A stretch of 64,000 bases of DNA, taken from the NCBI RefSeq assembly GCF_963682185.1, contig NZ_OY821667.1, positions 186,001 through 250,000 of the forward strand. Reading direction: 5' to 3'. Numbering within the stretch: position 1 is the first letter of the stretch; each line of letters opens with the position of its first letter. This stretch comes from an uncultured Cohaesibacter sp. (GTDB lineage Bacteria; Pseudomonadota; Alphaproteobacteria; Rhizobiales; Cohaesibacteraceae). The translations under genes were made by a program, and so were the position numbers. This document shows positions 1 to 64,000 of this stretch, in pieces. The notes beneath the pieces are model-generated. The model searched no databases. It saw only the letters and a list, made by a program, of their open reading frames with translations, and was not told where the DNA came from.

Positions 1-707
1 AAACCCTGATGAAAAAGGGCGTCGTCAGCAAAGTGGCCTACCAGAACACCTTGAAGGAATTCGCCGAAGTCGAAACCGACTATCAAAAGCTGAAAACACA
101 AACCGAATCCTTGCCCATCCAGATGTCCGAAATCGACCAGCGCCTCAACCAGCTTGTCGACCAGTTCAATGAAGCAATCTCGAGGGAATTGGCAGAGCTG
201 CGCTCGGAAAAACTGGCCCTGGTCAATGAACTGCAAGCCGCCCGTAAGGCTGTCGATCGGGTCGCTCTGGAAGCTCCCGCAAGCGGAACCATCGACAAAT
301 TACATGTTAACACCATCGGCAGCGCCATCGCTGCCTATCAGCCACTGGTGGAGATTGTGCCGGATCAGAAGCGCCTGCAAATCGAAGTCGAGGTGCGCCC
401 GGCAGATATCGATCAGGTAAGGGTAGGGCAGAATGCCAGATTGTCCCTGAGCGCTTTCGACCCAACCGAATTTCCGGCTGCTGATGGACGTGTGGTTTTC
501 ATTTCACCGGATAGACGCATAAACCAGAGAACCCAGCGTCCCTATTTTGTCGTGCGTTTGGAGCTTTTGGCTGAACAGGACACCGCCTTGCCCGATCTTG
601 TTCCCGGCATGCCGGTGGAGGCCTTTCTGGAAACAGGCACCCGCACATTCTTTCAGATGGTGTTCGAACCACTCACTAAAAGCATGCAACGTTCGTTTAA
701 ATCTTAA
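1..707 (+). CDS. HlyD-family type I secretion periplasmic adaptor, 3' part
   Basis: This is the C-terminal part of a membrane fusion (adaptor) protein that links an inner-membrane ABC exporter to an outer-membrane channel. The frame is open through the left edge, so the true start and the N-terminal membrane anchor lie outside the window; the ATG at 9 is internal. About the first 85 visible residues are heptad-rich coiled coil. A lipoyl-like half motif (APASGTIDKL) and a beta-barrel with PADIDQV and GQNARLSLSAFDP follow, ending in the usual LVPGMPVEAFLETG strand. This matches the PrtE/LapC/HlyD branch. The substrate cannot be told from what is visible. No gene follows on this strand before the convergent RraA gene. 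Confidence 0.9.
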   Translation, partial: TLMKKGVVSKVAYQNTLKEFAEVETDYQKLKTQTESLPIQMSEIDQRLNQLVDQFNEAISRELAELRSEKLALVNELQAARKAVDRVALEAPASGTIDKLHVNTIGSAIAAYQPLVEIVPDQKRLQIEVEVRPADIDQVRVGQNARLSLSAFDPTEFPAADGRVVFISPDRRINQRTQRPYFVVRLELLAEQDTALPDLVPGMPVEAFLETGTRTFFQMVFEPLTKSMQRSFKS

Positions 708-738
708 GTGTCCAACGACGTAAAACCGGAAAGGGAAA

Positions 739-767
739 CAAAAAAGCCGGGCCTGATATGGTCCGGC
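739..767 (-). terminator. Rho-independent terminator of the RraA/GntR unit
   Basis: An 8-bp stem with one mismatch (GCCGGGCC / GGTCCGGC, 746-753 and 760-767) is preceded on the plus strand by an A-run. On the minus strand this is a stem followed by a T-run, so it should end transcription coming from the minus-strand gene at 827. Confidence 0.7.
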
Positions 768-826
768 ATGAAGATTCTGCAGTTTGATTGCGGGGAGATT
801 TTCTTGATTTTTAAGGGAGGATAGCC

Positions 827-1486
827 TTAAACGGGCCAGATCTGCTGAAGCTTTTCACCGGCAAGAATGCGATCGCGTGCCTTGGCTTCCTGCTCGCCCA
901 GAGCGTCTGCCTGATCGGCAACGGCCTTGACATGCTCCTTGGGAATGACCACCAAGCCATCGATATCACCAAAGATGATATCTCCGGGTTTCACGGTAGC
1001 CTTGCCAATCTGCAGGGCAACCTGACTTTCAACGGGCTCTTTCTTGCCAGTGACACCAATCGGGCTTGGCGCAGTGCCAAAGAGCGGATAGCCAAGCGTG
1101 CGGACCTGAGCCAGATCGCGCACGGTACCGTTGACGACAGTCGCAACCGCACCGGAGGTTTTTGCGCCTGTGCTCATCAGCTCGCCCGAGCAGGAGCCCG
1201 GAGCACAGGAGGCATCACACACCATCACAGCCCCTTTGGGCGCATTATCAATGGCATTATGGTAGACATCCTGTGGCTCACCCTTACGATCGGAAGGGGC
1301 AAACAGCACCGTTACGGCAGGGCCGCAAATCACATCACCAGCCCCAAGAGCGCCGAGCAGAGAGATCCCTTCCAGACATCCCCAAAGCCCCAGTGCTTCC
1401 ATGCTGTCATGGATATCACCTGAGTACCATTTTTTCAGACGCTCGATAGCCTCCCAATCGGTGTCTGAATAATCGAATTTATCCAT
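827..1486 (-). CDS. RraA-family protein (HMG/CHA aldolase-like)
   Basis: This is a 219-residue RraA/MenG-fold protein. Members of the family include RNase E inhibitors and class II aldolases that cleave 4-hydroxy-4-methyl-2-oxoglutarate and 4-carboxy-4-hydroxy-2-oxoadipate. The visible family signatures are GTVRD near the middle (metal/substrate Arg-Asp) and GDIIFGDIDGLVVIP in the C-terminal half. In a catabolic cluster next to a tricarboxylate-type transporter, an aldolase or decarboxylase role is more likely than RNase E control; that is inference. ATGs at 1498 and 1492 are possible, but a GAGG about 7 bases before the ATG at 1486 favours 1486. It overlaps the upstream gntR gene by 8 bp, so the two are co-translated. 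Confidence 0.85.
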   Translation of the reverse strand: MDKFDYSDTDWEAIERLKKWYSGDIHDSMEALGLWGCLEGISLLGALGAGDVICGPAVTVLFAPSDRKGEPQDVYHNAIDNAPKGAVMVCDASCAPGSCSGELMSTGAKTSGAVATVVNGTVRDLAQVRTLGYPLFGTAPSPIGVTGKKEPVESQVALQIGKATVKPGDIIFGDIDGLVVIPKEHVKAVADQADALGEQEAKARDRILAGEKLQQIWPV

Positions 1487-2264
1487 TTTCATCCTCATTC
1501 TTGGATTGTTTCAAGTTCGATTGCTCTATGGCCTGACGCAGATAATCCGCACTCGTGTCAATTTGCGCACGAATGCGCTCTTTGGCACCAGCCTTATCCC
1601 GCCGATAGATCTGATCGTAAATCTCTGCATGTTCCTTGTAGGCTTCGCTCAGAGACTTGATGGGAACGCGGCTGGTCACGTGGATCACGTCATTGATCAG
1701 GCCAGAAAAATTGTCATAGATATGCATCAGGATCTGGTTGCCGGTGGCATGCACCAGTTCAAGGTGAAAAGCCGCATCGGCATCAACGAACCCGTTGAAG
1801 TCCTTCTGCTTGACGGCCTTGCGCATGGCCTCGAGCGCCGCTTCGACCTTGGGCATCTTCGGCAACTCACCATCAGTGAGAATTTCGAGCACTTCCGATT
1901 CGATCATGCGACGCACGCTCATCAACTGAAGCAGATAGTCGGGATCGGAATAGAACTGCTGCCTGACTGTCACCGCGAGCGCGTCCAGATAGTTGTTCAC
2001 ATCGTCGCGCACCACTTCGGTTCGTTCGCCATGGCGGCGCTGAACCAGCCCCTTTACTTCCAACTCCTGTATGGCTTCGCGCACTGCACGAGTGGAGACG
2101 CCGAATTCTCGCGCGATGGCGCTTTCCGATTCCAATCGGTCTCCCACTTTGAGTTCGCCATTAAGAATCCGGCTCTCGATCACAGAGGAAACCGCAGAAT
2201 GCAGCCGTCCACGTCTGCGCAAGGGCATTTGAAGGTCTTGTTGTGTTGCTGGTTCCATAACCAT
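1479..2264 (-). CDS. GntR-family (FCD/FadR subfamily) transcriptional regulator
   Basis: This 261-residue regulator has an N-terminal winged helix (about residues 18-88; GDRLESESAIAREFGVSTRAVREAIQ). A C-terminal all-helical FCD ligand domain follows, with the metal-binding Asp/His pattern (FVDADAAFHLELVHATGN and a later EHAEIYDQI). FCD regulators usually bind an organic acid and repress a neighbouring uptake or catabolic operon. It is divergent from the TctC/B/A transporter and overlaps the RraA-family gene, so it probably controls both. A matching dyad lies in the divergent spacer at 2302-2323. Confidence 0.92.
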   Translation of the reverse strand: MVMEPATQQDLQMPLRRRGRLHSAVSSVIESRILNGELKVGDRLESESAIAREFGVSTRAVREAIQELEVKGLVQRRHGERTEVVRDDVNNYLDALAVTVRQQFYSDPDYLLQLMSVRRMIESEVLEILTDGELPKMPKVEAALEAMRKAVKQKDFNGFVDADAAFHLELVHATGNQILMHIYDNFSGLINDVIHVTSRVPIKSLSEAYKEHAEIYDQIYRRDKAGAKERIRAQIDTSADYLRQAIEQSNLKQSKNEDENG

Positions 2265-2293
2265 TTATTCACCACCATCCTGTCTATGGTATA

Positions 2294-2323
2294 TTGACAA
2301 TACTTATGTCATGAGTCATAAGT
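2294..2323 (+). promoter_or_regulatory. Candidate promoter with GntR operator dyad
   Basis: A TTGACA box (2294-2299) is followed 17 bases later by CATAAG (2317-2322), a plausible -35/-10 pair driving the TctC gene. The -10 is embedded in an inverted repeat, ACTTATG (2302-2308) and CATAAGT (2317-2323). A regulator bound there would block polymerase. Assignment to the adjacent FCD regulator is by position. Confidence 0.55.
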
Positions 2324-2403
2324 CAAGTGTTATCTGCATTACCCGTTTCCCCTATCTATAGGGAAAATACGGACATGGCATTAGATCTAAGGGAGGAAAG
2401 ATC

Positions 2404-3381
2404 ATGAAACATTCTATCAAACAGATTTTCCGTGCCTCTGTTGCCACACTGGCAGTTTTTGCTGCCGTGGGAGGAGCCCAGGCAGCTTGGCCGGAACGCG
2501 CTGTTACAATCATCGTTCCCTGGTCCGCCGGTGGTGGCACCGACGCAACGGCACGCATGGTTGCCGCTGACCTGCAGGAGCATTTCGGACAGCCGTTCAA
2601 TGTGGTGAACCGCACCGGTGGTGGTGGTCTTGTCGGGCATGCAGCCATTGGCAATGCAAAAGCTGATGGCTATACGCTGGGCGTTATCACCATCGAGAGC
2701 ACCATGTATGAAAGCCAGGGCCTACCGGGCGTTACACCTGATGATTTCGACTATATCGGTCGCTACAATGCTGATGCCATCGGCATCAACGTTTCTACCA
2801 AAGCCGATTATGGGTCCGTTCAGGATCTGATCGAAGCGGTGAAGGCAAATCCGGGCAAGGTTACGGCTTCGGGTGCCAACCGTGGCGGTCTGTCTCACCT
2901 TGCCTGGGCCGGTCTGCTCAACACGCTTGACATCAGCCCTGAGGCCAGCAACTGGGTCGCATCCGCTGGCTCCGCGCCAGCCATGCAGCAGCTTGCAGCC
3001 GGTGCCATCGATGTCGTTTCCACATCTCCTGCCGAAGCCCGTTCTCTGGTTGAAGCTGGCGAAGTGAAAACCCTTGCCCTGATTTCGGGTGAAAAGAGCG
3101 AGCTTTTCCCTGACCTGCCAACGACTGACGAAGCTTTCGGCATCAAATGGTCTCCAATGCCTTTCCGTGGCCTTGCCGGACCTGACGGAATGCCCAAGGA
3201 AGTGGTTGAACAGCTTTCTGCTGCTCTGAAGGACATCACTGAAGACAAGGAATTCAGGGACTTCATGAAGTCTCGTGGCTTCTCTGTGGCCTATCAGGAT
3301 GCTGCAACCTTCAAAGACACCGTTATGGCTGCCCGTACCGGCCTTGCCGAAACCATGAAAGCTGTCGGCCTCGCCAAATAA
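2404..3381 (+). CDS. TTT-family (TctC/Bug) periplasmic solute-binding protein
   Basis: This 325-residue protein starts with a Sec signal peptide (positively charged start, hydrophobic core, AQA-AW cleavage around residue 27). The family hallmark VTIIVPWSAGGGTDATAR follows directly. It is the extracytoplasmic receptor of a tripartite tricarboxylate transporter, and family members bind carboxylates such as citrate, tartrate or aromatic acids. GGAGG precedes the ATG at good spacing. TctB and TctA follow at 21 bp and by overlap, so the transporter is complete. The ligand is not predictable from sequence, but neighbouring enzymes suggest a sugar acid or polyhydroxy acid. Confidence 0.93.
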   Translation: MKHSIKQIFRASVATLAVFAAVGGAQAAWPERAVTIIVPWSAGGGTDATARMVAADLQEHFGQPFNVVNRTGGGGLVGHAAIGNAKADGYTLGVITIESTMYESQGLPGVTPDDFDYIGRYNADAIGINVSTKADYGSVQDLIEAVKANPGKVTASGANRGGLSHLAWAGLLNTLDISPEASNWVASAGSAPAMQQLAAGAIDVVSTSPAEARSLVEAGEVKTLALISGEKSELFPDLPTTDEAFGIKWSPMPFRGLAGPDGMPKEVVEQLSAALKDITEDKEFRDFMKSRGFSVAYQDAATFKDTVMAARTGLAETMKAVGLAK

Positions 3382-3402
3382 AGCTGCGGCGGAGAGATAC
3401 TC

Positions 3403-3876
3403 ATGCGAATTTCTGACCGGGTATCCGGCCCTGCGATCCTGCTCTTCGGAGCGGCGGTGATTTGGGGGGCTACCAAGCTCCCCTCTGTCCCCGGCGTAAG
3501 GTTTGGTGCCGATCTCATGCCGACCCTGATCGGGGTTGGCCTCATCTGCCTGGGGCTGTCGATTTTCATCGGCAGTCTCTCCGTCAAGGAGCCCGTCCGG
3601 ATCCTTGATCTGTCCGAATGGGACGTTCCCTTGCGCAACAAGCTGGCAGCCATCTGGAGTCTCGCTGGCCTTGTAATTGGCGGTTTGCTTTTCGAGCAAG
3701 TCGGCTTTCCGCTCATGGGGATCATCTATATGGCGGTGCTCATGACCCTGATGGGAACAAAGCCAAAAGTGACGGCGCTTGTTTCGATCCTCGTGGTCGG
3801 CGCTCTATATATCGGTTTCTCCAAGGGGCTTCTTGTTCCCCTGCCGATCGGCCTTTTGGGAGGGCTTCTTCCATGA
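3403..3876 (+). CDS. TTT-family small membrane subunit (TctB)
   Basis: This is a 157-residue hydrophobic protein with about four predicted membrane segments. Its starting motif RISDRVSGPAILLFGAAVIWGA and its position between TctC and TctA identify the small TctB subunit. Its exact job in the family is unclear beyond being required with TctA. The last codons overlap the TctA start by 4 bp (ATGA), so the two membrane subunits are translationally coupled. Confidence 0.88.
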   Translation: MRISDRVSGPAILLFGAAVIWGATKLPSVPGVRFGADLMPTLIGVGLICLGLSIFIGSLSVKEPVRILDLSEWDVPLRNKLAAIWSLAGLVIGGLLFEQVGFPLMGIIYMAVLMTLMGTKPKVTALVSILVVGALYIGFSKGLLVPLPIGLLGGLLP

Positions 3877-5438
3877 CACCAGACATCCTCTATCACTCTC
3901 TTGGCATGATCCTCGACCCTGTCGTGCTCTTGTCCATTCTTCTGGGGGCTGTATATGGCTTGTTCATCGGCGCACTGCCGGGACTGACAGCCACCATGTC
4001 GACTGCGCTTCTGGTGCCGATCACCTTCTACATGGATCCGTTGCCAGCCATTGCCCTGATCGTGGCGAGCACGGCGATGGCTATTTCTGCTGGCGACATT
4101 CCCGGCACCTTGCTGCGTATTCCCGGCACGCCGGCCTCGGCGGCCTACACCGATGAATCCTACCAGATGACCGTGAAAGGCAAGGCCAGTCAGGCTCTGT
4201 CGCTGGGCTTCTTCTTTTCCGCAATTGGCGGTTTGTTCGGTGCGACCGTTCTGTTGTTGACCGGCCCGCTGCTGGCGCGGATCTCCCTCAATTTCTCAAG
4301 CTTCGAGTTTTTCTGGCTTGCAGTTCTTGGCCTTCTCACATGCGCTCTTGTGAGCGGCAGCAATGTGGCACGCGGTTTTGTATCCCTGATGCTTGGCCTG
4401 CTCATTGCCACTGTCGGCCTTGATGTGACGACAGGAGCTCCGCGCTTTACATTTGGCCAGATCGAACTGATGGGCGGCGTCTCCTTCATTCCCGTGATGA
4501 TCGGCATGTTCGCCTTCTCAGAAATCTTGCGAGGCTTCACCACCAACAAGATAGGCGAGGGCACAATGCCGCAGCTCGGCCGCATTGTGCCGTTCAAGGG
4601 CATTGGCGAGTTGCTGCGCAAATATCCGTTCTCGGCCATTCGCGGCGCCACACTTGGCACCACGGTCGGGGCTCTGCCCGGCGTTGGTGGCGATTTGGCA
4701 GCCTGGATCGCCTATGGCATGAGCCGTCGCTTTTCCCGCACACCGGAGAAATATGGCACCGGCCATCCCGAAGGTCTGATCGAGGCCACTTCGTCCAACA
4801 ATGCAGGCCTTTCAAGCGCCTGGATTCCGGCCCTGGTGTTCGGCATTCCCGGAGATGCGGTGACAGCCATTGCAGTGGGCGTGCTGTTCATGAAGGGGGT
4901 TGCCCCCGGTCCCCGGTTGTTCGTCGAAAACCCGACCATGCCAACAGCCATCATTATGACCTTCTTCGCCTCGAACCTGCTGCTTTTCCCGCTCGGTTTC
5001 ATCGCGATCAAGGTGGCGCGCCACGTGCTTTCCATCCCTCGCTCGGTCATCGTACCGATCATCCTGATCTGCTGTTTTCTTGGCTCTTATGCCGTTAACA
5101 ACACCCTGTTCGGGGTCTGGATCATGCTGATTGCAGGGATCGTGGGCTATCTGATGGAACGCAACGGCTTTCCAATCGCGCCGGTCATTCTGGGTCTCGT
5201 GCTTGGCCCTGTGCTGGAACGCAATTTCATCATGTCAATGCAGATTTCAGGTGGCAACCTGCTCGGCTTTTTCGAACGCCCCATTGCCTGCGGGCTCGGG
5301 CTCGTTATCTGCACCATCTTTATTTTCGTCTTGCTCAAATCGATCCGCAGTTGGTTGACCGGAGCGTCAGCCCGCAGACGAGAAGATCTTCTGACAAATG
5401 CCGAAAATGTGGCCAAGAGCCGCAGCGGCGATCACTGA
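3873..5438 (+). CDS. TTT-family large membrane subunit (TctA)
   Basis: This is a 521-residue integral membrane protein with about 11-12 membrane segments. The N-terminal signature GLFIGALPGLTATMSTALL is the conserved TctA motif, and a second repeat-like motif, GALPGVGGDLAAWIAYG, lies near the middle, reflecting the duplicated fold. It forms the permease of the sodium- or proton-driven transporter fed by the upstream binding protein. The frame is open upstream, but the ATG at 3873 overlapping the TctB stop, with GGGAGGG before it, is the correct start; the 5'-extension only shadows TctB. Confidence 0.93.
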   Translation: MTPDILYHSLGMILDPVVLLSILLGAVYGLFIGALPGLTATMSTALLVPITFYMDPLPAIALIVASTAMAISAGDIPGTLLRIPGTPASAAYTDESYQMTVKGKASQALSLGFFFSAIGGLFGATVLLLTGPLLARISLNFSSFEFFWLAVLGLLTCALVSGSNVARGFVSLMLGLLIATVGLDVTTGAPRFTFGQIELMGGVSFIPVMIGMFAFSEILRGFTTNKIGEGTMPQLGRIVPFKGIGELLRKYPFSAIRGATLGTTVGALPGVGGDLAAWIAYGMSRRFSRTPEKYGTGHPEGLIEATSSNNAGLSSAWIPALVFGIPGDAVTAIAVGVLFMKGVAPGPRLFVENPTMPTAIIMTFFASNLLLFPLGFIAIKVARHVLSIPRSVIVPIILICCFLGSYAVNNTLFGVWIMLIAGIVGYLMERNGFPIAPVILGLVLGPVLERNFIMSMQISGGNLLGFFERPIACGLGLVICTIFIFVLLKSIRSWLTGASARRREDLLTNAENVAKSRSGDH

Positions 5439-5508
5439 TCAGACCAGACACATCGAATACCGCCTCAACAGGTGAGTGTTCGGACACAGAATATGAAAGG
5501 AACCCACT

Positions 5509-6327
5509 ATGTATAATCCGTTTTCCGTTGAAGGACGCATCGCAATCGTCACAGGTGGTCTGGGCCAGATCGGCACCCAGATTTCGACCACCCTCGCACA
5601 GGCTGGGGCAAAAGTGGCGATCTATTCCCGTCGTCCTTTCTCCGCTGAGCAGATCGCCGAAAAATTCCCCGGCCTTGAAGAGAATATCAAGGTCTATGAA
5701 GCCAGCGTCACCGACAAGGATGCTCTGGAAGCTGCCACGGACCAATTGATCAAGGATTGGGGTGTCCCTGATATCCTCGTCAACAATGCTGGCATCGATT
5801 CCAAACCAGATGGCGATGCAGACCAGAACGCGCCATTTGAAGTCTATCCAAAGAAATACTGGGACGACATCATCGAGACCAACCTGACCGGTGTCATGCT
5901 CACCTCACAGGTCGTCGGTTCCAAGATGGCCGAAGCAGGGAAGGGGTCCATCATCAATATCGGCTCGATGTATGGCATGGTTTCCCCCAATCAGGCACTC
6001 TATGCCTATCGTGAAGAACGCGATGGCAAACCTTTCATCAAGGCCATCTCCTATGCTGCTTCCAAGTCGGGCCTCATCAACATGACACGCTATCTTGCCA
6101 CCTACTGGGCCAAGAAAGGCGTTCGCGTCAATCTGGTCACTTATGGCGGCGTGAAGACTGGTTCCTTCGACAAGGAATTCATCGATGCCTTCCTCGAACG
6201 CGTTCCGATGGGCCGTCAGGCCGATATCGGCGAATTCAGCCCGATCATCCATTTCCTTGGCTCGGAGGCTTCATCCTATATGACCGGCGCCAACCTCGTT
6301 CTGGATGGCGGCTTCACCAGCTGGTAA
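5509..6327 (+). CDS. SDR-family oxidoreductase
   Basis: This is a 272-residue classical short-chain dehydrogenase. The glycine-rich nucleotide motif TGGLGQIG lies at residues 15-22, NNAG near residue 88, and the catalytic Tyr182-x-x-x-Lys186 in ISYAASKSG. The C-terminal LDGGFTSW is typical. A partner Ser in the SMYG region completes the triad. Its place between the TTT transporter and a fucose-isomerase-like gene suggests oxidation of a hydroxyl of a sugar or sugar acid; the substrate is inference. AAAGGAA precedes the ATG. Confidence 0.9.
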   Translation: MYNPFSVEGRIAIVTGGLGQIGTQISTTLAQAGAKVAIYSRRPFSAEQIAEKFPGLEENIKVYEASVTDKDALEAATDQLIKDWGVPDILVNNAGIDSKPDGDADQNAPFEVYPKKYWDDIIETNLTGVMLTSQVVGSKMAEAGKGSIINIGSMYGMVSPNQALYAYREERDGKPFIKAISYAASKSGLINMTRYLATYWAKKGVRVNLVTYGGVKTGSFDKEFIDAFLERVPMGRQADIGEFSPIIHFLGSEASSYMTGANLVLDGGFTSW

Positions 6328-6448
6328 TTTCTCGGCTCTGTCGAGACCAAGGGATCTTCCCTGATCTATGAAACTTGGATCTGTGAAACAGGCTATCGAC
6401 GGGGTCATCCCGCCGGTAGCCCTAGGTTTTTGAGAGGAGATTTGAAAC

Positions 6449-8041
6449 ATGACGCGTATTGCACTGGTTGTAAGCGGTGATCTGCGCGAAAGCGCGAATA
6501 CCACCTGCTGGCCTGCCCAGAAAGCAATGGAGGAGACGCTGACCGCAGTTCTGGCCAAGATGGGCCATGAAGTCTGGCGCGCCCACCCGATAAAACCCGA
6601 AGGGCACGGCTTCATTTCGTCCCAGCGCGAGGGCATGGATGTCTTTGCCGGGATCGACCCAGATATGCCCTTGATCGTTGCAGAATCCGTTTGGCAATAT
6701 AGCCATCATGTGTTGCCCGGCTTGCTGTCCCATCGCGGGCCGATCCTCACCCTTGCCAACTGGTCAGGGCAATATCCGGGCCTTGTCGGCTTGCTGAACC
6801 TCAATGGATCGCTCACGAAGGCTGGCGTTGCCTACTCCACGCTCTGGAGCCGTGACTTCGACGATGCCTTCTTCCTTGAAGGCCTCAAGAGCTGGCTGGA
6901 TACTGGCAAGATCGACCATGACCAATCTCATGTGAAGAATTTTGATCCGGCGGCAATCGATGCCAAGACTTCAAGTCTCGCCCAGCAGATCGCCAATGAA
7001 TGGCGCCAAAAGAAACTGATCATGGGTGTGTTCGATGAGGGATGCATGGGCATGTATAATGCGATCATCCCTGATGAACTGCTGATGCCCATGGGCATTT
7101 TCAAAGAGCGCCTGTCTCAATCCGCGCTCTATTATGCTGCAACTCAGGTTCCTCTGGAAGAAGGGCGCGCGGCCTACCAGTGGATGGTCGATAAAGGCAT
7201 GACCTTCCATTTCGGCTCAGATCCCAAAACCGAGTTGACTGAAGGGCAGGTGATTGACCAGTGCCGGATGTATATCGCAGCAGTCCGCCTTGCCGACCAG
7301 TTCGGCTGCGCAGCCATTGGCATTCAATATCAGCAGGGCCTGAAGGATCTCTGGCCGGCTTCCGATCTTGTTGAAGGCATGCTCAACAACTCCGAACGTC
7401 CGCCCGTCGCGCGCGCAGACGGCAGCATAATCCGTGACGGACAGCCAATCGTGCATTTCAACGAAGTGGACGAATGTGCCGCGCTCGACGCTCTGATGAT
7501 CAACCGGGCGCACGCAGAACTGAACCAGCCGGTCGAGACCACCTTGCACGATATTCGCTGGGGTGACGTTGATGAATCCGGCACCGTCGATGATTTCGTC
7601 TGGGTCTTCGAGATTTCCGGAGCAGCTCCAGCAGCGCATCATCCGGGAGGATGGGCCGGATCAGAGAGCTATCGCCAGCCTGCCATGTTCTTCCCGGCTG
7701 GGGGCGGAACACTGAAGGGCTATGCCAAACCGGGCGCCATCGTTTGGAGCCGCGTATTCGTTGAAGGGGGAGCCCTGCATATGGATATCGGACGCGGTAC
7801 CGCGCATGAACTGCCCGAAAGCGAATGCGAACGGCGCAGCAAGGCAACCGACTATCCATGGCCGATCATGAATGCGACCCTTAGCGGGATTGATCGCGAT
7901 CTGATGATGGGACGGCACAAGGCCAACCACATTCAGGTAGCCTATGTCGATGACGAAGATGCCGCACGCCAAGTCATTGCACTGCGCTCGGCTCTTGCCA
8001 GTGACCTTGGCATCAAAGTCTGCCATTGCGGCGATATCTAA
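6449..8041 (+). CDS. L-fucose/L-arabinose isomerase-family-like protein
   Basis: This 530-residue protein opens with an alpha/beta domain (IALVVSGDLRESAN, GHEVWRAHPIKPEGHGF) that resembles the N-terminal domain of L-fucose/L-arabinose-type isomerases, including TLANWSGQYPGLVGLLNLNGSL. No definite metal ligands can be assigned by eye, so catalytic isomerase activity is not proven. It is the last gene of the plus-strand GntR-linked cluster, 121 bp after the SDR and preceded by GAGAGGAG. With the SDR and RraA-type aldolase it could form a route that oxidises or isomerises and then cleaves an imported sugar acid. Confidence 0.6.
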   Translation: MTRIALVVSGDLRESANTTCWPAQKAMEETLTAVLAKMGHEVWRAHPIKPEGHGFISSQREGMDVFAGIDPDMPLIVAESVWQYSHHVLPGLLSHRGPILTLANWSGQYPGLVGLLNLNGSLTKAGVAYSTLWSRDFDDAFFLEGLKSWLDTGKIDHDQSHVKNFDPAAIDAKTSSLAQQIANEWRQKKLIMGVFDEGCMGMYNAIIPDELLMPMGIFKERLSQSALYYAATQVPLEEGRAAYQWMVDKGMTFHFGSDPKTELTEGQVIDQCRMYIAAVRLADQFGCAAIGIQYQQGLKDLWPASDLVEGMLNNSERPPVARADGSIIRDGQPIVHFNEVDECAALDALMINRAHAELNQPVETTLHDIRWGDVDESGTVDDFVWVFEISGAAPAAHHPGGWAGSESYRQPAMFFPAGGGTLKGYAKPGAIVWSRVFVEGGALHMDIGRGTAHELPESECERRSKATDYPWPIMNATLSGIDRDLMMGRHKANHIQVAYVDDEDAARQVIALRSALASDLGIKVCHCGDI

Positions 8042-8368
8042 GCGGCTTCCAGGTCGCTCTGGAAATCACTTTTGCGTCGGCCTTAGTAGCCGCAACCAAG
8101 ATGGGCGCGCACATTGCGCGTCCACATGCTTCGGATCACTATCCAGACTGCCGCATGGCATTGATTATTCCCCCCTCCTGAACTCCGCCACACAAGCCTC
8201 AATTTCATGCCACGCTGGTTTGCTTCATGCGCAAATGAAACTCGGCGACATCGTGAGGAGGAATAAAAATTCTTCCATGAAGGAGCACGAGACTTCACCC
8301 GAGATCTGGCAGATACGGAATGCCAGTATCGCCTGAAGACACATCAGGCAAAAGGGATCGTGACATCC
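8042..8368. other. Intergenic region between convergent genes
   Basis: These 327 bases lie between the convergent isomerase-like and ETF-QO genes. A hairpin (TTCCAG 8047-8052, CTGGAA 8059-8064) sits just after the upstream stop with a short T-rich tail, a weak terminator candidate. I see no supported gene in the rest. Confidence 0.4.
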
Positions 8369-10060
8369 CTACATATTGGGGTATGTCGGCCCTCCACCGC
8401 CTTCGGGGACGGTCCATGTGATGTTGCCGTTCGGATCCTTGATGTCACAAGTCTTGCAATGGACGCAGTTGGCGGCGTTGATGACATAGCTTGGCTCATC
8501 GCCGCTTTCATCCCATTCATAAACCGCCGCCGGACAGAAGCGTTGGGAAAGACCGGCATAGACATCATGCTCGGACCTTTTCTGCAGGGCCTCGTCGGCA
8601 ACCACCAGATGGCAGGGCTGATCTTCCTCATGGTTGGCACCCGAGAGATAAACCGAACTCAGGCGATCAAAGGTGATCTCGCCATCCGGCTTGGGATAGT
8701 CGATTGGTTTGCACTGGGCTGCGGGCAGGGTGGCCTTCGCGTCCGTTTTGCCATGAGCCAGTGTGCCAAAGAATGAGAAGCCGAACAGTGTGTTGGTCCA
8801 CATGTCGAGACCACCAAGGCCCACGCCGAGAAGCAGACCCAGTTTGGCCCAAAGCGGCTTGACGTTGCGCACCTTGAACAGATCCTTGCCAATCGGGCCC
8901 TTGCGCCAGCTTTCCTCGAAGGCGACAAGTTCGTCATTGGCGCGTCCTTCAATCAAGGCGTTAACAACGGCGTTGGCAGCAAATATGCCCGAATCCATGG
9001 CATTGTGAATGCCCTTGATGCGCGGAACATTGACGAAGCCCGCGGCACAACCGATCAGCGCTCCACCGGGGAAGGTGAGGCGCGGCACTGACTGATAGCC
9101 GCCTTCGGCAATGCAGCGGGCGCCATAGGAAAGGCGCTTGCCCCCTTCAAACAACGGCTTGACCGTCGGATGGGTCTTGAAGCGCTGGAATTCTTCAAAC
9201 GGGGAGAGATAGGGGTTCTTGTAGTTGAGATAGACCACAAGACCTACGGCAACCTGATTGTCTTCCATGTGATAAAGGAAGGAACCGCCACCGGTGGCGC
9301 TGTCCAGCGGCCAGCCGAAGCTATGCTCGATCAGACCTTCCTGATGCTTGGCCGGGTCGACTTCCCAGATTTCCTTGATGCCAAGGCCGAATTTCGGCAC
9401 ATCGCAATCCTTGTCCAGCGCATATTTGCCAATCAACTGCTTGGCCAGCGACCCGCGCACGCCTTCGCTGATCAGCGTATATTTGCCCAAAAGCTCCATG
9501 CCGCGCATGTAGGTGTCCTTGGGCTGGCCATCCTTGCCAAGGCCCATGTCGCCGGTGGCGACCCCGCGCACCGCGCCCTTGTCGTCATAGAGCAATTCTG
9601 CGGCGGCAAAACCGGGATAGACTTCCACGCCCATCTCTTCGGCCTTTTCAGCCAGCCAGCGGCACAGATTGCCAAGAGAAATGATATAGTTGCCATGGTT
9701 ATGCATCAGCGGCGGCATGATGAAGCCGGGAAGACCGATCGCGCCGGCAGGTCCGAGCAGGCGGAACTTGTCTTTCTTGACAGCCACTTTCACCGGGCAG
9801 CTTTCATCTTCTTTCCAGTCGGGGATAAGGCGGCTGAGCGCCACCGGATCAATCACCGCGCCGGAAAGAATATGCGCGCCCACTTCCGAGCCCTTCTCCA
9901 GAACCACCACCGAGATATCTTCATTCTTCTCGGCTGCCTGTTGCTTGATGCGAATGGCGGCAGACAGCCCGGCAGGCCCTGCACCAACGATCACCACGTC
10001 GAATTCCATGCTTTCGCGTTCAGGAAGTTCGTTCACTTCAGTTCCGTTCGACTCTGTCAT
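8369..10060 (-). CDS. Electron-transfer-flavoprotein:ubiquinone oxidoreductase
   Basis: This is a 563-residue ETF-QO, the membrane-bound enzyme that takes electrons from ETF (fed by acyl-CoA and other dehydrogenases) to ubiquinone. The FAD Rossmann motif VIVGAGPAGLSAA lies near residues 25-37. The middle contains the GWPLDSATGGGSFLYHMEDN region of the family. The C-terminus carries the [4Fe-4S] ligands in CVHCKTCDIK plus an upstream Cys (RFCPAAVY), then the ferredoxin-like NITWTVPEGGGGPTYPNM ending. Length and ending match the family. It is probably monocistronic; no etfAB is next to it here. Confidence 0.96.
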   Translation of the reverse strand: MTESNGTEVNELPERESMEFDVVIVGAGPAGLSAAIRIKQQAAEKNEDISVVVLEKGSEVGAHILSGAVIDPVALSRLIPDWKEDESCPVKVAVKKDKFRLLGPAGAIGLPGFIMPPLMHNHGNYIISLGNLCRWLAEKAEEMGVEVYPGFAAAELLYDDKGAVRGVATGDMGLGKDGQPKDTYMRGMELLGKYTLISEGVRGSLAKQLIGKYALDKDCDVPKFGLGIKEIWEVDPAKHQEGLIEHSFGWPLDSATGGGSFLYHMEDNQVAVGLVVYLNYKNPYLSPFEEFQRFKTHPTVKPLFEGGKRLSYGARCIAEGGYQSVPRLTFPGGALIGCAAGFVNVPRIKGIHNAMDSGIFAANAVVNALIEGRANDELVAFEESWRKGPIGKDLFKVRNVKPLWAKLGLLLGVGLGGLDMWTNTLFGFSFFGTLAHGKTDAKATLPAAQCKPIDYPKPDGEITFDRLSSVYLSGANHEEDQPCHLVVADEALQKRSEHDVYAGLSQRFCPAAVYEWDESGDEPSYVINAANCVHCKTCDIKDPNGNITWTVPEGGGGPTYPNM

Positions 10061-10149
10061 GTGAAGGTCCTTTTCATTATTCGGTCGAAAGGCCGATGAA
10101 ATTCGGTTTCGAAATTCGCTGAGGGGGGAATGACGGGTGGTCCAATTTA

Positions 10150-10192
10150 GAAAAACCGGGCCCTCCTGTTTATGTTGATGGGGAGGGCCCGG
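10150..10192 (-). terminator. Strong Rho-independent terminator of the TRAP operon
   Basis: A perfect 11-bp GC-rich stem (10156-10166 with 10182-10192) is preceded by AAAAA on the plus strand, which becomes a T-run after the stem on the minus strand. It sits 16 bp beyond the stop of the FAD-linked oxidase and ends the minus-strand TRAP operon. Confidence 0.85.
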
Positions 10193-10207
10193 TATGTTTG
10201 TCTGTGA

Positions 10208-11620
10208 TCAAGGGAGCAAGATGCGGGGGTTCATGAGATTGTCTGGATCCAGCGCGGCCTTGATCCGTTTCATGGCGTCGAGACGAACAGGATCAATCAG
10301 GCGTGCCATCTCATCGGTTAGTTTGCGACCGAGGCCATGTTCTGCCGAGAAGGTGCCTCCGACAGCCTGCGCCACATTATGGATGGCTTCTTCCACCTCG
10401 AGTTCCTTGGCAGGCTTGTCCGGGTATGTTTCCCAGATTTCGCGAGGGAACATGACGATATAATGGACGTTCCCATCCGCGAGATGGGCTACAATCTGTC
10501 GCGTTGTTTGAGGAAATTTCTCTGCGGTGACAATGTCAGCCTGTCTGACGAATTCCGCGACGGCGGACGGGCGCACAGACGTATCAAGCACAACGCCAAT
10601 GCCGTTTAGCTGGTTTGCTTCCGTCACAGAATGGCGAAAATGCCAAATTTCAGCCGCCTGTGTTTCGTTTTGGGCGATCACAGCATCGCAAATGAGCCCT
10701 TCTTCCATTGGCGGAACGAGGACTTCTTCAAGCAGTTCGTTCAAATTATCCGTAGGCCTTGGCGTTGCGATCTCGGTGATGAGCGAATAAGCGGGCACTT
10801 CGGAAAGCGGCATCCGCACCTCGCTCATATTACGGAGCACGCAATTGATTTCGCCATCATCAACAAGCTCCAGCGCTTCGACATCGGCACCAAAGGATGA
10901 TCGAATTGTGCTGGCAACCTTGAGGGCGGAGTCGATGTCATCAAACCCTAGCCATGCAACTGCCTTGCTGGTCATACACGGTGACAGACGCAGAACAGCG
11001 CCGGTAACAATGCCCAACGTTCCTTCCGCTCCCGCTACGAGTTGGGTGAGATTATAGCCAGTGTTATTCTTCCGCAGCCCCTGCAATTCATTGAGGATAC
11101 TGCCATCGGCAAGCACCACTTCCACACCTGCGGTGAGGTCTCGCATGGAGCCATAGCGCAATACGCCAGTTCCGCCCGCATTTGTTGAAATGAGCCCTCC
11201 GATTTGAGCTGTCCCGTCAGCACCCAAATAGAGAGGAAACTGCATGTTGAGCTTTTCAGCTTCCTGATGCACTTCAGCAAGGGTCAAGCCTGCATCGACT
11301 GTCAGAAGACATGAAAGCGGGTCAGCCTCGCGCAGCTTTCTCATGCGCTTAAGGCAGATAACGACTCCCTTTTCAGGCACAGCCCCATAGCAAAGGCCCG
11401 TGTTACCGCCTTGCGGATAAATGGGAACACCACGTTTGGTAATTGCCTTTACGGCTTTGCTGACTTCTTCAGTGGACTGGGGAAGCAGCACTGCGATAGC
11501 GCTGCCCACCCGACGATGGCGAAAATCCGTTACATAGGGTTCCATGTCTTCTGGCGCGGTGAGGATGCCCTTTGGACCGAGAAGATCAGACAATTCGCCT
11601 ATTAGGTCTGAATGTTCCAT
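10208..11620 (-). CDS. FAD-linked D-2-hydroxyacid dehydrogenase (GlcD/D2HGDH-type)
   Basis: This 470-residue flavoprotein has the FAD_binding_4 (VAO-type) domain with YPQGGNTGLCYGAVP and GGTGVLRYGSMRDLTAGVEVV. Its C-terminal FAD-oxidase domain ends in FSAEHGLGRKLTDEMARL and PDNLMNPRILLP. Family members oxidise D-lactate, glycolate, D-2-hydroxyglutarate or similar acids. It is the last gene of the TRAP operon, 2 bp after the DapA-family gene and followed by a strong terminator. An FMN oxidase for L-2-hydroxyacids is encoded divergently upstream of the operon, so both enantiomers may be handled. The substrate is not determined. Confidence 0.88.
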   Translation of the reverse strand: MEHSDLIGELSDLLGPKGILTAPEDMEPYVTDFRHRRVGSAIAVLLPQSTEEVSKAVKAITKRGVPIYPQGGNTGLCYGAVPEKGVVICLKRMRKLREADPLSCLLTVDAGLTLAEVHQEAEKLNMQFPLYLGADGTAQIGGLISTNAGGTGVLRYGSMRDLTAGVEVVLADGSILNELQGLRKNNTGYNLTQLVAGAEGTLGIVTGAVLRLSPCMTSKAVAWLGFDDIDSALKVASTIRSSFGADVEALELVDDGEINCVLRNMSEVRMPLSEVPAYSLITEIATPRPTDNLNELLEEVLVPPMEEGLICDAVIAQNETQAAEIWHFRHSVTEANQLNGIGVVLDTSVRPSAVAEFVRQADIVTAEKFPQTTRQIVAHLADGNVHYIVMFPREIWETYPDKPAKELEVEEAIHNVAQAVGGTFSAEHGLGRKLTDEMARLIDPVRLDAMKRIKAALDPDNLMNPRILLP

Positions 11621-11622
11621 TG

Positions 11623-12522
11623 TTATGCTGCCAGACTTCCGTCAAACCCCTTGAGGGCATCCTGCAACCTGGCAAGTGTAACATCGCTTGGCTCGGAAAG
11701 CGGCAAGCGTACGCCCCCCATATCCATGCCCGCCATGCCCATATATTTTTTGAGCGGCCCGGGATTGGTCTCGGCGTAGATGGCGCTCAGCACCGGATCA
11801 ATCTTATATTGCATGGCAAGAGCTGCTTTAAGATCGCCTTGGGAAGCAAGCTTGAAGATTTCCAGCCAATATTCCGGATAGATGGATGCGGAGGCCAAGA
11901 CACCACCAACAGCCCCTTGAGCAATATGCGTGGCAAAGAGTGGCTCCTCTCCGGAGAGCACAGCCAGTTTGTCGCCCGCTTCACGAATGGCGGCCAAAAA
12001 CTGCGGCATATCATAATTCGAATATTTCATTCCGATGATGGCGCCATCGTCGGCCAACGCGCTATATGTCGCCGGGTCAAGTGCAGCTCCGGTGCGGCGC
12101 GGAATTTCATAAGCCAGCAACGGCAGATCGATGGCTTCGCGATAATTATTGAAATAACGGCGCATGCCATCTTGAGACCCGACAGCATAATAAGGTGTGA
12201 CAAGCATCAAGCCGCTCGCACCTGCGGCCTTGAAATCACGCCCGGCATCCAGAGAGTCATGATAACCGGTGGATAGAACGCCCGGCATGACGGGTGCGCC
12301 GTCGGCAGCTTCAACGCAAGCCGCAACAATGTCTGCGCGCTCCTGACGCGAAAGGGCAGGATATTCCCCCGTACCACCAATGGGCACAATGCCTGTGGCT
12401 CCAGCGCTGATCTGACGTTTTACCAGCGCTTTGAGACCTTCGATATTGACTGATTTGTCTTCATTGAATGGCGTTACGATAGCAGTAAACAGCCCAACGA
12501 CATCTGATTTTGAAAGAGACAT
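11623..12522 (-). CDS. DapA-family (DHDPS/NAL superfamily) lyase
   Basis: This is a 299-residue TIM-barrel class I aldolase-type enzyme. It shows GLFTAIVTPFNEDKSVN at the start, GGTGEYPALSRQER (substrate-carboxylate loop), a conserved Tyr in VTPYYAVG and the Schiff-base Lys in GMKYSNYD. Paralogs split or form bonds to pyruvate: dihydrodipicolinate, N-acetylneuraminate, 2-keto-3-deoxy sugar acids or hydroxyproline-derived rings. Its location in a TRAP uptake operon argues for a catabolic keto-acid lyase rather than lysine synthesis. The exact reaction is open. Confidence 0.87.
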   Translation of the reverse strand: MSLSKSDVVGLFTAIVTPFNEDKSVNIEGLKALVKRQISAGATGIVPIGGTGEYPALSRQERADIVAACVEAADGAPVMPGVLSTGYHDSLDAGRDFKAAGASGLMLVTPYYAVGSQDGMRRYFNNYREAIDLPLLAYEIPRRTGAALDPATYSALADDGAIIGMKYSNYDMPQFLAAIREAGDKLAVLSGEEPLFATHIAQGAVGGVLASASIYPEYWLEIFKLASQGDLKAALAMQYKIDPVLSAIYAETNPGPLKKYMGMAGMDMGGVRLPLSEPSDVTLARLQDALKGFDGSLAA

Positions 12523-12546
12523 GGAATTTATCCTTATTGACTTAAA

Positions 12547-13848
12547 TTAGTTGAACCCAAAAAGCCGAGGCAGGGTCAGAGACAGCGCGGGGACGTATGT
12601 CACAAGACCGAGGACGATCAGATTTGATGCGAGGAATGGCAACGCAGCCTTCACAATCTTGCCCAGAGAAACACCCGAGATCGATGAACCCAGATACAAG
12701 GCCAATCCATAAGGGGGTGTCATCAGGCCAATCATGACGTTGAGCACCATGACCACGCCGAAATGGACGGGATCGACACCCATTGACGCCAGGATGGGAG
12801 TGAAGAGCGGAGCGAATAAAAGAAGCTGCACGGAGTCGCCAATCCAGAGACCATTGATCAGGAAGAAGATGTTCAGGATTAGCAAAAGGACCCAAGGCTG
12901 GAGGTCATAGGCGACAACCAGTTCGTGCAGCTGATAAGGAAGGCGCTCATTGGCGAGTATCCATGAAATGACGGATGCAAAACCAACGATCAGATACACC
13001 GAAGCAGACGTTCTGATCGAACGATCAAGGATGGCCCACAGAGCCTTGAGCGTCAGGTTTCTGTAGGCGAGAACACCTACAAGCAATGCATAGAAAACAG
13101 CAATCGCAGCGGCTTCCGTCGCCGTAAATACGCCCGAGAGAATACCTCCCAGAATAATCAACGGCATGAAGATCGCGAAGAATGCGTTGTAGATGATATG
13201 CAGTGCCAGAGCCATTGTCAGTCCGGCGATCGGATTGGCCTTGAAGCCGCGCCGACGGGCCATGATGAAGATGACGAGCATCTGCCCCAGCCCCAGCATC
13301 AGGCCAGGAATGGCGCCACCCAAAAATAGCGCAGCAATGGAAACGTTGGTGAGAGCCGCAAACATGATGAGCGGAATGGATGGCGGAATGATAGGCCCCT
13401 GAATGGCCGAGCTAACGGTTAGGGCTGCCGAAAAATCTTTCGGATATCCGTCCTTTTCCATCATCTTGATTTCAATTGGGCCAAGCGCTGAAATATCTGC
13501 CAGAGCAGAACCGGACACGCCAGAAAACAGCATGGAGCCGACAACGTTTACATAGGCAAGACCACCGCGAAGACGGCCAACAAGCAAACGGGAAAGGTTG
13601 ACAAGCCGTTCTGTCATGCCAATGGAACTCATGATTTCGCCCGCTATGATAAACAGCGGAATCGAGAGCCAGATAAACACATCCATACCCGTGAAGAATT
13701 TATGTGCATAGATGTGAAGCATTGGCATCATGCCAGGCTTGATAAAGAAATAGGCAAGCCCGGCAAACCCGATGGCGAAAATGACCGGACTACCCAGCAT
13801 CATGAGCAGGAGCAACAGTCCGATGATTGCGAAAAGTGGTTGGTCCAC
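12547..13848 (-). CDS. TRAP transporter large permease (DctM type)
   Basis: This 433-residue membrane protein has 12-13 segments, including the family patterns SVMLFSGVSGSALADISALG, GPIIPPSIPLIMFAAL and LLNIFFLINGLW. The DctM subunit carries the solute across the inner membrane using a sodium gradient. It follows DctQ by 2 bp and precedes the DapA-family lyase gene by 24 bp in the same minus-strand operon. Length is normal for the family. Confidence 0.93.
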   Translation of the reverse strand: MDQPLFAIIGLLLLLMMLGSPVIFAIGFAGLAYFFIKPGMMPMLHIYAHKFFTGMDVFIWLSIPLFIIAGEIMSSIGMTERLVNLSRLLVGRLRGGLAYVNVVGSMLFSGVSGSALADISALGPIEIKMMEKDGYPKDFSAALTVSSAIQGPIIPPSIPLIMFAALTNVSIAALFLGGAIPGLMLGLGQMLVIFIMARRRGFKANPIAGLTMALALHIIYNAFFAIFMPLIILGGILSGVFTATEAAAIAVFYALLVGVLAYRNLTLKALWAILDRSIRTSASVYLIVGFASVISWILANERLPYQLHELVVAYDLQPWVLLLILNIFFLINGLWIGDSVQLLLFAPLFTPILASMGVDPVHFGVVMVLNVMIGLMTPPYGLALYLGSSISGVSLGKIVKAALPFLASNLIVLGLVTYVPALSLTLPRLFGFN

Positions 13849-13850
13849 GA

Positions 13851-14366
13851 TTAGAGCTCCGATTTAAGGATGGACGGACCGCTGGATGCAGGCCCTTTGA
13901 GGACTTCCTTAATCGCCAGAGCAAACATCTGGAACATCATCAACACCGCACCGACGGGCACGGACAGATAGATCCAGAAAAAGGAAATACCGATTGTCAC
14001 AGATTGGCGGCGCAAGCCGAACATGGCATTCTCCATGCCTTTCCAGGCAAGGATGGCCAGCAGGACAACAAGAAGCAGGCGGAAAAGTGCATTGCGATAT
14101 TTGAGCCAGTTTTTGGGCCACAAAGCATCAAAGAAGTCTACGCGGACCAGCTGCTCGTCTTTCACCAGCAGGCTGCCAGCGAGCATCACCACCCAAATCA
14201 TCAGATAACGAGAGGCTTCTTCTGGCCAAGGCAGAGAGGAGGAGAAGCCATAGCGCAGAATGACCTGAATAAAGAGCAAGGCAGCGATGGTCATCAAAAG
14301 CACGCGCGCGCATGCCGAGGCGATGGCAGCCAGAAGCGAAGAAACAGTTTCAAGAAAAGTGAACAT
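13851..14366 (-). CDS. TRAP transporter small permease (DctQ type)
   Basis: This is a 171-residue protein with four predicted membrane helices. The family motif PWPEEASRYLMIWVVMLAG lies near residue 60 and DFFDALWPKNWL-type residues follow. It scaffolds the large DctM subunit. It lies between the binding protein and DctM, 72 bp downstream of the former. Confidence 0.9.
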   Translation of the reverse strand: MFTFLETVSSLLAAIASACARVLLMTIAALLFIQVILRYGFSSSLPWPEEASRYLMIWVVMLAGSLLVKDEQLVRVDFFDALWPKNWLKYRNALFRLLLVVLLAILAWKGMENAMFGLRRQSVTIGISFFWIYLSVPVGAVLMMFQMFALAIKEVLKGPASSGPSILKSEL

Positions 14367-14438
14367 GGGACCCCTATCAAAATGAAACTAAGAGCAGGCC
14401 AATGGAATGGCCTGCAATTAACTTGTGGGATCGTGCTC

Positions 14439-15464
14439 TTACTGAGCCTGTGCGTCTGCGACAGCAGCTTTCAGCTCTTCAATGATTTCCGAACCGATTT
14501 CCTTGGACAGAATCTCGGCAACCGGACCTTGAGCGGCATCAACGAACTGCTGGAATTCGGCAGCATTCGGCTGGTAGATTTCAACACCTGCAGCGCGGAT
14601 TTTGGCCAGATCCTGAGATTCCTTGGCTGCGATTACACCGAGCATAGCAAAGGTTGCTTCGGCGGAAGCGGTTTCAAACGCCAATTTGTCGTCTGCGGAC
14701 AGAGACTGCCAGTAATCTTCGTTGATGGTGATGAGGGGCATATTCACCAGATGGTGGTCCAGAGTGTAATATTTCTGCACTTCCTGCAGGTTGGCCATCA
14801 ACATGGTGTAAGGCGCATTTTCCTGTCCATCAACGACGCCTGTCTGCAAGGCACTATAAAGCTCAGCCCAGGCAATTGGGGTTGGAGATGCTCCCAGAGC
14901 CTTGACCATTTCAACGTGGATAGGGATCTGCTGCGTGCGCATTTTCATGCCAACCATATCAGCAGGAGTCTTGATCATTTTTGTCGAGCTGGAGAAGTTG
15001 CGGAACGCAGAAGGCAAGTAAGAAAGAATGCGAATGCCTGAAGCTTCTGCAATTTTGTCCGCCAGATCCTTGCCGAATTTGCCATCAAGCACTTTACGGG
15101 CGATGGCCGTGGACGGGAAGGAGTAGGGCAGCTCGAGAACGGATGCGATAGGGGCGTAGGAAGCGATGTGACCGGCGTTCAGCCCACCAACCATCTGCAG
15201 GGTGCCGCGCGCATTTTGTTCTGCCAGAGATTCCAGATCACCCATCTGACCATTCGGATAGACTTCGACGTCATATTTACCTGCGGTCTGAGCACCAAGG
15301 CTGGAAGAAAACACTTCGGTCCAGGTCCAGTAGGTATTTTGAAGAAGATCGCCTTCACCATCGACATGGGCGAATTTTACCGTCTCGGCCTGGGCGGCCA
15401 GAGTCCCGGCAACAAGGGCGGCGGAAAGGAGAGCGCCAAAACGCATTTTACGAATAAAACTCAT
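14439..15464 (-). CDS. TRAP transporter solute-binding protein (DctP type)
   Basis: This is a 341-residue periplasmic receptor with a Sec signal peptide (cleavage near AAQA-ET, residues 24-27). The mature region contains the DctP patterns YPNGQMGDLESLAEQNARGTLQM and the ligand-clamping KMRTQQIPIHVEMVKALGASPTPIAWAELYSALQTGVVDGQENAP region, including the conserved Arg of MKMRTQ. It is the first gene of the minus-strand TRAP operon. Ligands of this family are mostly carboxylates; the enzyme neighbours suggest 2-hydroxy- or 2-keto acids. Confidence 0.93.
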   Translation of the reverse strand: MSFIRKMRFGALLSAALVAGTLAAQAETVKFAHVDGEGDLLQNTYWTWTEVFSSSLGAQTAGKYDVEVYPNGQMGDLESLAEQNARGTLQMVGGLNAGHIASYAPIASVLELPYSFPSTAIARKVLDGKFGKDLADKIAEASGIRILSYLPSAFRNFSSSTKMIKTPADMVGMKMRTQQIPIHVEMVKALGASPTPIAWAELYSALQTGVVDGQENAPYTMLMANLQEVQKYYTLDHHLVNMPLITINEDYWQSLSADDKLAFETASAEATFAMLGVIAAKESQDLAKIRAAGVEIYQPNAAEFQQFVDAAQGPVAEILSKEIGSEIIEELKAAVADAQAQ

Positions 15465-15554
15465 GTTTGTTCCCTTTTTTAAGGCTAGTTTTTGGAAGGT
15501 TTATTTTTGTTTATGAACATGAGTTTTGCAGGGAGTTCTACTTTAGTCAACAAA

Positions 15555-15572
15555 ATTTTCTTATACGAAAAT
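15555..15572. promoter_or_regulatory. Candidate operator dyad in the TRAP/XRE divergent spacer
   Basis: An inverted repeat, ATTTTC (15555-15560) and GAAAAT (15567-15572), lies in the AT-rich 15465-15806 spacer between dctP (minus) and the XRE-cupin gene (plus). It is a reasonable binding site for the adjacent regulator, based on position and symmetry only. Confidence 0.35.
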
Positions 15573-15806
15573 AATTCTCCCATTAATTGAATATTGTCTC
15601 AGATTCGACTAACATTCAAATCAAAGGAATCGTTATGTCTCCTGCCAGAATCCATATTTATCAGTTAAAACAGCCGGATATGATGAGAAATATTCGCAAA
15701 ATCAGTTAAAAAGAGAAATCAAATGATAGAAAAATTTTCCCATATGACGATAATGACGTTTGGGGAAAAGTCAAACATAGCTTCATTTGAAGGGGGGAGT
15801 CGAGAA

Positions 15807-16406
15807 ATGGTTCGACCTGCTGCGGCAAAAGCCAGTGCCAATAGTGAGAGTGAAAGCGAACTGATCGCGGAGCGTATCGTATCTATTCGCAAGGATCTCA
15901 AAATGACTTTGCAGGAATGCTCCAAGCTATCCGGTGTTGCAGTGTCTACCTTGTCCAAGATTGAGCGGTGCGAACTCTCCCCGACCATATCAACACTTCA
16001 GAAGATTGCAGCGGGCTTTTCCCTGGAATTGACCGAACTGCTAACACCTTCCCGCTCGGTCTATGCCCCCGGGCGTCGCGCCGTTAGCCGAAGTGGATAT
16101 GGACGCTCACACAGCTCCAATTCCTGCGACAATATCCTGCTGTGCAGCGAATTGAAAAACAAGCGCATGATTCCCATTCGAACGAAAGTGACGGCGCGCA
16201 GCACGGATGACTACAAGGATTGGCCCAAGAGCGATGCAGAGATCTATCTATTTGTTCTCTCAGGCTCCTGCGTCGTGCACTCAAGGGATTACGAACCGCT
16301 CGTGCTGGAGCCCGGAGATTCTGTCTATTACGATGCCAGCAGCGAGCATTGTTGGACCTCCATCGGAGACAGGGATGCGGAAGTCATGTGGGTCATGAGT
16401 GCCTAA
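15807..16406 (+). CDS. XRE-family regulator with C-terminal cupin domain
   Basis: This is a 199-residue regulator with an N-terminal helix-turn-helix (about residues 18-75; MTLQECSKLSGVAVSTLSKIERCELSPT) and a C-terminal single-cupin sensor (LVLEPGDSVYYDASSEHCWTS). Such MerR-unrelated XRE-cupin proteins typically sense a small metabolite and control the adjacent catabolic genes. The frame extends to 15723, but the GGGGGGAG about 7 bases before the ATG at 15807 makes that the better start. It is divergent from the TRAP operon and runs into the FMN-oxidase gene, so it likely controls both. Confidence 0.87.
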   Translation: MVRPAAAKASANSESESELIAERIVSIRKDLKMTLQECSKLSGVAVSTLSKIERCELSPTISTLQKIAAGFSLELTELLTPSRSVYAPGRRAVSRSGYGRSHSSNSCDNILLCSELKNKRMIPIRTKVTARSTDDYKDWPKSDAEIYLFVLSGSCVVHSRDYEPLVLEPGDSVYYDASSEHCWTSIGDRDAEVMWVMSA

Positions 16407-16410
16407 CCCG

Positions 16411-17511
16411 ATGCGTTTTCGCAGCTACGATGATGCCAGAAAAATCACCCGTCGCCGACTGCCAAAAGGCTTGTTTGACTATATCGACCGCGGGGTTGGC
16501 GAAGAAGCGTCGCTGAGAGCGTTATACGATTCTTTGAATGAGACCATCATCGTGCCGCGGGTTCTCTCCGGGATTGTTGATCCGGACCTGACGACAGAGC
16601 TATTCGGCCGACGCTATTCTGCACCATTCATCATAGCGCCAACCGCCATGGCAGGACTGGTCCACCCAGGCGGAGAAGTCGCTCTTGCCAAAGCATCTCA
16701 AAAATTTGGAATACCCTTTTGCCTTTCCACCCAATCGCTGAGCAGTGTTGATGAAATCGCAAAAGCCGTGCCCGAGCTGGATATATGGATGCAGATATAT
16801 CTGTGGCAGGATATCAGTCATTCCGACCTGATGTTAAAACGGGCATGGGATGCAGGAGCACGCGTCGCTGTCATGACCGTGGACACTCCCAAGGGGTCGC
16901 GCAAGGAATGGAACATGCGCAGCGGCTTTGACATGCCGTTTCGAATCTCGCCGCGAAGCCTCTGTGATCTCGCGCTCCGGCCCGGATGGCTGTTGAATGT
17001 AATCCTTCCCCATCTTTTGCGCAGCGGCCTTCCGGCCATGAACAATTATCCTTCAGGCATGCGCCCCAAATTAATCGGCCAAAAGGTTCGCCCTGACTTG
17101 TCCCTCAAACGAGGCCTATCGTGGGACGATGTAGCCTGGTTGAGAGACAGATGGTCCGGACCTTTGATCCTGAAGGGTATTCTGTCGCCCGAGGATGCGG
17201 AAAAAGCGATCGCTTTGGGAGCTGATGGCCTGGTTGTATCCTCTCATGGCGCGCGGAACTTCGATGCATCTCCCGCTCCGATCCATGTGCTGCCCGCCAT
17301 AGCATCACAATGTGACGGCCGAATAGCGGTCATGGCAGACAGCGGCATCCGTAGAGGCCTTGATGTGTTGCGCTATCAGGAAAAGGGAGCAACGGCCGTG
17401 ATGTTGGGTCGATTGCCAATTTATGCCTTGGCATCGGGGGGCATGGCGGGAGTAGTCCGAGCCCTTGAAATCTTGGGAGAAGAGCTATCCGAAGCGCTTC
17501 GGTACAGATAA
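16411..17511 (+). CDS. FMN-dependent alpha-hydroxy-acid dehydrogenase (LldD type)
   Basis: This 366-residue TIM-barrel flavoprotein belongs to the L-lactate dehydrogenase/glycolate oxidase family. It shows the starting FRSYDDARKITRRRLPKGLFDYIDRG, APTAMAGLVHPGGEVALAKA, LKGILSPEDAEKAIALGADG, and the catalytic His-Gly-x-Arg in SSHGARNFDASPAPIHVLP. ADSGIRRGLDVLR and MLGRLPIYALASGG follow. It should oxidise an L-2-hydroxy acid to the keto acid. A GTG at 16399 overlapping the regulator gene is an alternative start; neither has a strong ribosome site, which suggests coupling to the upstream gene. Confidence 0.88.
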   Translation: MRFRSYDDARKITRRRLPKGLFDYIDRGVGEEASLRALYDSLNETIIVPRVLSGIVDPDLTTELFGRRYSAPFIIAPTAMAGLVHPGGEVALAKASQKFGIPFCLSTQSLSSVDEIAKAVPELDIWMQIYLWQDISHSDLMLKRAWDAGARVAVMTVDTPKGSRKEWNMRSGFDMPFRISPRSLCDLALRPGWLLNVILPHLLRSGLPAMNNYPSGMRPKLIGQKVRPDLSLKRGLSWDDVAWLRDRWSGPLILKGILSPEDAEKAIALGADGLVVSSHGARNFDASPAPIHVLPAIASQCDGRIAVMADSGIRRGLDVLRYQEKGATAVMLGRLPIYALASGGMAGVVRALEILGEELSEALRYR

Positions 17512-17555
17512 TAAGGTGATGCAAGACAGGATCTTCACCGTTGCGAATGACCGGT

Positions 17556-17584
17556 AAGGCTCGCGACTGCCAATCACGAGCCTT
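17556..17584 (+). terminator. Hairpin after the FMN oxidase gene
   Basis: An 8-bp perfect stem, AAGGCTCG (17556-17563) with CGAGCCTT (17577-17584), lies in the short convergent gap before the histidine-kinase gene. It has no clear T-run, so terminator function is only probable; it could serve both directions. Confidence 0.4.
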
Positions 17585-17654
17585 CATGACCGTCTTTGAT
17601 TTGTAATACACTTCATGGGACCAATTCGTTCCCATACCGTTATTGAGAGAGCTG

Positions 17655-19304
17655 CTACCTCATTGTCTGCTTCGGCCTTGCCCCAATAGGAACGATGATA
17701 TCGACAGTCAGCCCATCGCTACCGAAGTGACGCTCAATCTTGCCATTCAGCTCGCCGCATATATTGGCGTCGATCAGTTTTGAGCCGAACCCTTTGTGTT
17801 CCGGGGCGGCAAGGCTGTCTCCGCTAACCTCCACCCACCTGATATGAAGGGATTCTTTCTTCCCTTCTTTCATTATGGACCATGTTACGGACAGAACATC
17901 GGGGTCCTCACTCACATGGCTATATTTGAGGGCATTGGTCGACAGTTCGTGGAATGTCAGCCCAAGCGCCTGAGTGGTTCTTTCGTCAAGCTCAACATCT
18001 GGCCCCATAACACGGTCATCACAGCTTTCATCGCCTAGCACCTGCCTGAGTTCCTTGATCAGCAGGTCCTTGAGATTGGCACTCTGCCAATGAGACCGCG
18101 TCAGAGCGTCCTGTGCGTTGGCCATGGCTTGCAGGCGAGCTGTGAAGGTCCGGGAAAATGAGTCGATATCTTCGGCATGATGAGCACTCTGCCTGGCCAT
18201 AGCGAGAATCCGAGCAATCGAATTCTTGATCCGGTGTTTCATTTCCTGCAACAACAGATCCTTTTCCGTCAGACTTTTTTCCGAAAGGGCTCGCAAATTG
18301 TGAGCGGCCTTGAGGGCCCGTAATTGCGAATGGGTGATCCAGGCCAACATGCAGGCAAGAAGAAAGAATGCCATAGCCGCAATGATGGGGGCCAGATCCT
18401 GAAGATTCCAGTGTTGCTTGGGCAATACGATGATGTCGAAAATCCATTGCCTGTCGACGACATCAACCTCTCTTGTTATAACCCGGCCCGGTAAGACTGT
18501 TCCGCCGTGCTGAAGCCGGGTTTCGTACATAGTGTCTTCGTAAAGCGTAACTGCATCATTGCCAGAATCATGAGCCTTGACCAAAACGGGCAGGGAAGGG
18601 CTCTGTGCGAAGGCTGCACGGAAGAGATCTCCTGCACGAAAAGGGGAATAGACGAAGCCTTGTAATCCATCCGTATGAGTTGTCTCTTTGCTATTCAGAT
18701 GTCCAACCAAGGCTGTATAGACAAGAAACCCGGCTTGTTTCTCCGTCGTGATTTCCTGTACCAGCATGACCGGACCTGTTGCTGCGATCTGGTCGGATGA
18801 CATGGCTTTTGTAATGGCGGCCCGTCGCACCGCCTCGCTGAACATGTCATATCCCAGTGCTGCGCGATTACGCGCGTCCTGTGGCTCAAGCAGCATGATC
18901 GGAGTCCTCATCGACTGATCGGTGTCAGGCCATATCCTGATGTCCGGTCCATAATCCCGTTGCAATGCAGACAGGGAAGGAGCCTCGTCTCCTGTCTTCT
19001 CCCATTTGGCAAAGCCGATACCCTGTACACCCGGATAATGCTTATCTATCTCAAGGGCATCGATGAAATGGCGAAACTGCTTGAGCTCGACCGCACTGTC
19101 ATGTGCGATAAAAAAGGCTCTGGTGGCGCGCAGAAGCGAAAGATGCTGATCTAGCCTTTGCATCACTCGATCAACTGCTTCATCCGCATATTCCTCCGCT
19201 TGGGCGTGGTTGGCTCTTTGGGCTCCGTTATATAGAAACAGACACGTTCCGGCTCCGATGATGAGGACCGAAGAGAAGACAAGTGGCGCAATCAGGCGGT
19301 GCAT
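17655..19304 (-). CDS. CHASE-domain HWE-family sensor histidine kinase
   Basis: This is a 549-residue membrane sensor. A membrane helix at about residues 7-29 is followed by a periplasmic CHASE domain (about 60-230; motifs YPGVQGIGFAKWE and FSEAVRRAAITKAM) and a second membrane helix near 312-332. The cytoplasmic part has the phospho-acceptor His357 in LLQEMKHRIKNSIARI and the HWE-type ATPase with FHELSTNALKYSHVS, WVE and GFGSKLIDANI. HWE kinases are common in alphaproteobacteria, often in stress or light responses, and CHASE domains sense small extracellular molecules. No response regulator is adjacent, so the partner is elsewhere. Confidence 0.92.
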   Translation of the reverse strand: MHRLIAPLVFSSVLIIGAGTCLFLYNGAQRANHAQAEEYADEAVDRVMQRLDQHLSLLRATRAFFIAHDSAVELKQFRHFIDALEIDKHYPGVQGIGFAKWEKTGDEAPSLSALQRDYGPDIRIWPDTDQSMRTPIMLLEPQDARNRAALGYDMFSEAVRRAAITKAMSSDQIAATGPVMLVQEITTEKQAGFLVYTALVGHLNSKETTHTDGLQGFVYSPFRAGDLFRAAFAQSPSLPVLVKAHDSGNDAVTLYEDTMYETRLQHGGTVLPGRVITREVDVVDRQWIFDIIVLPKQHWNLQDLAPIIAAMAFFLLACMLAWITHSQLRALKAAHNLRALSEKSLTEKDLLLQEMKHRIKNSIARILAMARQSAHHAEDIDSFSRTFTARLQAMANAQDALTRSHWQSANLKDLLIKELRQVLGDESCDDRVMGPDVELDERTTQALGLTFHELSTNALKYSHVSEDPDVLSVTWSIMKEGKKESLHIRWVEVSGDSLAAPEHKGFGSKLIDANICGELNGKIERHFGSDGLTVDIIVPIGARPKQTMR

Positions 19305-19501
19305 TTCAGGGATCCGATTCTGCTGGTTAAGACTGTCAGTCCGATTCCGTTTTAATTGATGATTGCTTCCGCTTCTCGCGTGAGGCTGTGTCGGGATCGA
19401 TCTGAGATCTACCGAGAATAGAAACCGTCATTCTGTTCGGCATTTAAAAAAGACATACCGAAAAGCTTATATGGAACAACTTTTTGTCGCATGCGTTGAG
19501 T

Positions 19502-20287
19502 ATGCATGACGACCGAGTGGATAAAAAAATGCAAACCAGACAAGTGGGCAGGACCGTGAATAGAACAGTTTGCGAAAAATGTCCTTTGCGAACTAAAGAG
19601 GCGTTCCGATCCTTCAAGAAATCCGAACTGGACTATGTTTCTGATTTCAAGAAGGGCGAGTTTTCTGCCGATCGCGGTGCAACGATCCTCCTCGAAGGTG
19701 GACAAAGTGCACACCTCTACACTGTGCTGTCGGGATGGGTGTTTCGGTACAAGATTCTGGATGATGGACGCCGCCAGATCCTGAATTACGCCTTGCCTGG
19801 CGACCTGATCGGACTTCAGGGTTCGCTACTGGACAAGATGCACCATTCCATCGAAGCCTTGACGTCAGTAAATCTCTGCGTGTTCGAACGCGACAATCTG
19901 ATGCAACTCTTCCGTGGCCATCCCGGGCTCGGGTTCGACGTGACATGGCTCGCGGCGCGCGAGGAAAGAATCCTCGATGAGCATCTGATCAGCATCGGTA
20001 GACGCACAGCCCTGGAGCGTGCTGCCTATCTGTTGGCCCATCTTTATCTTCGTGCCAAAGCTGTTGATTTGATAAGCAATAAGCAGAATGAAATTCCTAT
20101 CACTCAGCAGCATGTGGCGGACACTTTGGGATTGTCCATCGTGCATACCAACAAGACGTTGCGCAAACTGGCCCAGAGAGGTCTCATCCACTGGAAAGAG
20201 CGGGGATGTGAGATCAAGGATATCGATGGGCTTTTGAAAATAGCTAGTTGGGATGGCATCATCACTGCCAAGCGGCCAATAATCTGA
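19502..20287 (+). CDS. Crp/Fnr-family transcriptional regulator (N-terminal CxxC)
   Basis: This regulator of about 261 residues has an N-terminal CEKCPLR element, then a cyclic-nucleotide-type beta-roll (LEGGQSAHLYTVLSGWVFRYKI, LPGDLIGLQGSLLDKMHHSIEAL). A C-terminal winged helix follows (ITQQHVADTLGLSIVHTNKTLRKLAQRGLI). Its recognition helix lacks the Glu-x-x-Ser-Arg of Fnr and the Arg-Glu of Crp, so its DNA site should differ. Only two Cys of the N-terminal motif are seen, fewer than in iron-sulfur Fnr. Starts at 19484 (TTG) and 19529 (ATG, preceded by a weak GAGTGG) are possible. Its target is unknown. Confidence 0.85.
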   Translation: MHDDRVDKKMQTRQVGRTVNRTVCEKCPLRTKEAFRSFKKSELDYVSDFKKGEFSADRGATILLEGGQSAHLYTVLSGWVFRYKILDDGRRQILNYALPGDLIGLQGSLLDKMHHSIEALTSVNLCVFERDNLMQLFRGHPGLGFDVTWLAAREERILDEHLISIGRRTALERAAYLLAHLYLRAKAVDLISNKQNEIPITQQHVADTLGLSIVHTNKTLRKLAQRGLIHWKERGCEIKDIDGLLKIASWDGIITAKRPII

Positions 20288-20526
20288 TTGCTCAAAATGC
20301 TGCGCTTCAATCGGAAGGCAGTTATGGGGACTTGGACTTGCGACACATGCTTGCAAACGAACGCAAAAAATGGCCCGTCAGCTCGCATCGTTTTACACAA
20401 GGGCTCCCGGTTTTGTAGAGCAATCAAAGCCAATTGAAAACAAGCCCTTGGTTCTGGTCTTATCTCACCTAGAGAGAAGGTGGATTTGGCATCCAAAGAT
20501 AGTCTCTTGAGATTTACGAATTATAT
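20288..20526. other. Intergenic region upstream of the LacI gene
   Basis: This is the first part of a 326-base gap. I see no gene, tRNA or clear terminator here; the operator-like dyads occupy the end of the gap (20527-20597). Confidence 0.4.
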
Positions 20527-20544
20527 TGATAAAGTGCTTTATCA
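20527..20544. promoter_or_regulatory. LacI-type operator dyad 1
   Basis: TGATAAAG and CTTTATCA form an 8-bp perfect inverted repeat around a central TG. This is the size and symmetry expected of a LacI/GalR-family operator, 70 bp upstream of the lacI-type gene, so autoregulation and control of the ABC operon behind it are likely. Confidence 0.65.
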
Positions 20545-20579
20545 TGCAAATTATCATGAGATTTCGTAGAATTTTTCAT

Positions 20580-20597
20580 TGATAATGCGCTTTACTT
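20580..20597. promoter_or_regulatory. LacI-type operator dyad 2 (degenerate)
   Basis: TGATAATGCGCTTTACTT repeats the layout of the dyad at 20527 with several mismatches in the right arm. Two sites with centres about 53 bp apart, around five helical turns, could support looping by a tetrameric regulator. Confidence 0.45.
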
Positions 20598-20613
20598 AAT
20601 TCGGAGCATCAAA

Positions 20614-21669
20614 GTGGCCGAAGTCTCGCCAAAGAAGTATCGACGCATCACCCAAGCCGAAGTGGCGAAGCGGGCGGGTGTGTCGACGGCTGTCGTTTCG
20701 GCTATTCTCAATCCCGGCAGCAAGACAGGCATTCGTGTCGGGAAGGAGACTGCCGATCGCGTGCGCCAGGTCATGAGTGAGCTTGGTTATACGCCCAATC
20801 CGATTGCCCAGTCTCTGGCGCGCGGCAAACGCAATATTTTGGGTGTCTTCACCTATGAGCCCGTGTTCCCTTCCAGTCGCAACAACTTCTTCTATCCCAT
20901 CTTGCGCGGAATCGAGATGCAGGTATCAGGCGCAGGCTTTGATCTGTTGCTGTTCACATCGGCGCAGACTACGAGCAATGCGCGCCAGATTTATGCTGGT
21001 GGTTCCAGTCGGCTCAGTGTGGCCGACGGAGCAATCCTCTTGGGACAGGAACCGGATTCCAGCGAGTTGGAACGGCTGGCGTCAGAGCATTATCCATTCG
21101 TAACAGTCGGGCGCCGCGATATCGAAGGGACTCAGCTGAACTGGGTTGCGGCTGGGTATGCCGACGCCACGGCGGAAATCGTCGAGCGTGCGCATGCTAC
21201 GGGGCATCGCCATATTGCTTTTCTGGGTAGTGGTACCATAAGGGAACAGCAGATCGACCGTCAGCAGGGCTATGAAGATGCTCTGGCGAAACTTGGGCTT
21301 GTGTCGAAGCTGACTTGGTGTCGGCATGAGAACCCGGAACAGGTGGAAGAGGCATGGGTCGAACAGCTTCTGGCCGATGGGGTGACCCTGCTGTTGGCCG
21401 AGACACTGGAGCATGCGCAACAGATCGAAATGATCCTTGCGCAGCGTGGTCGCAGCATCCCCGAGGATCTGTCGGTTGCCGTGCTCGGCTCCCCCTTGGA
21501 GGAAACCGAAGTAATAGAGCGCTGGACACGCCTGCTTGTGCCCAGAGAAGAGATGGGCCGGGAGGCTGTACGCCTCTTGCTCTCGCTGCTGGAAGGTCGG
21601 GCGGAGGGCCCGGCCCAGACAACGCTTGCCTGCCCCTTTGTCGACGGTGAGACCATGCGCCCCGTCTGA
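20614..21669 (+). CDS. LacI-family transcriptional regulator
   Basis: This is a 351-residue repressor-type protein. The N-terminal helix-turn-helix (TQAEVAKRAGVSTAVVSAILN, residues 10-30) and hinge helix (NPIAQSLARGK) are classic. The periplasmic-binding-protein-like sensor domain includes ILGVFTYEPVF and GHRHIAFLG. The start codon is GTG, with GGAGCATCAAA before it. It sits 44 bp upstream of a sugar ABC transporter operon on the same strand. The ligand is presumably the transported sugar or a derivative. Confidence 0.93.
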   Translation: MAEVSPKKYRRITQAEVAKRAGVSTAVVSAILNPGSKTGIRVGKETADRVRQVMSELGYTPNPIAQSLARGKRNILGVFTYEPVFPSSRNNFFYPILRGIEMQVSGAGFDLLLFTSAQTTSNARQIYAGGSSRLSVADGAILLGQEPDSSELERLASEHYPFVTVGRRDIEGTQLNWVAAGYADATAEIVERAHATGHRHIAFLGSGTIREQQIDRQQGYEDALAKLGLVSKLTWCRHENPEQVEEAWVEQLLADGVTLLLAETLEHAQQIEMILAQRGRSIPEDLSVAVLGSPLEETEVIERWTRLLVPREEMGREAVRLLLSLLEGRAEGPAQTTLACPFVDGETMRPV

Positions 21670-21712
21670 ACTGACTTCATCAAGAACTGAATGATATGTG
21701 GAGGAGACAATC

Positions 21713-22972
21713 ATGTTCAAAGATATTAAGTTGATAAAGCGCTTAATTATATCAACCGCTCTAGCTTCTGGCGTTATCGGGGCCGGGGCGGCTGCGGAGG
21801 AATTGCGCTTCACGGTCTGGACAGGTAGCGAGGCGCATCTAAAAATGCTGAACGGCATTGCAGACGCCTACAAGGAAACGCATCCCGATGTATCCGTGCG
21901 TTTCGAAACCATCCCCTTTAATGACTATGTGCAGAAGATTACGCTACAGCTGGCAGGAGGCAATCCACCCGATCTCGGCTGGCTGCTGGAAAACTCCGCA
22001 CCAACCTTTGTCAGCGCCGGCGTGCTCGCGGACGTATCGGAAACTCTGAAGTCCAGCCCGGACTATGATTTTGCTGATCTGTCCCCATCGGCGATGGGCC
22101 TGTGGCAGAAAGGAGATGCTGTTTATGGTGTTCCCTTCTCAACCTCGCCCTTCATCGTCTATTATAACAAGTCTCTTTATGAAAAAGCCGGATTGGAGTT
22201 CCCCGATGCGCTGGCGGCCAAGGGTGAGTGGACATGGGAGCGCCTGAAGGCAGACGCAGCCGCACTCAAGAACAAGGACGCCGGGGTCTGGGGCTTTCAG
22301 AGCGTCGACGGGCAAGGCTACGGCTCTCGCGTCATCCATACGCTTATTCCCATCATCCGCTCTTATGGAGGCTACGCCTGGAAGGATGGCCAATGCGGCT
22401 TCGCTTCCGAAGAAGCCGTCAAGGCTGTTTCACTCTATCATGACATGATCTTTTCCGATCTCTCAGCCGTTCCTCCGGGAGAGCAGGGGGACTTCTTTAC
22501 CGGCAATGCCGCTCTCACCGTGACTCAGCTATCCCGCGCATCAAAGCTTGCCAATGTGTCCTTTGAATGGGGCATTGCACCGCTGCCCTCCGGGCCTGCG
22601 GGTGAGGTTTCGGTAATCGGGCAAGCCGCCATTGTCGCTTTCGAGAAGGGCGAGCAAAAAGAACTTGCGGCTGACTTTCTTGCCTTCATGACGAACAAGG
22701 AGAATGTCGGGCTGATGGCGGAATTCTTCCCCCCAGCGCGCCAGTCCGTGCTGGATAGCGATGCTTTTCTCACCAGCAACAGTGCTGTGACACCCGAGCA
22801 GATGGCCATTGTCGGCAAGGGCATTGCCACAGGACAGGTTGCCCCTGGTCACGTGGCCTATCCGCAGATCGATTCTGCCATCCGGCCCAAATTTGACGCT
22901 CTGTGGAAGCCTGATGCCGACGTAAAATCTGTGCTGGATACCGTCTGCTCCACGATCAAACCACTGCTCTGA
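21713..22972 (+). CDS. Carbohydrate ABC transporter substrate-binding protein
   Basis: This is a 419-residue periplasmic protein (SBP_bac_1, cluster B). It starts with a Sec signal peptide of about 28 residues (cleavage near GAAAEELRFTVW). The mature domain has LKMLNGIADAYKETHPDV and GVPFSTSPFIVYYNKSLYEKAGL, both typical of sugar-binding members. GGAGGAGA lies 5 bases before the ATG at 21713; the frame extends to a GTG at 21698, but that would put the ribosome site inside the gene. It leads the ABC operon. Confidence 0.93.
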   Translation: MFKDIKLIKRLIISTALASGVIGAGAAAEELRFTVWTGSEAHLKMLNGIADAYKETHPDVSVRFETIPFNDYVQKITLQLAGGNPPDLGWLLENSAPTFVSAGVLADVSETLKSSPDYDFADLSPSAMGLWQKGDAVYGVPFSTSPFIVYYNKSLYEKAGLEFPDALAAKGEWTWERLKADAAALKNKDAGVWGFQSVDGQGYGSRVIHTLIPIIRSYGGYAWKDGQCGFASEEAVKAVSLYHDMIFSDLSAVPPGEQGDFFTGNAALTVTQLSRASKLANVSFEWGIAPLPSGPAGEVSVIGQAAIVAFEKGEQKELAADFLAFMTNKENVGLMAEFFPPARQSVLDSDAFLTSNSAVTPEQMAIVGKGIATGQVAPGHVAYPQIDSAIRPKFDALWKPDADVKSVLDTVCSTIKPLL

Positions 22973-22990
22973 TCCAAAGGCGCTAACACA

Positions 22991-23893
22991 ATGACGAAAG
23001 TCACCCGACCGTTCCTCACGCTCAGGACTCGCGAAGCCATCGTCGGGTGGCTATTCGTGAGCCCCATCACCATCGGCTTTCTGATCTTCTTCGTCGGCCC
23101 TCTGGTCGCCGTGCTCGGATACAGCCTGACGGAATGGAACCTGCTCACTCAGCAATCCACCTTCGTGGGGATGGACAATTACGCCCATGCCCTTGGCAGC
23201 AATCCCGAATTCTGGCTCGTGCTGAGGAATTCGCTGATATTCGCCGCAGGTCTTGTGCCACTTAACATGATCCTTGCCCTTGCCCTTGCGGTGGCGCTCT
23301 GTCGCCCCTTCAAGGGGGTGGTCATCTTCCGCACGGTCTTTTTCGCTCCTGTCGTCACGGCGGCAGTGGCCTGGGCCATTGTCTGGACCTTCCTGTTGCA
23401 AGGAGAGAGCGGTGCGGTAAACCAGATGCTGGCGCTCGTCGGCATCGACGGTCCCAACTGGCTGCGCGATCCAAATTGGGCGATGGTTTCGGTCATCGTC
23501 ACGCGGGTTTTCAAAACCGTAGGGCTCAACATGATCCTCTATATCGCCGCGTTGCAATCCATCCCACGCGACTATGAAGAAGCCGCGCGACTTGAAGGTG
23601 CATCGGGTTGGCAGGTCTTTCGCATGATCACATGGCCGCTGCTGGCTCCTACGACCCTTGTCATCATGGTGATCACGGTGGTCGGCTCTCTCAAAGTCTT
23701 CGATCATATCTATCTGATGACGCAGGGCGGGCCTGAAAACGGCACACTGGTGCTGGCCTTCTACATCTATGAGCAAGCCTTTGAGTTCTTCCATGTAGGT
23801 TATGCAGCAGCCCTTGCCGTCATTCTTTTCGTGATGATTGTTGCACTGACGATCACACAGGTCATTCTCAAACAACGGGGGGCGGCACAATGA
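22991..23893 (+). CDS. Carbohydrate ABC transporter permease (MalF/UgpA type)
   Basis: This 300-residue inner-membrane protein has six predicted membrane helices. The EAA cytoplasmic loop that docks on the ATPase is visible as YEEAARLEGASGWQVFRMITWPLL. WLFVSPITIGFLIFFVGPL opens the first helix. It overlaps the next permease gene by 4 bp (ATGA), typical of heterodimeric sugar transporters. Confidence 0.94.
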   Translation: MTKVTRPFLTLRTREAIVGWLFVSPITIGFLIFFVGPLVAVLGYSLTEWNLLTQQSTFVGMDNYAHALGSNPEFWLVLRNSLIFAAGLVPLNMILALALAVALCRPFKGVVIFRTVFFAPVVTAAVAWAIVWTFLLQGESGAVNQMLALVGIDGPNWLRDPNWAMVSVIVTRVFKTVGLNMILYIAALQSIPRDYEEAARLEGASGWQVFRMITWPLLAPTTLVIMVITVVGSLKVFDHIYLMTQGGPENGTLVLAFYIYEQAFEFFHVGYAAALAVILFVMIVALTITQVILKQRGAAQ

Positions 23894-24732
23894 TAAGGTT
23901 CCAGAACCCATTTGTCCGGATCTGCTGGTATCTCTCGCTGATCCTTCTTGCGGTGCCCTTTGTCTTCCCGTTTTTGTGGATGATGTCCGGTGCCCTGAAA
24001 TCGCAGACCGATATCTTTGCGCCAACCCTGACGCTCATTCCCGATACATGGCATTGGGAGAATTTCCACGAGGTCTTCACCTATCAGCCCTTTGCGCGGC
24101 AATATTTCAATTCGCTCTATATAGCAGCGGTGGTGACGGGGGCGACGCTGTTTGTCTCCTCGCTGGCGGGCTATGCACTGGCACGGGTGCGCTTTGCGGG
24201 CAGCGGACTGCTGCTTCTGGTTCTGATCTCGGCGCTGATGATGCCCGAGGAAGTGACCATCATTCCCAATTTCTTCCTGATGAAGTCGCTGGGCCTGATG
24301 AATACCCATATGCCGCTGATCCTGTTGCCCATGTTTGGTTCACAAGGCGTGATGGCGACCTTCCTGATGCGGCAGTATTTCACGGCTCTGCCGAAAGATC
24401 TGGAGGAAGCGGCCCGCATGGACGGCCTCAGTCGCTTTGGCATCTTCTGGAAAGTGGCTCTGCCGCTGTCTCGACCGGCCCTGGCTGCCGTGGGGATTAT
24501 CACCTTCCTGTTCTCATGGAACCTGTTCCTTGAGCCGCTGGTCTTCCTCAGCGACATCAAGCTGTTCACCCTGCCGCTTGCCCTCTCCAACTTCACCGAC
24601 GCCTATGGTCTGCCGTTGTGGCATCTCCAGATGGCCGCGACTTCTCTCGCGGTCGTGCCGATCCTCGTGGTCTATATCGCGGCCCAGCGTCAAATCGTCG
24701 AAAGTTTTGCCCTCTCGGGTGTCAAAGGATAA
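23890..24732 (+). CDS. Carbohydrate ABC transporter permease (MalG/UgpE type)
   Basis: This is the 280-residue second permease. FPFLWMMSGALKSQTDIFA opens the protein and the EAA loop reads LEEAARMDGLSRFGIFWKV. The end, AAQRQIVESFALSGVKG, is the usual MalG-type C-terminus. It forms the channel with the preceding permease and is 4 bp from the FAD oxidoreductase gene. Confidence 0.94.
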   Translation: MIRFQNPFVRICWYLSLILLAVPFVFPFLWMMSGALKSQTDIFAPTLTLIPDTWHWENFHEVFTYQPFARQYFNSLYIAAVVTGATLFVSSLAGYALARVRFAGSGLLLLVLISALMMPEEVTIIPNFFLMKSLGLMNTHMPLILLPMFGSQGVMATFLMRQYFTALPKDLEEAARMDGLSRFGIFWKVALPLSRPALAAVGIITFLFSWNLFLEPLVFLSDIKLFTLPLALSNFTDAYGLPLWHLQMAATSLAVVPILVVYIAAQRQIVESFALSGVKG

Positions 24733-24736
24733 TAAA

Positions 24737-26356
24737 ATGAAAGACCTTCACTCAGATATCATCATCATTGGCGGTGGGCTCGGCGGCGTCTCGGCGGCGC
24801 TTGCTGCCCTCAAGATGGGGCGGCGGGTCATCCTGACCGAGGAATATAAATGGCTCGGCGGTCAGTTGACGACGCAAGCTGTGCCACCGGATGAAAATCC
24901 CTGGATCGAGAAGGCCGGATCCTCGACAAGCTATCGGCAGCTGCGCGAAGGGATTCGATCTTACTATCGTCGCCACTATCCTATGACGGGGAAGGCGCGC
25001 GGCTATGCGCTGCTCAATCCCGGTGGTGGCAATGTCAGTCCGATCACCGCGGAGCCTCGGGTTGGAGTGGCCGTCATCGAGGAAATGCTGGCGCCATGGT
25101 ATGGCACAGAAAAGTTGCTCGTTCTACTCAACACCAAGGCGACGGCTGTCGAACAGAGCGGAGATCGCTTTGACGCGGTGCATGTGGAGAGCGCTGAATA
25201 TGGCGAGCTTGTGCTGCATGGACGTTATGTGATCGATGCAACCGAGCTTGGCGATCTCCTTGAGATCGGGGCCGTGGAGCATGTTATCGGGGCGGAAAGT
25301 CAGGCTCAAACGGGCGAGCCCAATGCCCTTCAGGGAGAGGCAAACCCGATGGACCAGCAGGCGGTAAGCTGGTGCTTTGCCATGTCCTATCACCCCGATG
25401 AGGACCACACCATCGACAAGCCTGCAAACTATGAGAAATGGCGCGATTACAAGCTCGATTTCTGGCCCGACCGTCAGGTTTCCTTCATTGCACCGGATCC
25501 GGTGACGCTGGAGCCAGATGATCGACCGCTGTTCAACGGCGACATCGATGCTGAAGGGGTGGAGGATAACTGGCATTATCGCCGTATCCTCTATCGTCAC
25601 AATCACGAAGCGGGGCATTTCCCGTCCGACGTCTGCCTTGTCAACTGGCCGCAGATCGACTATTGCGACGGACCGATCGTCGGGGTGACCAAAGAGGAAG
25701 CCGACCTCCATCTGCAAGGGGCCAAGGATCTGTCGCTCTCCATGCTTTACTGGATGCAGACCGAAGCACCGCGTCACGATGGAGGCATCGGCTATCGCGG
25801 CCTTCGCCCTGCAGGTGAGGTGATGGGGACGCTCGATGGTCTGACTATAGCCCCCTATATCCGTGAGAGCCGCCGCATCAAGGCGCTGTTCACCGTGACA
25901 GAAAATCACGTCGGGGTGGATGCCCGCAAGGGCATTGTCGGGGCGGAGATCTTCGAGGATAGCATTGGGGTCGGCAGCTACCGCATCGACCTGCATCCCT
26001 CCACCGCGCCGCGCAACTATGTCGACATCGCCAATTGGCCGTTTCAGATTCCTCTGGGGGCACTGATCCCCGAGCGTGTCGAAAATCTGCTGCCAGCCTG
26101 CAAGAATATCGGCTCAACCCACATCACCAATGGCTGCTATCGCTTGCATCCGGTGGAATGGAATATCGGCGAGGCTGTTGGCGCATTGGCTGCCTATTGC
26201 CTTGAACATGGCGAGAGTCCGCGCGGGGTGCGGGAAACGCCCAAGCATCTTGCGGCATTTCAGCAGATCCTTGCCCAGCGTTTTGGCATTCCGCTCGCCT
26301 GGCCAAAGCACATCTTTCAATCGCCGCGCATGGAACTCTTCGGCCGGGCCGAATAA
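24737..26356 (+). CDS. FAD-dependent oxidoreductase (FAD_oxidored type)
   Basis: This 539-residue flavoprotein shows the N-terminal dinucleotide motif [21 protein letters not shown], then [20 protein letters not shown], a pattern seen in the PF12831-like group. The C-terminal domain closes the FAD site ([31 protein letters not shown]). Its reaction is not known. Enzymes of this group next to sugar ABC transporters probably oxidise the imported sugar or a derived polyol; that is inference from context. The frame runs further upstream, but the ATG at 24737, four bases after the permease stop, is the right start. Confidence 0.85.
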
Positions 26357-26373
26357 AGGATAGGGAGGAGAAA

Positions 26374-27417
26374 ATGGCTGGTTTGACCCTGACCGATGTC
26401 TGCAAGAGCTTTGGCTCTGTGGACGTCATCCGCAATGTCGACCTTGAGATCGAAGATGGTGAATTCGTCGTCTTCGTTGGTCCGTCCGGTTGCGGCAAAT
26501 CCACCCTGTTACGCTGCATCTCCGGGTTGGAGGACATCTCCTCCGGCACGTTGATGATCGGTAACAAGCAGATGAATGACATCCCCGCTGCGAAACGGGG
26601 CGTTGCAATGGTGTTTCAGTCCTATGCACTCTATCCACATCTCAAGGTGCGCGAGAATATGGGATTCGGCCTCAAAGTGCGCAAGGTTCCTGCCGATGAA
26701 ATCAAGATGCGGGTGGCTGAAGCAGCGCGGGTGTTGAAGCTGGAAGCTCTGCTGGAACGCTATCCCAGAGAACTATCTGGCGGGCAGCGCCAACGTGTCG
26801 CCATTGGGCGTGCAATTGTGGGCAGCCCGGAGGTGTTCCTGTTTGATGAGCCGCTATCGAACCTTGACGCAGAACTGAGGGTGCATATGCGAGCGGAGAT
26901 TTCCGGCCTTCACAAGCGCCTTGGCAATACCATGATCTATGTGACACACGACCAGATCGAGGCGATGACACTGGCCGACAAGATTGTCGTACTGAAGGAC
27001 GGACATGTCGAGCAAGTCGGCAGTCCCCGGACCCTTTATTATCATCCGGCTAACAAGTTCGTGGCCCAGTTTATCGGTAGCCCGAAGATGAATGTATTCG
27101 AAGCGAGTGGGCTGCCCGAGGCCTTGCGAGTGTCAAATAGTGCGTCGTCTTCAGCTGCGCAAGTGGGGTTGCGCCCCGAAGACATGATGATTGTGCCTGA
27201 AGGTGACGGTGCGATCCGGGCTAAAGTGTCTGCCAATGAATATACCGGGGCAGGATCACTTTTGCATCTCGATATGGAGGGACTTGGTAGCAGCCTTGCG
27301 CTGTATGCCGGTGGCGATGCTCCAGAGGAGGGGGCAACGGTCGGCGTGAGCTTCGATGAAAAACGGCTCTACTGGTTCGATGCCAATGATCAGAGCGTGC
27401 CCAATCAGCAAGCATGA
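26374..27417 (+). CDS. Sugar ABC transporter ATP-binding protein (MalK/UgpC type)
   Basis: This is a 347-residue ATPase with Walker [10 protein letters not shown] (about residues 38-46), Q-loop [10 protein letters not shown], signature [16 protein letters not shown], Walker [13 protein letters not shown] and switch His in [13 protein letters not shown]. The last 110 residues form the MalK-type TOBE/regulatory domain. Its presence completes the transporter; the ATPase gene is last, behind the FAD enzyme, so all five genes after lacI form one transcription unit. GGAGGAG precedes the ATG. Confidence 0.95.
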
Positions 27418-27466
27418 CGCAATGAAGAGCCAGTAAGAGTGAAACATCTTCCTCAGAGACTTTGTG

Positions 27467-27496
27467 ACTGACACCGCAATCATTGCTGGTGTCAGT
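27467..27496 (+). terminator. Hairpin at the end of the sugar ABC operon
   Basis: A 9-bp perfect stem (ACTGACACC with GGTGTCAGT) has an inner GCAA/TTGC helix. It lies 50 bp after the ATPase stop. It lacks a strong T-run, so termination is probable but not certain. Confidence 0.5.
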
Positions 27497-27522
27497 ACAA
27501 AGCGATCGTGGTCCTATTGAGG

Positions 27523-27924
27523 TTACACTCGCACCATGATCGCATTAGCTCCAAAGTCCAATTTGACCGAAAGGGCTGTCAGTTTGTCGGGGCGTAATCT
27601 TTCCGTTCCATGCAGTCTGTCTATCGCGAACGCCTTTGAGCTCGAGACTATTCTCAGATACCGGTCACGATCGCGCTCAAAGACCTCTCCAGTTCCGATC
27701 GCAGCGACCATCGCCGTGGAGATCATAGATCCGATCCCTGGGATCACCATAACATTGATGCAGTTTTCTTCCATACGGATCTGGTTGATGGTATCCGTGC
27801 GGCAGGACACCAAGCGAGACCTGACACGATGGAGAGCCTGCAGATCGAGCTGATCCTGGCTTTTCTCTGACACTATCGACAAGTTCGGTCGCAAGGCAGC
27901 TTCCATATTTCGGCATTCAATCAA
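27523..27924 (-). pseudogene. IS110-family transposase remnant, internally deleted
   Basis: The 133-residue frame carries two IS110/IS1111 hallmarks. One is the linker helix DLQALHRVRSRLVSCRTDTINQIR, and the other is the C-terminal helix-hairpin-helix-like VIPGIGSMISTAMVAAIG. Intact family members have about 30 residues (around SGG and ISKRGD) between this motif and RYLR; here FERDRD joins RYLR directly, so that block is lost. The DEDD catalytic N-terminus is also missing. It is a dead fragment between the ABC operon and the aldo/keto reductase, marking an old insertion. Confidence 0.75.
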
Positions 27925-27943
27925 GTCGCACCATTTTTATCGA

Positions 27944-29029
27944 CTAGTTGAACGCCTCTTTTTCTCCAGAACCCTTGAGAGCCCCAAATTGATCCCAATG
28001 ATCAATACCGGACCAGTCGCGCACGAACTTATAGGGATAATCAGGAATGCCGGGTGCGGAGACTTTCGTCAGGTCGTTCAGGTCTTTCTTCGTCAATGTG
28101 ACAGAGACGGCGTTCAGATTACTTTCCAATTGCTCGATTGTCCGTGCACCGAGCAAGACGGATGAGACACCTGGTCGGCTTAAAAGCCATTGCAGTGCCA
28201 CATGCGAGGAAAGACAATCATGCGCGTTGGCTATACGCTGCAACTCGTTGAGTATCCTGTAGGTCCGTTCAGTATTGCGGATACCGTAAGCTTCAACACC
28301 CCTGTTGGGGTCTTCACCAAGCCGTGTAGAACCAGAGGGCGGTGTGTCCGGGCGGTATTTTCCGGTGAGCCATCCCCCTCCGAGTGGCGACCAGGGCGTT
28401 AGCCCGATCTTGTTTTCCAGCGCACAGGGCAGCAATTCCAGTTCAATGCCTCTGTCAAGCAGGTTGTATTGGGGCTGAAGTGCGCAAGGGACAGGCAAGC
28501 CGTTGGCTTCGGCTATACGGACGATCCTTTCCAATTGCCATCCCGTGAGGTTGGACCAGCCGACATGATGCAGCTTGCCCTCGCGCCGGAGATCGCTAAG
28601 AACGTCAAGTGTTTCAGCGACGCTCGTGTCCTTGTCCCAACCGTGGATGAAATAGAGGTCAACAGCATCAACCCCGAGGCGCCTCAAACTTCCTTCCATC
28701 GCCAGCCGCACAGCCCGGCGGGACGCCCCGGTACTTCCCGCTACAGGCCGAAAACGGCACTTGGTGGCAACTAGCAGATCGGCCATGCCGCCACGCGCTT
28801 TGCCCCAACGACCGATGATTCTTTCTGAAACGCCATCCGAGTAGACATCGGCGGTATCGATCAGGTTTCCTCCGCGTTCGGCAAATCGGTCGAGTTGTAG
28901 ATGCGCTGTTTGCTCGTCCGTCTCAGCACCGAAGGTCATTGTTCCGAGAGCCAGAGCCGAAACTGTTGGTCCATTTTGACCAAGGGTGCGTTTTGGTAAC
29001 GACAAAATGTTTGTCCGATCTATGCTCAT
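27944..29029 (-). CDS. Aldo/keto reductase
   Basis: This is a 361-residue NADPH-dependent TIM-barrel reductase. The catalytic Asp and Tyr are in NLIDTADVYSDGVSE, the Lys in LLVATKCRF and the His in DLYFIHGWD. The C-terminal cofactor region reads VSSVLLGARTIEQLESNLNAV. AGGAGG precedes the ATG. It is transcribed divergently from a LysR gene 94 bp away, which probably controls it. The substrate is unknown; family members reduce aldehydes and ketones or sugars. Confidence 0.93.
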   Translation of the reverse strand: MSIDRTNILSLPKRTLGQNGPTVSALALGTMTFGAETDEQTAHLQLDRFAERGGNLIDTADVYSDGVSERIIGRWGKARGGMADLLVATKCRFRPVAGSTGASRRAVRLAMEGSLRRLGVDAVDLYFIHGWDKDTSVAETLDVLSDLRREGKLHHVGWSNLTGWQLERIVRIAEANGLPVPCALQPQYNLLDRGIELELLPCALENKIGLTPWSPLGGGWLTGKYRPDTPPSGSTRLGEDPNRGVEAYGIRNTERTYRILNELQRIANAHDCLSSHVALQWLLSRPGVSSVLLGARTIEQLESNLNAVSVTLTKKDLNDLTKVSAPGIPDYPYKFVRDWSGIDHWDQFGALKGSGEKEAFN

Positions 29030-29123
29030 GCAATCCTCCTTTTCATAAGACTGGAGCCTAGTTGCAGTAGCGATAGCAAATGGGCGTTATATATGGAATG
29101 ATATGGTTTGAAAGGATCGTTTC

Positions 29124-30005
29124 ATGAGTGAAAAGAAAATCCCGTCCGATGTGAACGCACCTGCCAGCTTCGAGACGAATTCAAATAGACCAGACCAAGG
29201 TGGAACAGTTCAGTGGAACGACCTGTTTGCGTTTCTAGCCATAGCGCGACACGGTGGCCTGTCGACGGCTGCCCGCGAGACAGGATCGAGTGCACCGACG
29301 TTGGGACGGCGTATGCGCGCGCTTGAACGAAGGCTAGGACGCGAGCTTTTCGTTCGCCACACCCACGGCTATGAATTGACTCAAGCAGGTTTGCGACTGC
29401 AGGACCAATTGCGTTCGGCAGAAAGTACAATATCGCGCGCGACGATGCCTGCTCGTCAGGATGGTCTGCCTCTTGTCAAGATTGCCGCCGGAACCTGGAC
29501 CATGCTGACAATTGCGGAGTCGCTTTCAAAGATTACAGGCACTCCACCTGATTTACGCGTTCGACTACTTCAGGGCGAGGATGTGCTGTCCATACAGCGG
29601 CGAGAGGCATCGATAGGATTTCGCTCACAGCGCCCGACACAGATCGGATTGGCCGCACGCAAGATGCGCCGCGTTACGTTCGCACCCTTCGCAGCATCTG
29701 GAGCCCCGGATCGTTGGATCGTTGTCCACGCGGACACTCCTTCTGCAAGATGGGTGCGCGAACGGTGCGGTGATCAGATAGCTGCTGAAGTCAATACTCC
29801 TCGTCTTGCTCTTGATCTCATGCTTGTCGGAATAGGCCGAGCACTTCTACCCACATTTGTTGGACAGGCGCGGGAGGGGGTGGAACAAGTCGGCATAGAG
29901 ATCGACGATCTTGCGCATGATCAATGGCTTGTCACTCATGAAGAGGATCGCCACCTACCTGAAGTGCGGCGCACGCTCGACAGGATAGGAGAAGTGTTTG
30001 GTTAG
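29124..30005 (+). CDS. LysR-family transcriptional regulator
   Basis: This is a 293-residue regulator. Its N-terminal winged helix begins only at about residue 30 (NDLFAFLAIARHGGLSTAARETGSSAPTLGRRMRALE), after a 29-residue Gln/Asn-rich leader that is longer than usual. The effector domain is compact. AGGAT stands before the ATG. Divergence from the aldo/keto reductase suggests it controls that gene. An ATG or other start nearer the helix is not evident, so the extended N-terminus is taken as real. Confidence 0.88.
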   Translation: MSEKKIPSDVNAPASFETNSNRPDQGGTVQWNDLFAFLAIARHGGLSTAARETGSSAPTLGRRMRALERRLGRELFVRHTHGYELTQAGLRLQDQLRSAESTISRATMPARQDGLPLVKIAAGTWTMLTIAESLSKITGTPPDLRVRLLQGEDVLSIQRREASIGFRSQRPTQIGLAARKMRRVTFAPFAASGAPDRWIVVHADTPSARWVRERCGDQIAAEVNTPRLALDLMLVGIGRALLPTFVGQAREGVEQVGIEIDDLAHDQWLVTHEEDRHLPEVRRTLDRIGEVFG

Positions 30006-30271
30006 CTCCGACAAAGTCGCAACCAAATCTCCAAGCTGAAAGTTAGCCAGTGTTGTACGCGGCCCATTTAGAAGCTCGTGAATAGCAATCACGGCCCTGA
30101 GCTGCCGCTCGCCAGGAGCAGTCGGCAAAATCAGTGCCTCCTTTGGCCGTCTCATTTGAGAGCGTTGGTTACGCTACGAAATAAAGAACCCGCCAGAGAT
30201 AAATTCTCTGACAGGTTAAAGTTGGAGGGGGCTATTTCATATGGTTATTGTTATACGTTTCGGGGTGCAAC

Positions 30272-31669
30272 CTAACAGGAAGGAACTCCGTTCCTTAAGA
30301 GAAATGGATCGACTTCTTCCTTGAGAAAGCGCTCCACCTGACGCACGGCCATTCCTGTGAATTTTTCAGGTACCACGATGCGCTCGATGTCAGCTCTGTC
30401 GAGAGGTATGGCTTCGCTCTCGACAACGCGATCAAGGATGTTGTTGTCCAGTCCCTCGACGCGAACACGTCGAACCGTCTCCATACTGATTTCCTTCAAG
30501 ATATGATGCATTTCCTGACGGTCAGCGCCTTTTTTTGCCGCTTCCATGATGATGTTTTCTATCGCCATGAAGGGCAGCTCATGCTCCAGATTGCGCTTGA
30601 TGATCTTGTCATAGACCATGATACCAGAAGTCATGGTGATGAGCTTTTCGCAGCATGTGTCAGCCGCCTTGAAAATGTTTGCGATCGACAAAGTCCGCAC
30701 AGCGAGGTTGTCGCAAGTCTGCTCCAGCATTTCCTGCCCCGTCGCCTGAAAGATGGCAGGCAAAAGAGTGATCAGAAACTTGCCATAACTAACAAGGTCT
30801 TCTGCGATCCAAGGATTGCGCTTGTAAGCCATAGTGCTAGAACCAATCTGGCCAGCAGGCACTGGCTCTTCTAGTTCCTTGAGCATGGCCAGAACACGAA
30901 TGTCATTTCCGACTTTTTGGGCCGTTTCAGCAATGCCTGCCAAAGCTGACATCAGTTTGGACTCGACCTTGCGCGTAAAGATCTGCGACGTGATCGGCAT
31001 CAGTTTCTCAAACCCCAGCTTTTGAGAAAACAGGGTATCCAGCTTTTCAACCTTCTCCATATCTCCATCAAGCAGGGCAAAGAAAGACGCCTGCGTTCCC
31101 GTTGCCCCTTTGAGGCCGCGGAAATACATGGTGTCGATCTGTTCTTGCAAAGCGATCACGTCAAACATGGCATCCTGTAACCACACAGCAGCCCTTTTGC
31201 CCACGGTAACGGGCTGAGCGGCCTGAAGCCGGGTGTATCCCAGAATGGGCATGTCTTTATATTGCTCGACAAAGTCGCGAAGATTGGCAACCACCTTCAG
31301 CATTTTGCTAATGAGTAGTCTGGTGGCTTCTCTCATCCAAATAAGGTTGCCGTTGTCGATGAGATCATTTGTCGTGGCTCCAAGATGGATGATTGGCTCT
31401 GCCAATGGTGCCACCCGTCCGAATTCCTCAATTGCGGCAATGGTCAGGTTACCATTGCCTTTCTGGAGTTCATCAATGAGATCAAGATCGATTTCGCTGC
31501 ATTTTTCACGCATCTGGGCAATCTGCTCATCAGAGATATTCAGCCCGACTTCCTGCTCAGCCTCTGCCAGCGCGATCCAAATGCGGCGATAGGTTTTGAT
31601 CATGTAGGTGTCAGAGAGAATATGTAGCATCTCCTGACTGGTGGTATTTTCTAGGTCTAGATAGCTCAT
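30272..31669 (-). CDS. Adenylosuccinate-lyase-like enzyme (fumarase/aspartase superfamily)
   Basis: This is a 465-residue lyase of the superfamily that releases fumarate from a succinyl adduct. It is clearly ADSL-like, with GLKGATGTQASFFALLDGD, KVGNDIRVLAMLKELEEP, signature loop GSSTMAYKRNP and ELPFMAIENIIMEAAKKGADRQ, all close to the animal-type adenylosuccinate lyase. The signature Pro of GSSxMPxKxNP is Ala here. Adenylosuccinate lyase acts twice in purine synthesis. Its operon with a C4-dicarboxylate carrier and a Crp-type regulator is unusual for a purine gene and may indicate a different succinyl substrate. It starts 8 bp after the DcuC stop. Confidence 0.82.
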   Translation of the reverse strand: MSYLDLENTTSQEMLHILSDTYMIKTYRRIWIALAEAEQEVGLNISDEQIAQMREKCSEIDLDLIDELQKGNGNLTIAAIEEFGRVAPLAEPIIHLGATTNDLIDNGNLIWMREATRLLISKMLKVVANLRDFVEQYKDMPILGYTRLQAAQPVTVGKRAAVWLQDAMFDVIALQEQIDTMYFRGLKGATGTQASFFALLDGDMEKVEKLDTLFSQKLGFEKLMPITSQIFTRKVESKLMSALAGIAETAQKVGNDIRVLAMLKELEEPVPAGQIGSSTMAYKRNPWIAEDLVSYGKFLITLLPAIFQATGQEMLEQTCDNLAVRTLSIANIFKAADTCCEKLITMTSGIMVYDKIIKRNLEHELPFMAIENIIMEAAKKGADRQEMHHILKEISMETVRRVRVEGLDNNILDRVVESEAIPLDRADIERIVVPEKFTGMAVRQVERFLKEEVDPFLLRNGVPSC

Positions 31670-31677
31670 GATATTTC

Positions 31678-32955
31678 CTATGCAAATGCAACAAAGATCG
31701 CGACAATCAGCCCAAGCACAGTTGGCAAGGCGTTGCGTTTCGCAATGGCAAACGGATCAACACCCGCATATCCAGCACAAATGATGCAGGCGCCCGCGAT
31801 AGGAGACATCGCGCGACCGAGTGTGCCCCCAAGAGGGGCCATCGTACCCATGGTTGAAATCGCCAAGCCCATGTCTGCGGCATGTGGGGTGACCGCTTCA
31901 TTGAAGGCCATTGCCGCAGCTTCACCGCTGCCTGTCACAACGGCCATTAGGAAGGGACCGAAGGAAATGGCAACTTTCGCAAGAGCCTGAACGCTCATCA
32001 GAAGATCGTTGAACGCAGCAACCAGACCGATGGTTTGCATGCCGGCCACAAAAACCGCGGCGCCAATGATGATGCCCATGATGTCGCCATAGGCCTTACC
32101 CATACCATTAAAAAATTCGTTGCTCGCTTTGGCGGGAGATACTCTGGACACCAACATAGCAGCCATGACACCGATCAACATCGCGTGTGAGATGCGAATT
32201 CGCGCCGTCCATGGAACAGCTTCGCGAACAGAGGGCAGGGAGCAGACGAGCAGGATCACCAGAGGAATGACTGGGACGATTGCATAGAGCGGCTTGATGC
32301 TGAAATCCTCTTGGGCTGCTTCAGGTGCGTCGGCATCAAGGCATCCCGTATCTTCTTTCAAGATTTTGGCCAAAGCCCACATAGTCACGCAAACCGTAGC
32401 AAGCGCGGCAAGCGTGTATGGTGCATGATGCATGACCAGTTGCGTTGCCGTTGTCCCGTCCTTCATAAGGTTGGCGACGAAGGAAAAATGCAGGTAACTG
32501 GGATTGAGCATGACCCCGAACGTGCCAGCCAAAACTGCAGCCCCAGCAAAAGCTCTGGAAACGCCCATTGAAATCAACAAGGGGATCAGAATGGCACCAA
32601 CGGCAGCACTAATGCCAGCTGCACTTTGCAAAGCGATAGCAACGAGAAAAACGACGACCACGGTTCCCGGTATAATGACGGCTCGAAACGGGCGTAGTCC
32701 CTTGATCAGAAAGTTGATGAGATGCTTGTCACATCCCGTCAATTTCAAGATGAAAGCAAAACCCATCGCAGAACAGATGGGTTCAATAAGATTCCCGGCC
32801 CCCATACGTCCGGAGAAGGCTTCAAACCCTTTCAAGATATCTCCGGACAGCAGACACATCAACAAACCCGATCCCAGCAAGACCAGTCTTGTTTCAAACT
32901 GTTTGATCAACAACACAATCGTTGCAACAACGATCAGAATCCCAACATAAAGCAT
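31678..32955 (-). CDS. DcuC-family C4-dicarboxylate transporter
   Basis: This 425-residue protein has about 12 membrane segments. Hallmarks include FSGRMGAGNLIEPICSAMGFAFILKLTGC, ALQSAAGISAAVGAILIPLL and GSGEAAAMAFNEAVTPHA. DcuC-type carriers move fumarate, succinate and other C4 acids, often as exporters in low oxygen. It is the first gene of a two-gene operon with the fumarate-releasing lyase, so it may export or exchange the fumarate product. AGGAGG lies 6 bases before the ATG. A perfect Crp-type site is 54 bp upstream. Confidence 0.88.
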   Translation of the reverse strand: MLYVGILIVVATIVLLIKQFETRLVLLGSGLLMCLLSGDILKGFEAFSGRMGAGNLIEPICSAMGFAFILKLTGCDKHLINFLIKGLRPFRAVIIPGTVVVVFLVAIALQSAAGISAAVGAILIPLLISMGVSRAFAGAAVLAGTFGVMLNPSYLHFSFVANLMKDGTTATQLVMHHAPYTLAALATVCVTMWALAKILKEDTGCLDADAPEAAQEDFSIKPLYAIVPVIPLVILLVCSLPSVREAVPWTARIRISHAMLIGVMAAMLVSRVSPAKASNEFFNGMGKAYGDIMGIIIGAAVFVAGMQTIGLVAAFNDLLMSVQALAKVAISFGPFLMAVVTGSGEAAAMAFNEAVTPHAADMGLAISTMGTMAPLGGTLGRAMSPIAGACIICAGYAGVDPFAIAKRNALPTVLGLIVAIFVAFA

Positions 32956-33008
32956 GTATGCCTCCTTATTTTTCAGGAGGCACGCTAGAAGCGCGAAAGG
33001 CAGAAATA

Positions 33009-33024
33009 TGTGACGGCCATCACA
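33009..33024. promoter_or_regulatory. Perfect Crp-type binding site between dcuC and its regulator
   Basis: TGTGACGGCCATCACA is a full match to the TGTGA-N6-TCACA consensus. It lies 54 bp upstream of the DcuC start (minus) and about 205 bp upstream of the regulator start (plus). The divergent regulator has the Arg-Glu-x-x-x-Arg recognition helix known to read TGTGA, so it is the likely ligand of this site. Confidence 0.75.
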
Positions 33025-33229
33025 AAATCAGTAAAATTTATAGCCCCAACCATATGATATATAAGTATTATTTCGTATTTATATTGCTTGTTTCCCCTAT
33101 CGGATGTCGGGACTTGCCTTGAATTCGAAACAAATTATTCTACAAACACGACAAAACAGTTTTTCAGAGGCTGATTCCTCTTTTCCAAACCAACCCTTTT
33201 TGACTTGTTCTTCTTGGAGTAACCAAGCA

Positions 33230-33901
33230 ATGCTGACCAAGAGTTTCATTGAGAACATGCCTTGGATTGATGAACCCGCCCACGAGTTGGAAGGTATCTT
33301 TCTCGAACAGGGCGTGCGTCACTTTTACGCGAAGGATCAGATATTCAAATATTCTGAAGAAAATAACGAAGACATTTTCTTTCTGAGCAAAGGGTTTTGC
33401 TACACCTTCACTGTAAACAGCAATGGCACTTCAAATATCAATCGATTACTCACTCCGGGAAGTATTTTTGGCGAGGTTTCCTGCGTGTTGGACGCTCCTT
33501 CGCTAACCCAAACCACAGCCGTTGAAGACAGCATCGTCTACACTCTCAAATATCGGAAACTACTTGAGCTTGTTGCTGGCCATGCGGATCTTATTCATTC
33601 CCTACTGAAAGCCTATGCCTGGCGCATCGGGGCGTATAATATTTCGATCTTTGTCAAAAACACCTTTTCAAACGAACAGAAAATCGCCCTTCTCTACATC
33701 TCCATATGCAACAAGAAGGACCAAGGAAACTACAAATCCATTCCCTTCAGCCTGACACATCAGCTGATTGGAGAATTGGTCGGTGTCTCGCGAGAAACCG
33801 TTTCCAGAGTTTTGTCAAAATGGAAAAAAAGCGGGATGATCAGAACTGGAAACACTCCACAAATTAATGTTGATCAATTACGAAAAATTTTGGATCAATA
33901 A
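33230..33901 (+). CDS. Crp-type transcriptional regulator
   Basis: This regulator of about 223 residues has a cyclic-nucleotide-type beta-roll (FYAKDQIFKYSEENNEDIFFLSKGFCYTFTV, LLTPGSIFGEVSCVLDAPSLTQTTAVEDS). Its winged helix has the recognition element VGVSRETVSRVLSKWKKSG, which matches Crp at the bases-reading Arg, Glu and Arg. The frame opens at 33104, but the ATG at 33230, about 10 bases after GGAG, gives the standard length. It sits opposite the DcuC/lyase operon and a perfect TGTGA-N6-TCACA site, so it most likely controls that operon. No Fnr-type Cys cluster is seen. Confidence 0.87.
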   Translation: MLTKSFIENMPWIDEPAHELEGIFLEQGVRHFYAKDQIFKYSEENNEDIFFLSKGFCYTFTVNSNGTSNINRLLTPGSIFGEVSCVLDAPSLTQTTAVEDSIVYTLKYRKLLELVAGHADLIHSLLKAYAWRIGAYNISIFVKNTFSNEQKIALLYISICNKKDQGNYKSIPFSLTHQLIGELVGVSRETVSRVLSKWKKSGMIRTGNTPQINVDQLRKILDQ

Positions 33902-33933
33902 ACGACGGGCTTTATGCGAATGAGGTCATGAGA

Positions 33934-33954
33934 GCCGAGATCGGCAGTTTTTTT
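33934..33954 (+). terminator. Weak Rho-independent terminator after the Crp-type gene
   Basis: A short stem (GCCG with CGGC around AGAT) is followed by seven T residues, 33 bases after the regulator stop. The stem is short but the T-run is good. Confidence 0.55.
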
Positions 33955-34182
33955 GATAAGCTGTATAGCTTGTCAAAGAAGACCATAAATCAGAATGACC
34001 TAGCTAAATCCAAGAAGGTTTTAATGCCTTGAATGGGCTCCGAGCGTTCGATTGCAGTAGAACAGCAATAGGAGCAAAATCACCCGACCCTATGTCAGGG
34101 TGTTCAGGCGCGGCGTAGCATTTTCATTGACCCGGTAGTAAGTTGACGGTCGAAATGAGCATTCGGTGCGACTGCGCAAATG

Positions 34183-35376
34183 TCAGCCAAACTTCCTATT
34201 CCAAATCTTCCTACGTGCTGCGTCTCGGTTCTCATAAGCCACGATAGCGTCGCTCAAATCATCAGGCGAAAGAGCGGCTTCACCTTTCGCGTGTTGTGTG
34301 ATCTGCATCGTATACCATGCTGTCACGCCGCCCTCAGGTGGGGTCTTGAACCGCGGAAACTCGGGCTCAATGCGCTGACCGGAAAGCCAATGTGACGGCA
34401 ATTCAGGGTCTACCACCAAGGCGCGGGCTAACCCAACGAGGTCGGCTTTACCTTCTTCGACGGCACTTTCGGCTTGAGCAAGCGTTTTGAACCCGCCTGT
34501 CACCATCAAGGGGATATTCGTTTTTGCACGTGCACGTCCTGCAAAGTCCAGGAAGTAAGGGCCAGAGCCTGCGCGGTCAGAAGAGGAGGCCGCGCCGGGG
34601 AAGTATGTACCGCCACTTATGTCGATTATGTCGATTGCCGTTCGGTCTATTGCAGCAATCACCTCAAGGGCCTCGCCCTCAACAAAACCACCCTCAAGCT
34701 GATCGGTTGCATTGAGCTTGATGCCCACAGGAAACTCCGGCCCAACAGCGTCGCGCACTGCACTGATTACTTCGAGCAACAGCCGCATACGGTTTTGGAG
34801 TGATCCACCATAAGAATCCTTGCGCCGGTTAAATAGAGGCGAAAGAAACTGGTTCAGCAGAAAACCGTGGGCCGCGTGAAGTTCCACACCACCAAACCCA
34901 AGCTCTTTGGCGAGGCTGGACGTGCGAGCAAATTCCGCTGGCAACGCCTCGATCTCTCGCAAAGATAGCTCGCCGCAAGTCAGACCGGGCAGATCAAGCG
35001 CACTTGGTCCTTTGGGAGTACTTATTGGAGCATCCGCCATTGCGCCGGCGTGCCCAAGTTGCAACCAAAGTTGAGCGCCATCTGTTGCGCCTACATGTGC
35101 GAGCCGCTTGAGTTGTTCGTGGTTTGAACCGCTGTTCACAATCAGATTGCCGGGTTTCTCAGGGTAGTTGGGAGTGCCTTGGACCTCACCAATGATCGAT
35201 AACCCAAGTCCTCCCATGGCCCAACGTGAGTAGAGTTTAATTTGCTCCTCTGTTGGATTTCCGGCACCGTCTCCCAAAGAGTCAGACATTGCAGATTTAG
35301 CGATGCGGTTCTTGAGCGTGGCGCCACAGGGTAGGGTCAGTGGTTGGGCGAGAGGTGAGATATGAGTTTGGTTCAT
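34183..35376 (-). CDS. NADH:flavin oxidoreductase (Old Yellow Enzyme family)
   Basis: This is a 397-residue FMN TIM-barrel enzyme. It shows LKNRIAKSAMSDSLGDGAGNPTEEQIKLYSRWA, QLWLQLGHAGA, GFGGVELHAAHGFLLNQFLSPLFNRRKDSYGG (the signature loop) and LVGLARALVVDPELP. OYE-family members reduce activated double bonds or demethylate small molecules. It is flanked by empty spacers, so appears monocistronic; a physiological substrate cannot be named. Confidence 0.93.
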   Translation of the reverse strand: MNQTHISPLAQPLTLPCGATLKNRIAKSAMSDSLGDGAGNPTEEQIKLYSRWAMGGLGLSIIGEVQGTPNYPEKPGNLIVNSGSNHEQLKRLAHVGATDGAQLWLQLGHAGAMADAPISTPKGPSALDLPGLTCGELSLREIEALPAEFARTSSLAKELGFGGVELHAAHGFLLNQFLSPLFNRRKDSYGGSLQNRMRLLLEVISAVRDAVGPEFPVGIKLNATDQLEGGFVEGEALEVIAAIDRTAIDIIDISGGTYFPGAASSSDRAGSGPYFLDFAGRARAKTNIPLMVTGGFKTLAQAESAVEEGKADLVGLARALVVDPELPSHWLSGQRIEPEFPRFKTPPEGGVTAWYTMQITQHAKGEAALSPDDLSDAIVAYENRDAARRKIWNRKFG

Positions 35377-35861
35377 TGGGTATGCCTAGTTTTCGCTGTA
35401 ATACATCAAAGCAGCCATTCGTGCAAAGCGCTGCATTCGTTACTCTGGGTTCAAACCGGCCTGGTGCAGCGCATAACGGAGTGGGTTTTGGGGGAGCAAA
35501 ACTCTCCTCATGCCGATGTCGGGATCAGCTTTGCTATTCCCTCCTTTTCATAAAAGGATTGAATCAGGACCAACCGATTACTTCAATAGCGGATTTTTGA
35601 ACACCATTCGCCGTTTGCGAGAAGCGTACATAATCAGAAGACATGAATTTCGGTGCTGCAGCGAATGTCTCACAGGTCTGAGAAGCAGGCACTTAGTCAC
35701 TTAAATGTTGCACTTTGTTAGAATGGTCGCAAAGAGGAGTACATCAACGCATCCGTGCAGCGAATGACTGCCGCTTAAATTGAACGTTCTGAAGGAAAAA
35801 TTGGGGTAGAAAATATGCCAATATACAAAACCATTTAACTCCAATTGTATGTTGAGATAAA
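35377..35861. other. Intergenic region between the OYE gene and tRNA-Ser
   Basis: No supported gene lies in these 485 bases. A stretch around 35448-35480 (AACCGGCCTGGTGCAGCGCAT) resembles one at 61905-61930 near the island's right end, possibly a shared decayed repeat. Short frames here and over the tRNA are shadows. Confidence 0.35.
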
Positions 35862-35950
35862 TGGCGGAGGGGGAGGGATTCGAACCCCCGGGACCGTGAA
35901 GCCCAACGGTTTTCAAGACCGCCGCAATCGACCACTCTGCCACCCCTCCG
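35862..35950 (-). tRNA. tRNA-Ser (anticodon TGA)
   Basis: This is an 89-nt minus-strand tRNA with encoded CCA. The acceptor stem is CGGAGGG/CCCTCCG, the D-arm has AGAGTGGTCGA, the anticodon loop CTTGAAA carries TGA between 5-bp stems, and the T-arm GGGGGTTCGAATCCCTC is canonical. The long variable arm (GGGCTTCACGGTCCC region) marks a class II serine tRNA. It reads UCA and, by wobble, other UCN codons. Confidence 0.95.
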
Positions 35951-36350
35951 GCGTCATGTGGTTGGGAGCCCTTTTGCCGCTATTTTCAAACAATTGCAAG
36001 CCTTCTTGCAATTGTTCGTGCGATGCTGTTGAAAAATAGACGCTCAAATGCTGCCAGTGCGTATATTCATCTGGGTACAACACCTGATCGGGAAGCAAAA
36101 TGCACGAGTTGGGTGCATTATCTTAATCGTGACCACATTTTTGCCACCATCGCTTTACACTCCCTTTACCACGATAGACGGAATAGTCTATTTTCTCTGG
36201 CAATAAATGCCATTTTCGGAAATATTGAACTTTTGCGAGCTATCGTCGTAGAAATAGGCACAGCTTGTGTTGTTAACCTTGATGATTAGGGGTAAAACAA
36301 CTTCGAGCGAAAGCCAGCATCAACGTGATGAGTTTTGTCGACATGCCAAA
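35951..36350. other. Spacer between tRNA-Ser and rlpA
   Basis: These 400 bases hold a strong hairpin (35989-36016) and the AT-rich, presumably promoter-bearing, sequence before rlpA (for example TATTGAAC and TTGTTAACCTTGATGATTAG near 36220-36290). I see no supported coding gene. Confidence 0.4.
35989..36016. repeat. 12-bp perfect inverted repeat upstream of tRNA-Ser
   Basis: AACAATTGCAAG (35989-36000) and CTTGCAATTGTT (36005-36016) pair perfectly around a CCTT loop, 38 bp from the 5' end of the tRNA gene. It is a strong stem for either strand; without a T-run on the plus strand it may be a regulatory dyad or a terminator of minus-strand read-through. Confidence 0.6.
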
Positions 36351-37673
36351 ATGAGGTCGACATTCCCTAATAACAAGCGGATCCCGCTTTTTAAAAAGCC
36401 ATCAATGGGGTTTGAAGTGCTGATTTCAAATCGAAAAAACTGCCACACGGGCATGGTTCTGACGCTTCTGGGCGTAGCAGGCATTGCGCTCTCGGGCTGC
36501 TCAGGATCGAGCAAAAGCAAAGTTGATCCCAAATACGGTGTTTCAGCCAGTGCGCGTGTTGCAACAAGTAAGGGCGATTTCCGTAAGGGTGGCGGTTCTT
36601 ATAAAATCGGTAAACCTTACAAGGTGGCGGGCAGAACCTACGTGCCCAAACATCAGCCCTCTTACAACAAAACAGGCAAGGCCTCGTGGTATGGTGACGA
36701 TTTCCATGGCCGGTTGACGGCCAATGGCGAAATTTTTGACATGCACTCCCTGACTGGGGCGCATCCGACGCTGCCGCTTCCTTCTTATGTGCGAGTAACA
36801 AACCTCAAGAATGGCAAGTCGACTCTGGTCCGTGTAAACGATCGTGGCCCTTATGCACATAACCGCATCATTGATTTGTCCAAGCGCGTGGCTCAGAAGC
36901 TCGATTTCATCAATGATGGCATTGCGAATGTTCGGGTGCAATATGTGGGCAGGGCCCGCATGGATGGTCACGACACCGCTTTTTTGGAAAATTCCTTTAG
37001 GGATAGAGGTCAGCCAATCGGCAATGACCGCAAGAATCTGCCAACCGATGGAGGCGCTTCGGGCTCTGAGGCACCTGTGATGATGGCATCTGCGTCGGTT
37101 CCCAAATCGAAGCCGCAAAGACAGTCTTCCAACTTCCTGCTGGCTCACCTGCCACAATTGGGTGCGCCGGACGCAACAGCCTTTGCGCCGAGCCCAAGCC
37201 CGGTTGATCTTGCCCAGGCACCAACGTCTGGCTGGGCTCCGGTGGATCTGGTAGGCGATGGCTATTTCCCACCAGAAGGCATGGGCAATGTTGCCGCGCC
37301 TCTGGAACTGGCGAGCATGGCTCCCGTACAATTGAACTATGCGCCAGACACTTCTCGACGTGTTGAAGCAGGCTATCAGGCCATCGACAGTCTCATGACG
37401 GGTGACAAACAGTCGAACCTGAGCGCTGCTTTGCAAAGAAAAGCGCAATCCATCGCTCATACACCGGATATCGCCTCACAGAAATCAATGAAGCATCTGG
37501 GCACGTTCGAACAATCTTACGGCATGCGACTCGCCGAGGAATTTGCCCTGCTGGCTGCCGTTGATATCAGTGATGAGCCCGATGGCTCCGTCTCCCTTGA
37601 GATCAGCAAACTCAAGCCCGGCGTAAAATGGAACGACATTGCCGCTTTGAGACATCGATTGGGGCTCAGCTAA
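36351..37673 (+). CDS. rlpA: RlpA-family lipoprotein / septal lytic transglycosylase
   Basis: This protein of about 440 residues has a lipoprotein signal (LGVAGIALSGCSG, lipobox Cys near residue 47 of this start). A double-psi beta-barrel RlpA domain follows: GKASWYGDDFHGRLTANGEIFD, SYVRVTNLKNGKSTLVRVNDRGPYAHNRIIDLSKRVAQKLDF, including the catalytic-type Asp in VNDRGP. A long Pro/Ala-rich, low-complexity tail follows, with no clear SPOR domain. RlpA cleaves denuded glycan at the septum. Alternative starts are 36267 and 36405; none has a strong ribosome site, and 36405 would still leave the full signal peptide. Confidence 0.85.
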   Translation: MRSTFPNNKRIPLFKKPSMGFEVLISNRKNCHTGMVLTLLGVAGIALSGCSGSSKSKVDPKYGVSASARVATSKGDFRKGGGSYKIGKPYKVAGRTYVPKHQPSYNKTGKASWYGDDFHGRLTANGEIFDMHSLTGAHPTLPLPSYVRVTNLKNGKSTLVRVNDRGPYAHNRIIDLSKRVAQKLDFINDGIANVRVQYVGRARMDGHDTAFLENSFRDRGQPIGNDRKNLPTDGGASGSEAPVMMASASVPKSKPQRQSSNFLLAHLPQLGAPDATAFAPSPSPVDLAQAPTSGWAPVDLVGDGYFPPEGMGNVAAPLELASMAPVQLNYAPDTSRRVEAGYQAIDSLMTGDKQSNLSAALQRKAQSIAHTPDIASQKSMKHLGTFEQSYGMRLAEEFALLAAVDISDEPDGSVSLEISKLKPGVKWNDIAALRHRLGLS

Positions 37674-37712
37674 CGATCAAGCTTCGCGTTTCGAGAAAAA
37701 TATCGAGATTTT

Positions 37713-37743
37713 TCAAGGAGAGTAGCGATGCTCTCCTTTTTCT
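37713..37743 (+). terminator. Rho-independent terminator of rlpA
   Basis: AAGGAGAG (37715-37722) pairs with CTCTCCTT (37731-37738) around an 8-nt loop, followed by further T residues. It lies 40 bp after the rlpA stop. Confidence 0.85.
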
Positions 37744-37880
37744 TTGCGCCCACTTAAGCTACTATCGCGCCAACTAGATGATACACGCAAAGGTGACTTG
37801 TCAGTCTCGACCTATTGTTCAAGCATGCCTGTCAGCGCTTATATCGCGCTGGCTTCATACCTAACGTTGAGGGGGGATGG

Positions 37881-39050
37881 ATGCTCAACGACATGTTTAA
37901 AAGATTTTCCTGTCTATTGCTTCTGCTCATGGCGGCCAGTTTTTCGGCCCAAACCGCGGCGCAGGCACAGGTCTATCAGACTGCGGCAAAGCATGCCTAT
38001 CTGATAGACTGGAATTCCGGCTCGGTACTCTTTTCCAAGGACGAGGATGAACAGGTTCCCCCCGCATCTCTGGCCAAATTGATGACCCTTGAGGTGGTGT
38101 TCCATGCCTTGAAAACCGGCGAACTGACCCTTGAGTCAGAATTCTACATTTCCGAGCATGCCTGGCGTGATGGCGGCGCCAATTCCGGCGGCTCGACCAT
38201 GTTCGCAAAGCTAGGCTCCATGGTTCCGCTTGATGCGCTGCTCCACGGCATCATCGTGCAGTCTGGCAATGACGCATGCATCGCGGTTGCCGAGGGCATG
38301 GCTGGAAACGAAGAAACCTTTGCGCAGTTGATGAACAAGCGTGCCGAAGACATTGGCCTTACGCATTCTCATTTTGTGAACTCTACGGGACTGCCAGCAG
38401 ACGGGCAGGTGGTTACGGCAAAGGATCTCGCCAAACTAGCCCGCCATCTTATTGATGACTATCCCGAGTATTATCACTATTTTGCCATTCCCGAATTTAC
38501 CTGGAACGGTATCACACAGCATAACCGCAACCCGATCCTAGGCTTTACCGAAGGGGCCGATGGTCTCAAAACCGGCCATACGGAAGCGGCTGGCTATGGC
38601 CTTGTAGCCTCGGCCAAACGCGGTGACGAACGCCTGATTGCTGTGTTGACCGGCATGAAATCCAAAAAAGAACGCCGCGAAGAAGCGCGCAAAATCATGA
38701 ATTGGGGCTTCAGGGCCTTCACTTCTCAACGCATTTTCGATCCGGATGAAGAAGTGGCCTATGCAAGCGTCTTCGGCGGAAACAAGTCCGAAGTCCTGCT
38801 GGTCAGCGAACGCCCCGTCAGCCTCTTCATGCCGCGCGCTCAACAAGGCCGCCTCAAGGCTCGTGTCTATTATGATGGCCCGATCAAGGCCCCGATTGAA
38901 GAGGGGGTCGAGGTCGCAACGCTCAAGGTCTGGAACGATGACAAGCTAATCTATGAGGCTCCTCTTATCACGGGAGAAAGCGTTGGACGCGGAACAACGA
39001 CCCAACGCGCAGTCGGAGCGTTGAAAGAACTTGTGCTTGGTTGGTTCTGA
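37881..39050 (+). CDS. D-alanyl-D-alanine carboxypeptidase (PBP5/6, DacF type)
   Basis: This is a 389-residue low-molecular-weight penicillin-binding protein that trims the terminal D-Ala from peptidoglycan stem peptides in the periplasm. A signal peptide covers about residues 1-30 (AQAQVY). Catalytic motifs are Ser63-x-x-Lys66 in PPASLAKLMT, Ser128-Gly-Asn130 in VQSGNDACIA and Lys230-Thr-Gly in DGLKTGHTEAAG. The C-terminal PBP5_C-like domain and a last amphipathic stretch (GALKELVLGWF) anchor it. The frame opens upstream at 37815, but GAGGGGGGA before 37881 fixes the start. It precedes tmk, the common alphaproteobacterial order. Confidence 0.94.
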   Translation: MLNDMFKRFSCLLLLLMAASFSAQTAAQAQVYQTAAKHAYLIDWNSGSVLFSKDEDEQVPPASLAKLMTLEVVFHALKTGELTLESEFYISEHAWRDGGANSGGSTMFAKLGSMVPLDALLHGIIVQSGNDACIAVAEGMAGNEETFAQLMNKRAEDIGLTHSHFVNSTGLPADGQVVTAKDLAKLARHLIDDYPEYYHYFAIPEFTWNGITQHNRNPILGFTEGADGLKTGHTEAAGYGLVASAKRGDERLIAVLTGMKSKKERREEARKIMNWGFRAFTSQRIFDPDEEVAYASVFGGNKSEVLLVSERPVSLFMPRAQQGRLKARVYYDGPIKAPIEEGVEVATLKVWNDDKLIYEAPLITGESVGRGTTTQRAVGALKELVLGWF

Positions 39051-39087
39051 GCCGACTTCCTGCTACAAGCTAAGCTCGAAACCAGCA

Positions 39088-39107
39088 TGAGGGAAGCGAT
39101 TCCCTCA
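39088..39107. terminator. Hairpin between dacF-type gene and tmk
   Basis: TGAGGGAA (39088-39095) and TTCCCTCA (39100-39107) form a perfect 8-bp stem with a GCGA loop. There is no T-run, so it may attenuate or stabilise rather than end transcription. Confidence 0.4.
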
Positions 39108-39162
39108 CTCAACCATGCCAGATAGATGGCACGGTGTTTGCCGATCGGGAGCGAGCTCAGCA

Positions 39163-39885
39163 ATGGCGCTTGGAAAATTTATCACCTTTGAGGGCGGCGA
39201 GGGCGTTGGCAAGTCAACGCAAATCCGCCTTCTTGCCGAACGGTTAGCTCAAAGCGGCATTGATTGTATCCAGACCCGTGAGCCCGGCGGCTCAAGCAAC
39301 GCCGAAGCCGTGCGGGAATTGCTTCTCTCAGGCACAATTGCAGACATGGGCATTCCACCAAGTGGCGAAGCTGTGCTTTTTGCCGCAGCCCGCGCCGACC
39401 ATGTCGATACAAAAATACGACCTGCACTGGAGCAGGGACAATGGGTTCTGTGCGATCGCTTCATGGATTCCACCCGCATCTATCAAGGTGAAAACAAAGA
39501 GGTTTCCGAAGAGCTGGTGAATATGCTCGAGCGCCTCGCCATTGATGGCGTAAAGCCCGACCTTACCTTCATCCTGGATCTCCGGGCGGAAATCGGCATG
39601 GCGCGCGCCAATAGCCGCAGGTCAGAAGGCGAAGCCGCTGACCGGTTCGAGCGCGAAGACTTGACCGTGCATGAGAACAGACGCAATGCATTCCTGTCCC
39701 TTGCCTATAAGGATCCGCAGCGGTGCAAGGTGATTGATGCTTCCCAGTCAATCGATGAAATCGCACAGGATATCTGGCAGGTCGTTGACCGTGAATTGTT
39801 GTCAAAAGAGCAGGGGGCAGAGACAGGCTCTCGAGCCTCTTCAGCTCCGTCTGACCAGACAACTGATACTTCAAAAGAGAGTTAA
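39163..39885 (+). CDS. tmk: Thymidylate kinase
   Basis: This is a 240-residue dTMP kinase that makes dTDP for DNA synthesis. The P-loop FEGGEGVGKST lies at about residues 8-18, the substrate-binding DR motif in LCDRFMDSTRIYQG, the LID and base-binding region in LDLRAEIGMARANSRRSEGEAADRFE. The C-terminus has about 25 extra Ser/Ala/Gly-rich residues beyond the catalytic core. The frame opens further upstream, but the ATG at 39163 matches the family start (GKFITFEGGEG) and has GGGAGCGAG before it. It abuts holB with no spacer. Confidence 0.95.
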   Translation: MALGKFITFEGGEGVGKSTQIRLLAERLAQSGIDCIQTREPGGSSNAEAVRELLLSGTIADMGIPPSGEAVLFAAARADHVDTKIRPALEQGQWVLCDRFMDSTRIYQGENKEVSEELVNMLERLAIDGVKPDLTFILDLRAEIGMARANSRRSEGEAADRFEREDLTVHENRRNAFLSLAYKDPQRCKVIDASQSIDEIAQDIWQVVDRELLSKEQGAETGSRASSAPSDQTTDTSKES

Positions 39886-40974
39886 ATGGCGGAAGCAGAT
39901 CTGGATTTTCCGATTTATGATATTTTGCCCGATCTGGAGCCTCCGCATCGGCAGCGGCTCTTCTTTGGCCATACGGAAGAAGAACAGAAATTCCTGTCTT
40001 CCTGGCAATCGGGCAAAATGCATCATGCGTGGCTTCTGACTGGCCCCAAGGGCATCGGTAAAGCCACATTTGCCTTCCGCGCAGCCCGCTTCATCTTCAA
40101 TGAGGGAATGGCCTCTCAAGGTGGTGGACTCTTGGGCGACATGGCTGCCCCAACGAACTTGGACAGTCCGGATGACTGTCAGGCAGTGCATCTTGTTACC
40201 AATCTGGCCCACCCGAACCTTCTGGTGATCGACAGGCCTTATGACCAGAAATCAAAGCGTTTCAAAACGGAAATCACCGTCGACGAAGTGAGAAGAACGG
40301 TCCGCTTCTTCGGCTCCACAGCCGGTGAGAAAACATGGCGTGTCTGTATCGTCGATCCGGCAGATGACCTCAACAACAATGCCGCCAACGCACTTCTGAA
40401 GATCCTCGAAGAGCCTCCCATACGAACAATCTTCTTTCTGATTTCGCATGCCCCAGGCCGTTTGCTGCCGACCATCCGGTCTCGCTGTCGACGCCTCGGC
40501 TTTTCGCCGCTCGAAAATCCGGCCCTCGGTGAAGCCATAGCGGAGCTGGGCATTGCAGAAGGAGCCGACACGATAGAACAGCTCAGCCAGAGTTGCGACG
40601 GCTCTATTCGCAAGGCAGCAGAACTGCAATCAGATGAAGGGCTCGTTCTCATCCATGCGTTTGAGCGCATGCTGGCGCCTCCGTATAATCCCGATTATGA
40701 GACGCTCAATGCCTTCGCTGAAACCGTGGCTCAACGCGGCAAAGACGAACGCTTTGATGGATTTTCCGATCTGGTTCATCGCTATCTCAGCCGCCAATTG
40801 CATGAAAAAAGCGGGATTGAGGGCACGAGAAGCGCGGATCTTTATCCGCTTGCCCGCGTCTGGGATGACGCGCGCGAACAGATCCAGCAGACCCGCATTT
40901 TCAATCTGGACAAAAAGCAAACCGTCATCGAAGTCATGCGTATGTTGGCCAAAGCATCTCGCAACGAACCCTAA
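39886..40974 (+). CDS. holB: DNA polymerase III subunit delta'
   Basis: This is a 362-residue clamp-loader subunit. It has the AAA+ fold with a Walker A-like GPKGIGKATFAFRAARF, the sensor/arginine regions NNAANALLKILEEPP and SRCRRLGFSPL, all hallmarks of delta'. The usual zinc Cys cluster between Walker A and B is not visible. The ATG follows the tmk stop directly (TAAATG), so the two are co-translated. The order tmk-holB-metG-tatD-MBL hydrolase is the standard alphaproteobacterial cluster. Confidence 0.93.
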   Translation: MAEADLDFPIYDILPDLEPPHRQRLFFGHTEEEQKFLSSWQSGKMHHAWLLTGPKGIGKATFAFRAARFIFNEGMASQGGGLLGDMAAPTNLDSPDDCQAVHLVTNLAHPNLLVIDRPYDQKSKRFKTEITVDEVRRTVRFFGSTAGEKTWRVCIVDPADDLNNNAANALLKILEEPPIRTIFFLISHAPGRLLPTIRSRCRRLGFSPLENPALGEAIAELGIAEGADTIEQLSQSCDGSIRKAAELQSDEGLVLIHAFERMLAPPYNPDYETLNAFAETVAQRGKDERFDGFSDLVHRYLSRQLHEKSGIEGTRSADLYPLARVWDDAREQIQQTRIFNLDKKQTVIEVMRMLAKASRNEP

Positions 40975-41156
40975 TTCGCACAAGTTTGCGCTCTGTCCAC
41001 CGTCATTTGCACAAAAATCCTTGACGATACGCGCCCCTTCGCCCACAAACCTCTTGAAAGAACTCCATGCTCCGATTGCGACCGTTCTTGGCAAAAACAT
41101 CTGCACCGTCGCAATATGAGCGAAAATCCACTCAACGATAGAAGACAACCATCGGC

Positions 41157-42719
41157 ATGACTGACAAATCTCCGTTTTTCATCTCCACAGCTATCTCTTA
41201 TCCCAATGGCGCACCACATATCGGCCACGCCTATGAAATGATGGCAACGGACTCGATGGCACGCTTCAAACGTCTTGATGGACATCCGGTCTTTTTCATC
41301 ACCGGCACCGATGAGCATGGCCAGAAAATGCAGCAGACGGCCGAGAAATTCGGTATGACAGCGGCTCAGTTGGCAGACCAGAACGCCCCAGTGTTTGAAA
41401 AGATGGCCAAGGTCCTCAACCTGTCCAACGATGATTTCATTCGCACCACGCAACCGCGCCATTACGAAGCCTCCAAGGCCATCTGGAAGGCCATGGAAGC
41501 CAATGGCGATATCTATCTGGATAGCTATGCTGGTTGGTATTCGGTACGCGATGAAGCCTACTATGCCGAAAGTGAAACAGAAGTCCGCGAAGATGGCGTG
41601 CGCTACGGTCCGCAAGGCTCTCCGGTTGAATGGACTGAAGAAGAAAGCTACTTCTTCCGCCTGTCTGCTTATGAAGACAAGTTGCTGGCTCTTTATGAGG
41701 CTGAGCCCAATTTCATGGGCCCATCCGAGCGCCGCAACGAAGTCATCAGCTTTGTGAAAGGTGGCTTGCGCGATCTTTCCATTTCTCGCACGACCTTCGA
41801 TTGGGGCATTCCGGTTCCGGGCAATGACAAGCATGTCATGTATGTGTGGGTCGATGCGTTGACCAACTATATCACGGCGCTGGGTTATCCCAATATCGAT
41901 GGTGAAAAGTTCAAGACCTTCTGGGGCAATGCGACCCACATCATCGGTAAGGATATCATCCGCTTTCATACGGTTTACTGGCCAGCATTCCTGATGTCCG
42001 CAGGCCTTGATATACCCGGACGCGTCTTTGCCCACGGCTTCCTGTTCAACCGCGGCGAAAAGATGTCCAAATCCGTCGGCAACGTGATCGACCCGTTCGG
42101 CCTCATTGAAGAATATGGTCTGGACCAGACCCGCTTCTTCTTCCTGCGCGAAGTGCCGTTTGGTCAAGATGGCAACTACAGCCACGAAGCGATCGTCAAC
42201 CGCACCAACGCTGATCTAGCCAACGATCTTGGCAACCTTGCAAGCCGCTCGCTTTCCATGATCGCAAAGAACTGCGACAAGGCTCTGCCTGAGCCGGGCG
42301 CATTCAGCAACGAGGATCAGGCAATGCTCGATCAGGCTGACGCCATGCTCGAAAAATGTCGTGAATTCATGGACAAGCAGTTGATTCACAAGGCGCTTGA
42401 AACCATATGGGATGTAGTGGGCGAAGCGAACCGCTATTTCGCAAGCCAGGAACCTTGGGCACTGCGCAAGACTGATCCAGCCCGGATGAACACAGTGCTT
42501 TACGTTACGGCCGAGATCATCCGTCAGGTCGGCATTCTTTCCCAGCCTTATATTCCGGAATCGGCAGAAAAGCTGCTCGATCTCTTTGCTCTTCCATCTG
42601 ACAAGCGCGATTTCGCGTCTCTTGGTCCGGTCGGCCGCTTGGCAGCAGGCACCCCGATTGACAAGCCAAGCCCTGTATTCCCGCGCTATGTCGAAAAAAC
42701 CGAAGAAAACGAGGCATAG
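41157..42719 (+). CDS. metG: Methionyl-tRNA synthetase
   Basis: This is a 520-residue class I synthetase. HIGH is at residues 21-24 ([11 protein letters not shown]) and KMSKS at about 302-306 ([15 protein letters not shown]). The anticodon-binding helical domain follows with the conserved Trp region [16 protein letters not shown]. It ends after that domain, without the C-terminal EMAPII-like dimerisation extension of longer forms, as is normal in many alphaproteobacteria. The 182-bp gap after holB has no supported gene. Confidence 0.96.
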
Positions 42720-42727
42720 ACTAAATC

Positions 42728-43504
42728 ATGCTGGTTGATAGCCATTGTCATCTGGATTTTCCTGATTTCAAGGAAGAACTGGACGATGTCGTACGCCGCG
42801 CCGAATTGGCCGGCGTCGGGCATATGGTCACCATATGCACACGCATCAAGAAATTCGATGAAATCAAGGCCATCGCCGAGCGCTATGACAATGTCTTCTG
42901 TTCCGTCGGCTCCCATCCGCATAATGCGGATGAAGAGTTGGACTATAGTGCCGAAGACATCGCCAAACTGTCCGAGCATCCCAAATGCGTGGCCATCGGC
43001 GAAGTCGGTCTTGACTATTTCTATGACAATGCCCCGCGTGAGGCGCAGGCCGAAGGGTTTCGCCGTCATATCAAGGCAGCGCGGATGACTGGGCTGCCTT
43101 TGTCCATCCATACGCGTGACGCAGAAGACGATACCATCGCCATCCTGAAGGAAGGCATGGAGGAGGGGGCCTTCCCGGCCCTTTTGCATTGCTATTCCTC
43201 CAATCGCGAGTTGGCCATGCGCTCGCTGGAAATGGGGCTATATGTCTCCCTCTCCGGCATTCTGACCTTCAAGCGCAGTCAGGAAATCCGCGATACCATC
43301 AAAGACGTACCACTGGATCGATTGCTGGTGGAAACCGATGCGCCATATCTTGCGCCAATGCCATATCGCGGCAAACGCAACGAACCTTCCTATGTGGTCA
43401 ATACCGCTCAGGTCTTGGCTGACGTAAAGGGTGTGTCTCTGGAAGAAATCACGAAGATCACGACGGACAATTTCTTCCGCCTGTTCAGCAAAGCAACGCG
43501 ATAA
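42728..43504 (+). CDS. TatD-family metal-dependent hydrolase
   Basis: This 258-residue TIM-barrel metalloenzyme of the TatD/YcfH DNase family shows the first metal pair as DSHCHLDFPDF, then CSVGSHPHNADE, IGEVGLDYFYD, LSIHTRDAEDDT, LLHCYSSN and LLVETDAPYLAPMPYRGKRNEP, covering all family motifs. Members act as 3'-5' exonucleases or on D-Tyr-tRNA. It lies 8 bp downstream of metG and is probably co-transcribed with it. Confidence 0.94.
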   Translation: MLVDSHCHLDFPDFKEELDDVVRRAELAGVGHMVTICTRIKKFDEIKAIAERYDNVFCSVGSHPHNADEELDYSAEDIAKLSEHPKCVAIGEVGLDYFYDNAPREAQAEGFRRHIKAARMTGLPLSIHTRDAEDDTIAILKEGMEEGAFPALLHCYSSNRELAMRSLEMGLYVSLSGILTFKRSQEIRDTIKDVPLDRLLVETDAPYLAPMPYRGKRNEPSYVVNTAQVLADVKGVSLEEITKITTDNFFRLFSKATR

Positions 43505-43532
43505 GGCAACAGGTAGCAGGAACCAATGAACA

Positions 43533-44339
43533 ATGACAAAGGACAACGGATTTAAGCTGCGTATTCTGGGTTGCGGATCATCGCCCGGCGTGCCCCGTGT
43601 GGGCAACGACTGGGGCAAGTGCGATCCGAGCAACCCGAAGAACCGGCGGACCCGTTGTTCAGCGCTCATTGAAAAATGGCAAGACGGGCAGGTCACCCGT
43701 GCCCTGATTGATTCCGGCCCGGATTTTCGCGAGCAGATGCTGCGTGAACATATAGACTGGGTCGACGGCGTTCTTTATACCCATCCCCATGCAGACCATA
43801 CCCACGGCATCGACGACCTGCGCGCCTTTGTTTTCAATCGGCGCGAACGGGTCAAGGTCTACGCCAACGAGATGACACTCAAGCGTCTGCAAGAGGGCTT
43901 TGGCTATTGTTTCAAGACGCCAGAAGGCAGCAAATATCCTCCGATCCTTGATCCATCCTTGATCGCTCATGGCGACACGGTATCTGTCGATGGACCGGCA
44001 GGCACGATTGAGGCGCATCCGTATAATCAGGTTCATGGCGATATCCATTCGCTCGGCTTTCGCATCGGCAATCTGGCTTATTCATCCGACGTCAGTGATC
44101 TGGAACCGGACACCATCGCCATGATACAGGATCTGGACGTCTGGATCGTTGACGCCTTGCGCTATGCACCACATCCAAGTCATTTCTCACTGGATGAGGT
44201 TTTGGCATGGTCCGAGCGTCTCAAGCCCAAGAAGACCATTCTAACCCATATGCATATCGATATGGATTATGAAACGCTGCGCCGCACGCTGCCAGACAAT
44301 GTCATTCCAGCCTATGACGGCCTGACCATTTCCTTCTGA
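43533..44339 (+). CDS. MBL-fold metallo-hydrolase (PhnP-like)
   Basis: This 268-residue metallo-beta-lactamase-fold enzyme has HxHxDH metal ligands in YTHPHADHTHGIDDLRAFV and further ligands in SDVSDLEPD and THMHIDMDY. The start (LRILGCGSSPGVPRVGNDWGKC) matches the group next to tatD in alphaproteobacteria, related to PhnP phosphodiesterases. It is the last gene of the tmk-holB-metG-tatD line, 28 bp after the TatD gene. The native substrate, perhaps a cyclic phosphate, is inference. Confidence 0.92.
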   Translation: MTKDNGFKLRILGCGSSPGVPRVGNDWGKCDPSNPKNRRTRCSALIEKWQDGQVTRALIDSGPDFREQMLREHIDWVDGVLYTHPHADHTHGIDDLRAFVFNRRERVKVYANEMTLKRLQEGFGYCFKTPEGSKYPPILDPSLIAHGDTVSVDGPAGTIEAHPYNQVHGDIHSLGFRIGNLAYSSDVSDLEPDTIAMIQDLDVWIVDALRYAPHPSHFSLDEVLAWSERLKPKKTILTHMHIDMDYETLRRTLPDNVIPAYDGLTISF

Positions 44340-45000
44340 AGATCCTCAGCTTGCGCCTTCAAACAGGTATCCCATAAACGCTTGCCGTTCGACGAGCTAG
44401 GCGCGCGCGCTCATAGTCCTTTGTCCATATTACACAATGGGGCATATGACGCGGCACAGGCAAACCATGGTCATGCATTGAGAAGCAGGCGCTTCAAAAC
44501 TCTCTTTCATCCATAGCCGCACACATCTCTATCGCTCCTAGCGATTGCTCCTGACAGGAGAGACGTAGCCGCCACCATTGGGGAGAACGCCTGTCGCACA
44601 GGAACACGCATATGACCGGAAAGAAATAGAAGACAATCTCTGAGCCTCTGCAAAGAAATAGAGATCGATTTTGTCCGAATAGCTTTCACCTCAGGAGCAA
44701 TAGAACGCACAAAAGCCATTGTGCATCTGTCACTTAAAGGGATGAAAGCAAAGGATTGATTGCTTCAATTTTAATGGATATCATCCTGACTCTAAAGACT
44801 CTTTAGACCATAACGTCAAACATGAGTACGCCCGCCCAATCGCCGCCCAAACAAATTTAGTTCCATAATATAGATTACGCGTCATTTAGATCGATTGTGT
44901 AGCTTTCAACTCCAACACTCTGAAAAGTCTACCTTCTTGCATTTTCCTACAAATACGCCCATCCTATTCATGAAAAACGTAACTGTAATTTTGGTGATAT
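44340..45000. other. Junction spacer: left edge of the genomic island
   Basis: I find no gene in these 661 bases. Two neighbouring hairpins (ATCGCT-CCT-AGCGAT, 44531-44545; CTCCT-GAC-AGGAG, 44548-44560) may end the metG-MBL transcript. A dyad, TCTAAAGACTCTTTAGA (44791-44807), overlaps a sequence partly repeated near 61.79 kb, the candidate attachment site. Base composition becomes visibly more A/T-rich after about 44,760 and stays so through the recombinase genes. Confidence 0.5.
44797..44817 (+). repeat. Left copy of imperfect direct repeat (candidate attL)
   Basis: It contains CTCTTTAG and CATAACG separated by AC and followed by one base and CAA. The copy at 61,788-61,812 has the same two words in the same order and orientation separated by GGAT. 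It lies about 185 bp before the first recombinase gene, the usual place for an attachment site. Confidence 0.4.
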
Positions 45001-46200
45001 ATGTATTTTTGGACTCCTCGGCTCATCAAGTTTCGTGACGGTGAACGCTTCGCAACATGTTTTGACAAAAATGGAATTCCTGCATATTACCCGACAGCCC
45101 TTGCTTTGGAATATCGATCTCTGAACCTGGCATCAAGCACGCTCCTTTCATATATGAAGCATGTTGCTCATTTTGAGCGCTGTTGCATCTACAATTCCGT
45201 CGACATCATCCGGAATATCGAAGCCGGCAAATACCCAACCGCCGCTGATGCAACGTTTCTTGCACAAACAGCCTCAGTTAACAGCAAAGCTCTTGCAAAT
45301 GCGATCTCACCAAATGTCTCTCGCATCAATGGTAAAAAATGGTCAAGAGCCGAGATGGTTAACAATCAAACCAAAGCCCAACGCATCACAGTGTTTGCCG
45401 CTCTCATTGATCTGGTTTGCCGAGCCTATGAAAGTCGGCAGTCAAAAGAAATCTTCTTCGGTTTGGCTAATCAGCGCGAACGCTTTCTTGAAAAACTTCT
45501 CGCTTTGCGCCCCAAAGTCCGGGATCTAAACCGCATCTCCAAAGGTCCAACACACCATCAATTGGGACGTCTAACCCGATTTATGTTGGATCACGGCCCG
45601 CATGATTGTGAAGGTGTAATATGGCAAAACCCCGCCCTGAACGAAAGAAACTGGGCAATTGCTCAAACCCTCTTCGAAACAGGCTTCAGAAACTCTGAGC
45701 TGCGCGCTTTGCGGGTCAAAGATGTCAATTTTGAACTCATGGAAATCCGTGTTTTTAGAAGACCCGATGACCCAGATGATCCTCGATTGCGTGAGCCAAA
45801 CGTCAAGACCTATGAGAAAGTCTATCCAATCTCGGACCGCCTCTGCATGTCCTTGGAAAAATACCTTCTGTCACATGGCGGTAATGCTGCAGACCGATCT
45901 GGTTCTCCCTTTTTCTTTCTATCTCACAGCAACCGAAACTTCGGCCAGCCAATAGCAAACGATACTGTAAATAGAATTGCTACAGATATAGGTCTTCACC
46001 TTGAAATTTTGAATCTGACACCACACCATTTTCGTCATCAATGGATCCAAAATTTAGCGGATTGGTCAATTCGAGAAAATATCGAACCTGCCGAGTTTGA
46101 TCGTTTTGCCAACATGTTGGGAGGATGGTCACTCCTTTCAAATATGGCAACCCAATATCGTGGCGATCAACTCACAAAATATGCATATAAAAAAGCCTGA
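45001..46200 (+). CDS. Tyrosine recombinase 1 of the island module
   Basis: This 399-residue site-specific recombinase has a C-terminal catalytic domain from about residue 190. Visible catalytic residues are Arg230 (TGFRNSELRALRV), His342-x-x-Arg345 (TPHHFRHQW), a Trp near 374 (LGGWS) in the His/Trp position and the probable nucleophile Tyr386 (ATQYRGDQ). The N-terminal part should hold the core-binding fold. It is the first gene of a coupled set of six and closest to the candidate left attachment site. It resembles the TnpA-type members of Tn554-like or trio systems in position; no specific family can be named from sequence by eye. Confidence 0.85.
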   Translation: MYFWTPRLIKFRDGERFATCFDKNGIPAYYPTALALEYRSLNLASSTLLSYMKHVAHFERCCIYNSVDIIRNIEAGKYPTAADATFLAQTASVNSKALANAISPNVSRINGKKWSRAEMVNNQTKAQRITVFAALIDLVCRAYESRQSKEIFFGLANQRERFLEKLLALRPKVRDLNRISKGPTHHQLGRLTRFMLDHGPHDCEGVIWQNPALNERNWAIAQTLFETGFRNSELRALRVKDVNFELMEIRVFRRPDDPDDPRLREPNVKTYEKVYPISDRLCMSLEKYLLSHGGNAADRSGSPFFFLSHSNRNFGQPIANDTVNRIATDIGLHLEILNLTPHHFRHQWIQNLADWSIRENIEPAEFDRFANMLGGWSLLSNMATQYRGDQLTKYAYKKA

Positions 46201-46221
46201 TGGTAGAACAGGAGCGCAATA

Positions 46222-47733
46222 ATGACATCTAATTTCCCCGTCTCCAATGACCTCCAGCTCCCCCTGTTTGAAACCCCTGCCCTGTCTGCCTCTGGCATCG
46301 AATTTGACCCAAACAAAGATTTCTGGAAACTGGACGGCACTGCCACGATCAATTTCAAGAAGCTCATAGGCACTTGTTCACCGCGCTTCTTCCAGAAGAC
46401 TAAATCTATCGCCAAAATCCTTGTTGAAACTGGAAACTCGCACAGCGCAAAATCAGCTTTGAGGCAATTCCTAAATTTGTCATTGGCTACATCACAAGCA
46501 CATTCATCAAACATTGATGTTATCGACTGTGAGAGTCTAGTTGCTTGGGTGACGGCCGGCAATAACAGGAATTACATTGCACAGCTCCACATTTTTACCA
46601 ATGTTGCCAAGACATTCGAAGCTAAACTTCTCACTGAAGAAGCTTACCACTATCTCGAAAACATGAAGCCTTCTCCAATAAACAATCAACTGGAGGCCGT
46701 GCAACTGTGGGATCCGACCAAAGGCGCGCTTAGGCCCGCTGAAGATCAATTGTTGGCTACCCTGATCAACTCGGCCTTCGCTGCAGGCAAAATGTCTCTA
46801 CGTGCTTTCTTCGTTATAAGGATGCTGAGAGGATTTGCAATGCGCCCCTCCCAACTGGCCGCAATGAAAGTGTCTGATGTCCGTGACGGAGACTCTGGCA
46901 TGCATATCCGCATCCCAATGGCCAAACAGCGTAACACACAATTACGCGGTGAGTTCATGCCATGGAAACCGGTTAGTGCTGGATTTGCAGATATCATTCG
47001 AACCTATCTTGCAGAAGAAGTCTATCCAGTTGCAACAATCGGCTCTCGGGAAAATGCTCCGTTATTCTGGACCGCCAAAATGCGCAAGGTGCAACCAACA
47101 GGATTTGACGGTTCCATCATTGGTCATGCTAACGCTGACAACATCACTGATATCTACCAATTGGCAATACATAATTTAAATGCCATTAGCCCTCTCACGG
47201 GGGAAAAAATGAAACTCAATCCGCGTCGCGAACGCCATACATATGCGACCCACTTGGCGATGAATGGAGCTCCAGCAGAAGAAATTGCTGTAAATCTCGG
47301 CCAAACACATGCCGGATCCTGCCAACCTTACATCGACGCCACAATTGGACACTTTCAATCCATCGAGAACGTCGTAGGGGCCCATTATGTGGCTGTTGGT
47401 GATCGCTTCATAGGCAATGTTGTTAGCGAAAATAAAGACAGCAATGAATTTATAATTGTAAATGACAAACTTTCCAATGTTGGATCATGTGGATCCAACG
47501 GCTGCAGCGCTGTAGATTGCGGTGTAGCACCCCTCGCCTGCTACACATGCCGAAACTTTAATGCGTGGGAAGAAGGTCCTCATCAGGAAATCCTTGACAC
47601 CTTGCTAGAAGAACAAATCAACAGGCGCAAAGATAACCATGCCGAATTAGCCGAAACAACCACAAATACGATCATTGCAATCAATGACCTGATTGAAAGA
47701 ATCAAACAAATTCGGGAGAAGCGCAATGCCTGA
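46222..47733 (+). CDS. Tyrosine recombinase 2 of the island module (divergent catalytic boxes)
   Basis: This is a 503-residue recombinase. Arg208 (FAMRPSQLAAMKVSDV), Arg338 (RERHTYATHLAMNG) and Tyr370 (CQPYIDA) fit the catalytic Arg, Arg and Tyr. The His of the HxxR box is Arg335, and the His of the following LGH box is Gln (NLGQTHAG), so it is degenerate and may need its partners. After the catalytic domain, Cys423, Cys428, Cys433, Cys440 and Cys443 form a probable zinc-binding tail before a helical end. AGGAG precedes the ATG, 21 bp after recombinase 1; it overlaps recombinase 3 by 8 bp. Confidence 0.83.
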   Translation: MTSNFPVSNDLQLPLFETPALSASGIEFDPNKDFWKLDGTATINFKKLIGTCSPRFFQKTKSIAKILVETGNSHSAKSALRQFLNLSLATSQAHSSNIDVIDCESLVAWVTAGNNRNYIAQLHIFTNVAKTFEAKLLTEEAYHYLENMKPSPINNQLEAVQLWDPTKGALRPAEDQLLATLINSAFAAGKMSLRAFFVIRMLRGFAMRPSQLAAMKVSDVRDGDSGMHIRIPMAKQRNTQLRGEFMPWKPVSAGFADIIRTYLAEEVYPVATIGSRENAPLFWTAKMRKVQPTGFDGSIIGHANADNITDIYQLAIHNLNAISPLTGEKMKLNPRRERHTYATHLAMNGAPAEEIAVNLGQTHAGSCQPYIDATIGHFQSIENVVGAHYVAVGDRFIGNVVSENKDSNEFIIVNDKLSNVGSCGSNGCSAVDCGVAPLACYTCRNFNAWEEGPHQEILDTLLEEQINRRKDNHAELAETTTNTIIAINDLIERIKQIREKRNA

Positions 47734-49567
47734 CATTAGCGTCGGAAGCATCATCCCCTTCAAGCCGCTCAGCACAGATGCCGAACTTATCCTCGATCAA
47801 TATATTGCAGAAGCTCAAAAGTCCCCTTTTATCGCGGCTCTAGGAATCGTTTGGAGCACACAAACCTGGGATCTCACTGAGGTTGCAACCCCCGACCGGT
47901 CAGGAGCGTATGTCCGCTTCACCTTTCCTGAGCTGTGTCCGAGATTCCTTGACTTTATAAAAGCTTATGTAATTCATGAGATCGCTTCCAATTTCCCTCG
48001 CAAATATCAAATCGGAAAATATTCGGCTCCAGCAAAAAATGCCAAATATGTGCAACTGGCAATGAATAAATTCAATGTAAGCAGCCCAGTCGATCTCACC
48101 CCTCAAATCCTCGATGATGCGATGAGTCTCTTTACGGGCAACGATAATACAAAAGAGCAAAATCGTTCAAAAGTCGGCTGGTTCGTCGATGTCTTACTCA
48201 AACATAGAATGTACAACAGACCTTATAAATGGTCACCTCCCAAGCAAGTCCGGAATATAACATCACGCAAAACCAAAAACCGCCTTAAAAGCAAATCCCA
48301 AGATAAAATACTCTCGACCGATGAACTGGATGCCGTAATCCAACTATTCAACCGCGCCTCAACACAAGAAGAGAAAATCGTTGGAGGAATCCTCGCCCTC
48401 CTATGTTGCGCACCCATGCGAGCTGAGGAACTACTACTCATTGCACGCGATGTAGACATCATGCTCGACCCAGGCGATAACCTTCAGTCAGGGCTTGTTT
48501 GGCGACCTAAAAAAGGTGGCATACCTGGCCTGAAATATGTTCCTTCCGGTATGGTCGATGTGGCCAAGCGCGCACTCAAAATGATCAAAGAAGAAACTCA
48601 AGAAGCTCATGATCTCGCAACCCATCTCATGGCAAACAATCCTGACTCAGTTCCCCACGAAATGCGTGCATTCAAACATTATCCATTCATGGATGAACAA
48701 AAAACTTTGCGGATAGACGAAGCCCTCTTCGTATATTTCCACGGAGATCGCCCCAAACCTATCCCATACAACTGGCTAGCACGGCGAATTACAACCACAG
48801 CAAATGCAGAAAGAAACCTTTTCCGAAAACTAGGAATTCTTTTGCCTGATGGATCTATTCCCAACATCAATACCCACAAATTGCGGCACTATCACAACAC
48901 CATCGCTGCTAAATGCAATATGTCAGAATTTGATCGTGCACGCTGGTCTGGCCGAAAAAACATGGCTCAAAATGCGGTTTATGACCATGAAACGCCGGAA
49001 GAACTAACAGCCCGAATTCGCACAAAACTCCATGGTAAAGCACCAATACGAGTGCCAAAAATCTTCAAAGAAAAAGAATTTGATTTAACAACAATTCGGG
49101 AGGCAATGCATTCAACCTCAGCTGGCTGGTGCTCAAGAAGTCTGAGACAAGATCCTTGCACAATGTTTGGAGCATGCCTGAACTGTCAGCATCTCGTATG
49201 CGTAAAAGGAGCCCAAGGCAAGCTGGAATACATTCAGCGTGACTTGGAACGCACCCAAAACCTTCTTCAACTTGCACAAAAGAAAAAATCTAATGGTCTC
49301 AAACTGCAAGATCGCTGGATTGATCAATACAAAAAGAAAATTGAGCGCCTGACACAGCTCACAACCATTTTATCCGATGACACAGTCGAAGATGGGTCTT
49401 TCATTATGTTGGCCGATGATCCCACGCTTGTTGCCTATAACCCCGTCATTGACTTTCTAGCCTCAGAAAATAGGCATAAGCTATCCTTTGTCGATGAAGA
49501 CGATCTGGTGGAAAATCATCTGCGCATAGATTGGGACAGTGACGATTTGGAAGATGACGATGACTGA
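47726..49567 (+). CDS. Tyrosine recombinase 3 of the island module
   Basis: This is a 613-residue recombinase. Catalytic residues are Arg232 (CAPMRAEELLLIARDVD), His384-x-x-Arg387 (NTHKLRHYHN) and Tyr419 (NAVYDHET), with a Trp in the RWSGRKN box. A Cys cluster (Cys478, 484, 487, 492; MFGACLNCQHLVC) and a coiled coil (about 497-550) form the C-terminal tail, ending in an acidic stretch. The size and tail recall TnpB of Tn554. An upstream TTG at 47693 exists, but the ATG at 47726 has GGGAG before it. It overlaps both neighbours by 8 bp, so translation is coupled. Confidence 0.87.
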   Translation: MPDISVGSIIPFKPLSTDAELILDQYIAEAQKSPFIAALGIVWSTQTWDLTEVATPDRSGAYVRFTFPELCPRFLDFIKAYVIHEIASNFPRKYQIGKYSAPAKNAKYVQLAMNKFNVSSPVDLTPQILDDAMSLFTGNDNTKEQNRSKVGWFVDVLLKHRMYNRPYKWSPPKQVRNITSRKTKNRLKSKSQDKILSTDELDAVIQLFNRASTQEEKIVGGILALLCCAPMRAEELLLIARDVDIMLDPGDNLQSGLVWRPKKGGIPGLKYVPSGMVDVAKRALKMIKEETQEAHDLATHLMANNPDSVPHEMRAFKHYPFMDEQKTLRIDEALFVYFHGDRPKPIPYNWLARRITTTANAERNLFRKLGILLPDGSIPNINTHKLRHYHNTIAAKCNMSEFDRARWSGRKNMAQNAVYDHETPEELTARIRTKLHGKAPIRVPKIFKEKEFDLTTIREAMHSTSAGWCSRSLRQDPCTMFGACLNCQHLVCVKGAQGKLEYIQRDLERTQNLLQLAQKKKSNGLKLQDRWIDQYKKKIERLTQLTTILSDDTVEDGSFIMLADDPTLVAYNPVIDFLASENRHKLSFVDEDDLVENHLRIDWDSDDLEDDDD

Positions 49568-49991
49568 AAAACAGCGAAAACATCTGAAGTCTCTTCAAAA
49601 AGCCCAAACTTGCGAATGGATAAAATCCCGGAGACACAAACCAACATGGGCTGATGTCACCACATTCATCCTCAAAGAATTCAATATTGATCGCAAAGAA
49701 AACACGGTTTGTCGTGACCCCGACTTGCGCAACGCCATGAAAGCACGAGCAAGTGTAACCCCTCCATCCCCAATCCTAGGCAAACCTACTACCAAAAAAC
49801 TTGAGGCCCTGATCGAAGAAAATGACAAACTTAAGGTCAGAATAGCAGAGCTAGAGGATCAGGTGCAGGCATTTACCGAAGAACGTATTGCGATGATAAA
49901 CTTTGCAAGCGCTCATCAATTTACTGAATCAGAAATCAAGCGCAGCCTTTTCCCAGTTGACCGCAATGCAACGGATATATCCAATGACTAA
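49560..49991 (+). CDS. Small coiled-coil protein of the recombinase module (TnpC-like position)
   Basis: This is a 143-residue unrecognised protein. The first 60 residues are basic and helical (TWADVTTFILKEFNIDRKENTV). About residues 78-110 form a heptad coiled coil (KKLEALIEENDKLKVRIAELE). In Tn554 the third transposition gene, tnpC, encodes a small protein of similar size and layout, and this gene holds the equivalent position after the TnpB-like recombinase. A role as a DNA-binding accessory or orientation factor is inference. It overlaps the preceding gene (ATGACTGA) and the next (ATGACTAA) by 8 bp each. Confidence 0.7.
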   Translation: MTEKQRKHLKSLQKAQTCEWIKSRRHKPTWADVTTFILKEFNIDRKENTVCRDPDLRNAMKARASVTPPSPILGKPTTKKLEALIEENDKLKVRIAELEDQVQAFTEERIAMINFASAHQFTESEIKRSLFPVDRNATDISND

Positions 49992-50457
49992 ACTCAATGG
50001 TGTGCAACGCGGAGCCGAAGTCTCAAAATCCTTTCAAACCTGGTTTGATGAGCGTCAGAAGCTTGGAGATGTGTCTGAATATCTAAATGCGCGGGGACGA
50101 CTGAACAAATCATCCATTGCAGTCGAGCTTGGTTTTGCCCGCTCTAACTTCAACACCAATCCCGCCTTAAAAGAAGCTTTAGAAATCGCGGAAGAAACAC
50201 TCTGCGCGGCAAGCAATTTGGTCGATGTCGCAAAACCATTGCGCGAAGCTAACGCAGCAAGAGAGAGGGCAAACGACAAAGCTAAACTGTCATCTGCCGA
50301 AAGTAGCCGCTTAATGGAACGCATTGTCAGCCTTGAAGCTGAAAACCGAAATCTTAAAAACCGTCTGGCTCAATTGGAGCTTCGTGAAAAAGCCTCACAG
50401 GACTTCAATCTTCTTGCTGAAGCTCTGGAGAAGATGCATGAAGATTCAAATCAGTAA
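49984..50457 (+). CDS. Second small helical protein of the recombinase module
   Basis: This is a 157-residue protein. The N-terminal half (FQTWFDERQKLGDVSEYLNARGRLNKSSIAVELGFARSNFNTNPALK) looks like a helix-turn-helix that reads as a DNA-binding accessory. The pattern, a short W-containing helix, a G-x-L turn, IA-x-x-x-GF and NPxLK, resembles from memory the small proteins coded beside gamma-mobile-trio recombinases; this is unchecked. The C-terminal half is a coiled coil (about 95-140). It overlaps the RecD-like gene by 20 bp. Confidence 0.65.
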   Translation: MTKLNGVQRGAEVSKSFQTWFDERQKLGDVSEYLNARGRLNKSSIAVELGFARSNFNTNPALKEALEIAEETLCAASNLVDVAKPLREANAARERANDKAKLSSAESSRLMERIVSLEAENRNLKNRLAQLELREKASQDFNLLAEALEKMHEDSNQ

Positions 50458-52606
50458 CGTGCGCAGAAATGGCTTCCTATCCGCTCGTGAGCTGAATAGT
50501 GATGGAACCTATGTCCAGCGCGATAGAAACCTGTGCTGCGTCTTTCCCAACACCTTCTCCGGCGCAGTTCTGCCTGGATCAATCTGGCAAGTAGATGGCC
50601 CGATAGTTGAAAATAGAATCAACGTGAGCGGCAAGATCTTCGTCGAAGACCTGATGAAATGCGAGATAGTTGAGTTGGAAATGATCTCAACTAACCTCCT
50701 TCAAATTTGGCTATCCAAGAACATCAAGAAAGTTGGCCCACAAAGAGCTAGACGCTTTGCCAATTATCCAGACTTCATCGCCCTTGCCCAATCCGCAGAC
50801 ACCAATGAACTTCTTAAAATACCCACGATGACAGCAGAAATGGCTCAAGAGATCATCGTGAAATTCCCGAGTGAGGACCAAATCGAGACAATCAATTGGT
50901 TCTCTCAGAAATCTATCCCATTCAAAGTGGCATATCGCATGTGGGAGGTTATGGGGCCTGATGCAATCAGTTATGTCCAACAGAATCCATTTGACCTCAC
51001 AAAGTTCGGCGTAAGATTTAAAGTCTGCTTTTCCCTGGCAGAAGATCTGGGCTTTGCATCAGATAGCGAAATCGTGTTGGCCGCAAAAGCTGCTGACGTC
51101 GTGAACCACATCTGTGCGACCACAGGCTCCACAGCAGTCAGTCATGACAAGTTCAATACAGAATGTGCCAGGAGGGGATATAATACCCCTACAAAGCTTT
51201 TAAACGCCGCTGGAGCCCAACGATCCCTTGGCTTGATCGATGGGAAAGTGATCACAGAATTGAATTACATTGTTGAGAACGAAGTGGCCAACATTCTCAA
51301 ATCATCCGCACAGCGCATCGATGGAGAAGGCCACAATCTCGCTGATTGGGAAATAGGACTATCCGACAGAAAAATCATTCTTCAAATTAACTCCTATCAA
51401 AGGCGTATCCCATACAAGCTAACTCAAAATCAGCGAGGCACAATCCTCGGAGCCATTAGATCAAAAGTGGCCCTTATCTCTGGTGGAGCAGGAACTGGCA
51501 AAACCACCATCCTCAAAGGCATCATACATATCCTGGACCGCATATCTCCTGGCATCAATATCACCCAACTTGCCCTAAGCGGACGGGCCTCACAGCGCAT
51601 GGCTGAAGCGACTGGAAGGCCCGCATCAACAATAGCCAAATTTATTACAGACATCCGCAATATGGCCGAGGAAAAAAGGCCTCAGCATTGTGTAGTCATC
51701 ATCGATGAAGCCTCAATGGTCGACATTTATAGCATGCACAAATTATTGAGCTTAATGCATCCGTCCACTCGATATCTCCTGGTAGGTGACGATCAGCAAT
51801 TGCCACCAGTTGGTGGTGGGTTGGTATTCCATGCCCTGTTGGATTCAGAAGTTTTTCCAACCTTCAATCTAATGACCGTGCAACGACAATCTCAGGACAG
51901 CTTAATACATCAATTTGCAACCGCTATCCGAAATAATTCCTATTACCATCTACCTCATAGCAGGAATCCCTGCGGCATTGATTGTGCCATATCGCCTACG
52001 GATCGCATTATCGAAATTTGGGAACATGATAGCTACGACACAATGATCCTTTGTCCCACCCGTAACGGCCCAGTCGGGGTGCGCAAGCTCAATCAAGATA
52101 TCCAGTCCAGAGTGGGCAACAATCGCCCTGCCATCCCTTATTTTGACCAAGAAGAAGGGATGATTGAATTTGTCTCCAGCGAAGGTTCACGATTCCGCCT
52201 GGATGATCCAATTTTAATCACCAAGAATTCCTATGATATCGATGTGCGAAATGGCGAAATTGGAAGATTGGTCGCCATCTTCGATGAACCCAATGAAGAC
52301 GGTGCTTTTGGCATCCTGCTGCTAAACAACCGACAGCTCAGCGTCGACCTATCTCTTTTGCAAAAAATGGAATTGGCCTACGCTGTATCAATCCACAAAA
52401 GCCAAGGATCGCAATGGCGAAACACTATTGTTGCAATTGACCACACATCAGATCGGATGTTGGACAAAACCCTTCTCTACACAGCAGTGACCCGCGCCAC
52501 ACATCGGTGCGTTCTTGCTTGCGACGACGAACAAATACTGCATCAGGCAGCCACAGGTGGTTCAAAGGCACTTAACCGGGATGTGGCACTTAGGTTCTTT
52601 TTGTAA
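50438..52606 (+). CDS. RecD2-like SF1 helicase of the island module
   Basis: This is a 722-residue helicase. An N-terminal OB-like region and helix-hairpin-helix repeats (WLSKNIKKVGPQRARRFANYP, TMTAEMAQEII) precede the motor. Walker A (GGAGTGKTT) is near residues 348-356, Walker B (VVIIDEASMVD) near 425, motif III (LLVGDDQQLPPVGGG) and motif VI (LYTAVTRATH). This is the layout of RecD2/TraA-type 5'-3' helicases. The frame opens at 50324, but GGAG before the ATG at 50438 sets the start. It closes the coupled six-gene set. A helicase inside a tyrosine-recombinase operon is unusual and may act on the excised circle. Confidence 0.87.
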   Translation: MKIQISNVRRNGFLSARELNSDGTYVQRDRNLCCVFPNTFSGAVLPGSIWQVDGPIVENRINVSGKIFVEDLMKCEIVELEMISTNLLQIWLSKNIKKVGPQRARRFANYPDFIALAQSADTNELLKIPTMTAEMAQEIIVKFPSEDQIETINWFSQKSIPFKVAYRMWEVMGPDAISYVQQNPFDLTKFGVRFKVCFSLAEDLGFASDSEIVLAAKAADVVNHICATTGSTAVSHDKFNTECARRGYNTPTKLLNAAGAQRSLGLIDGKVITELNYIVENEVANILKSSAQRIDGEGHNLADWEIGLSDRKIILQINSYQRRIPYKLTQNQRGTILGAIRSKVALISGGAGTGKTTILKGIIHILDRISPGINITQLALSGRASQRMAEATGRPASTIAKFITDIRNMAEEKRPQHCVVIIDEASMVDIYSMHKLLSLMHPSTRYLLVGDDQQLPPVGGGLVFHALLDSEVFPTFNLMTVQRQSQDSLIHQFATAIRNNSYYHLPHSRNPCGIDCAISPTDRIIEIWEHDSYDTMILCPTRNGPVGVRKLNQDIQSRVGNNRPAIPYFDQEEGMIEFVSSEGSRFRLDDPILITKNSYDIDVRNGEIGRLVAIFDEPNEDGAFGILLLNNRQLSVDLSLLQKMELAYAVSIHKSQGSQWRNTIVAIDHTSDRMLDKTLLYTAVTRATHRCVLACDDEQILHQAATGGSKALNRDVALRFFL

Positions 52607-53030
52607 CCGCAATATTTATTCCTTAACCACAAATTCTTCAGCTCGCGAGACGACAATCTGGAAGACTTTCCAAATCTGGCCGAAATCTCGGTGGGATATC
52701 CCGTCACTCGAACAAAAACGTGCAATTGGTTTTGATTGGTGTTTGGACAATCCAAGGCAGCAGTGCAAAGTGCCGAAAGTGAGATGCGGTAACCAACCCT
52801 ATCAAAAAACGATAAAAGCGGGAGAACTGAACCGAAAACTAGATATATTTGCGTGATATCTGTTTGGCCGCGTCTCGGTTCGAGCGGACCGCCAAGTGTC
52901 AAGCCGAACTGAGACGCATTGGCCCATCGGGCCAATTTCTAAGAAATGGGCGATATCTATCTTCTGGTAACGCGGATTCCCGGTTTTTGTACCGCCAGTG
53001 ATGACGGAGTTTCTAGAAGCTGTCGCCTCA
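52607..53030. other. Junction between the mobility module and the defence cargo
   Basis: It holds three successive dyads (52,870-52,947) and a 24-codon toxin-gene remnant (52,957-53,031). I see no intact gene. The minus-strand frame at 52,543-52,935 has no PIN-domain or other toxin features. Confidence 0.5.
52870..52947. repeat. Three consecutive dyads at the end of the recombinase module
   Basis: Arms of 13 bp (GCGTCTCGGTTCG, 52870-52882, with 52905-52917, one G-U) are followed by TTGGCCC-ATC-GGGCCAA (52919-52935) and ATTTCT-A-AGAAAT (52935-52947). No T-runs follow, so terminators are possible but recombinase-binding sites or an element end are as likely. Confidence 0.6.
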
Positions 53031-53031
53031 T
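52957..53031 (-). pseudogene. Truncated toxin-gene remnant (VapC-like start)
   Basis: An ATG overlaps the stop of the Phd gene by one base (TGATG), the normal layout of a toxin behind its antitoxin. It reads MRRQLLETPSS and reaches a TAG after 24 codons. The start resembles the common MRxLLDTH opening of PIN-domain toxins, with the catalytic Asp changed to Glu. Everything after it is missing, right where the dyad-rich module boundary begins. Confidence 0.4.
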
Positions 53032-53267
53032 CATTCCTTCATGTCGAACATGGCTGCCAGTTCGTCATCTCCATCATGGATACCTTCGCCCATTGAAATA
53101 CCGGCTTCCTTGTAGAGGCCCAACCTGCAAGGATTGGGATCAACCTCGTATTTGATAAGTCGCACGAGCGGCTCACCCGCTTTGGTGATAATCACTTCTT
53201 CGCCGGCAACGCTTCTCTCGACAAGCTCCGAGAGTTTGGCTTTTGCTTCGAGAAGATTGACTTCCAT
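53031..53267 (-). CDS. Phd/YefM-type antitoxin, apparently orphan
   Basis: This is a 78-residue antitoxin. The N-terminal fold (VNLLEAKAKLSELVERSVAGEEVIITKAGEPLVRLI) is the Phd/YefM DNA-binding domain. The C-terminal arm (GISMGEGIHDGDDELAAMFDMKE) is the toxin-neutralising part seen with VapC partners. AGAGGTG precedes the ATG. The partner toxin, expected immediately downstream on this strand, is only a 24-codon remnant. It may now be an anti-addiction or regulatory gene; it lies downstream of the HigA-type gene in the same direction. Confidence 0.85.
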   Translation of the reverse strand: MEVNLLEAKAKLSELVERSVAGEEVIITKAGEPLVRLIKYEVDPNPCRLGLYKEAGISMGEGIHDGDDELAAMFDMKE

Positions 53268-53324
53268 GTTACACCTCTGAATTTCTCTGTGCTATTTCGC
53301 ATTCCGACAGTGATGACGGGCAGG

Positions 53325-53609
53325 TCATTTGACTGCATCGCGCCGCAGTTCCAAAAGATCATAATCAGATTGCAGCCCGAGGAAAAAGCCCTCAGACAGA
53401 CCAAAGTAGCGAGTAAATCGTCGATCCATATCTGCAGAAATCGCTCGTTTTCCAAGAACGATCTCGTCAATTTGGCTGCAAGGTGCATGAACGGCTCGTG
53501 CGAGATCGTCCCGGCTCAGTTTCATAGGCTTCAGAAACTCTTCCAGCAAAACTTCACCAGGATGAGGGTTTGGCAAATGATCCGCCGGTATTTTCGATGA
53601 TTTCGGCAT
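53325..53609 (-). CDS. HigA-type XRE antitoxin, apparently orphan
   Basis: This 94-residue protein has the HigA pattern NPHPGEVLLEEFLKPMKLSRDDLARAVHAP, then QIDEIVLGKRAISADMDRRFTRYFGLSEGFFLGLQSDYDL. The frame opens upstream at 53735, but GAAGGA before the ATG at 53609 and the family start place the true start there. HigB toxins usually precede higA; none is present, and the gene sits 43 bp behind the Mrr gene instead. It may act as a transcription factor for the restriction gene, by analogy with HigA autorepression; that is inference. Confidence 0.82.
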   Translation of the reverse strand: MPKSSKIPADHLPNPHPGEVLLEEFLKPMKLSRDDLARAVHAPCSQIDEIVLGKRAISADMDRRFTRYFGLSEGFFLGLQSDYDLLELRRDAVK

Positions 53610-53652
53610 TGCTCTGTCCTTCTTCGCGCCGGGAACGCCTTGTCGGCCGGTT

Positions 53653-54585
53653 CTATCCGTCTTCAGAAAAGAAGTCCTCGTCCAGGCGTTGAACCTGAAT
53701 GGTGCGATAGGCCCGGGTTCCCACACCATGTTCAATCATCAGCTCCGCCAAACGAACCCCGTCTATTTGTATCACGCGTTGTGGCAGGCTTCTCGTATAT
53801 TTCGTCGCACTGTCAGTGAAGGATGAGGTGGTCACGAAAACACCTTTTGTTGCGCCGAAGCCAACCAGAGAGCCAACAAACGCCTGCATATCAGGCCTTC
53901 CGATCTTGTTCGACGAAGCATGCCTCTTGGCCTGAACATATATGCGATCAAGGCCCAGTCGATCTTCATTAATGACGCCGTCCACGCCACCATCCCCAGA
54001 TCTGCCCAATTGTTCTGCTGCGTTTTTATGAGACCCGCCATATCCCATGGCAATGAGAAGATCAACGATTACCTGCTCAAAGAATGCTGGAGAATTCTCC
54101 CGAATTCGATCAAGTAATTCGGTTTGAAGAGCCGAGTTAAGGGCTGCAAAGGCATCTTCAATCTGCTCCTCTGGGGTCGATGCTTGTTTCGCTGTATCGT
54201 CATGATATTTCGAACGTGTGGAGGCAGCATTGCCTTGCTTCTTGTTTGCCGCATGGTAAGCGGCAAATTGTGGGATGGACAAAAGGTGTTGATAGTCCAG
54301 GCTCTGCGGATTTGTTGCCAGCAGTCGTTTGCCTGCATCGGACGCGATGAAACGTCCTCGTGCTGGACAATCAACCAATCCAGCTTTGTGCATATAATAC
54401 TTCGCCCAGTGTATCCTATTTTTGAGAATACTTTGGCCGCCACTCTGCAGCATTCTTTCGCATTCTGCAGCTGACAGTTCAAAGTCGACAGCAATCTTCT
54501 CGGCAAGAGGCGGAACCCGTTGTTCCGCCTGAGCCGCATAACGCAAGACCGGCAGCATTAATGATTGATAGCCTGGAATGGTCAT
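53653..54585 (-). CDS. mrr: Mrr-type restriction endonuclease
   Basis: This is a 310-residue type IV-like restriction protein. The N-terminal winged-helix domain (about 1-95; LPVLRYAAQAEQRVPPLAEKIA) is the Mrr_N fold. The catalytic PD-(D/E)xK domain has Glu170 (FFEQVIVDLLIAMGYGG), Asp202 (GDGGVDGVI) and Gln218-x-Lys220 (IYVQAKR). Mrr cuts methylated or otherwise modified foreign DNA. It heads a minus-strand operon with the HigA-type and Phd-type genes. A small coupled frame overlaps its start by 4 bp. Confidence 0.92.
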   Translation of the reverse strand: MTIPGYQSLMLPVLRYAAQAEQRVPPLAEKIAVDFELSAAECERMLQSGGQSILKNRIHWAKYYMHKAGLVDCPARGRFIASDAGKRLLATNPQSLDYQHLLSIPQFAAYHAANKKQGNAASTRSKYHDDTAKQASTPEEQIEDAFAALNSALQTELLDRIRENSPAFFEQVIVDLLIAMGYGGSHKNAAEQLGRSGDGGVDGVINEDRLGLDRIYVQAKRHASSNKIGRPDMQAFVGSLVGFGATKGVFVTTSSFTDSATKYTRSLPQRVIQIDGVRLAELMIEHGVGTRAYRTIQVQRLDEDFFSEDG

Positions 54586-54704
54586 CTTGCCGTGCGCTTA
54601 TGGTCTTGCGATTCCAATGATTTTTGACACGATGGTCTGCTTTGGCCTTTTACACGAGACCATGCTGTTTCAGTTGATTTTACCTTGAGATTCCAGCTCG
54701 ACAT
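54582..54704 (-). CDS. Possible 40-residue leader frame coupled to Mrr
   Basis: An ATG at 54704 with AGGGGG 5 bases before it opens a 40-codon frame (MSSWNLKVKSTETAW...). It ends in an ATGA overlap with the Mrr start. The ribosome site and overlap suggest it may be translated to couple Mrr expression. It has no recognised relatives and is basic. It could equally be chance; low confidence. Confidence 0.3.
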   Translation of the reverse strand: MSSWNLKVKSTETAWSRVKGQSRPSCQKSLESQDHKRTAR

Positions 54705-54717
54705 TGCGCCCCCTACT

Positions 54718-54775
54718 CTTCTCAATCCAAGGAAATGGTCACCAAGAATGACTTGGTGACCGGGGAGTTGAGAAG
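54718..54775. repeat. Nested inverted repeat upstream of Mrr
   Basis: An inner perfect 10-bp stem, GGTCACCAAG (54737-54746) with CTTGGTGACC (54752-54761), lies inside a second pair, CTTCTCAA (54718-54725) with TTGAGAAG (54768-54775). It lies within the presumed Mrr leader. It could be a folded leader, a regulator site or a recombination site. Confidence 0.6.
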
Positions 54776-55063
54776 CCGCACGAAGACGACCGCTACAGCC
54801 TTTAAGCCGGAGCTCTGAACATGCGCTGAAGCCTCCCCGACCAAAGATCGAGGAGATGTCATTTCGGCCGACATCGGCCGCTTCGTGAGGGGTTCTCACG
54901 CCCCGAGATGGTGAATATTCCATCCTGCTGGCAACTTAATATGTCTTGGATAATTGTGAAAGGGGAATGATCAGAAAGATGGGTACGTTAAATGCCTATA
55001 TCAGCATCCATTCATCGCGGTTAACACTCTCCGAAAAATCCACGAAACATCACCGCAATAATA

Positions 55064-55115
55064 TAAGGGGGCACTTTTGCACGCCGTTTACCCCAACAGA
55101 GGCGTCAAGTTTCAA
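55064..55115. mobile_element. IS21-family-like terminal fragment
   Basis: The sequence GGGGGCACTTTTGCACGCC, then GTTTACCCC and GCGTCAAGTTTC, resembles from memory the repeated ends found next to IS21-type elements. No istA/istB genes are present. It would be a solo decayed end between two defence operons. Confidence 0.3.
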
Positions 55116-55269
55116 TCCTGATGAACTGTAACGAGCATTGCCTCATCGAACCGACAAGGCAACTCTTTTGATTGCACGAAGCACGGCTACAGTTTGATCG
55201 CCGACATGGCTCCAAAGTGCGGCTGCTCATTGAGATTCAATGATTACCGGTCCTTACTATGTCGCTTAG

Positions 55270-57009
55270 TCAAAAAGTCACAGCCTCGAATTTCTCAAGT
55301 AGGAAGCTCGCAAGGCCTGGACCTTCAAAATAGAAACCGATCTCGTCCAGTGGATTGTCTTCCGAGCCCGACTGAGAACCCCAATTTAAGGTGCTGACTA
55401 CGACATGGTCTTGATCCCAGACAAGGAACTTTGCGTGTAATTGCGGTTTGGGCACACCTGAGAGCTCGACGATGCCATGCAAACGCTTCTTGTGTTTTGA
55501 CACATGGCCACGTTTTACGGGACCAGATCGCCGGGAGTAGTAAATTCGAACATCATCAAGCCGCCGACCGGCAATCTCGGCCGGATCAAACAAAGCCGGC
55601 ACCATATTGGCTCCAACTCTATTTGTGCAGCACACGAAGCGTTCCTGCGCCTGATGTGCTGCCACTCTCAGAAGACGCTCGTGATCAGCCGCATGCAGTA
55701 TTGTCAATCGAGCCATCGAAGGTCGCTCGTCAGCGGACGACAAAAGCCTAAATTTCTGGCGCCTCAGTTCTGAAGAGATGAATTGAAGTGTTTCCACGGA
55801 GCGACTGGCCTCCGAGAGTTTTGCGACGATCTCGCGCAACAAATCCAAACCGATCGCTACAGCTTGAGATTCACGCAGCTCCGCGGAAACCTCAACGGCC
55901 GAAAACGGTGAAGACAGCCAGTTGCAGGATCCCATGACTAAAACGACACCATCCTGGCCGTCGTCCGCTGCTAGGAACTTAGCGTGACTGCCGACAGGAT
56001 CCCTGTGAACCAAAAGATACCCTCTCGTCTGCCGAACCTTTGAGAGCCTCAGGTAGAGCTCTTGCATCGCGGCTGCATTCTTGGCTCTGTCAAGCGACGT
56101 ACCGAAGAACAAGTGGCATCTAACACCGCGTCGACAGGCATCTTCGAGCGCGCGCCAAATACGCTCTCGGTTCTCGATGCCTATTTCGTCAGACTGCGAC
56201 GCGACAAACGTTGAAAGGACAAACACATGCGACTTTGCGGTGCCCACAATTTCTTCAAAACGCTGTAAATGCTGTTCAGCGCCAACAATGAGGTTACTAC
56301 TGCCGAAGGATGTTTCAATAGAAAGAGATTCGGGCGGCTTCGGAGCTGCTGCCGTGGGCAAAACACCGGTTTTTATCGTCGCCTTAAGCGCTTTTACCAG
56401 TTGGTCGCTGGCTCCTTGGGGCAGAATGCCGTCATTGACATCATCGAGGTTTAAAACCAAGAATTTGCGTTCTAAAAACGAACTATTCGCCTGAACGCCC
56501 CTCAGCCATTCTCCCGGTCGAAGTGTGCCTGCCAGGAACTGGCTAACACGTTGCATCATTGAGTGGTCTGTTTCGGGAGCTTCGATTTTAGGGAAGGCCA
56601 CGATCGCTCCACTGTCCGGCAGCTTTGATACTGGGATTATGTCTACATCTCTAGTCCTGAAAACTGATAGTCCGACCTTCTCGAAAACTATGCTAATGCC
56701 AATTTCTCGGTCAGATTTTCGTTCAGGCAGTGCCCGTCCTGAACGAATGAAGTCGTTTCCAACACTGCTTGTTGCTAGAACCGGCTGCCGAGACAGCCGA
56801 ACTTCAACCAGACCGAACTGCATTAGGCGAGCGACTGTGGAACTGACAACCTGCCGCGGGATATGTAAATTTCCAGCAACGTTGGCGATAGTACCGGGAG
56901 TTTGATCGAGCGACAATAGCACCATTTCCTCTATCGGGCTCCAACCCCAGATCCGTTGAACGATGCCTGGTGCGCGATATTGCCATGCCGGAATGTAGAT
57001 ATTTTTCAT
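55270..57009 (-). CDS. mkoB: Mokosh type I PLD-domain nuclease-like protein (MkoB)
   Basis: This is a 579-residue protein. An N-terminal winged helix (about 29-72; PGTIANVAGNLHIPRQVVSSTVARLMQFGLVEV) is followed by two phospholipase-D-type HKD half-sites: His342-x-Lys344 in SHAKFLAADDGQD (then MGSCNW) and His525-x-Lys527 in LHAKFLVWDQD (then STLNWGSQSGSEDNPLDE). The two form one active site of PLD-family nucleases. It overlaps the helicase gene by 4 bp (ATGA). A kinase-like/helicase protein plus PLD protein is the published type I Mokosh architecture. Loss of either His would abolish nuclease function; both are present. Confidence 0.82.
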   Translation of the reverse strand: MKNIYIPAWQYRAPGIVQRIWGWSPIEEMVLLSLDQTPGTIANVAGNLHIPRQVVSSTVARLMQFGLVEVRLSRQPVLATSSVGNDFIRSGRALPERKSDREIGISIVFEKVGLSVFRTRDVDIIPVSKLPDSGAIVAFPKIEAPETDHSMMQRVSQFLAGTLRPGEWLRGVQANSSFLERKFLVLNLDDVNDGILPQGASDQLVKALKATIKTGVLPTAAAPKPPESLSIETSFGSSNLIVGAEQHLQRFEEIVGTAKSHVFVLSTFVASQSDEIGIENRERIWRALEDACRRGVRCHLFFGTSLDRAKNAAAMQELYLRLSKVRQTRGYLLVHRDPVGSHAKFLAADDGQDGVVLVMGSCNWLSSPFSAVEVSAELRESQAVAIGLDLLREIVAKLSEASRSVETLQFISSELRRQKFRLLSSADERPSMARLTILHAADHERLLRVAAHQAQERFVCCTNRVGANMVPALFDPAEIAGRRLDDVRIYYSRRSGPVKRGHVSKHKKRLHGIVELSGVPKPQLHAKFLVWDQDHVVVSTLNWGSQSGSEDNPLDEIGFYFEGPGLASFLLEKFEAVTF

Positions 57010-60000
57010 CTGGGCAGGCTCCCGTCTTCATCGACCGTGACGATGGTAACACCCCCTCCAGCCTCTTGGTAATGCGCTTTCGAAAGTTCCTCGATTTGTT
57101 CGAGCATCCTCCTCAGGAAACCGAAGTCTTCTTTCAACGAGTCCGGATCGATTCCGTCCACTGCGTTCCGAATGAACTGGCGGCTCCCTGCCAAGATCAG
57201 TTTATGTTTTGCCCGACTAAGTAGTACATTCAACCGTTGAGGGTTTTTCATAAATCCCAACGCGCGTGAACCAACGAGTACATTGTTGCGAACAAGACTT
57301 GCCGCAATCACGTCCGCCTCGCTCCCTTGGAAACTGTCACTTGTGAAGACGAACTTGCCGTCGTCTCGTGGACTTGCAAAGCCAAAAAGCGTCCTATTGG
57401 CAACGTCTATTTGAGGCTTCAGCAGACGCCTCAAGTAACTCACTTGCCCAGAATACGGAGACAGAACAGCTAAGGTTGGACGTTTTTTTCCGGCTTTCAA
57501 GATAGGTCTAAGCTCTTTAAGGGCCGCCAGCAACGCTACTGCCTCAGATTCATTGCGATAGGACCGTTGCACCGAGTGTTCGAACGCACGTCTTTTGAGG
57601 ACGCTCAAAGAGGGCATATCGAGAACTACGATAGGCGAATTGGGGAAACCATTTATCGCTTCCACAACGCTTTCGCGCTGCTCCACACGTGCGGATGAAA
57701 CAAGCGTTCCATTATAGAATGTGTTTGATACCAGATCGCTTATTACCGGATGCATGCGGCTTTGTTCGCGTAGCATATTTGCAATCGAGCTCGGACGGTT
57801 TGTATCGTTGGTTCTTTCGGCTTCCCGATCAGCAATCGACTTGAACGGCTCTTCAAATCTGCTAGATATGGCCAAGACGTCTGCCAATAGTAGATGATCC
57901 GCGTTGAGCGCATCAAGAGCCACGTCAATCTCATCGGGCAAATCGGAGATGGTCGACAGCTTTTCCTTTGCTCCCTTCAGCAGTTCTTCGGAGCGTTCAG
58001 GGGTATAAAATTTCTGCCTCTCTTCTGCATCGAAGGGTGAGAGCTGGTTGTGGTCGCCAATCATTACGCGGCGGTTGCCCAATAGAAGTGCGCCAATCAT
58101 TTCCGCGCCGTTCGCACGCGCTGCCTCCTCAATGAAGACCCAGTCGAATTGCTCTCCATCTGCGATCATCTCCTCTAGAACTGAAGATGAAGTCGTTGCC
58201 AAAGTGACATCGGACGATCGAAGCACTAGATTGTCGGTGTCCCGTAAGGATCGCTCTGCCATCGCTTGTTCCGATTGATCGACAGGACTTAGGGACTGAT
58301 TGATCCGGGAAAGCTGGTCTTGCATCACTGCAGCGTTCTTGGCATTGGGCTTTGCGATTGACCGCAGCAGCCCAACCGTGTCTCGCCTCAAAGTGCTTTC
58401 TTCTTCACCTACGCGAGACCGTTCCACGCGAACAACAATCGTCGATTCCTCAGGTAGGAACTTTCTAAGCTCTTCCTCCATGTGAATGAGCGTTTCGTGG
58501 TTCTGTGCGGATACCAACACTCTTGCATCGGGTGTTTGTCCCAAGATGCTTTTGATGAGATGTGAAATGAGAAAGGTTTTTCCGACGCCCGGAGGACCAA
58601 CAACCACATTTATTGACCTGCCGGCGACAATCGATGTCCAAGCCTCAACCTTCGAGGGATCCATCTCTGCATCAGCTGGCGGAGCGCCTGGCGCGGCTAT
58701 AGCGCGTAGAGCTTCGTCCATTGCGACTTGCGTTGGATCATCTAATGCTCTGAGAAGTTCCAGATTCGATCTCGCGGCAACAATGTTCTGCAATCGACGC
58801 CTGATTGCGCGATCTGCCCCTTTATCCTTGCGGGGTCGAAGATAAAGAAATTGCCCGGCAGGAACCGTGATGTTCGTTGTGAAAGCGAACGCCACTTTGC
58901 CATTGATAAAGTCCCTACCCTCGTAGCTAAGTTCCGGCAAACGCTCTCCGCCCGTTGCTAGGTTCGAAGATTTGGAAACCGTCCAGTTTGCCTTTCCATC
59001 GTCATAACGAAGTTCGCGGCGCAATGCCTCGGCCGCAGGGCGCAGTTTCATAGTTTCCCGTTGCTGATCTCTGGGGGCATCATCGCGCGATAAGAGCCAC
59101 ACCACATCCTGCTCAGTATTCGGCAAAGAGAGAACTTCAACAGGGTAAAGTCGGAACTGTTCTCGCAATAGCGTGAACGCTTCCAAAAGAATGAGCGCAA
59201 ACCACATCGGTTCATCATTCACAGGGCCCGACGTGCAAACGTTTGCAGAAAAATCGCGCCATCGTTTTACACCTGGTCCGAGATTTTGGACGCGCTGTTC
59301 CGCACTTGCGCGATTCCTCGAAAGGTGAATGCGGTTGATGATATCTTTGGCCCCCAGCATCCAATCGTTGGCGTGCCTTTTATGAGCATTCTTTATCATT
59401 CCGACCGTATCGCTGACAATTTTCACATTATAGACCGCAAGGTCGGTGAGAATTCGAACGTTATCCTGATCTTCTGGAACCAGCCGAACACCGGCCGATA
59501 GTAGATCTTCCGTGACAAATTGCGCAATCGCGACAGAATCAGTTGCCGGAATGGTGCCAGACGAAAGCGATGGCAAATCGCTCTGCAGAGCGCCCCGCGA
59601 AGGATAAAGGATGAGTTCCCCATCTGAACTAGACCCAACCCGACCAAGTTCCGTTATGATCTGCTGCAACTCCTCCAGCACGACGCTACCGTCGAAAAGC
59701 TGAAATTGCGGCGGATTTGCCAAGCGATCTATCATCCGTCGTTCGATGGTGAGCAACGACGGGGAATTCTTGCCGTCAAGATCGAGAATGGATGCAATTA
59801 CACGAGCAAGATCGATCCAGTCCTGCCTAAAGGAAACCGCCCCCGAGGTGCGCAAAAGATGTCCTGACTCTCCAATGCTGCCATCAGCAATATGGACACA
59901 TGCCTCGATGCCTCCCAGACGGTAGTCAACACTGTCATCTGATTGAGAGAAGATCGTATATTGGCTTACCGCACCATGGACAATGCCAGCACTATGGCAG

Positions 60001-60434
60001 AGTGCTAAGGCTTCGGCAATTCGCTTGATATTACTCCAGAACGCGACTCTACTGCCACTGGTCAAGAATCGGCCTTGCTTCGCCCTCCTCCGCGCAGTAC
60101 CCGCAACCGGACTGCCTGGATCGACCATGACGATGGCGATTTCCTCGGCGTCCTCAGCAATCTCCAATACCTCTACCAGAACCTCACGAGCCTGTCTTGA
60201 TGAGAGAACTCGTCGAATTCGCCTCAAACCTCGAGCGATAATGGCTTTTAAATCGTCGTCGAGTGTTGTGCCACTCTTTCTAAATAAACGGACCAAATAC
60301 GGCTCACCGTCGTCATAACCCGTAGCCAATCGAAGATGCGAATCCCACAGGCCTTCGATGCGGGCAAGCGAGTCTTCCGCAAAATCAAAACGTGCCTCCA
60401 AAGATGCTCTGTTGCTCTGTTTGTACTTTGCCAT
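57006..60434 (-). CDS. mkoA: Mokosh type I helicase with kinase-like domain (MkoA)
   Basis: This is a 1142-residue protein. The N-terminal 270 residues resemble a protein-kinase fold (FWSNIKRIAEALALCHSAGIVHGAVSQ), but the catalytic HRD reads His-Gly-Ala (153-155) and the DFG position reads Arg-Leu-Gly, so it looks like a pseudokinase. The rest is an SF1 AAA_11/AAA_12 helicase of the COG1112 type. Walker A GPPGVGKT is at 613-620, Walker B FIEEAA near 767, motif III GDHNQLSPFDAEE, SPYSGQVSYLRRLLKP, TSDSFQGSEADV and motif VI NVLLSRAKHK near 1065-1080. It is first in the operon; an AT-rich TATAAT lies before the gene. Confidence 0.85.
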   Translation of the reverse strand: MAKYKQSNRASLEARFDFAEDSLARIEGLWDSHLRLATGYDDGEPYLVRLFRKSGTTLDDDLKAIIARGLRRIRRVLSSRQAREVLVEVLEIAEDAEEIAIVMVDPGSPVAGTARRRAKQGRFLTSGSRVAFWSNIKRIAEALALCHSAGIVHGAVSQYTIFSQSDDSVDYRLGGIEACVHIADGSIGESGHLLRTSGAVSFRQDWIDLARVIASILDLDGKNSPSLLTIERRMIDRLANPPQFQLFDGSVVLEELQQIITELGRVGSSSDGELILYPSRGALQSDLPSLSSGTIPATDSVAIAQFVTEDLLSAGVRLVPEDQDNVRILTDLAVYNVKIVSDTVGMIKNAHKRHANDWMLGAKDIINRIHLSRNRASAEQRVQNLGPGVKRWRDFSANVCTSGPVNDEPMWFALILLEAFTLLREQFRLYPVEVLSLPNTEQDVVWLLSRDDAPRDQQRETMKLRPAAEALRRELRYDDGKANWTVSKSSNLATGGERLPELSYEGRDFINGKVAFAFTTNITVPAGQFLYLRPRKDKGADRAIRRRLQNIVAARSNLELLRALDDPTQVAMDEALRAIAAPGAPPADAEMDPSKVEAWTSIVAGRSINVVVGPPGVGKTFLISHLIKSILGQTPDARVLVSAQNHETLIHMEEELRKFLPEESTIVVRVERSRVGEEESTLRRDTVGLLRSIAKPNAKNAAVMQDQLSRINQSLSPVDQSEQAMAERSLRDTDNLVLRSSDVTLATTSSSVLEEMIADGEQFDWVFIEEAARANGAEMIGALLLGNRRVMIGDHNQLSPFDAEERQKFYTPERSEELLKGAKEKLSTISDLPDEIDVALDALNADHLLLADVLAISSRFEEPFKSIADREAERTNDTNRPSSIANMLREQSRMHPVISDLVSNTFYNGTLVSSARVEQRESVVEAINGFPNSPIVVLDMPSLSVLKRRAFEHSVQRSYRNESEAVALLAALKELRPILKAGKKRPTLAVLSPYSGQVSYLRRLLKPQIDVANRTLFGFASPRDDGKFVFTSDSFQGSEADVIAASLVRNNVLVGSRALGFMKNPQRLNVLLSRAKHKLILAGSRQFIRNAVDGIDPDSLKEDFGFLRRMLEQIEELSKAHYQEAGGGVTIVTVDEDGSLPR

Positions 60435-60649
60435 CTGCTGTCCAATCTAAATTTATACAAATTATAATTGGATTCGCGTTTTAGTTGTATATTTTTCGGA
60501 ATTTGCCGGAATTTTCTGTACGTAGACAAGCAAATCATTTTTAACTTCCAAAAACAAAACCCTGAGTTTGACTTAAATCTAAGACAATCTTTGGTTATCT
60601 TCATGTGTTGTTGAAAGCAAGTTTTCTGATGAGTAGGAGGAGTCGATAA

Positions 60650-61041
<392 letters not shown>

Positions 61042-61043
61042 TC

Positions 61044-61081
61044 ATAGACAAATCGTCTATTAAGGATGCGTTTTACGATTT
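61044..61081. promoter_or_regulatory. Possible res/operator region of the truncated resolvase
   Basis: ATAGAC (61044-61049) with GTCTAT (61055-61060), and AAATCGT (61050-61056) with ACGATTT (61075-61081), form overlapping inverted repeats 24-61 bp upstream of the resolvase start. This is where subsites for resolvase binding normally lie. Confidence 0.4.
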
Positions 61082-61413
61082 AAGAGACACTGTATCGTGC
61101 CAGCAGGGAAGTGTCTACTATGTTATAAATTTTAAGACTCCACACATGCGAATATTGGACTTCAGTCTCAACTATGGGTGGCCAAAATTCTTAGCTGAGA
61201 CAAAAGCATCGGGCATGGATCGCAAAACTCTTGATTTTTGGAGGAAAAATGCGATATATGCCTCATAGCTTATGAGGTGAGAACGCCCTCCTCATGCACC
61301 AATTAGTTATTTAGTTGGTAAAGTAGTCGAAAGACGAAGAGATACAGGAGTGTAGATGGCTGCGGCTGCTACCTGAAAACTGGGATCCTGTCATAAGCAA
61401 TAAATTCTAGCAG

Positions 61414-61443
61414 AAAACCTCATCCTTGCGATGGGGTTTTTTG
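61414..61443 (+). terminator. Rho-independent terminator without an upstream gene
   Basis: CCTCATC (61418-61424) pairs with GATGGGG (61430-61436), flanked by AA/TT, and six T residues follow. No intact plus-strand gene lies before it, so it is probably left over from a lost gene. Confidence 0.75.
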
Positions 61444-61495
61444 TTATTTTACAACAAATAGCGTTTTCCTTTCTCGCCTTTGGTCAATTTTTCTC

Positions 61496-61509
61496 GGCTC
61501 TGTTGCAAA
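61496..61509. mobile_element. Solo IS6-family (IS6100-like) terminal inverted repeat
   Basis: GGCTCTGTTGCAAA is identical, from memory, to the 14-bp terminal repeat of IS6100 and one base from that of IS26. I see no second copy or transposase nearby, so it is the remnant of one end. Confidence 0.55.
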
Positions 61510-61608
61510 AACTCTGAGGAGCAGTCGAGAAGCTCAGTCTTCCTGCCACTTAGGCCAGTGAACTCGATGTTCTTTTCTCGAGCACAGCGATAGCCTCTGC
61601 TATAGCTC

Positions 61609-61790
61609 TGAATTGCCCCTAGAATTGTAGACACCTTGTCCCCTAAAAATGAGGCAAGGAGACTACGATGGCCCATCCTCAATTCACTGCGAAAACGCTG
61701 CACTGCATCGAATGTCCCCTTCGTCCGCTGACCTGTCATCTGGTCGCTCAAAATGCAGCAGGTTGCTCGAATGTCGGCAATGTGGAAGTC
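61609..61790. mobile_element. IS3-family-like left end fragment
   Basis: TGAATTGCCCCTAG, then TTGTAGACACC and AAGGAGACTACGATG, follows the layout of many IS3-group ends: TGxxxTGCCCC, GTAGACA, ribosome site and orfA ATG. The following frame ends after 50 codons and is not a recognisable OrfA, so the element is decayed. Assignment rests on the end motif only. Confidence 0.35.
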
Positions 61791-61812
61791 TCTTTAGGGA
61801 TCATAACGACAA
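61788..61812 (+). repeat. Right copy of imperfect direct repeat (candidate attR)
   Basis: CTCTTTAG and CATAACG recur here in the same order and strand as at 44,797, separated by GGAT instead of AC. After it the sequence returns to a chromosome-like intergenic region before the LysR gene. Confidence 0.4.
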
Positions 61813-62088
61813 CTGAATGACCGGATTGGGCCGTGAGTTCCTGGCTCCTCTTTCACTCATGAGAAAAGACCCACCATTTTCAATGTCGAGTTTGGGCTTG
61901 AACCGGACTGGTGCAGTGCATCATCACCGGAAATAACTCATCTGGCGCCGTGATTGGTATTCGCGGCCCAGAACGGGCATTGACCAATCTTTGAATGCTG
62001 CATTGTAGTTTCCTTGAAGCGGACATTCGCCACGCTCCCAATCGTATTGTCAAATTTGCACATCTAATACGGAACTAGAGCAACACAT

Positions 62089-62988
62089 CTAAACGGTGGA
62101 CCGGCAAATTTCGATAAAGCTGCGCAGAGGCTGCGGCGCGGACCGATTGGGATAGTAAAGACGTGGTCCATCCATCTCGGGCCACCAATCTGGAAGAACC
62201 GGCACCAGCCTGCCGTTGGCAAAATCCTCATCCAGCCAGTTACGGAATGTCTGAATGATACCCATACCCGCTCTCGTGTAACGCAGCCCCGTGTCAATTG
62301 CATTCACACTCAGGATGAGGGCATTGTTTGGCTTTACCTCGATGAACTGCCCCTCTCGGCACAGCGTCCAAGGCAACAGCGGGCCGTCCTTCAGGCGGTA
62401 CCGGATCGCCCTGTGTGCCGTTAGATCCTCCGGTTCAAGAGGCATGCCATGTTCCTGAAAATAGGTGGGGGCTACAGCCAATGCCATCTGCTGTGTGCGA
62501 GGACCGATCGGGATAGAAATCATGTCTTGTTCCAGCACGCTGCCATAGCGGATACCTGCATCACAACCAGCGGCTACGACATCCACCAGATCGTTTTCGA
62601 CCATGATCTCCACCTCCACCTCTGGATGTTGGAGGCGATATTCGGCAAGCAGTGGAGGCAGGATATCTGGCATTACTGCACCGGGTACATTCAGTTTCAG
62701 ACGCCCTCTCACCCGCCCGCCAAGATTGACCACCTCAAGACAAGCGGCATCCACGGCAGACAAGAGCGGTGTAACCCGCTCCACAAGCAATTTTCCTTCA
62801 TCGGTGAGATGCAGGCTTCTGGTCGTGCGACGCAAAACCGGCACACCAAGCTGCGCCTCAATTCGCGAGATTGTCGCACTGACCTTAGATGGTGCAACAC
62901 CAAGTCGGCGGGCGGCCGCACGAAAGCCCCCGTCACGAAGCACGGCAAGCAGGACGGTTAGATCATCAAAGGAAACTTTGCTCTCCAT
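62089..62988 (-). CDS. LysR-family transcriptional regulator
   Basis: This 299-residue regulator has an N-terminal winged helix (LTVLLAVLRDGGFRAAARRLGVAPSKVSATISRIEAQLGVPVLRRTTRSLHLTDEG pattern) and a periplasmic-binding-like effector domain (GRLKLNVPGAVMPDILPPLL, GIRYGSVLEQDMI, DTGLRYTRAGMGI). This is the CrgA/AaeR-like branch whose members often repress a divergent gene until a substrate or stress signal appears. An in-frame TTG at 62997 is an alternative start. It is divergent from the NAD(P)-binding protein at 63108, 119 bp away, its likely target. Confidence 0.92.
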   Translation of the reverse strand: MESKVSFDDLTVLLAVLRDGGFRAAARRLGVAPSKVSATISRIEAQLGVPVLRRTTRSLHLTDEGKLLVERVTPLLSAVDAACLEVVNLGGRVRGRLKLNVPGAVMPDILPPLLAEYRLQHPEVEVEIMVENDLVDVVAAGCDAGIRYGSVLEQDMISIPIGPRTQQMALAVAPTYFQEHGMPLEPEDLTAHRAIRYRLKDGPLLPWTLCREGQFIEVKPNNALILSVNAIDTGLRYTRAGMGIIQTFRNWLDEDFANGRLVPVLPDWWPEMDGPRLYYPNRSAPQPLRSFIEICRSTV

Positions 62989-63107
62989 ACAGAACAACCT
63001 GTTCGAATTTGGCTCTCTTATCTTACTATTTGAAAACAGTCATTGTGTCGAACAATTAAAATGAATTGGGCGTCAGTGCCACCAAACTTACGATTGGAGA
63101 TTGAACA

Positions 63108-63971
63108 ATGCTTGTTGTTACCGGGGCCTCGGGAAAACTTGGCGGACTTGTCTTGGAGGCGCTGTTGCGCCTCGTGCCAGCAGAGCAGATTGGTGTAAGT
63201 GTTCGAGAACCAGAAAAGCTCTCTCACCTTGCCGCTCGCGGTGTCCGTGTCAGAAAGGGCGATTACAATGATGCTGACAGTTTGCGCTCTGCTTGGGACG
63301 GTGCAGCGCGACTGCTGCTTGTGTCTTCAAATGCAGCTGCATCCGGAGGCAATGCACTGGCCCAACATGAAACAGCCATAGCTGTGGCAAAGGAGTTGGG
63401 CGTGAAGCGATTGCTCTATACCAGCCAGGTCTCAAGCAACTCACAATCACACTTCCCTCCGGGCAGAGATCACGCTGCGACCGAGGCAATGCTGGCGCAA
63501 TCCGGCCTTGCATGGACGGCGTTGCGTCACGGGTTTTATGCTGATAGCGCCATCAGTATGCATGCAAGAGGGCTTGAGAGCCGCTGTCTGACCGGCCCCG
63601 AGGACGGCAAGGTTGCCTGGACGACCCACCAAGACCTAGCCGAGGTGGATGCCCTGTTCCTGAGCGGTCACGAAACGCGCGAAGGCCCAACATCTCCTTT
63701 GGTCGGCAGTGAAGCACTCGATATGGGGGATCTTGCAAGACTGGCAGGAGAAATCGTCGGCCAATCCATAGAGCGCTGCATCATTAGCGAAGACACTATG
63801 GTCAAGACTGCGCGGGATCATGGGATTCCGGAAAGCGTCATTAGAGTTATGACGGGCTATTATCGCGCTGCCCGGGAGGGAGAATTCGCGATGATTGATC
63901 CAACCTTGAAAAGACTATTGGGGCGAGAGCCCGAGCGCATCAAAGATCTTCTTGCCCGAAAATTCGGATAG
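63108..63971 (+). CDS. NmrA-like NAD(P)-binding protein (QOR2/YtfG type)
   Basis: This is a 287-residue atypical SDR. The glycine motif VVTGASGKLGGLVLEALLR opens it, then VRKGDYNDADSLRSAWDGAARLLLVSS and WTALRHGFYADS. The pattern matches NADPH:quinone oxidoreductase 2-like and NmrA-like sensors; the Tyr-Lys pair of classical SDRs is absent. Such genes divergent from a LysR gene often answer to electrophile or quinone stress. The reaction is not certain. It ends 30 bp before the window edge. Confidence 0.9.
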   Translation: MLVVTGASGKLGGLVLEALLRLVPAEQIGVSVREPEKLSHLAARGVRVRKGDYNDADSLRSAWDGAARLLLVSSNAAASGGNALAQHETAIAVAKELGVKRLLYTSQVSSNSQSHFPPGRDHAATEAMLAQSGLAWTALRHGFYADSAISMHARGLESRCLTGPEDGKVAWTTHQDLAEVDALFLSGHETREGPTSPLVGSEALDMGDLARLAGEIVGQSIERCIISEDTMVKTARDHGIPESVIRVMTGYYRAAREGEFAMIDPTLKRLLGREPERIKDLLARKFG

Positions 63972-64000
63972 CGATCGGTTTGGGCGGTTCGTGTCAAGCT

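What the first reader, a model, noticed from the sequence alone, without database searches (positions are those of the whole stretch)
45001..52606. Six-gene translationally coupled recombinase-helicase mobility module
Three dissimilar tyrosine recombinases, two small coiled-coil proteins and a RecD2-like helicase lie in one run. Successive overlaps are 8 bp (47726-47733, 49560-49567, 49984-49991) and 20 bp (50438-50457); only recombinases 1 and 2 are separated (21 bp). Tn554 (TnpA/B/C), RIT trios and gamma-mobile-trio islands share parts of this layout, but a helicase as sixth coupled gene is not something I can match to a named family. It could be a new branch of trio elements in alphaproteobacteria.
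Basis: partly seen in the sequence, partly recalled or inferred. Interest (0 to 1): 0.75.

Follow-up and report, generated by a model that had tools for sequence, protein, structure and literature searches.

The report
GInt island with a portable helicase
The six joined genes are the moving machinery of a known kind of bacterial genomic island (a GInt), extended by a two-gene helicase unit that we also find behind very different island-moving machines, which points to a shared and so far untested step in how such islands move.

Summary
In detail: six coupled ORFs at 45001-52606, overlaps as stated. [quoted passage not shown] An empty relative shows a 39.8-kb island (window 44874 to 20.7 kb past the window end), bounded by an imperfect 8-bp core and inserted in a dif-like site near the replication terminus. 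Cargo includes an Mrr-type enzyme and a Mokosh type I defence pair. Genes 5-6, a VPA1267-family adaptor and a RecD2-like helicase, are a separate cassette: present in 12 of 64 surveyed GInts, always both, scattered over the ginC tree (13 gains or losses), while the helicases group together (92/87). The same pair ends annotated gamma-mobile-trio (GMT) operons. Between one GInt/SE-like locus and two GMT loci it is 93% identical in DNA from the adaptor's start codon to just past the helicase stop, although nothing upstream matches. I infer, untested, that the pair serves an unwinding/replication step of transposition; cargo (defence) is the main rival. New variant of a known kind.

The parts
44874..64000 (.). 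Part of the integrated 39.8-kb island inside the window; it continues 20.7 kb past the window end (right core at G000:C1 270704-270711)
   Evidence: Empty site in relative G002: L065 1-952 matches window 43914-44881 and L065 941-19001 matches 84700-102780 of window plus following DNA; G001, G003 and G013 also lack it, though their DNA between 44340 and 44881 differs; G009 carries the same left end at 96.9%
44874..44881 (.). attL core ATTACGCG (right copy and empty site read ATTATGCG), inside one arm of a dif-like sequence
44882..45000 (.). Left end of the element between core and ginA
45001..46200 (+). ginA: tyrosine recombinase, 399 aa
   Evidence: Phage_integrase 9.1e-14; GmtY model only 19 bits, cut-off 340; R230 and R345 invariant, K269 and H342 in 90% or more of 17 rows
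46222..47733 (+). ginB: tyrosine recombinase, 503 aa, with C-terminal Cys motif
   Evidence: NF041502 241 bits, cut-off 350; K235, R336, R338, Y370, C423, C440, C443 invariant in 15 of 15 rows
47726..49567 (+). ginC: large tyrosine recombinase, 613 aa, Cys4 motif and predicted long C-terminal helices
   Evidence: R232, K263, H384, R387, Y419, C469, C478, C484, C487 invariant in 56 of 56 rows of A10; in the earlier 15-row alignment all but H384 are invariant; model matches XerH-difH, E 5e-6
49560..49991 (+). ginD: small HTH/coiled-coil protein, 143 aa
   Evidence: Position and profile shared by 64 of 64 survey loci with enough downstream DNA; W30 and L130 invariant in 45 rows
49984..50457 (+). 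VPA1267-family adaptor, 157 aa: N-terminal HTH-like bundle and one long helix (coiled coil)
   Evidence: NF040697 62.5 bits, below its cut-off of 90; AlphaFold2 pLDDT 92.6, pTM 0.57; profile match to GinD/GmtX rows, probability 93.5
50438..52606 (+). RecD2-like helicase, 722 aa, helicase motifs intact (Walker A K355)
   Evidence: TIGR01448 356 bits, cut-off 500; invariant motif columns in 12 rows; groups with other cassette helicases
53034..53267 (-). Cargo: Phd-family antitoxin
   Evidence: TIGR01552 40 bits, cut-off 20.8
53325..53612 (-). Cargo: HigA-family antitoxin
   Evidence: TIGR02607 83 bits, cut-off 47.7
53653..54585 (-). Cargo: Mrr-type modification-dependent restriction enzyme
   Evidence: Mrr_cat 3.2e-33; mREase_IV 343 bits
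55270..57009 (-). Cargo: MkoB of Mokosh type I
   Evidence: PADLOC MkoB 295 bits
57006..60434 (-). Cargo: MkoA of Mokosh type I
   Evidence: PADLOC MkoA 727 bits
60730..61020 (-). Serine resolvase N-terminal fragment
   Evidence: PF00239 67 bits, matched to 82 of 145 profile positions

Best explanation
This is the recombination operon of a GInt-type island in a Cohaesibacter genome, extended by a portable two-gene helicase cassette. Shown by sequence: ginABCD order and catalytic residues, both ends of a 39.8-kb island against an empty site, defence cargo, and a cassette (VPA1267-family adaptor plus RecD2-like helicase) that stands behind very different recombinase cores. From the literature: all four gin genes are needed for excision and integration of one tested GInt; SEs, and some GInt strains, were reported to form circles without an empty site, as if copied out. 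Inferred: GinA, GinB, GinC and GinD cut and join at the 8-bp core; the adaptor, a relative of GinD, brings the helicase (5'-3' polarity recalled for RecD2) to that complex; the helicase unwinds the nicked element so that it can be copied out or a long circle completed. The island sits in what is probably the chromosome's dif site.
For: GInt core: with PMC5385486 (parts 1-3 of 6 read). Ends and empty site. Cassette: 12 of 64 survey GInts have both genes and none has one alone; 10 of 12 genomes with a VPA1267-family match have the helicase downstream, one (L042) with 1.5 kb between; 28 cassette helicases are one side of a branch against 19 other RecD-type helicases, 92/87, 93% of bootstrap trees; on the ginC tree the cassette needs 13 gains or losses, at least 10 forced; L106 and L150 helicases are 0.10 changes apart but their GinC about 0.6, with rows lacking the cassette between them; 93% DNA identity over 2605 and 2641 bp between GInt/SE-like L036 and GMT loci L060 and L061, from the first base of the adaptor gene to 5 and 41 bp past the helicase stop, with no DNA match upstream. 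A RepB-type primase gene precedes the pair on a Rhodovastum plasmid. Copy-out model of SEs: passages of PMC9345347 and PMC10214605. dif-like site.
Against: No functional data for the pair. 52 of 64 GInts lack it, so GInts can do without. The 13 changes may be losses as well as gains, and the label is somewhat clustered (6 of 500 shuffles as low). The window's helicase is on a long branch (2.18) without a firmly supported place and its adaptor is below the family cut-off. The core is 8 nt, 7 of 8 matching, shorter than the 10-17 nt published for GInts, and no inverted repeat beat shuffles. Other mobile fragments lie inside (60730-61020; Xer-like integrase piece just past the window, L066 381-1079), so the island may be composite. 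The helicase also matches RecD-type models in the defence library.
Confidence: 0.7

Rival explanations
1. The adaptor-helicase pair is cargo, for example an anti-phage or plasmid-conflict system carried in the first cargo slot of these islands.
For: GInts and GMT islands carry defence cargo (PMC10121019 passages; PMC12039261 section 3 part 1; this island). The helicase matches RecD-type defence-library models and the adaptor has one weak DrmC hit. 52 of 64 GInts lack the pair.
Against: It stands directly behind GinD/GmtX (27 pairs, median distance 0), behind several recombinase cores, while the genes after it differ between the annotated loci read. The adaptor resembles GinD. No system-level defence search was run.
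Confidence: 0.25
2. It is a GMT island (gamma-mobile-trio) in an alphaproteobacterium.
For: VPA1267-family protein and helicase as in two annotated GMT operons; weak GmtY score for gene 1.
Against: GmtY 19 bits against a cut-off of 340, no PF13009 (the family of the GMT integrase) and no GmtX hit; genes 1-4 keep the ginABCD plan of the survey loci.
Confidence: 0.03
3. [quoted passage not shown]
For: SEs have a four-gene plan with two recombinases, a recombinase-fold protein and a coiled-coil auxiliary protein (PMC10214605 passages).
Against: The published search found SEs in Gammaproteobacteria and none in Alpha- or Betaproteobacteria. Plasmid relatives of the window's gene 3 sit behind ssb, a GInt target. 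The island is 39.8 kb; the published medians are 34.9 kb for GInts and 15.7 kb for SEs. No SE or GInt reference protein was at hand for a direct test.
Confidence: 0.1
4. The boundaries reflect a composite of two or more elements, and the GInt proper is shorter.
For: Fragments of other mobile genes inside; attL and attR cores share 7 of 8 bases only.
Against: Four relatives (G001, G002, G003, G013) lack the whole segment; the same core is at both junctions and in the empty site of G002; AT-rich 3' end, 36% GC in the last 300 bp.
Confidence: 0.2

Closest known systems
GInt / Tn6571-family island (Bardaji et al. 2017, PMC5385486)
   Same: ginABCD plan at the 5' end, variable cargo, short AT-rich 3' end, imperfect direct repeats, restriction and defence cargo; three plasmid relatives sit behind ssb
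   Different: Extra VPA1267-helicase cassette behind ginD; insertion in a dif-like site; 8-nt core instead of 10-17-nt repeats; alphaproteobacterial host, a class where one published search found no ginC-ginD block (PMC10214605)
Gamma-mobile-trio (GMT) islands
   Same: Operon ends in VPA1267-family protein and RecD-like helicase; defence cargo
   Different: Core is GmtY, a PF13009 integrase and GmtX; no match over cut-off here. The GMT paper itself is not held
SE, strand-biased circularizing integrative elements (PMC9345347, PMC10214605, passages)
   Same: Four-gene plan with a coiled-coil auxiliary protein
   Different: Published hosts Gammaproteobacteria; the word helicase does not occur in the two main texts
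Tn554 (TnpA, TnpB, TnpC)
   Same: Recombinases plus a small TnpC-type protein
   Different: Two recombinases instead of three (PMC10214605 passage); no sequence comparison made
RIT elements
   Same: Three coupled tyrosine recombinases
   Different: 315-410 aa each, 34-bp terminal inverted repeats, three genes only (PMC10214605 table)
IMEX elements such as LME-1 (PMC9765430, passages)
   Same: Insertion at dif leaving a modified dif at one end
   Different: IMEX use the host Xer enzymes; this element has three recombinases of its own

Membership tests
GInt | Four-gene operon ginABCD: three tyrosine recombinases, then a small HLH-type protein | tested here: met
   Order, sizes and profiles as in the survey loci; no published GinA-D reference sequence was at hand for direct alignment
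GInt | Recombinase catalytic motif in GinA, GinB and GinC | tested here: met
   GinB has R in place of the first H of box II; GinC is complete in 56 of 56 rows, against the statement that its first Arg is missing
GInt | Tripartite island: gin operon, cargo of 2.5-70 kb, AT-rich 3' end | tested here: met
   39,838 bp; last 300 bp 36% GC
GInt | Flanking imperfect direct repeats of 10-17 nt | tested here: inconclusive
   8-nt core, 7 of 8 matching
GInt | Excision as a circle; all four genes essential | not testable with these tools
   Needs an experiment
GMT | GmtY, GmtZ (PF13009 integrase in the loci read) and GmtX | tested here: not met
GMT | VPA1267-family protein and RecD-like helicase behind the trio (seen in the GMT operons read here, not a published definition known to me) | tested here: met
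   the window's adaptor is below the family cut-off
SE | IntA-Tfp-IntB-Srap, Tfp without RHRY, 6-bp spacer between imperfect inverted repeats, no empty site | tested here: inconclusive
   No inverted repeat beyond shuffles; gene 2 keeps K, R, R and Y; reference proteins and empty-site behaviour not testable
RIT | Three recombinases of 315-410 aa and 34-bp terminal inverted repeats | tested here: not met
   399, 503 and 613 aa; no such repeat at the ends
Tn554 | TnpA, TnpB and TnpC, two recombinases | tested here: not met
   Three recombinases; no Tn554 sequence compared
IMEX | dif mimic used by host XerC/XerD | tested here: inconclusive
   dif-like attB, but own recombinases

The most novel reading that the evidence does not exclude
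A VPA1267-family adaptor and a RecD2-like helicase form a stand-alone, exchangeable replication/unwinding module shared by otherwise very different multi-recombinase islands (GInt, SE/GInt-like, GMT and at least one more core). It supplies the missing copy-out step of tyrosine-recombinase transposition, with GinD-like HTH/coiled-coil proteins as interchangeable adaptors.
Probability: 0.4. Interest if true: 0.8.

Novelty: new variant of a known kind. Interest (0 to 1): 0.6.

Why it matters
GInts, SEs and GMT islands spread defence, resistance and toxin genes, yet how they move is open: some leave no empty site, as if copied out, and the main texts of the three GInt/SE papers I opened do not contain the word helicase. 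A helicase cassette that is exchanged between very different cores, in the same operon position, is a concrete candidate for the missing step and can be tested by deletion in a minimal element. It also links element classes that sequence searches keep apart, and shows a GInt occupying a probable dif site.

Tried and rejected
GMT, RIT and Tn554 membership: not met (see Membership tests). Terminal inverted repeats: none beyond shuffles. Viral-contig scan with gene 3: 9 stretches matched a pattern, none encoded a relative. PDB fold match for the adaptor: 56 matches listed with E up to 10, none below 1. PDB sequence match for gene 3: none. dif as a general GInt target: not supported; of 81 loci L093 (21 of 28) is the only outlier, the window's hybrid site scores 17 like six others (none of its 20 controls reached it), the median is 15, and the eight other places scoring 19 or more in the 79 survey loci scanned are not at GInt left ends. 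A chromosomal paralogue as source of the helicase: the own genome has only two weak pieces in another frame. GMT paper: not held, so I cannot say whether it describes the helicase.

Rows dropped and limits. Cassette count: 16 of 80 survey loci with under 3.2 kb downstream were left out, among them L089, which has both genes, and L074, cut inside the adaptor. The survey query (A2, 8 rows) holds three carriers of the cassette (window, L043, L044), which may tilt the sample; 80 of 259 relatives were kept. Absence of the cassette means no profile hit at E 1e-4. GinC alignment A10 took 56 of 88 candidate rows; L036, L040, L041 and L063 are not in it, and in the 15-row alignment that holds them H384 is not invariant. 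Helicase tree: rows under 600 aa, outgroups outside 550-900 aa left out; L157 and L160 were labelled as cassette rows because an adaptor stands before them. ginC tree: L036, L063, near-duplicates and rows under 480 aa left out; quick tree without bootstrap, where the window joins L123 by two long branches. The skew change brackets the site only in G011; it lies 0.2-0.6 Mb away in G014 and 0.4-0.7 Mb in G000. G008 and G017 have only two-mismatch matches, of a form that recurs elsewhere in the genus.
Full report
Observation. The six ORFs and their overlaps are as reported. Family searches give Phage_integrase for genes 1 and 2; for gene 3 no Pfam or NCBIfam family over cut-off and a weak phage integrase match (2.5e-5); coiled-coil noise for gene 4; the VPA1267 family (62.5 bits, cut-off 90) for gene 5; RecD2 (356 bits, cut-off 500) for gene 6.

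What the core is. Gene 3 as query matched 60 plasmid records, all below 60% identity. In five annotated records read, the order is recombinase, recombinase, large recombinase, then a small protein. In the Klebsiella record the small gene is neither annotated nor hit by the profile, and the Pasteurella record starts inside the module. In three of the five (Klebsiella, Xanthomonas, E. coli) the module stands directly behind ssb. A scan of genome contigs gave 80 loci (the best of 259 relatives). With profiles built here, 60 of 60 loci with at least 3.2 kb upstream have genes 1 and 2, and 64 of 64 with at least 3.2 kb downstream have gene 4. [quoted passage not shown] NF041502 appears to mark ginB: the second recombinase of the GInt in HTCC5015 (L093) scores 488 bits, over the cut-off of 350. 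PMC10121019 (passages) places GInt in the Tn6571 family and finds it carrying defence systems in E. coli. PMC10214605 (passages) found no ginC-ginD block in Alphaproteobacteria, although PMC5385486 reports homologues there; by host the window, L085 and L123 are alphaproteobacterial. The host genus Cohaesibacter is inferred from L074, 99.8% identical over 3387 bp. In the class sample, gene 3 matched 3 of 289 genomes, the own one included.

Catalysis. GinC is described as lacking the first arginine (PMC5385486) or the catalytic tyrosine (PMC10214605 passage). In 56 of 56 aligned rows R232, K263, H384, R387 and Y419 are invariant; in the 15-row alignment with more distant rows all but H384 are. 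The model of the window's protein (pLDDT 80, pTM 0.60) matches XerH on difH (E 5e-6) and Cre (E below 1e-3), with target-normalised TM-scores up to 0.56. Genes 2 and 3 also carry a C-terminal Cys motif.

The element. Relative G002 has the empty site: its sequence matches window 43914-44881 and then continues 39.8 kb further on. Cores: left ATTACGCG at 44874-44881; right and empty site ATTATGCG. G001, G003 and G013 lack the island too, though their neighbouring intergenic DNA differs; G009 has the same left end. The last 300 bp are 36% GC against 49.6% for the island. Cargo in the window: Phd and HigA antitoxins, Mrr-type enzyme, Mokosh type I pair (MkoA 727, MkoB 295 bits), a resolvase fragment. 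Beyond the window: two transglutaminase-type proteins, a Crp-type regulator, two Band_7 proteins, a citrate transporter-type protein and an integrase piece.

The target. The empty site reads, on the reverse strand, AATTCGCATAATCTATATTATGGAACTA, 19 of 28 identical to E. coli dif as I remember it; the best score in 124 kb of the window's own genome is 18, at four places including attR. Its 17-base part occurs exactly in 15 of 18 genomes of the genus, with one mismatch in G009 and with two in G008 and G017; 34 of 41 genomes searched have a match with up to two mismatches, 5 of 41 have one to the reversed control pattern. In six genomes of other families (G023, G024, G033, G034, G039, G040) it also lies beside the phnP-like gene. 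GC skew changes sign around it in G011 (site 0.70 Mb; +0.11 at 0.55, -0.01 at 0.85 Mb) and 0.2-0.7 Mb from it in G014 and G000. I take it as the probable dif site. A second GInt (L093, no helicase) has a 21-of-28 match some 130-150 bp before ginA. This is no general rule: the median best score upstream of ginA in 81 loci is 15.

The cassette. Genes 5 and 6 occur together or not at all in 64 survey GInts: 12 have both, 0 one alone (L089, excluded for a short flank, also has both). Of 398 genomes of the phylum 12 match VPA1267, 4 over the cut-off, and 10 of the 12 have the helicase downstream. GInt adaptors reach the family cut-off in L106 (180 bits) but not in L085 (34 bits) or the window. The pair also ends two annotated GMT operons: GmtY, PF13009 integrase, GmtX, VPA1267 family, AAA family ATPase. 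In L064 the record's start cuts the helicase, and in L062 helicase pieces are separated by an IS66-type gene. In the tree of 47 helicases the 28 cassette rows are one side of a branch against 19 plasmid and chromosomal RecD-type rows (92/87; 93% of 200 bootstrap trees), with the window on a long branch. On the ginC tree the cassette needs 13 gains or losses for 18 carriers among 72 rows, at least 10 forced by supported branches; shuffles need 16.2 on average and 6 of 500 are as low, so the label is mildly clustered but far from a single origin with the core. L106 and L150 helicases are 0.10 changes apart, their GinC about 0.6. The sharpest case: L036, whose recombinases are of the window's type (R1-R3 58-68% identical to Photobacterium L063), shares 93% DNA identity with GMT loci L060 and L061 from the first base of the adaptor gene to 5 and 41 bp past the helicase stop, with no DNA match upstream and protein identities there of 16-28% over the parts that align (one five-residue overlap apart). 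L036 and L063 may be SEs by host and sizes; I had no SE reference. A third core (L037) carries the pair at 79-88% identity.

Adaptor and helicase. The adaptor is predicted as an HTH-like bundle and one long helix (pLDDT 92.6, pTM 0.57), without a significant PDB match. Its profile aligns with that of gene 4 over 55 columns (probability 93.5, E 2.3e-7, 11% identity); one of the 13 rows of that profile is GmtX. The helicase profile matches the RecD2-type structure 3e1s (1.7e-84; species recalled: D. radiodurans).

Mechanism. [quoted passage not shown] Three of seven GInt strains gave no empty site (PMC10214605 passage). A helicase recruited by a GinD-like adaptor would fit this step. On the Rhodovastum plasmid a RepB-type primase gene stands directly before the pair. 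This is inference; the cargo reading remains the main rival. In print: the main texts of PMC5385486, PMC9345347 and PMC10214605 do not contain the word helicase; VPA1267 occurs in none of the 20 papers listed of 30 found; a search for RecD-like with tyrosine recombinase gave 10 papers, none on such islands by title (listing only); the GMT paper is not held.

Verdict. GInt membership is well supported though not tested against a reference sequence. The helicase cassette as a portable unit is supported by sequence. Its function is a hypothesis.

Noticed in passing
window 55270-60434: Mokosh type I pair (MkoB, MkoA) next to an Mrr-type enzyme, as cargo of the island
   Followed up: partly
window 53034-53612: Phd- and HigA-family antitoxin genes near each other; I did not look for toxin partners
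   Followed up: no
L106 7194-21950: Two six-gene modules in tandem in Paraburkholderia elongata; the second helicase runs off the locus end
   Followed up: no
L157 7728-11304: RepB-type primase gene directly before an adaptor-helicase pair on a Rhodovastum atsumiense plasmid, with two large ORFs without Pfam match upstream
   Followed up: partly
L093 6954-6981: dif-like sequence (21 of 28 to E. coli dif from memory) shortly before ginA of a GInt in gamma proteobacterium HTCC5015
   Followed up: partly
window 47726-49567, alignment A10: GinC keeps the full tyrosine-recombinase catalytic set in 56 of 56 rows, against statements in two papers
   Followed up: yes
L037, L038, L039: Adaptor-helicase pair behind other gene sets: an ORF of 1114 or 1128 aa without Pfam match in L037 and L038, and ORFs of 607, 650 and 360 aa in L039; none matches a named trio
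   Followed up: partly
L247 (P. aeruginosa plasmid pCHUAC_01_IMP): Three recombinase-type genes and a small gene lying between two aminoglycoside phosphotransferase genes; described only
   Followed up: no
L066 381-1079 (just past the window end): Xer-like integrase piece of 233 aa inside the island, a possible remnant of another element
   Followed up: no
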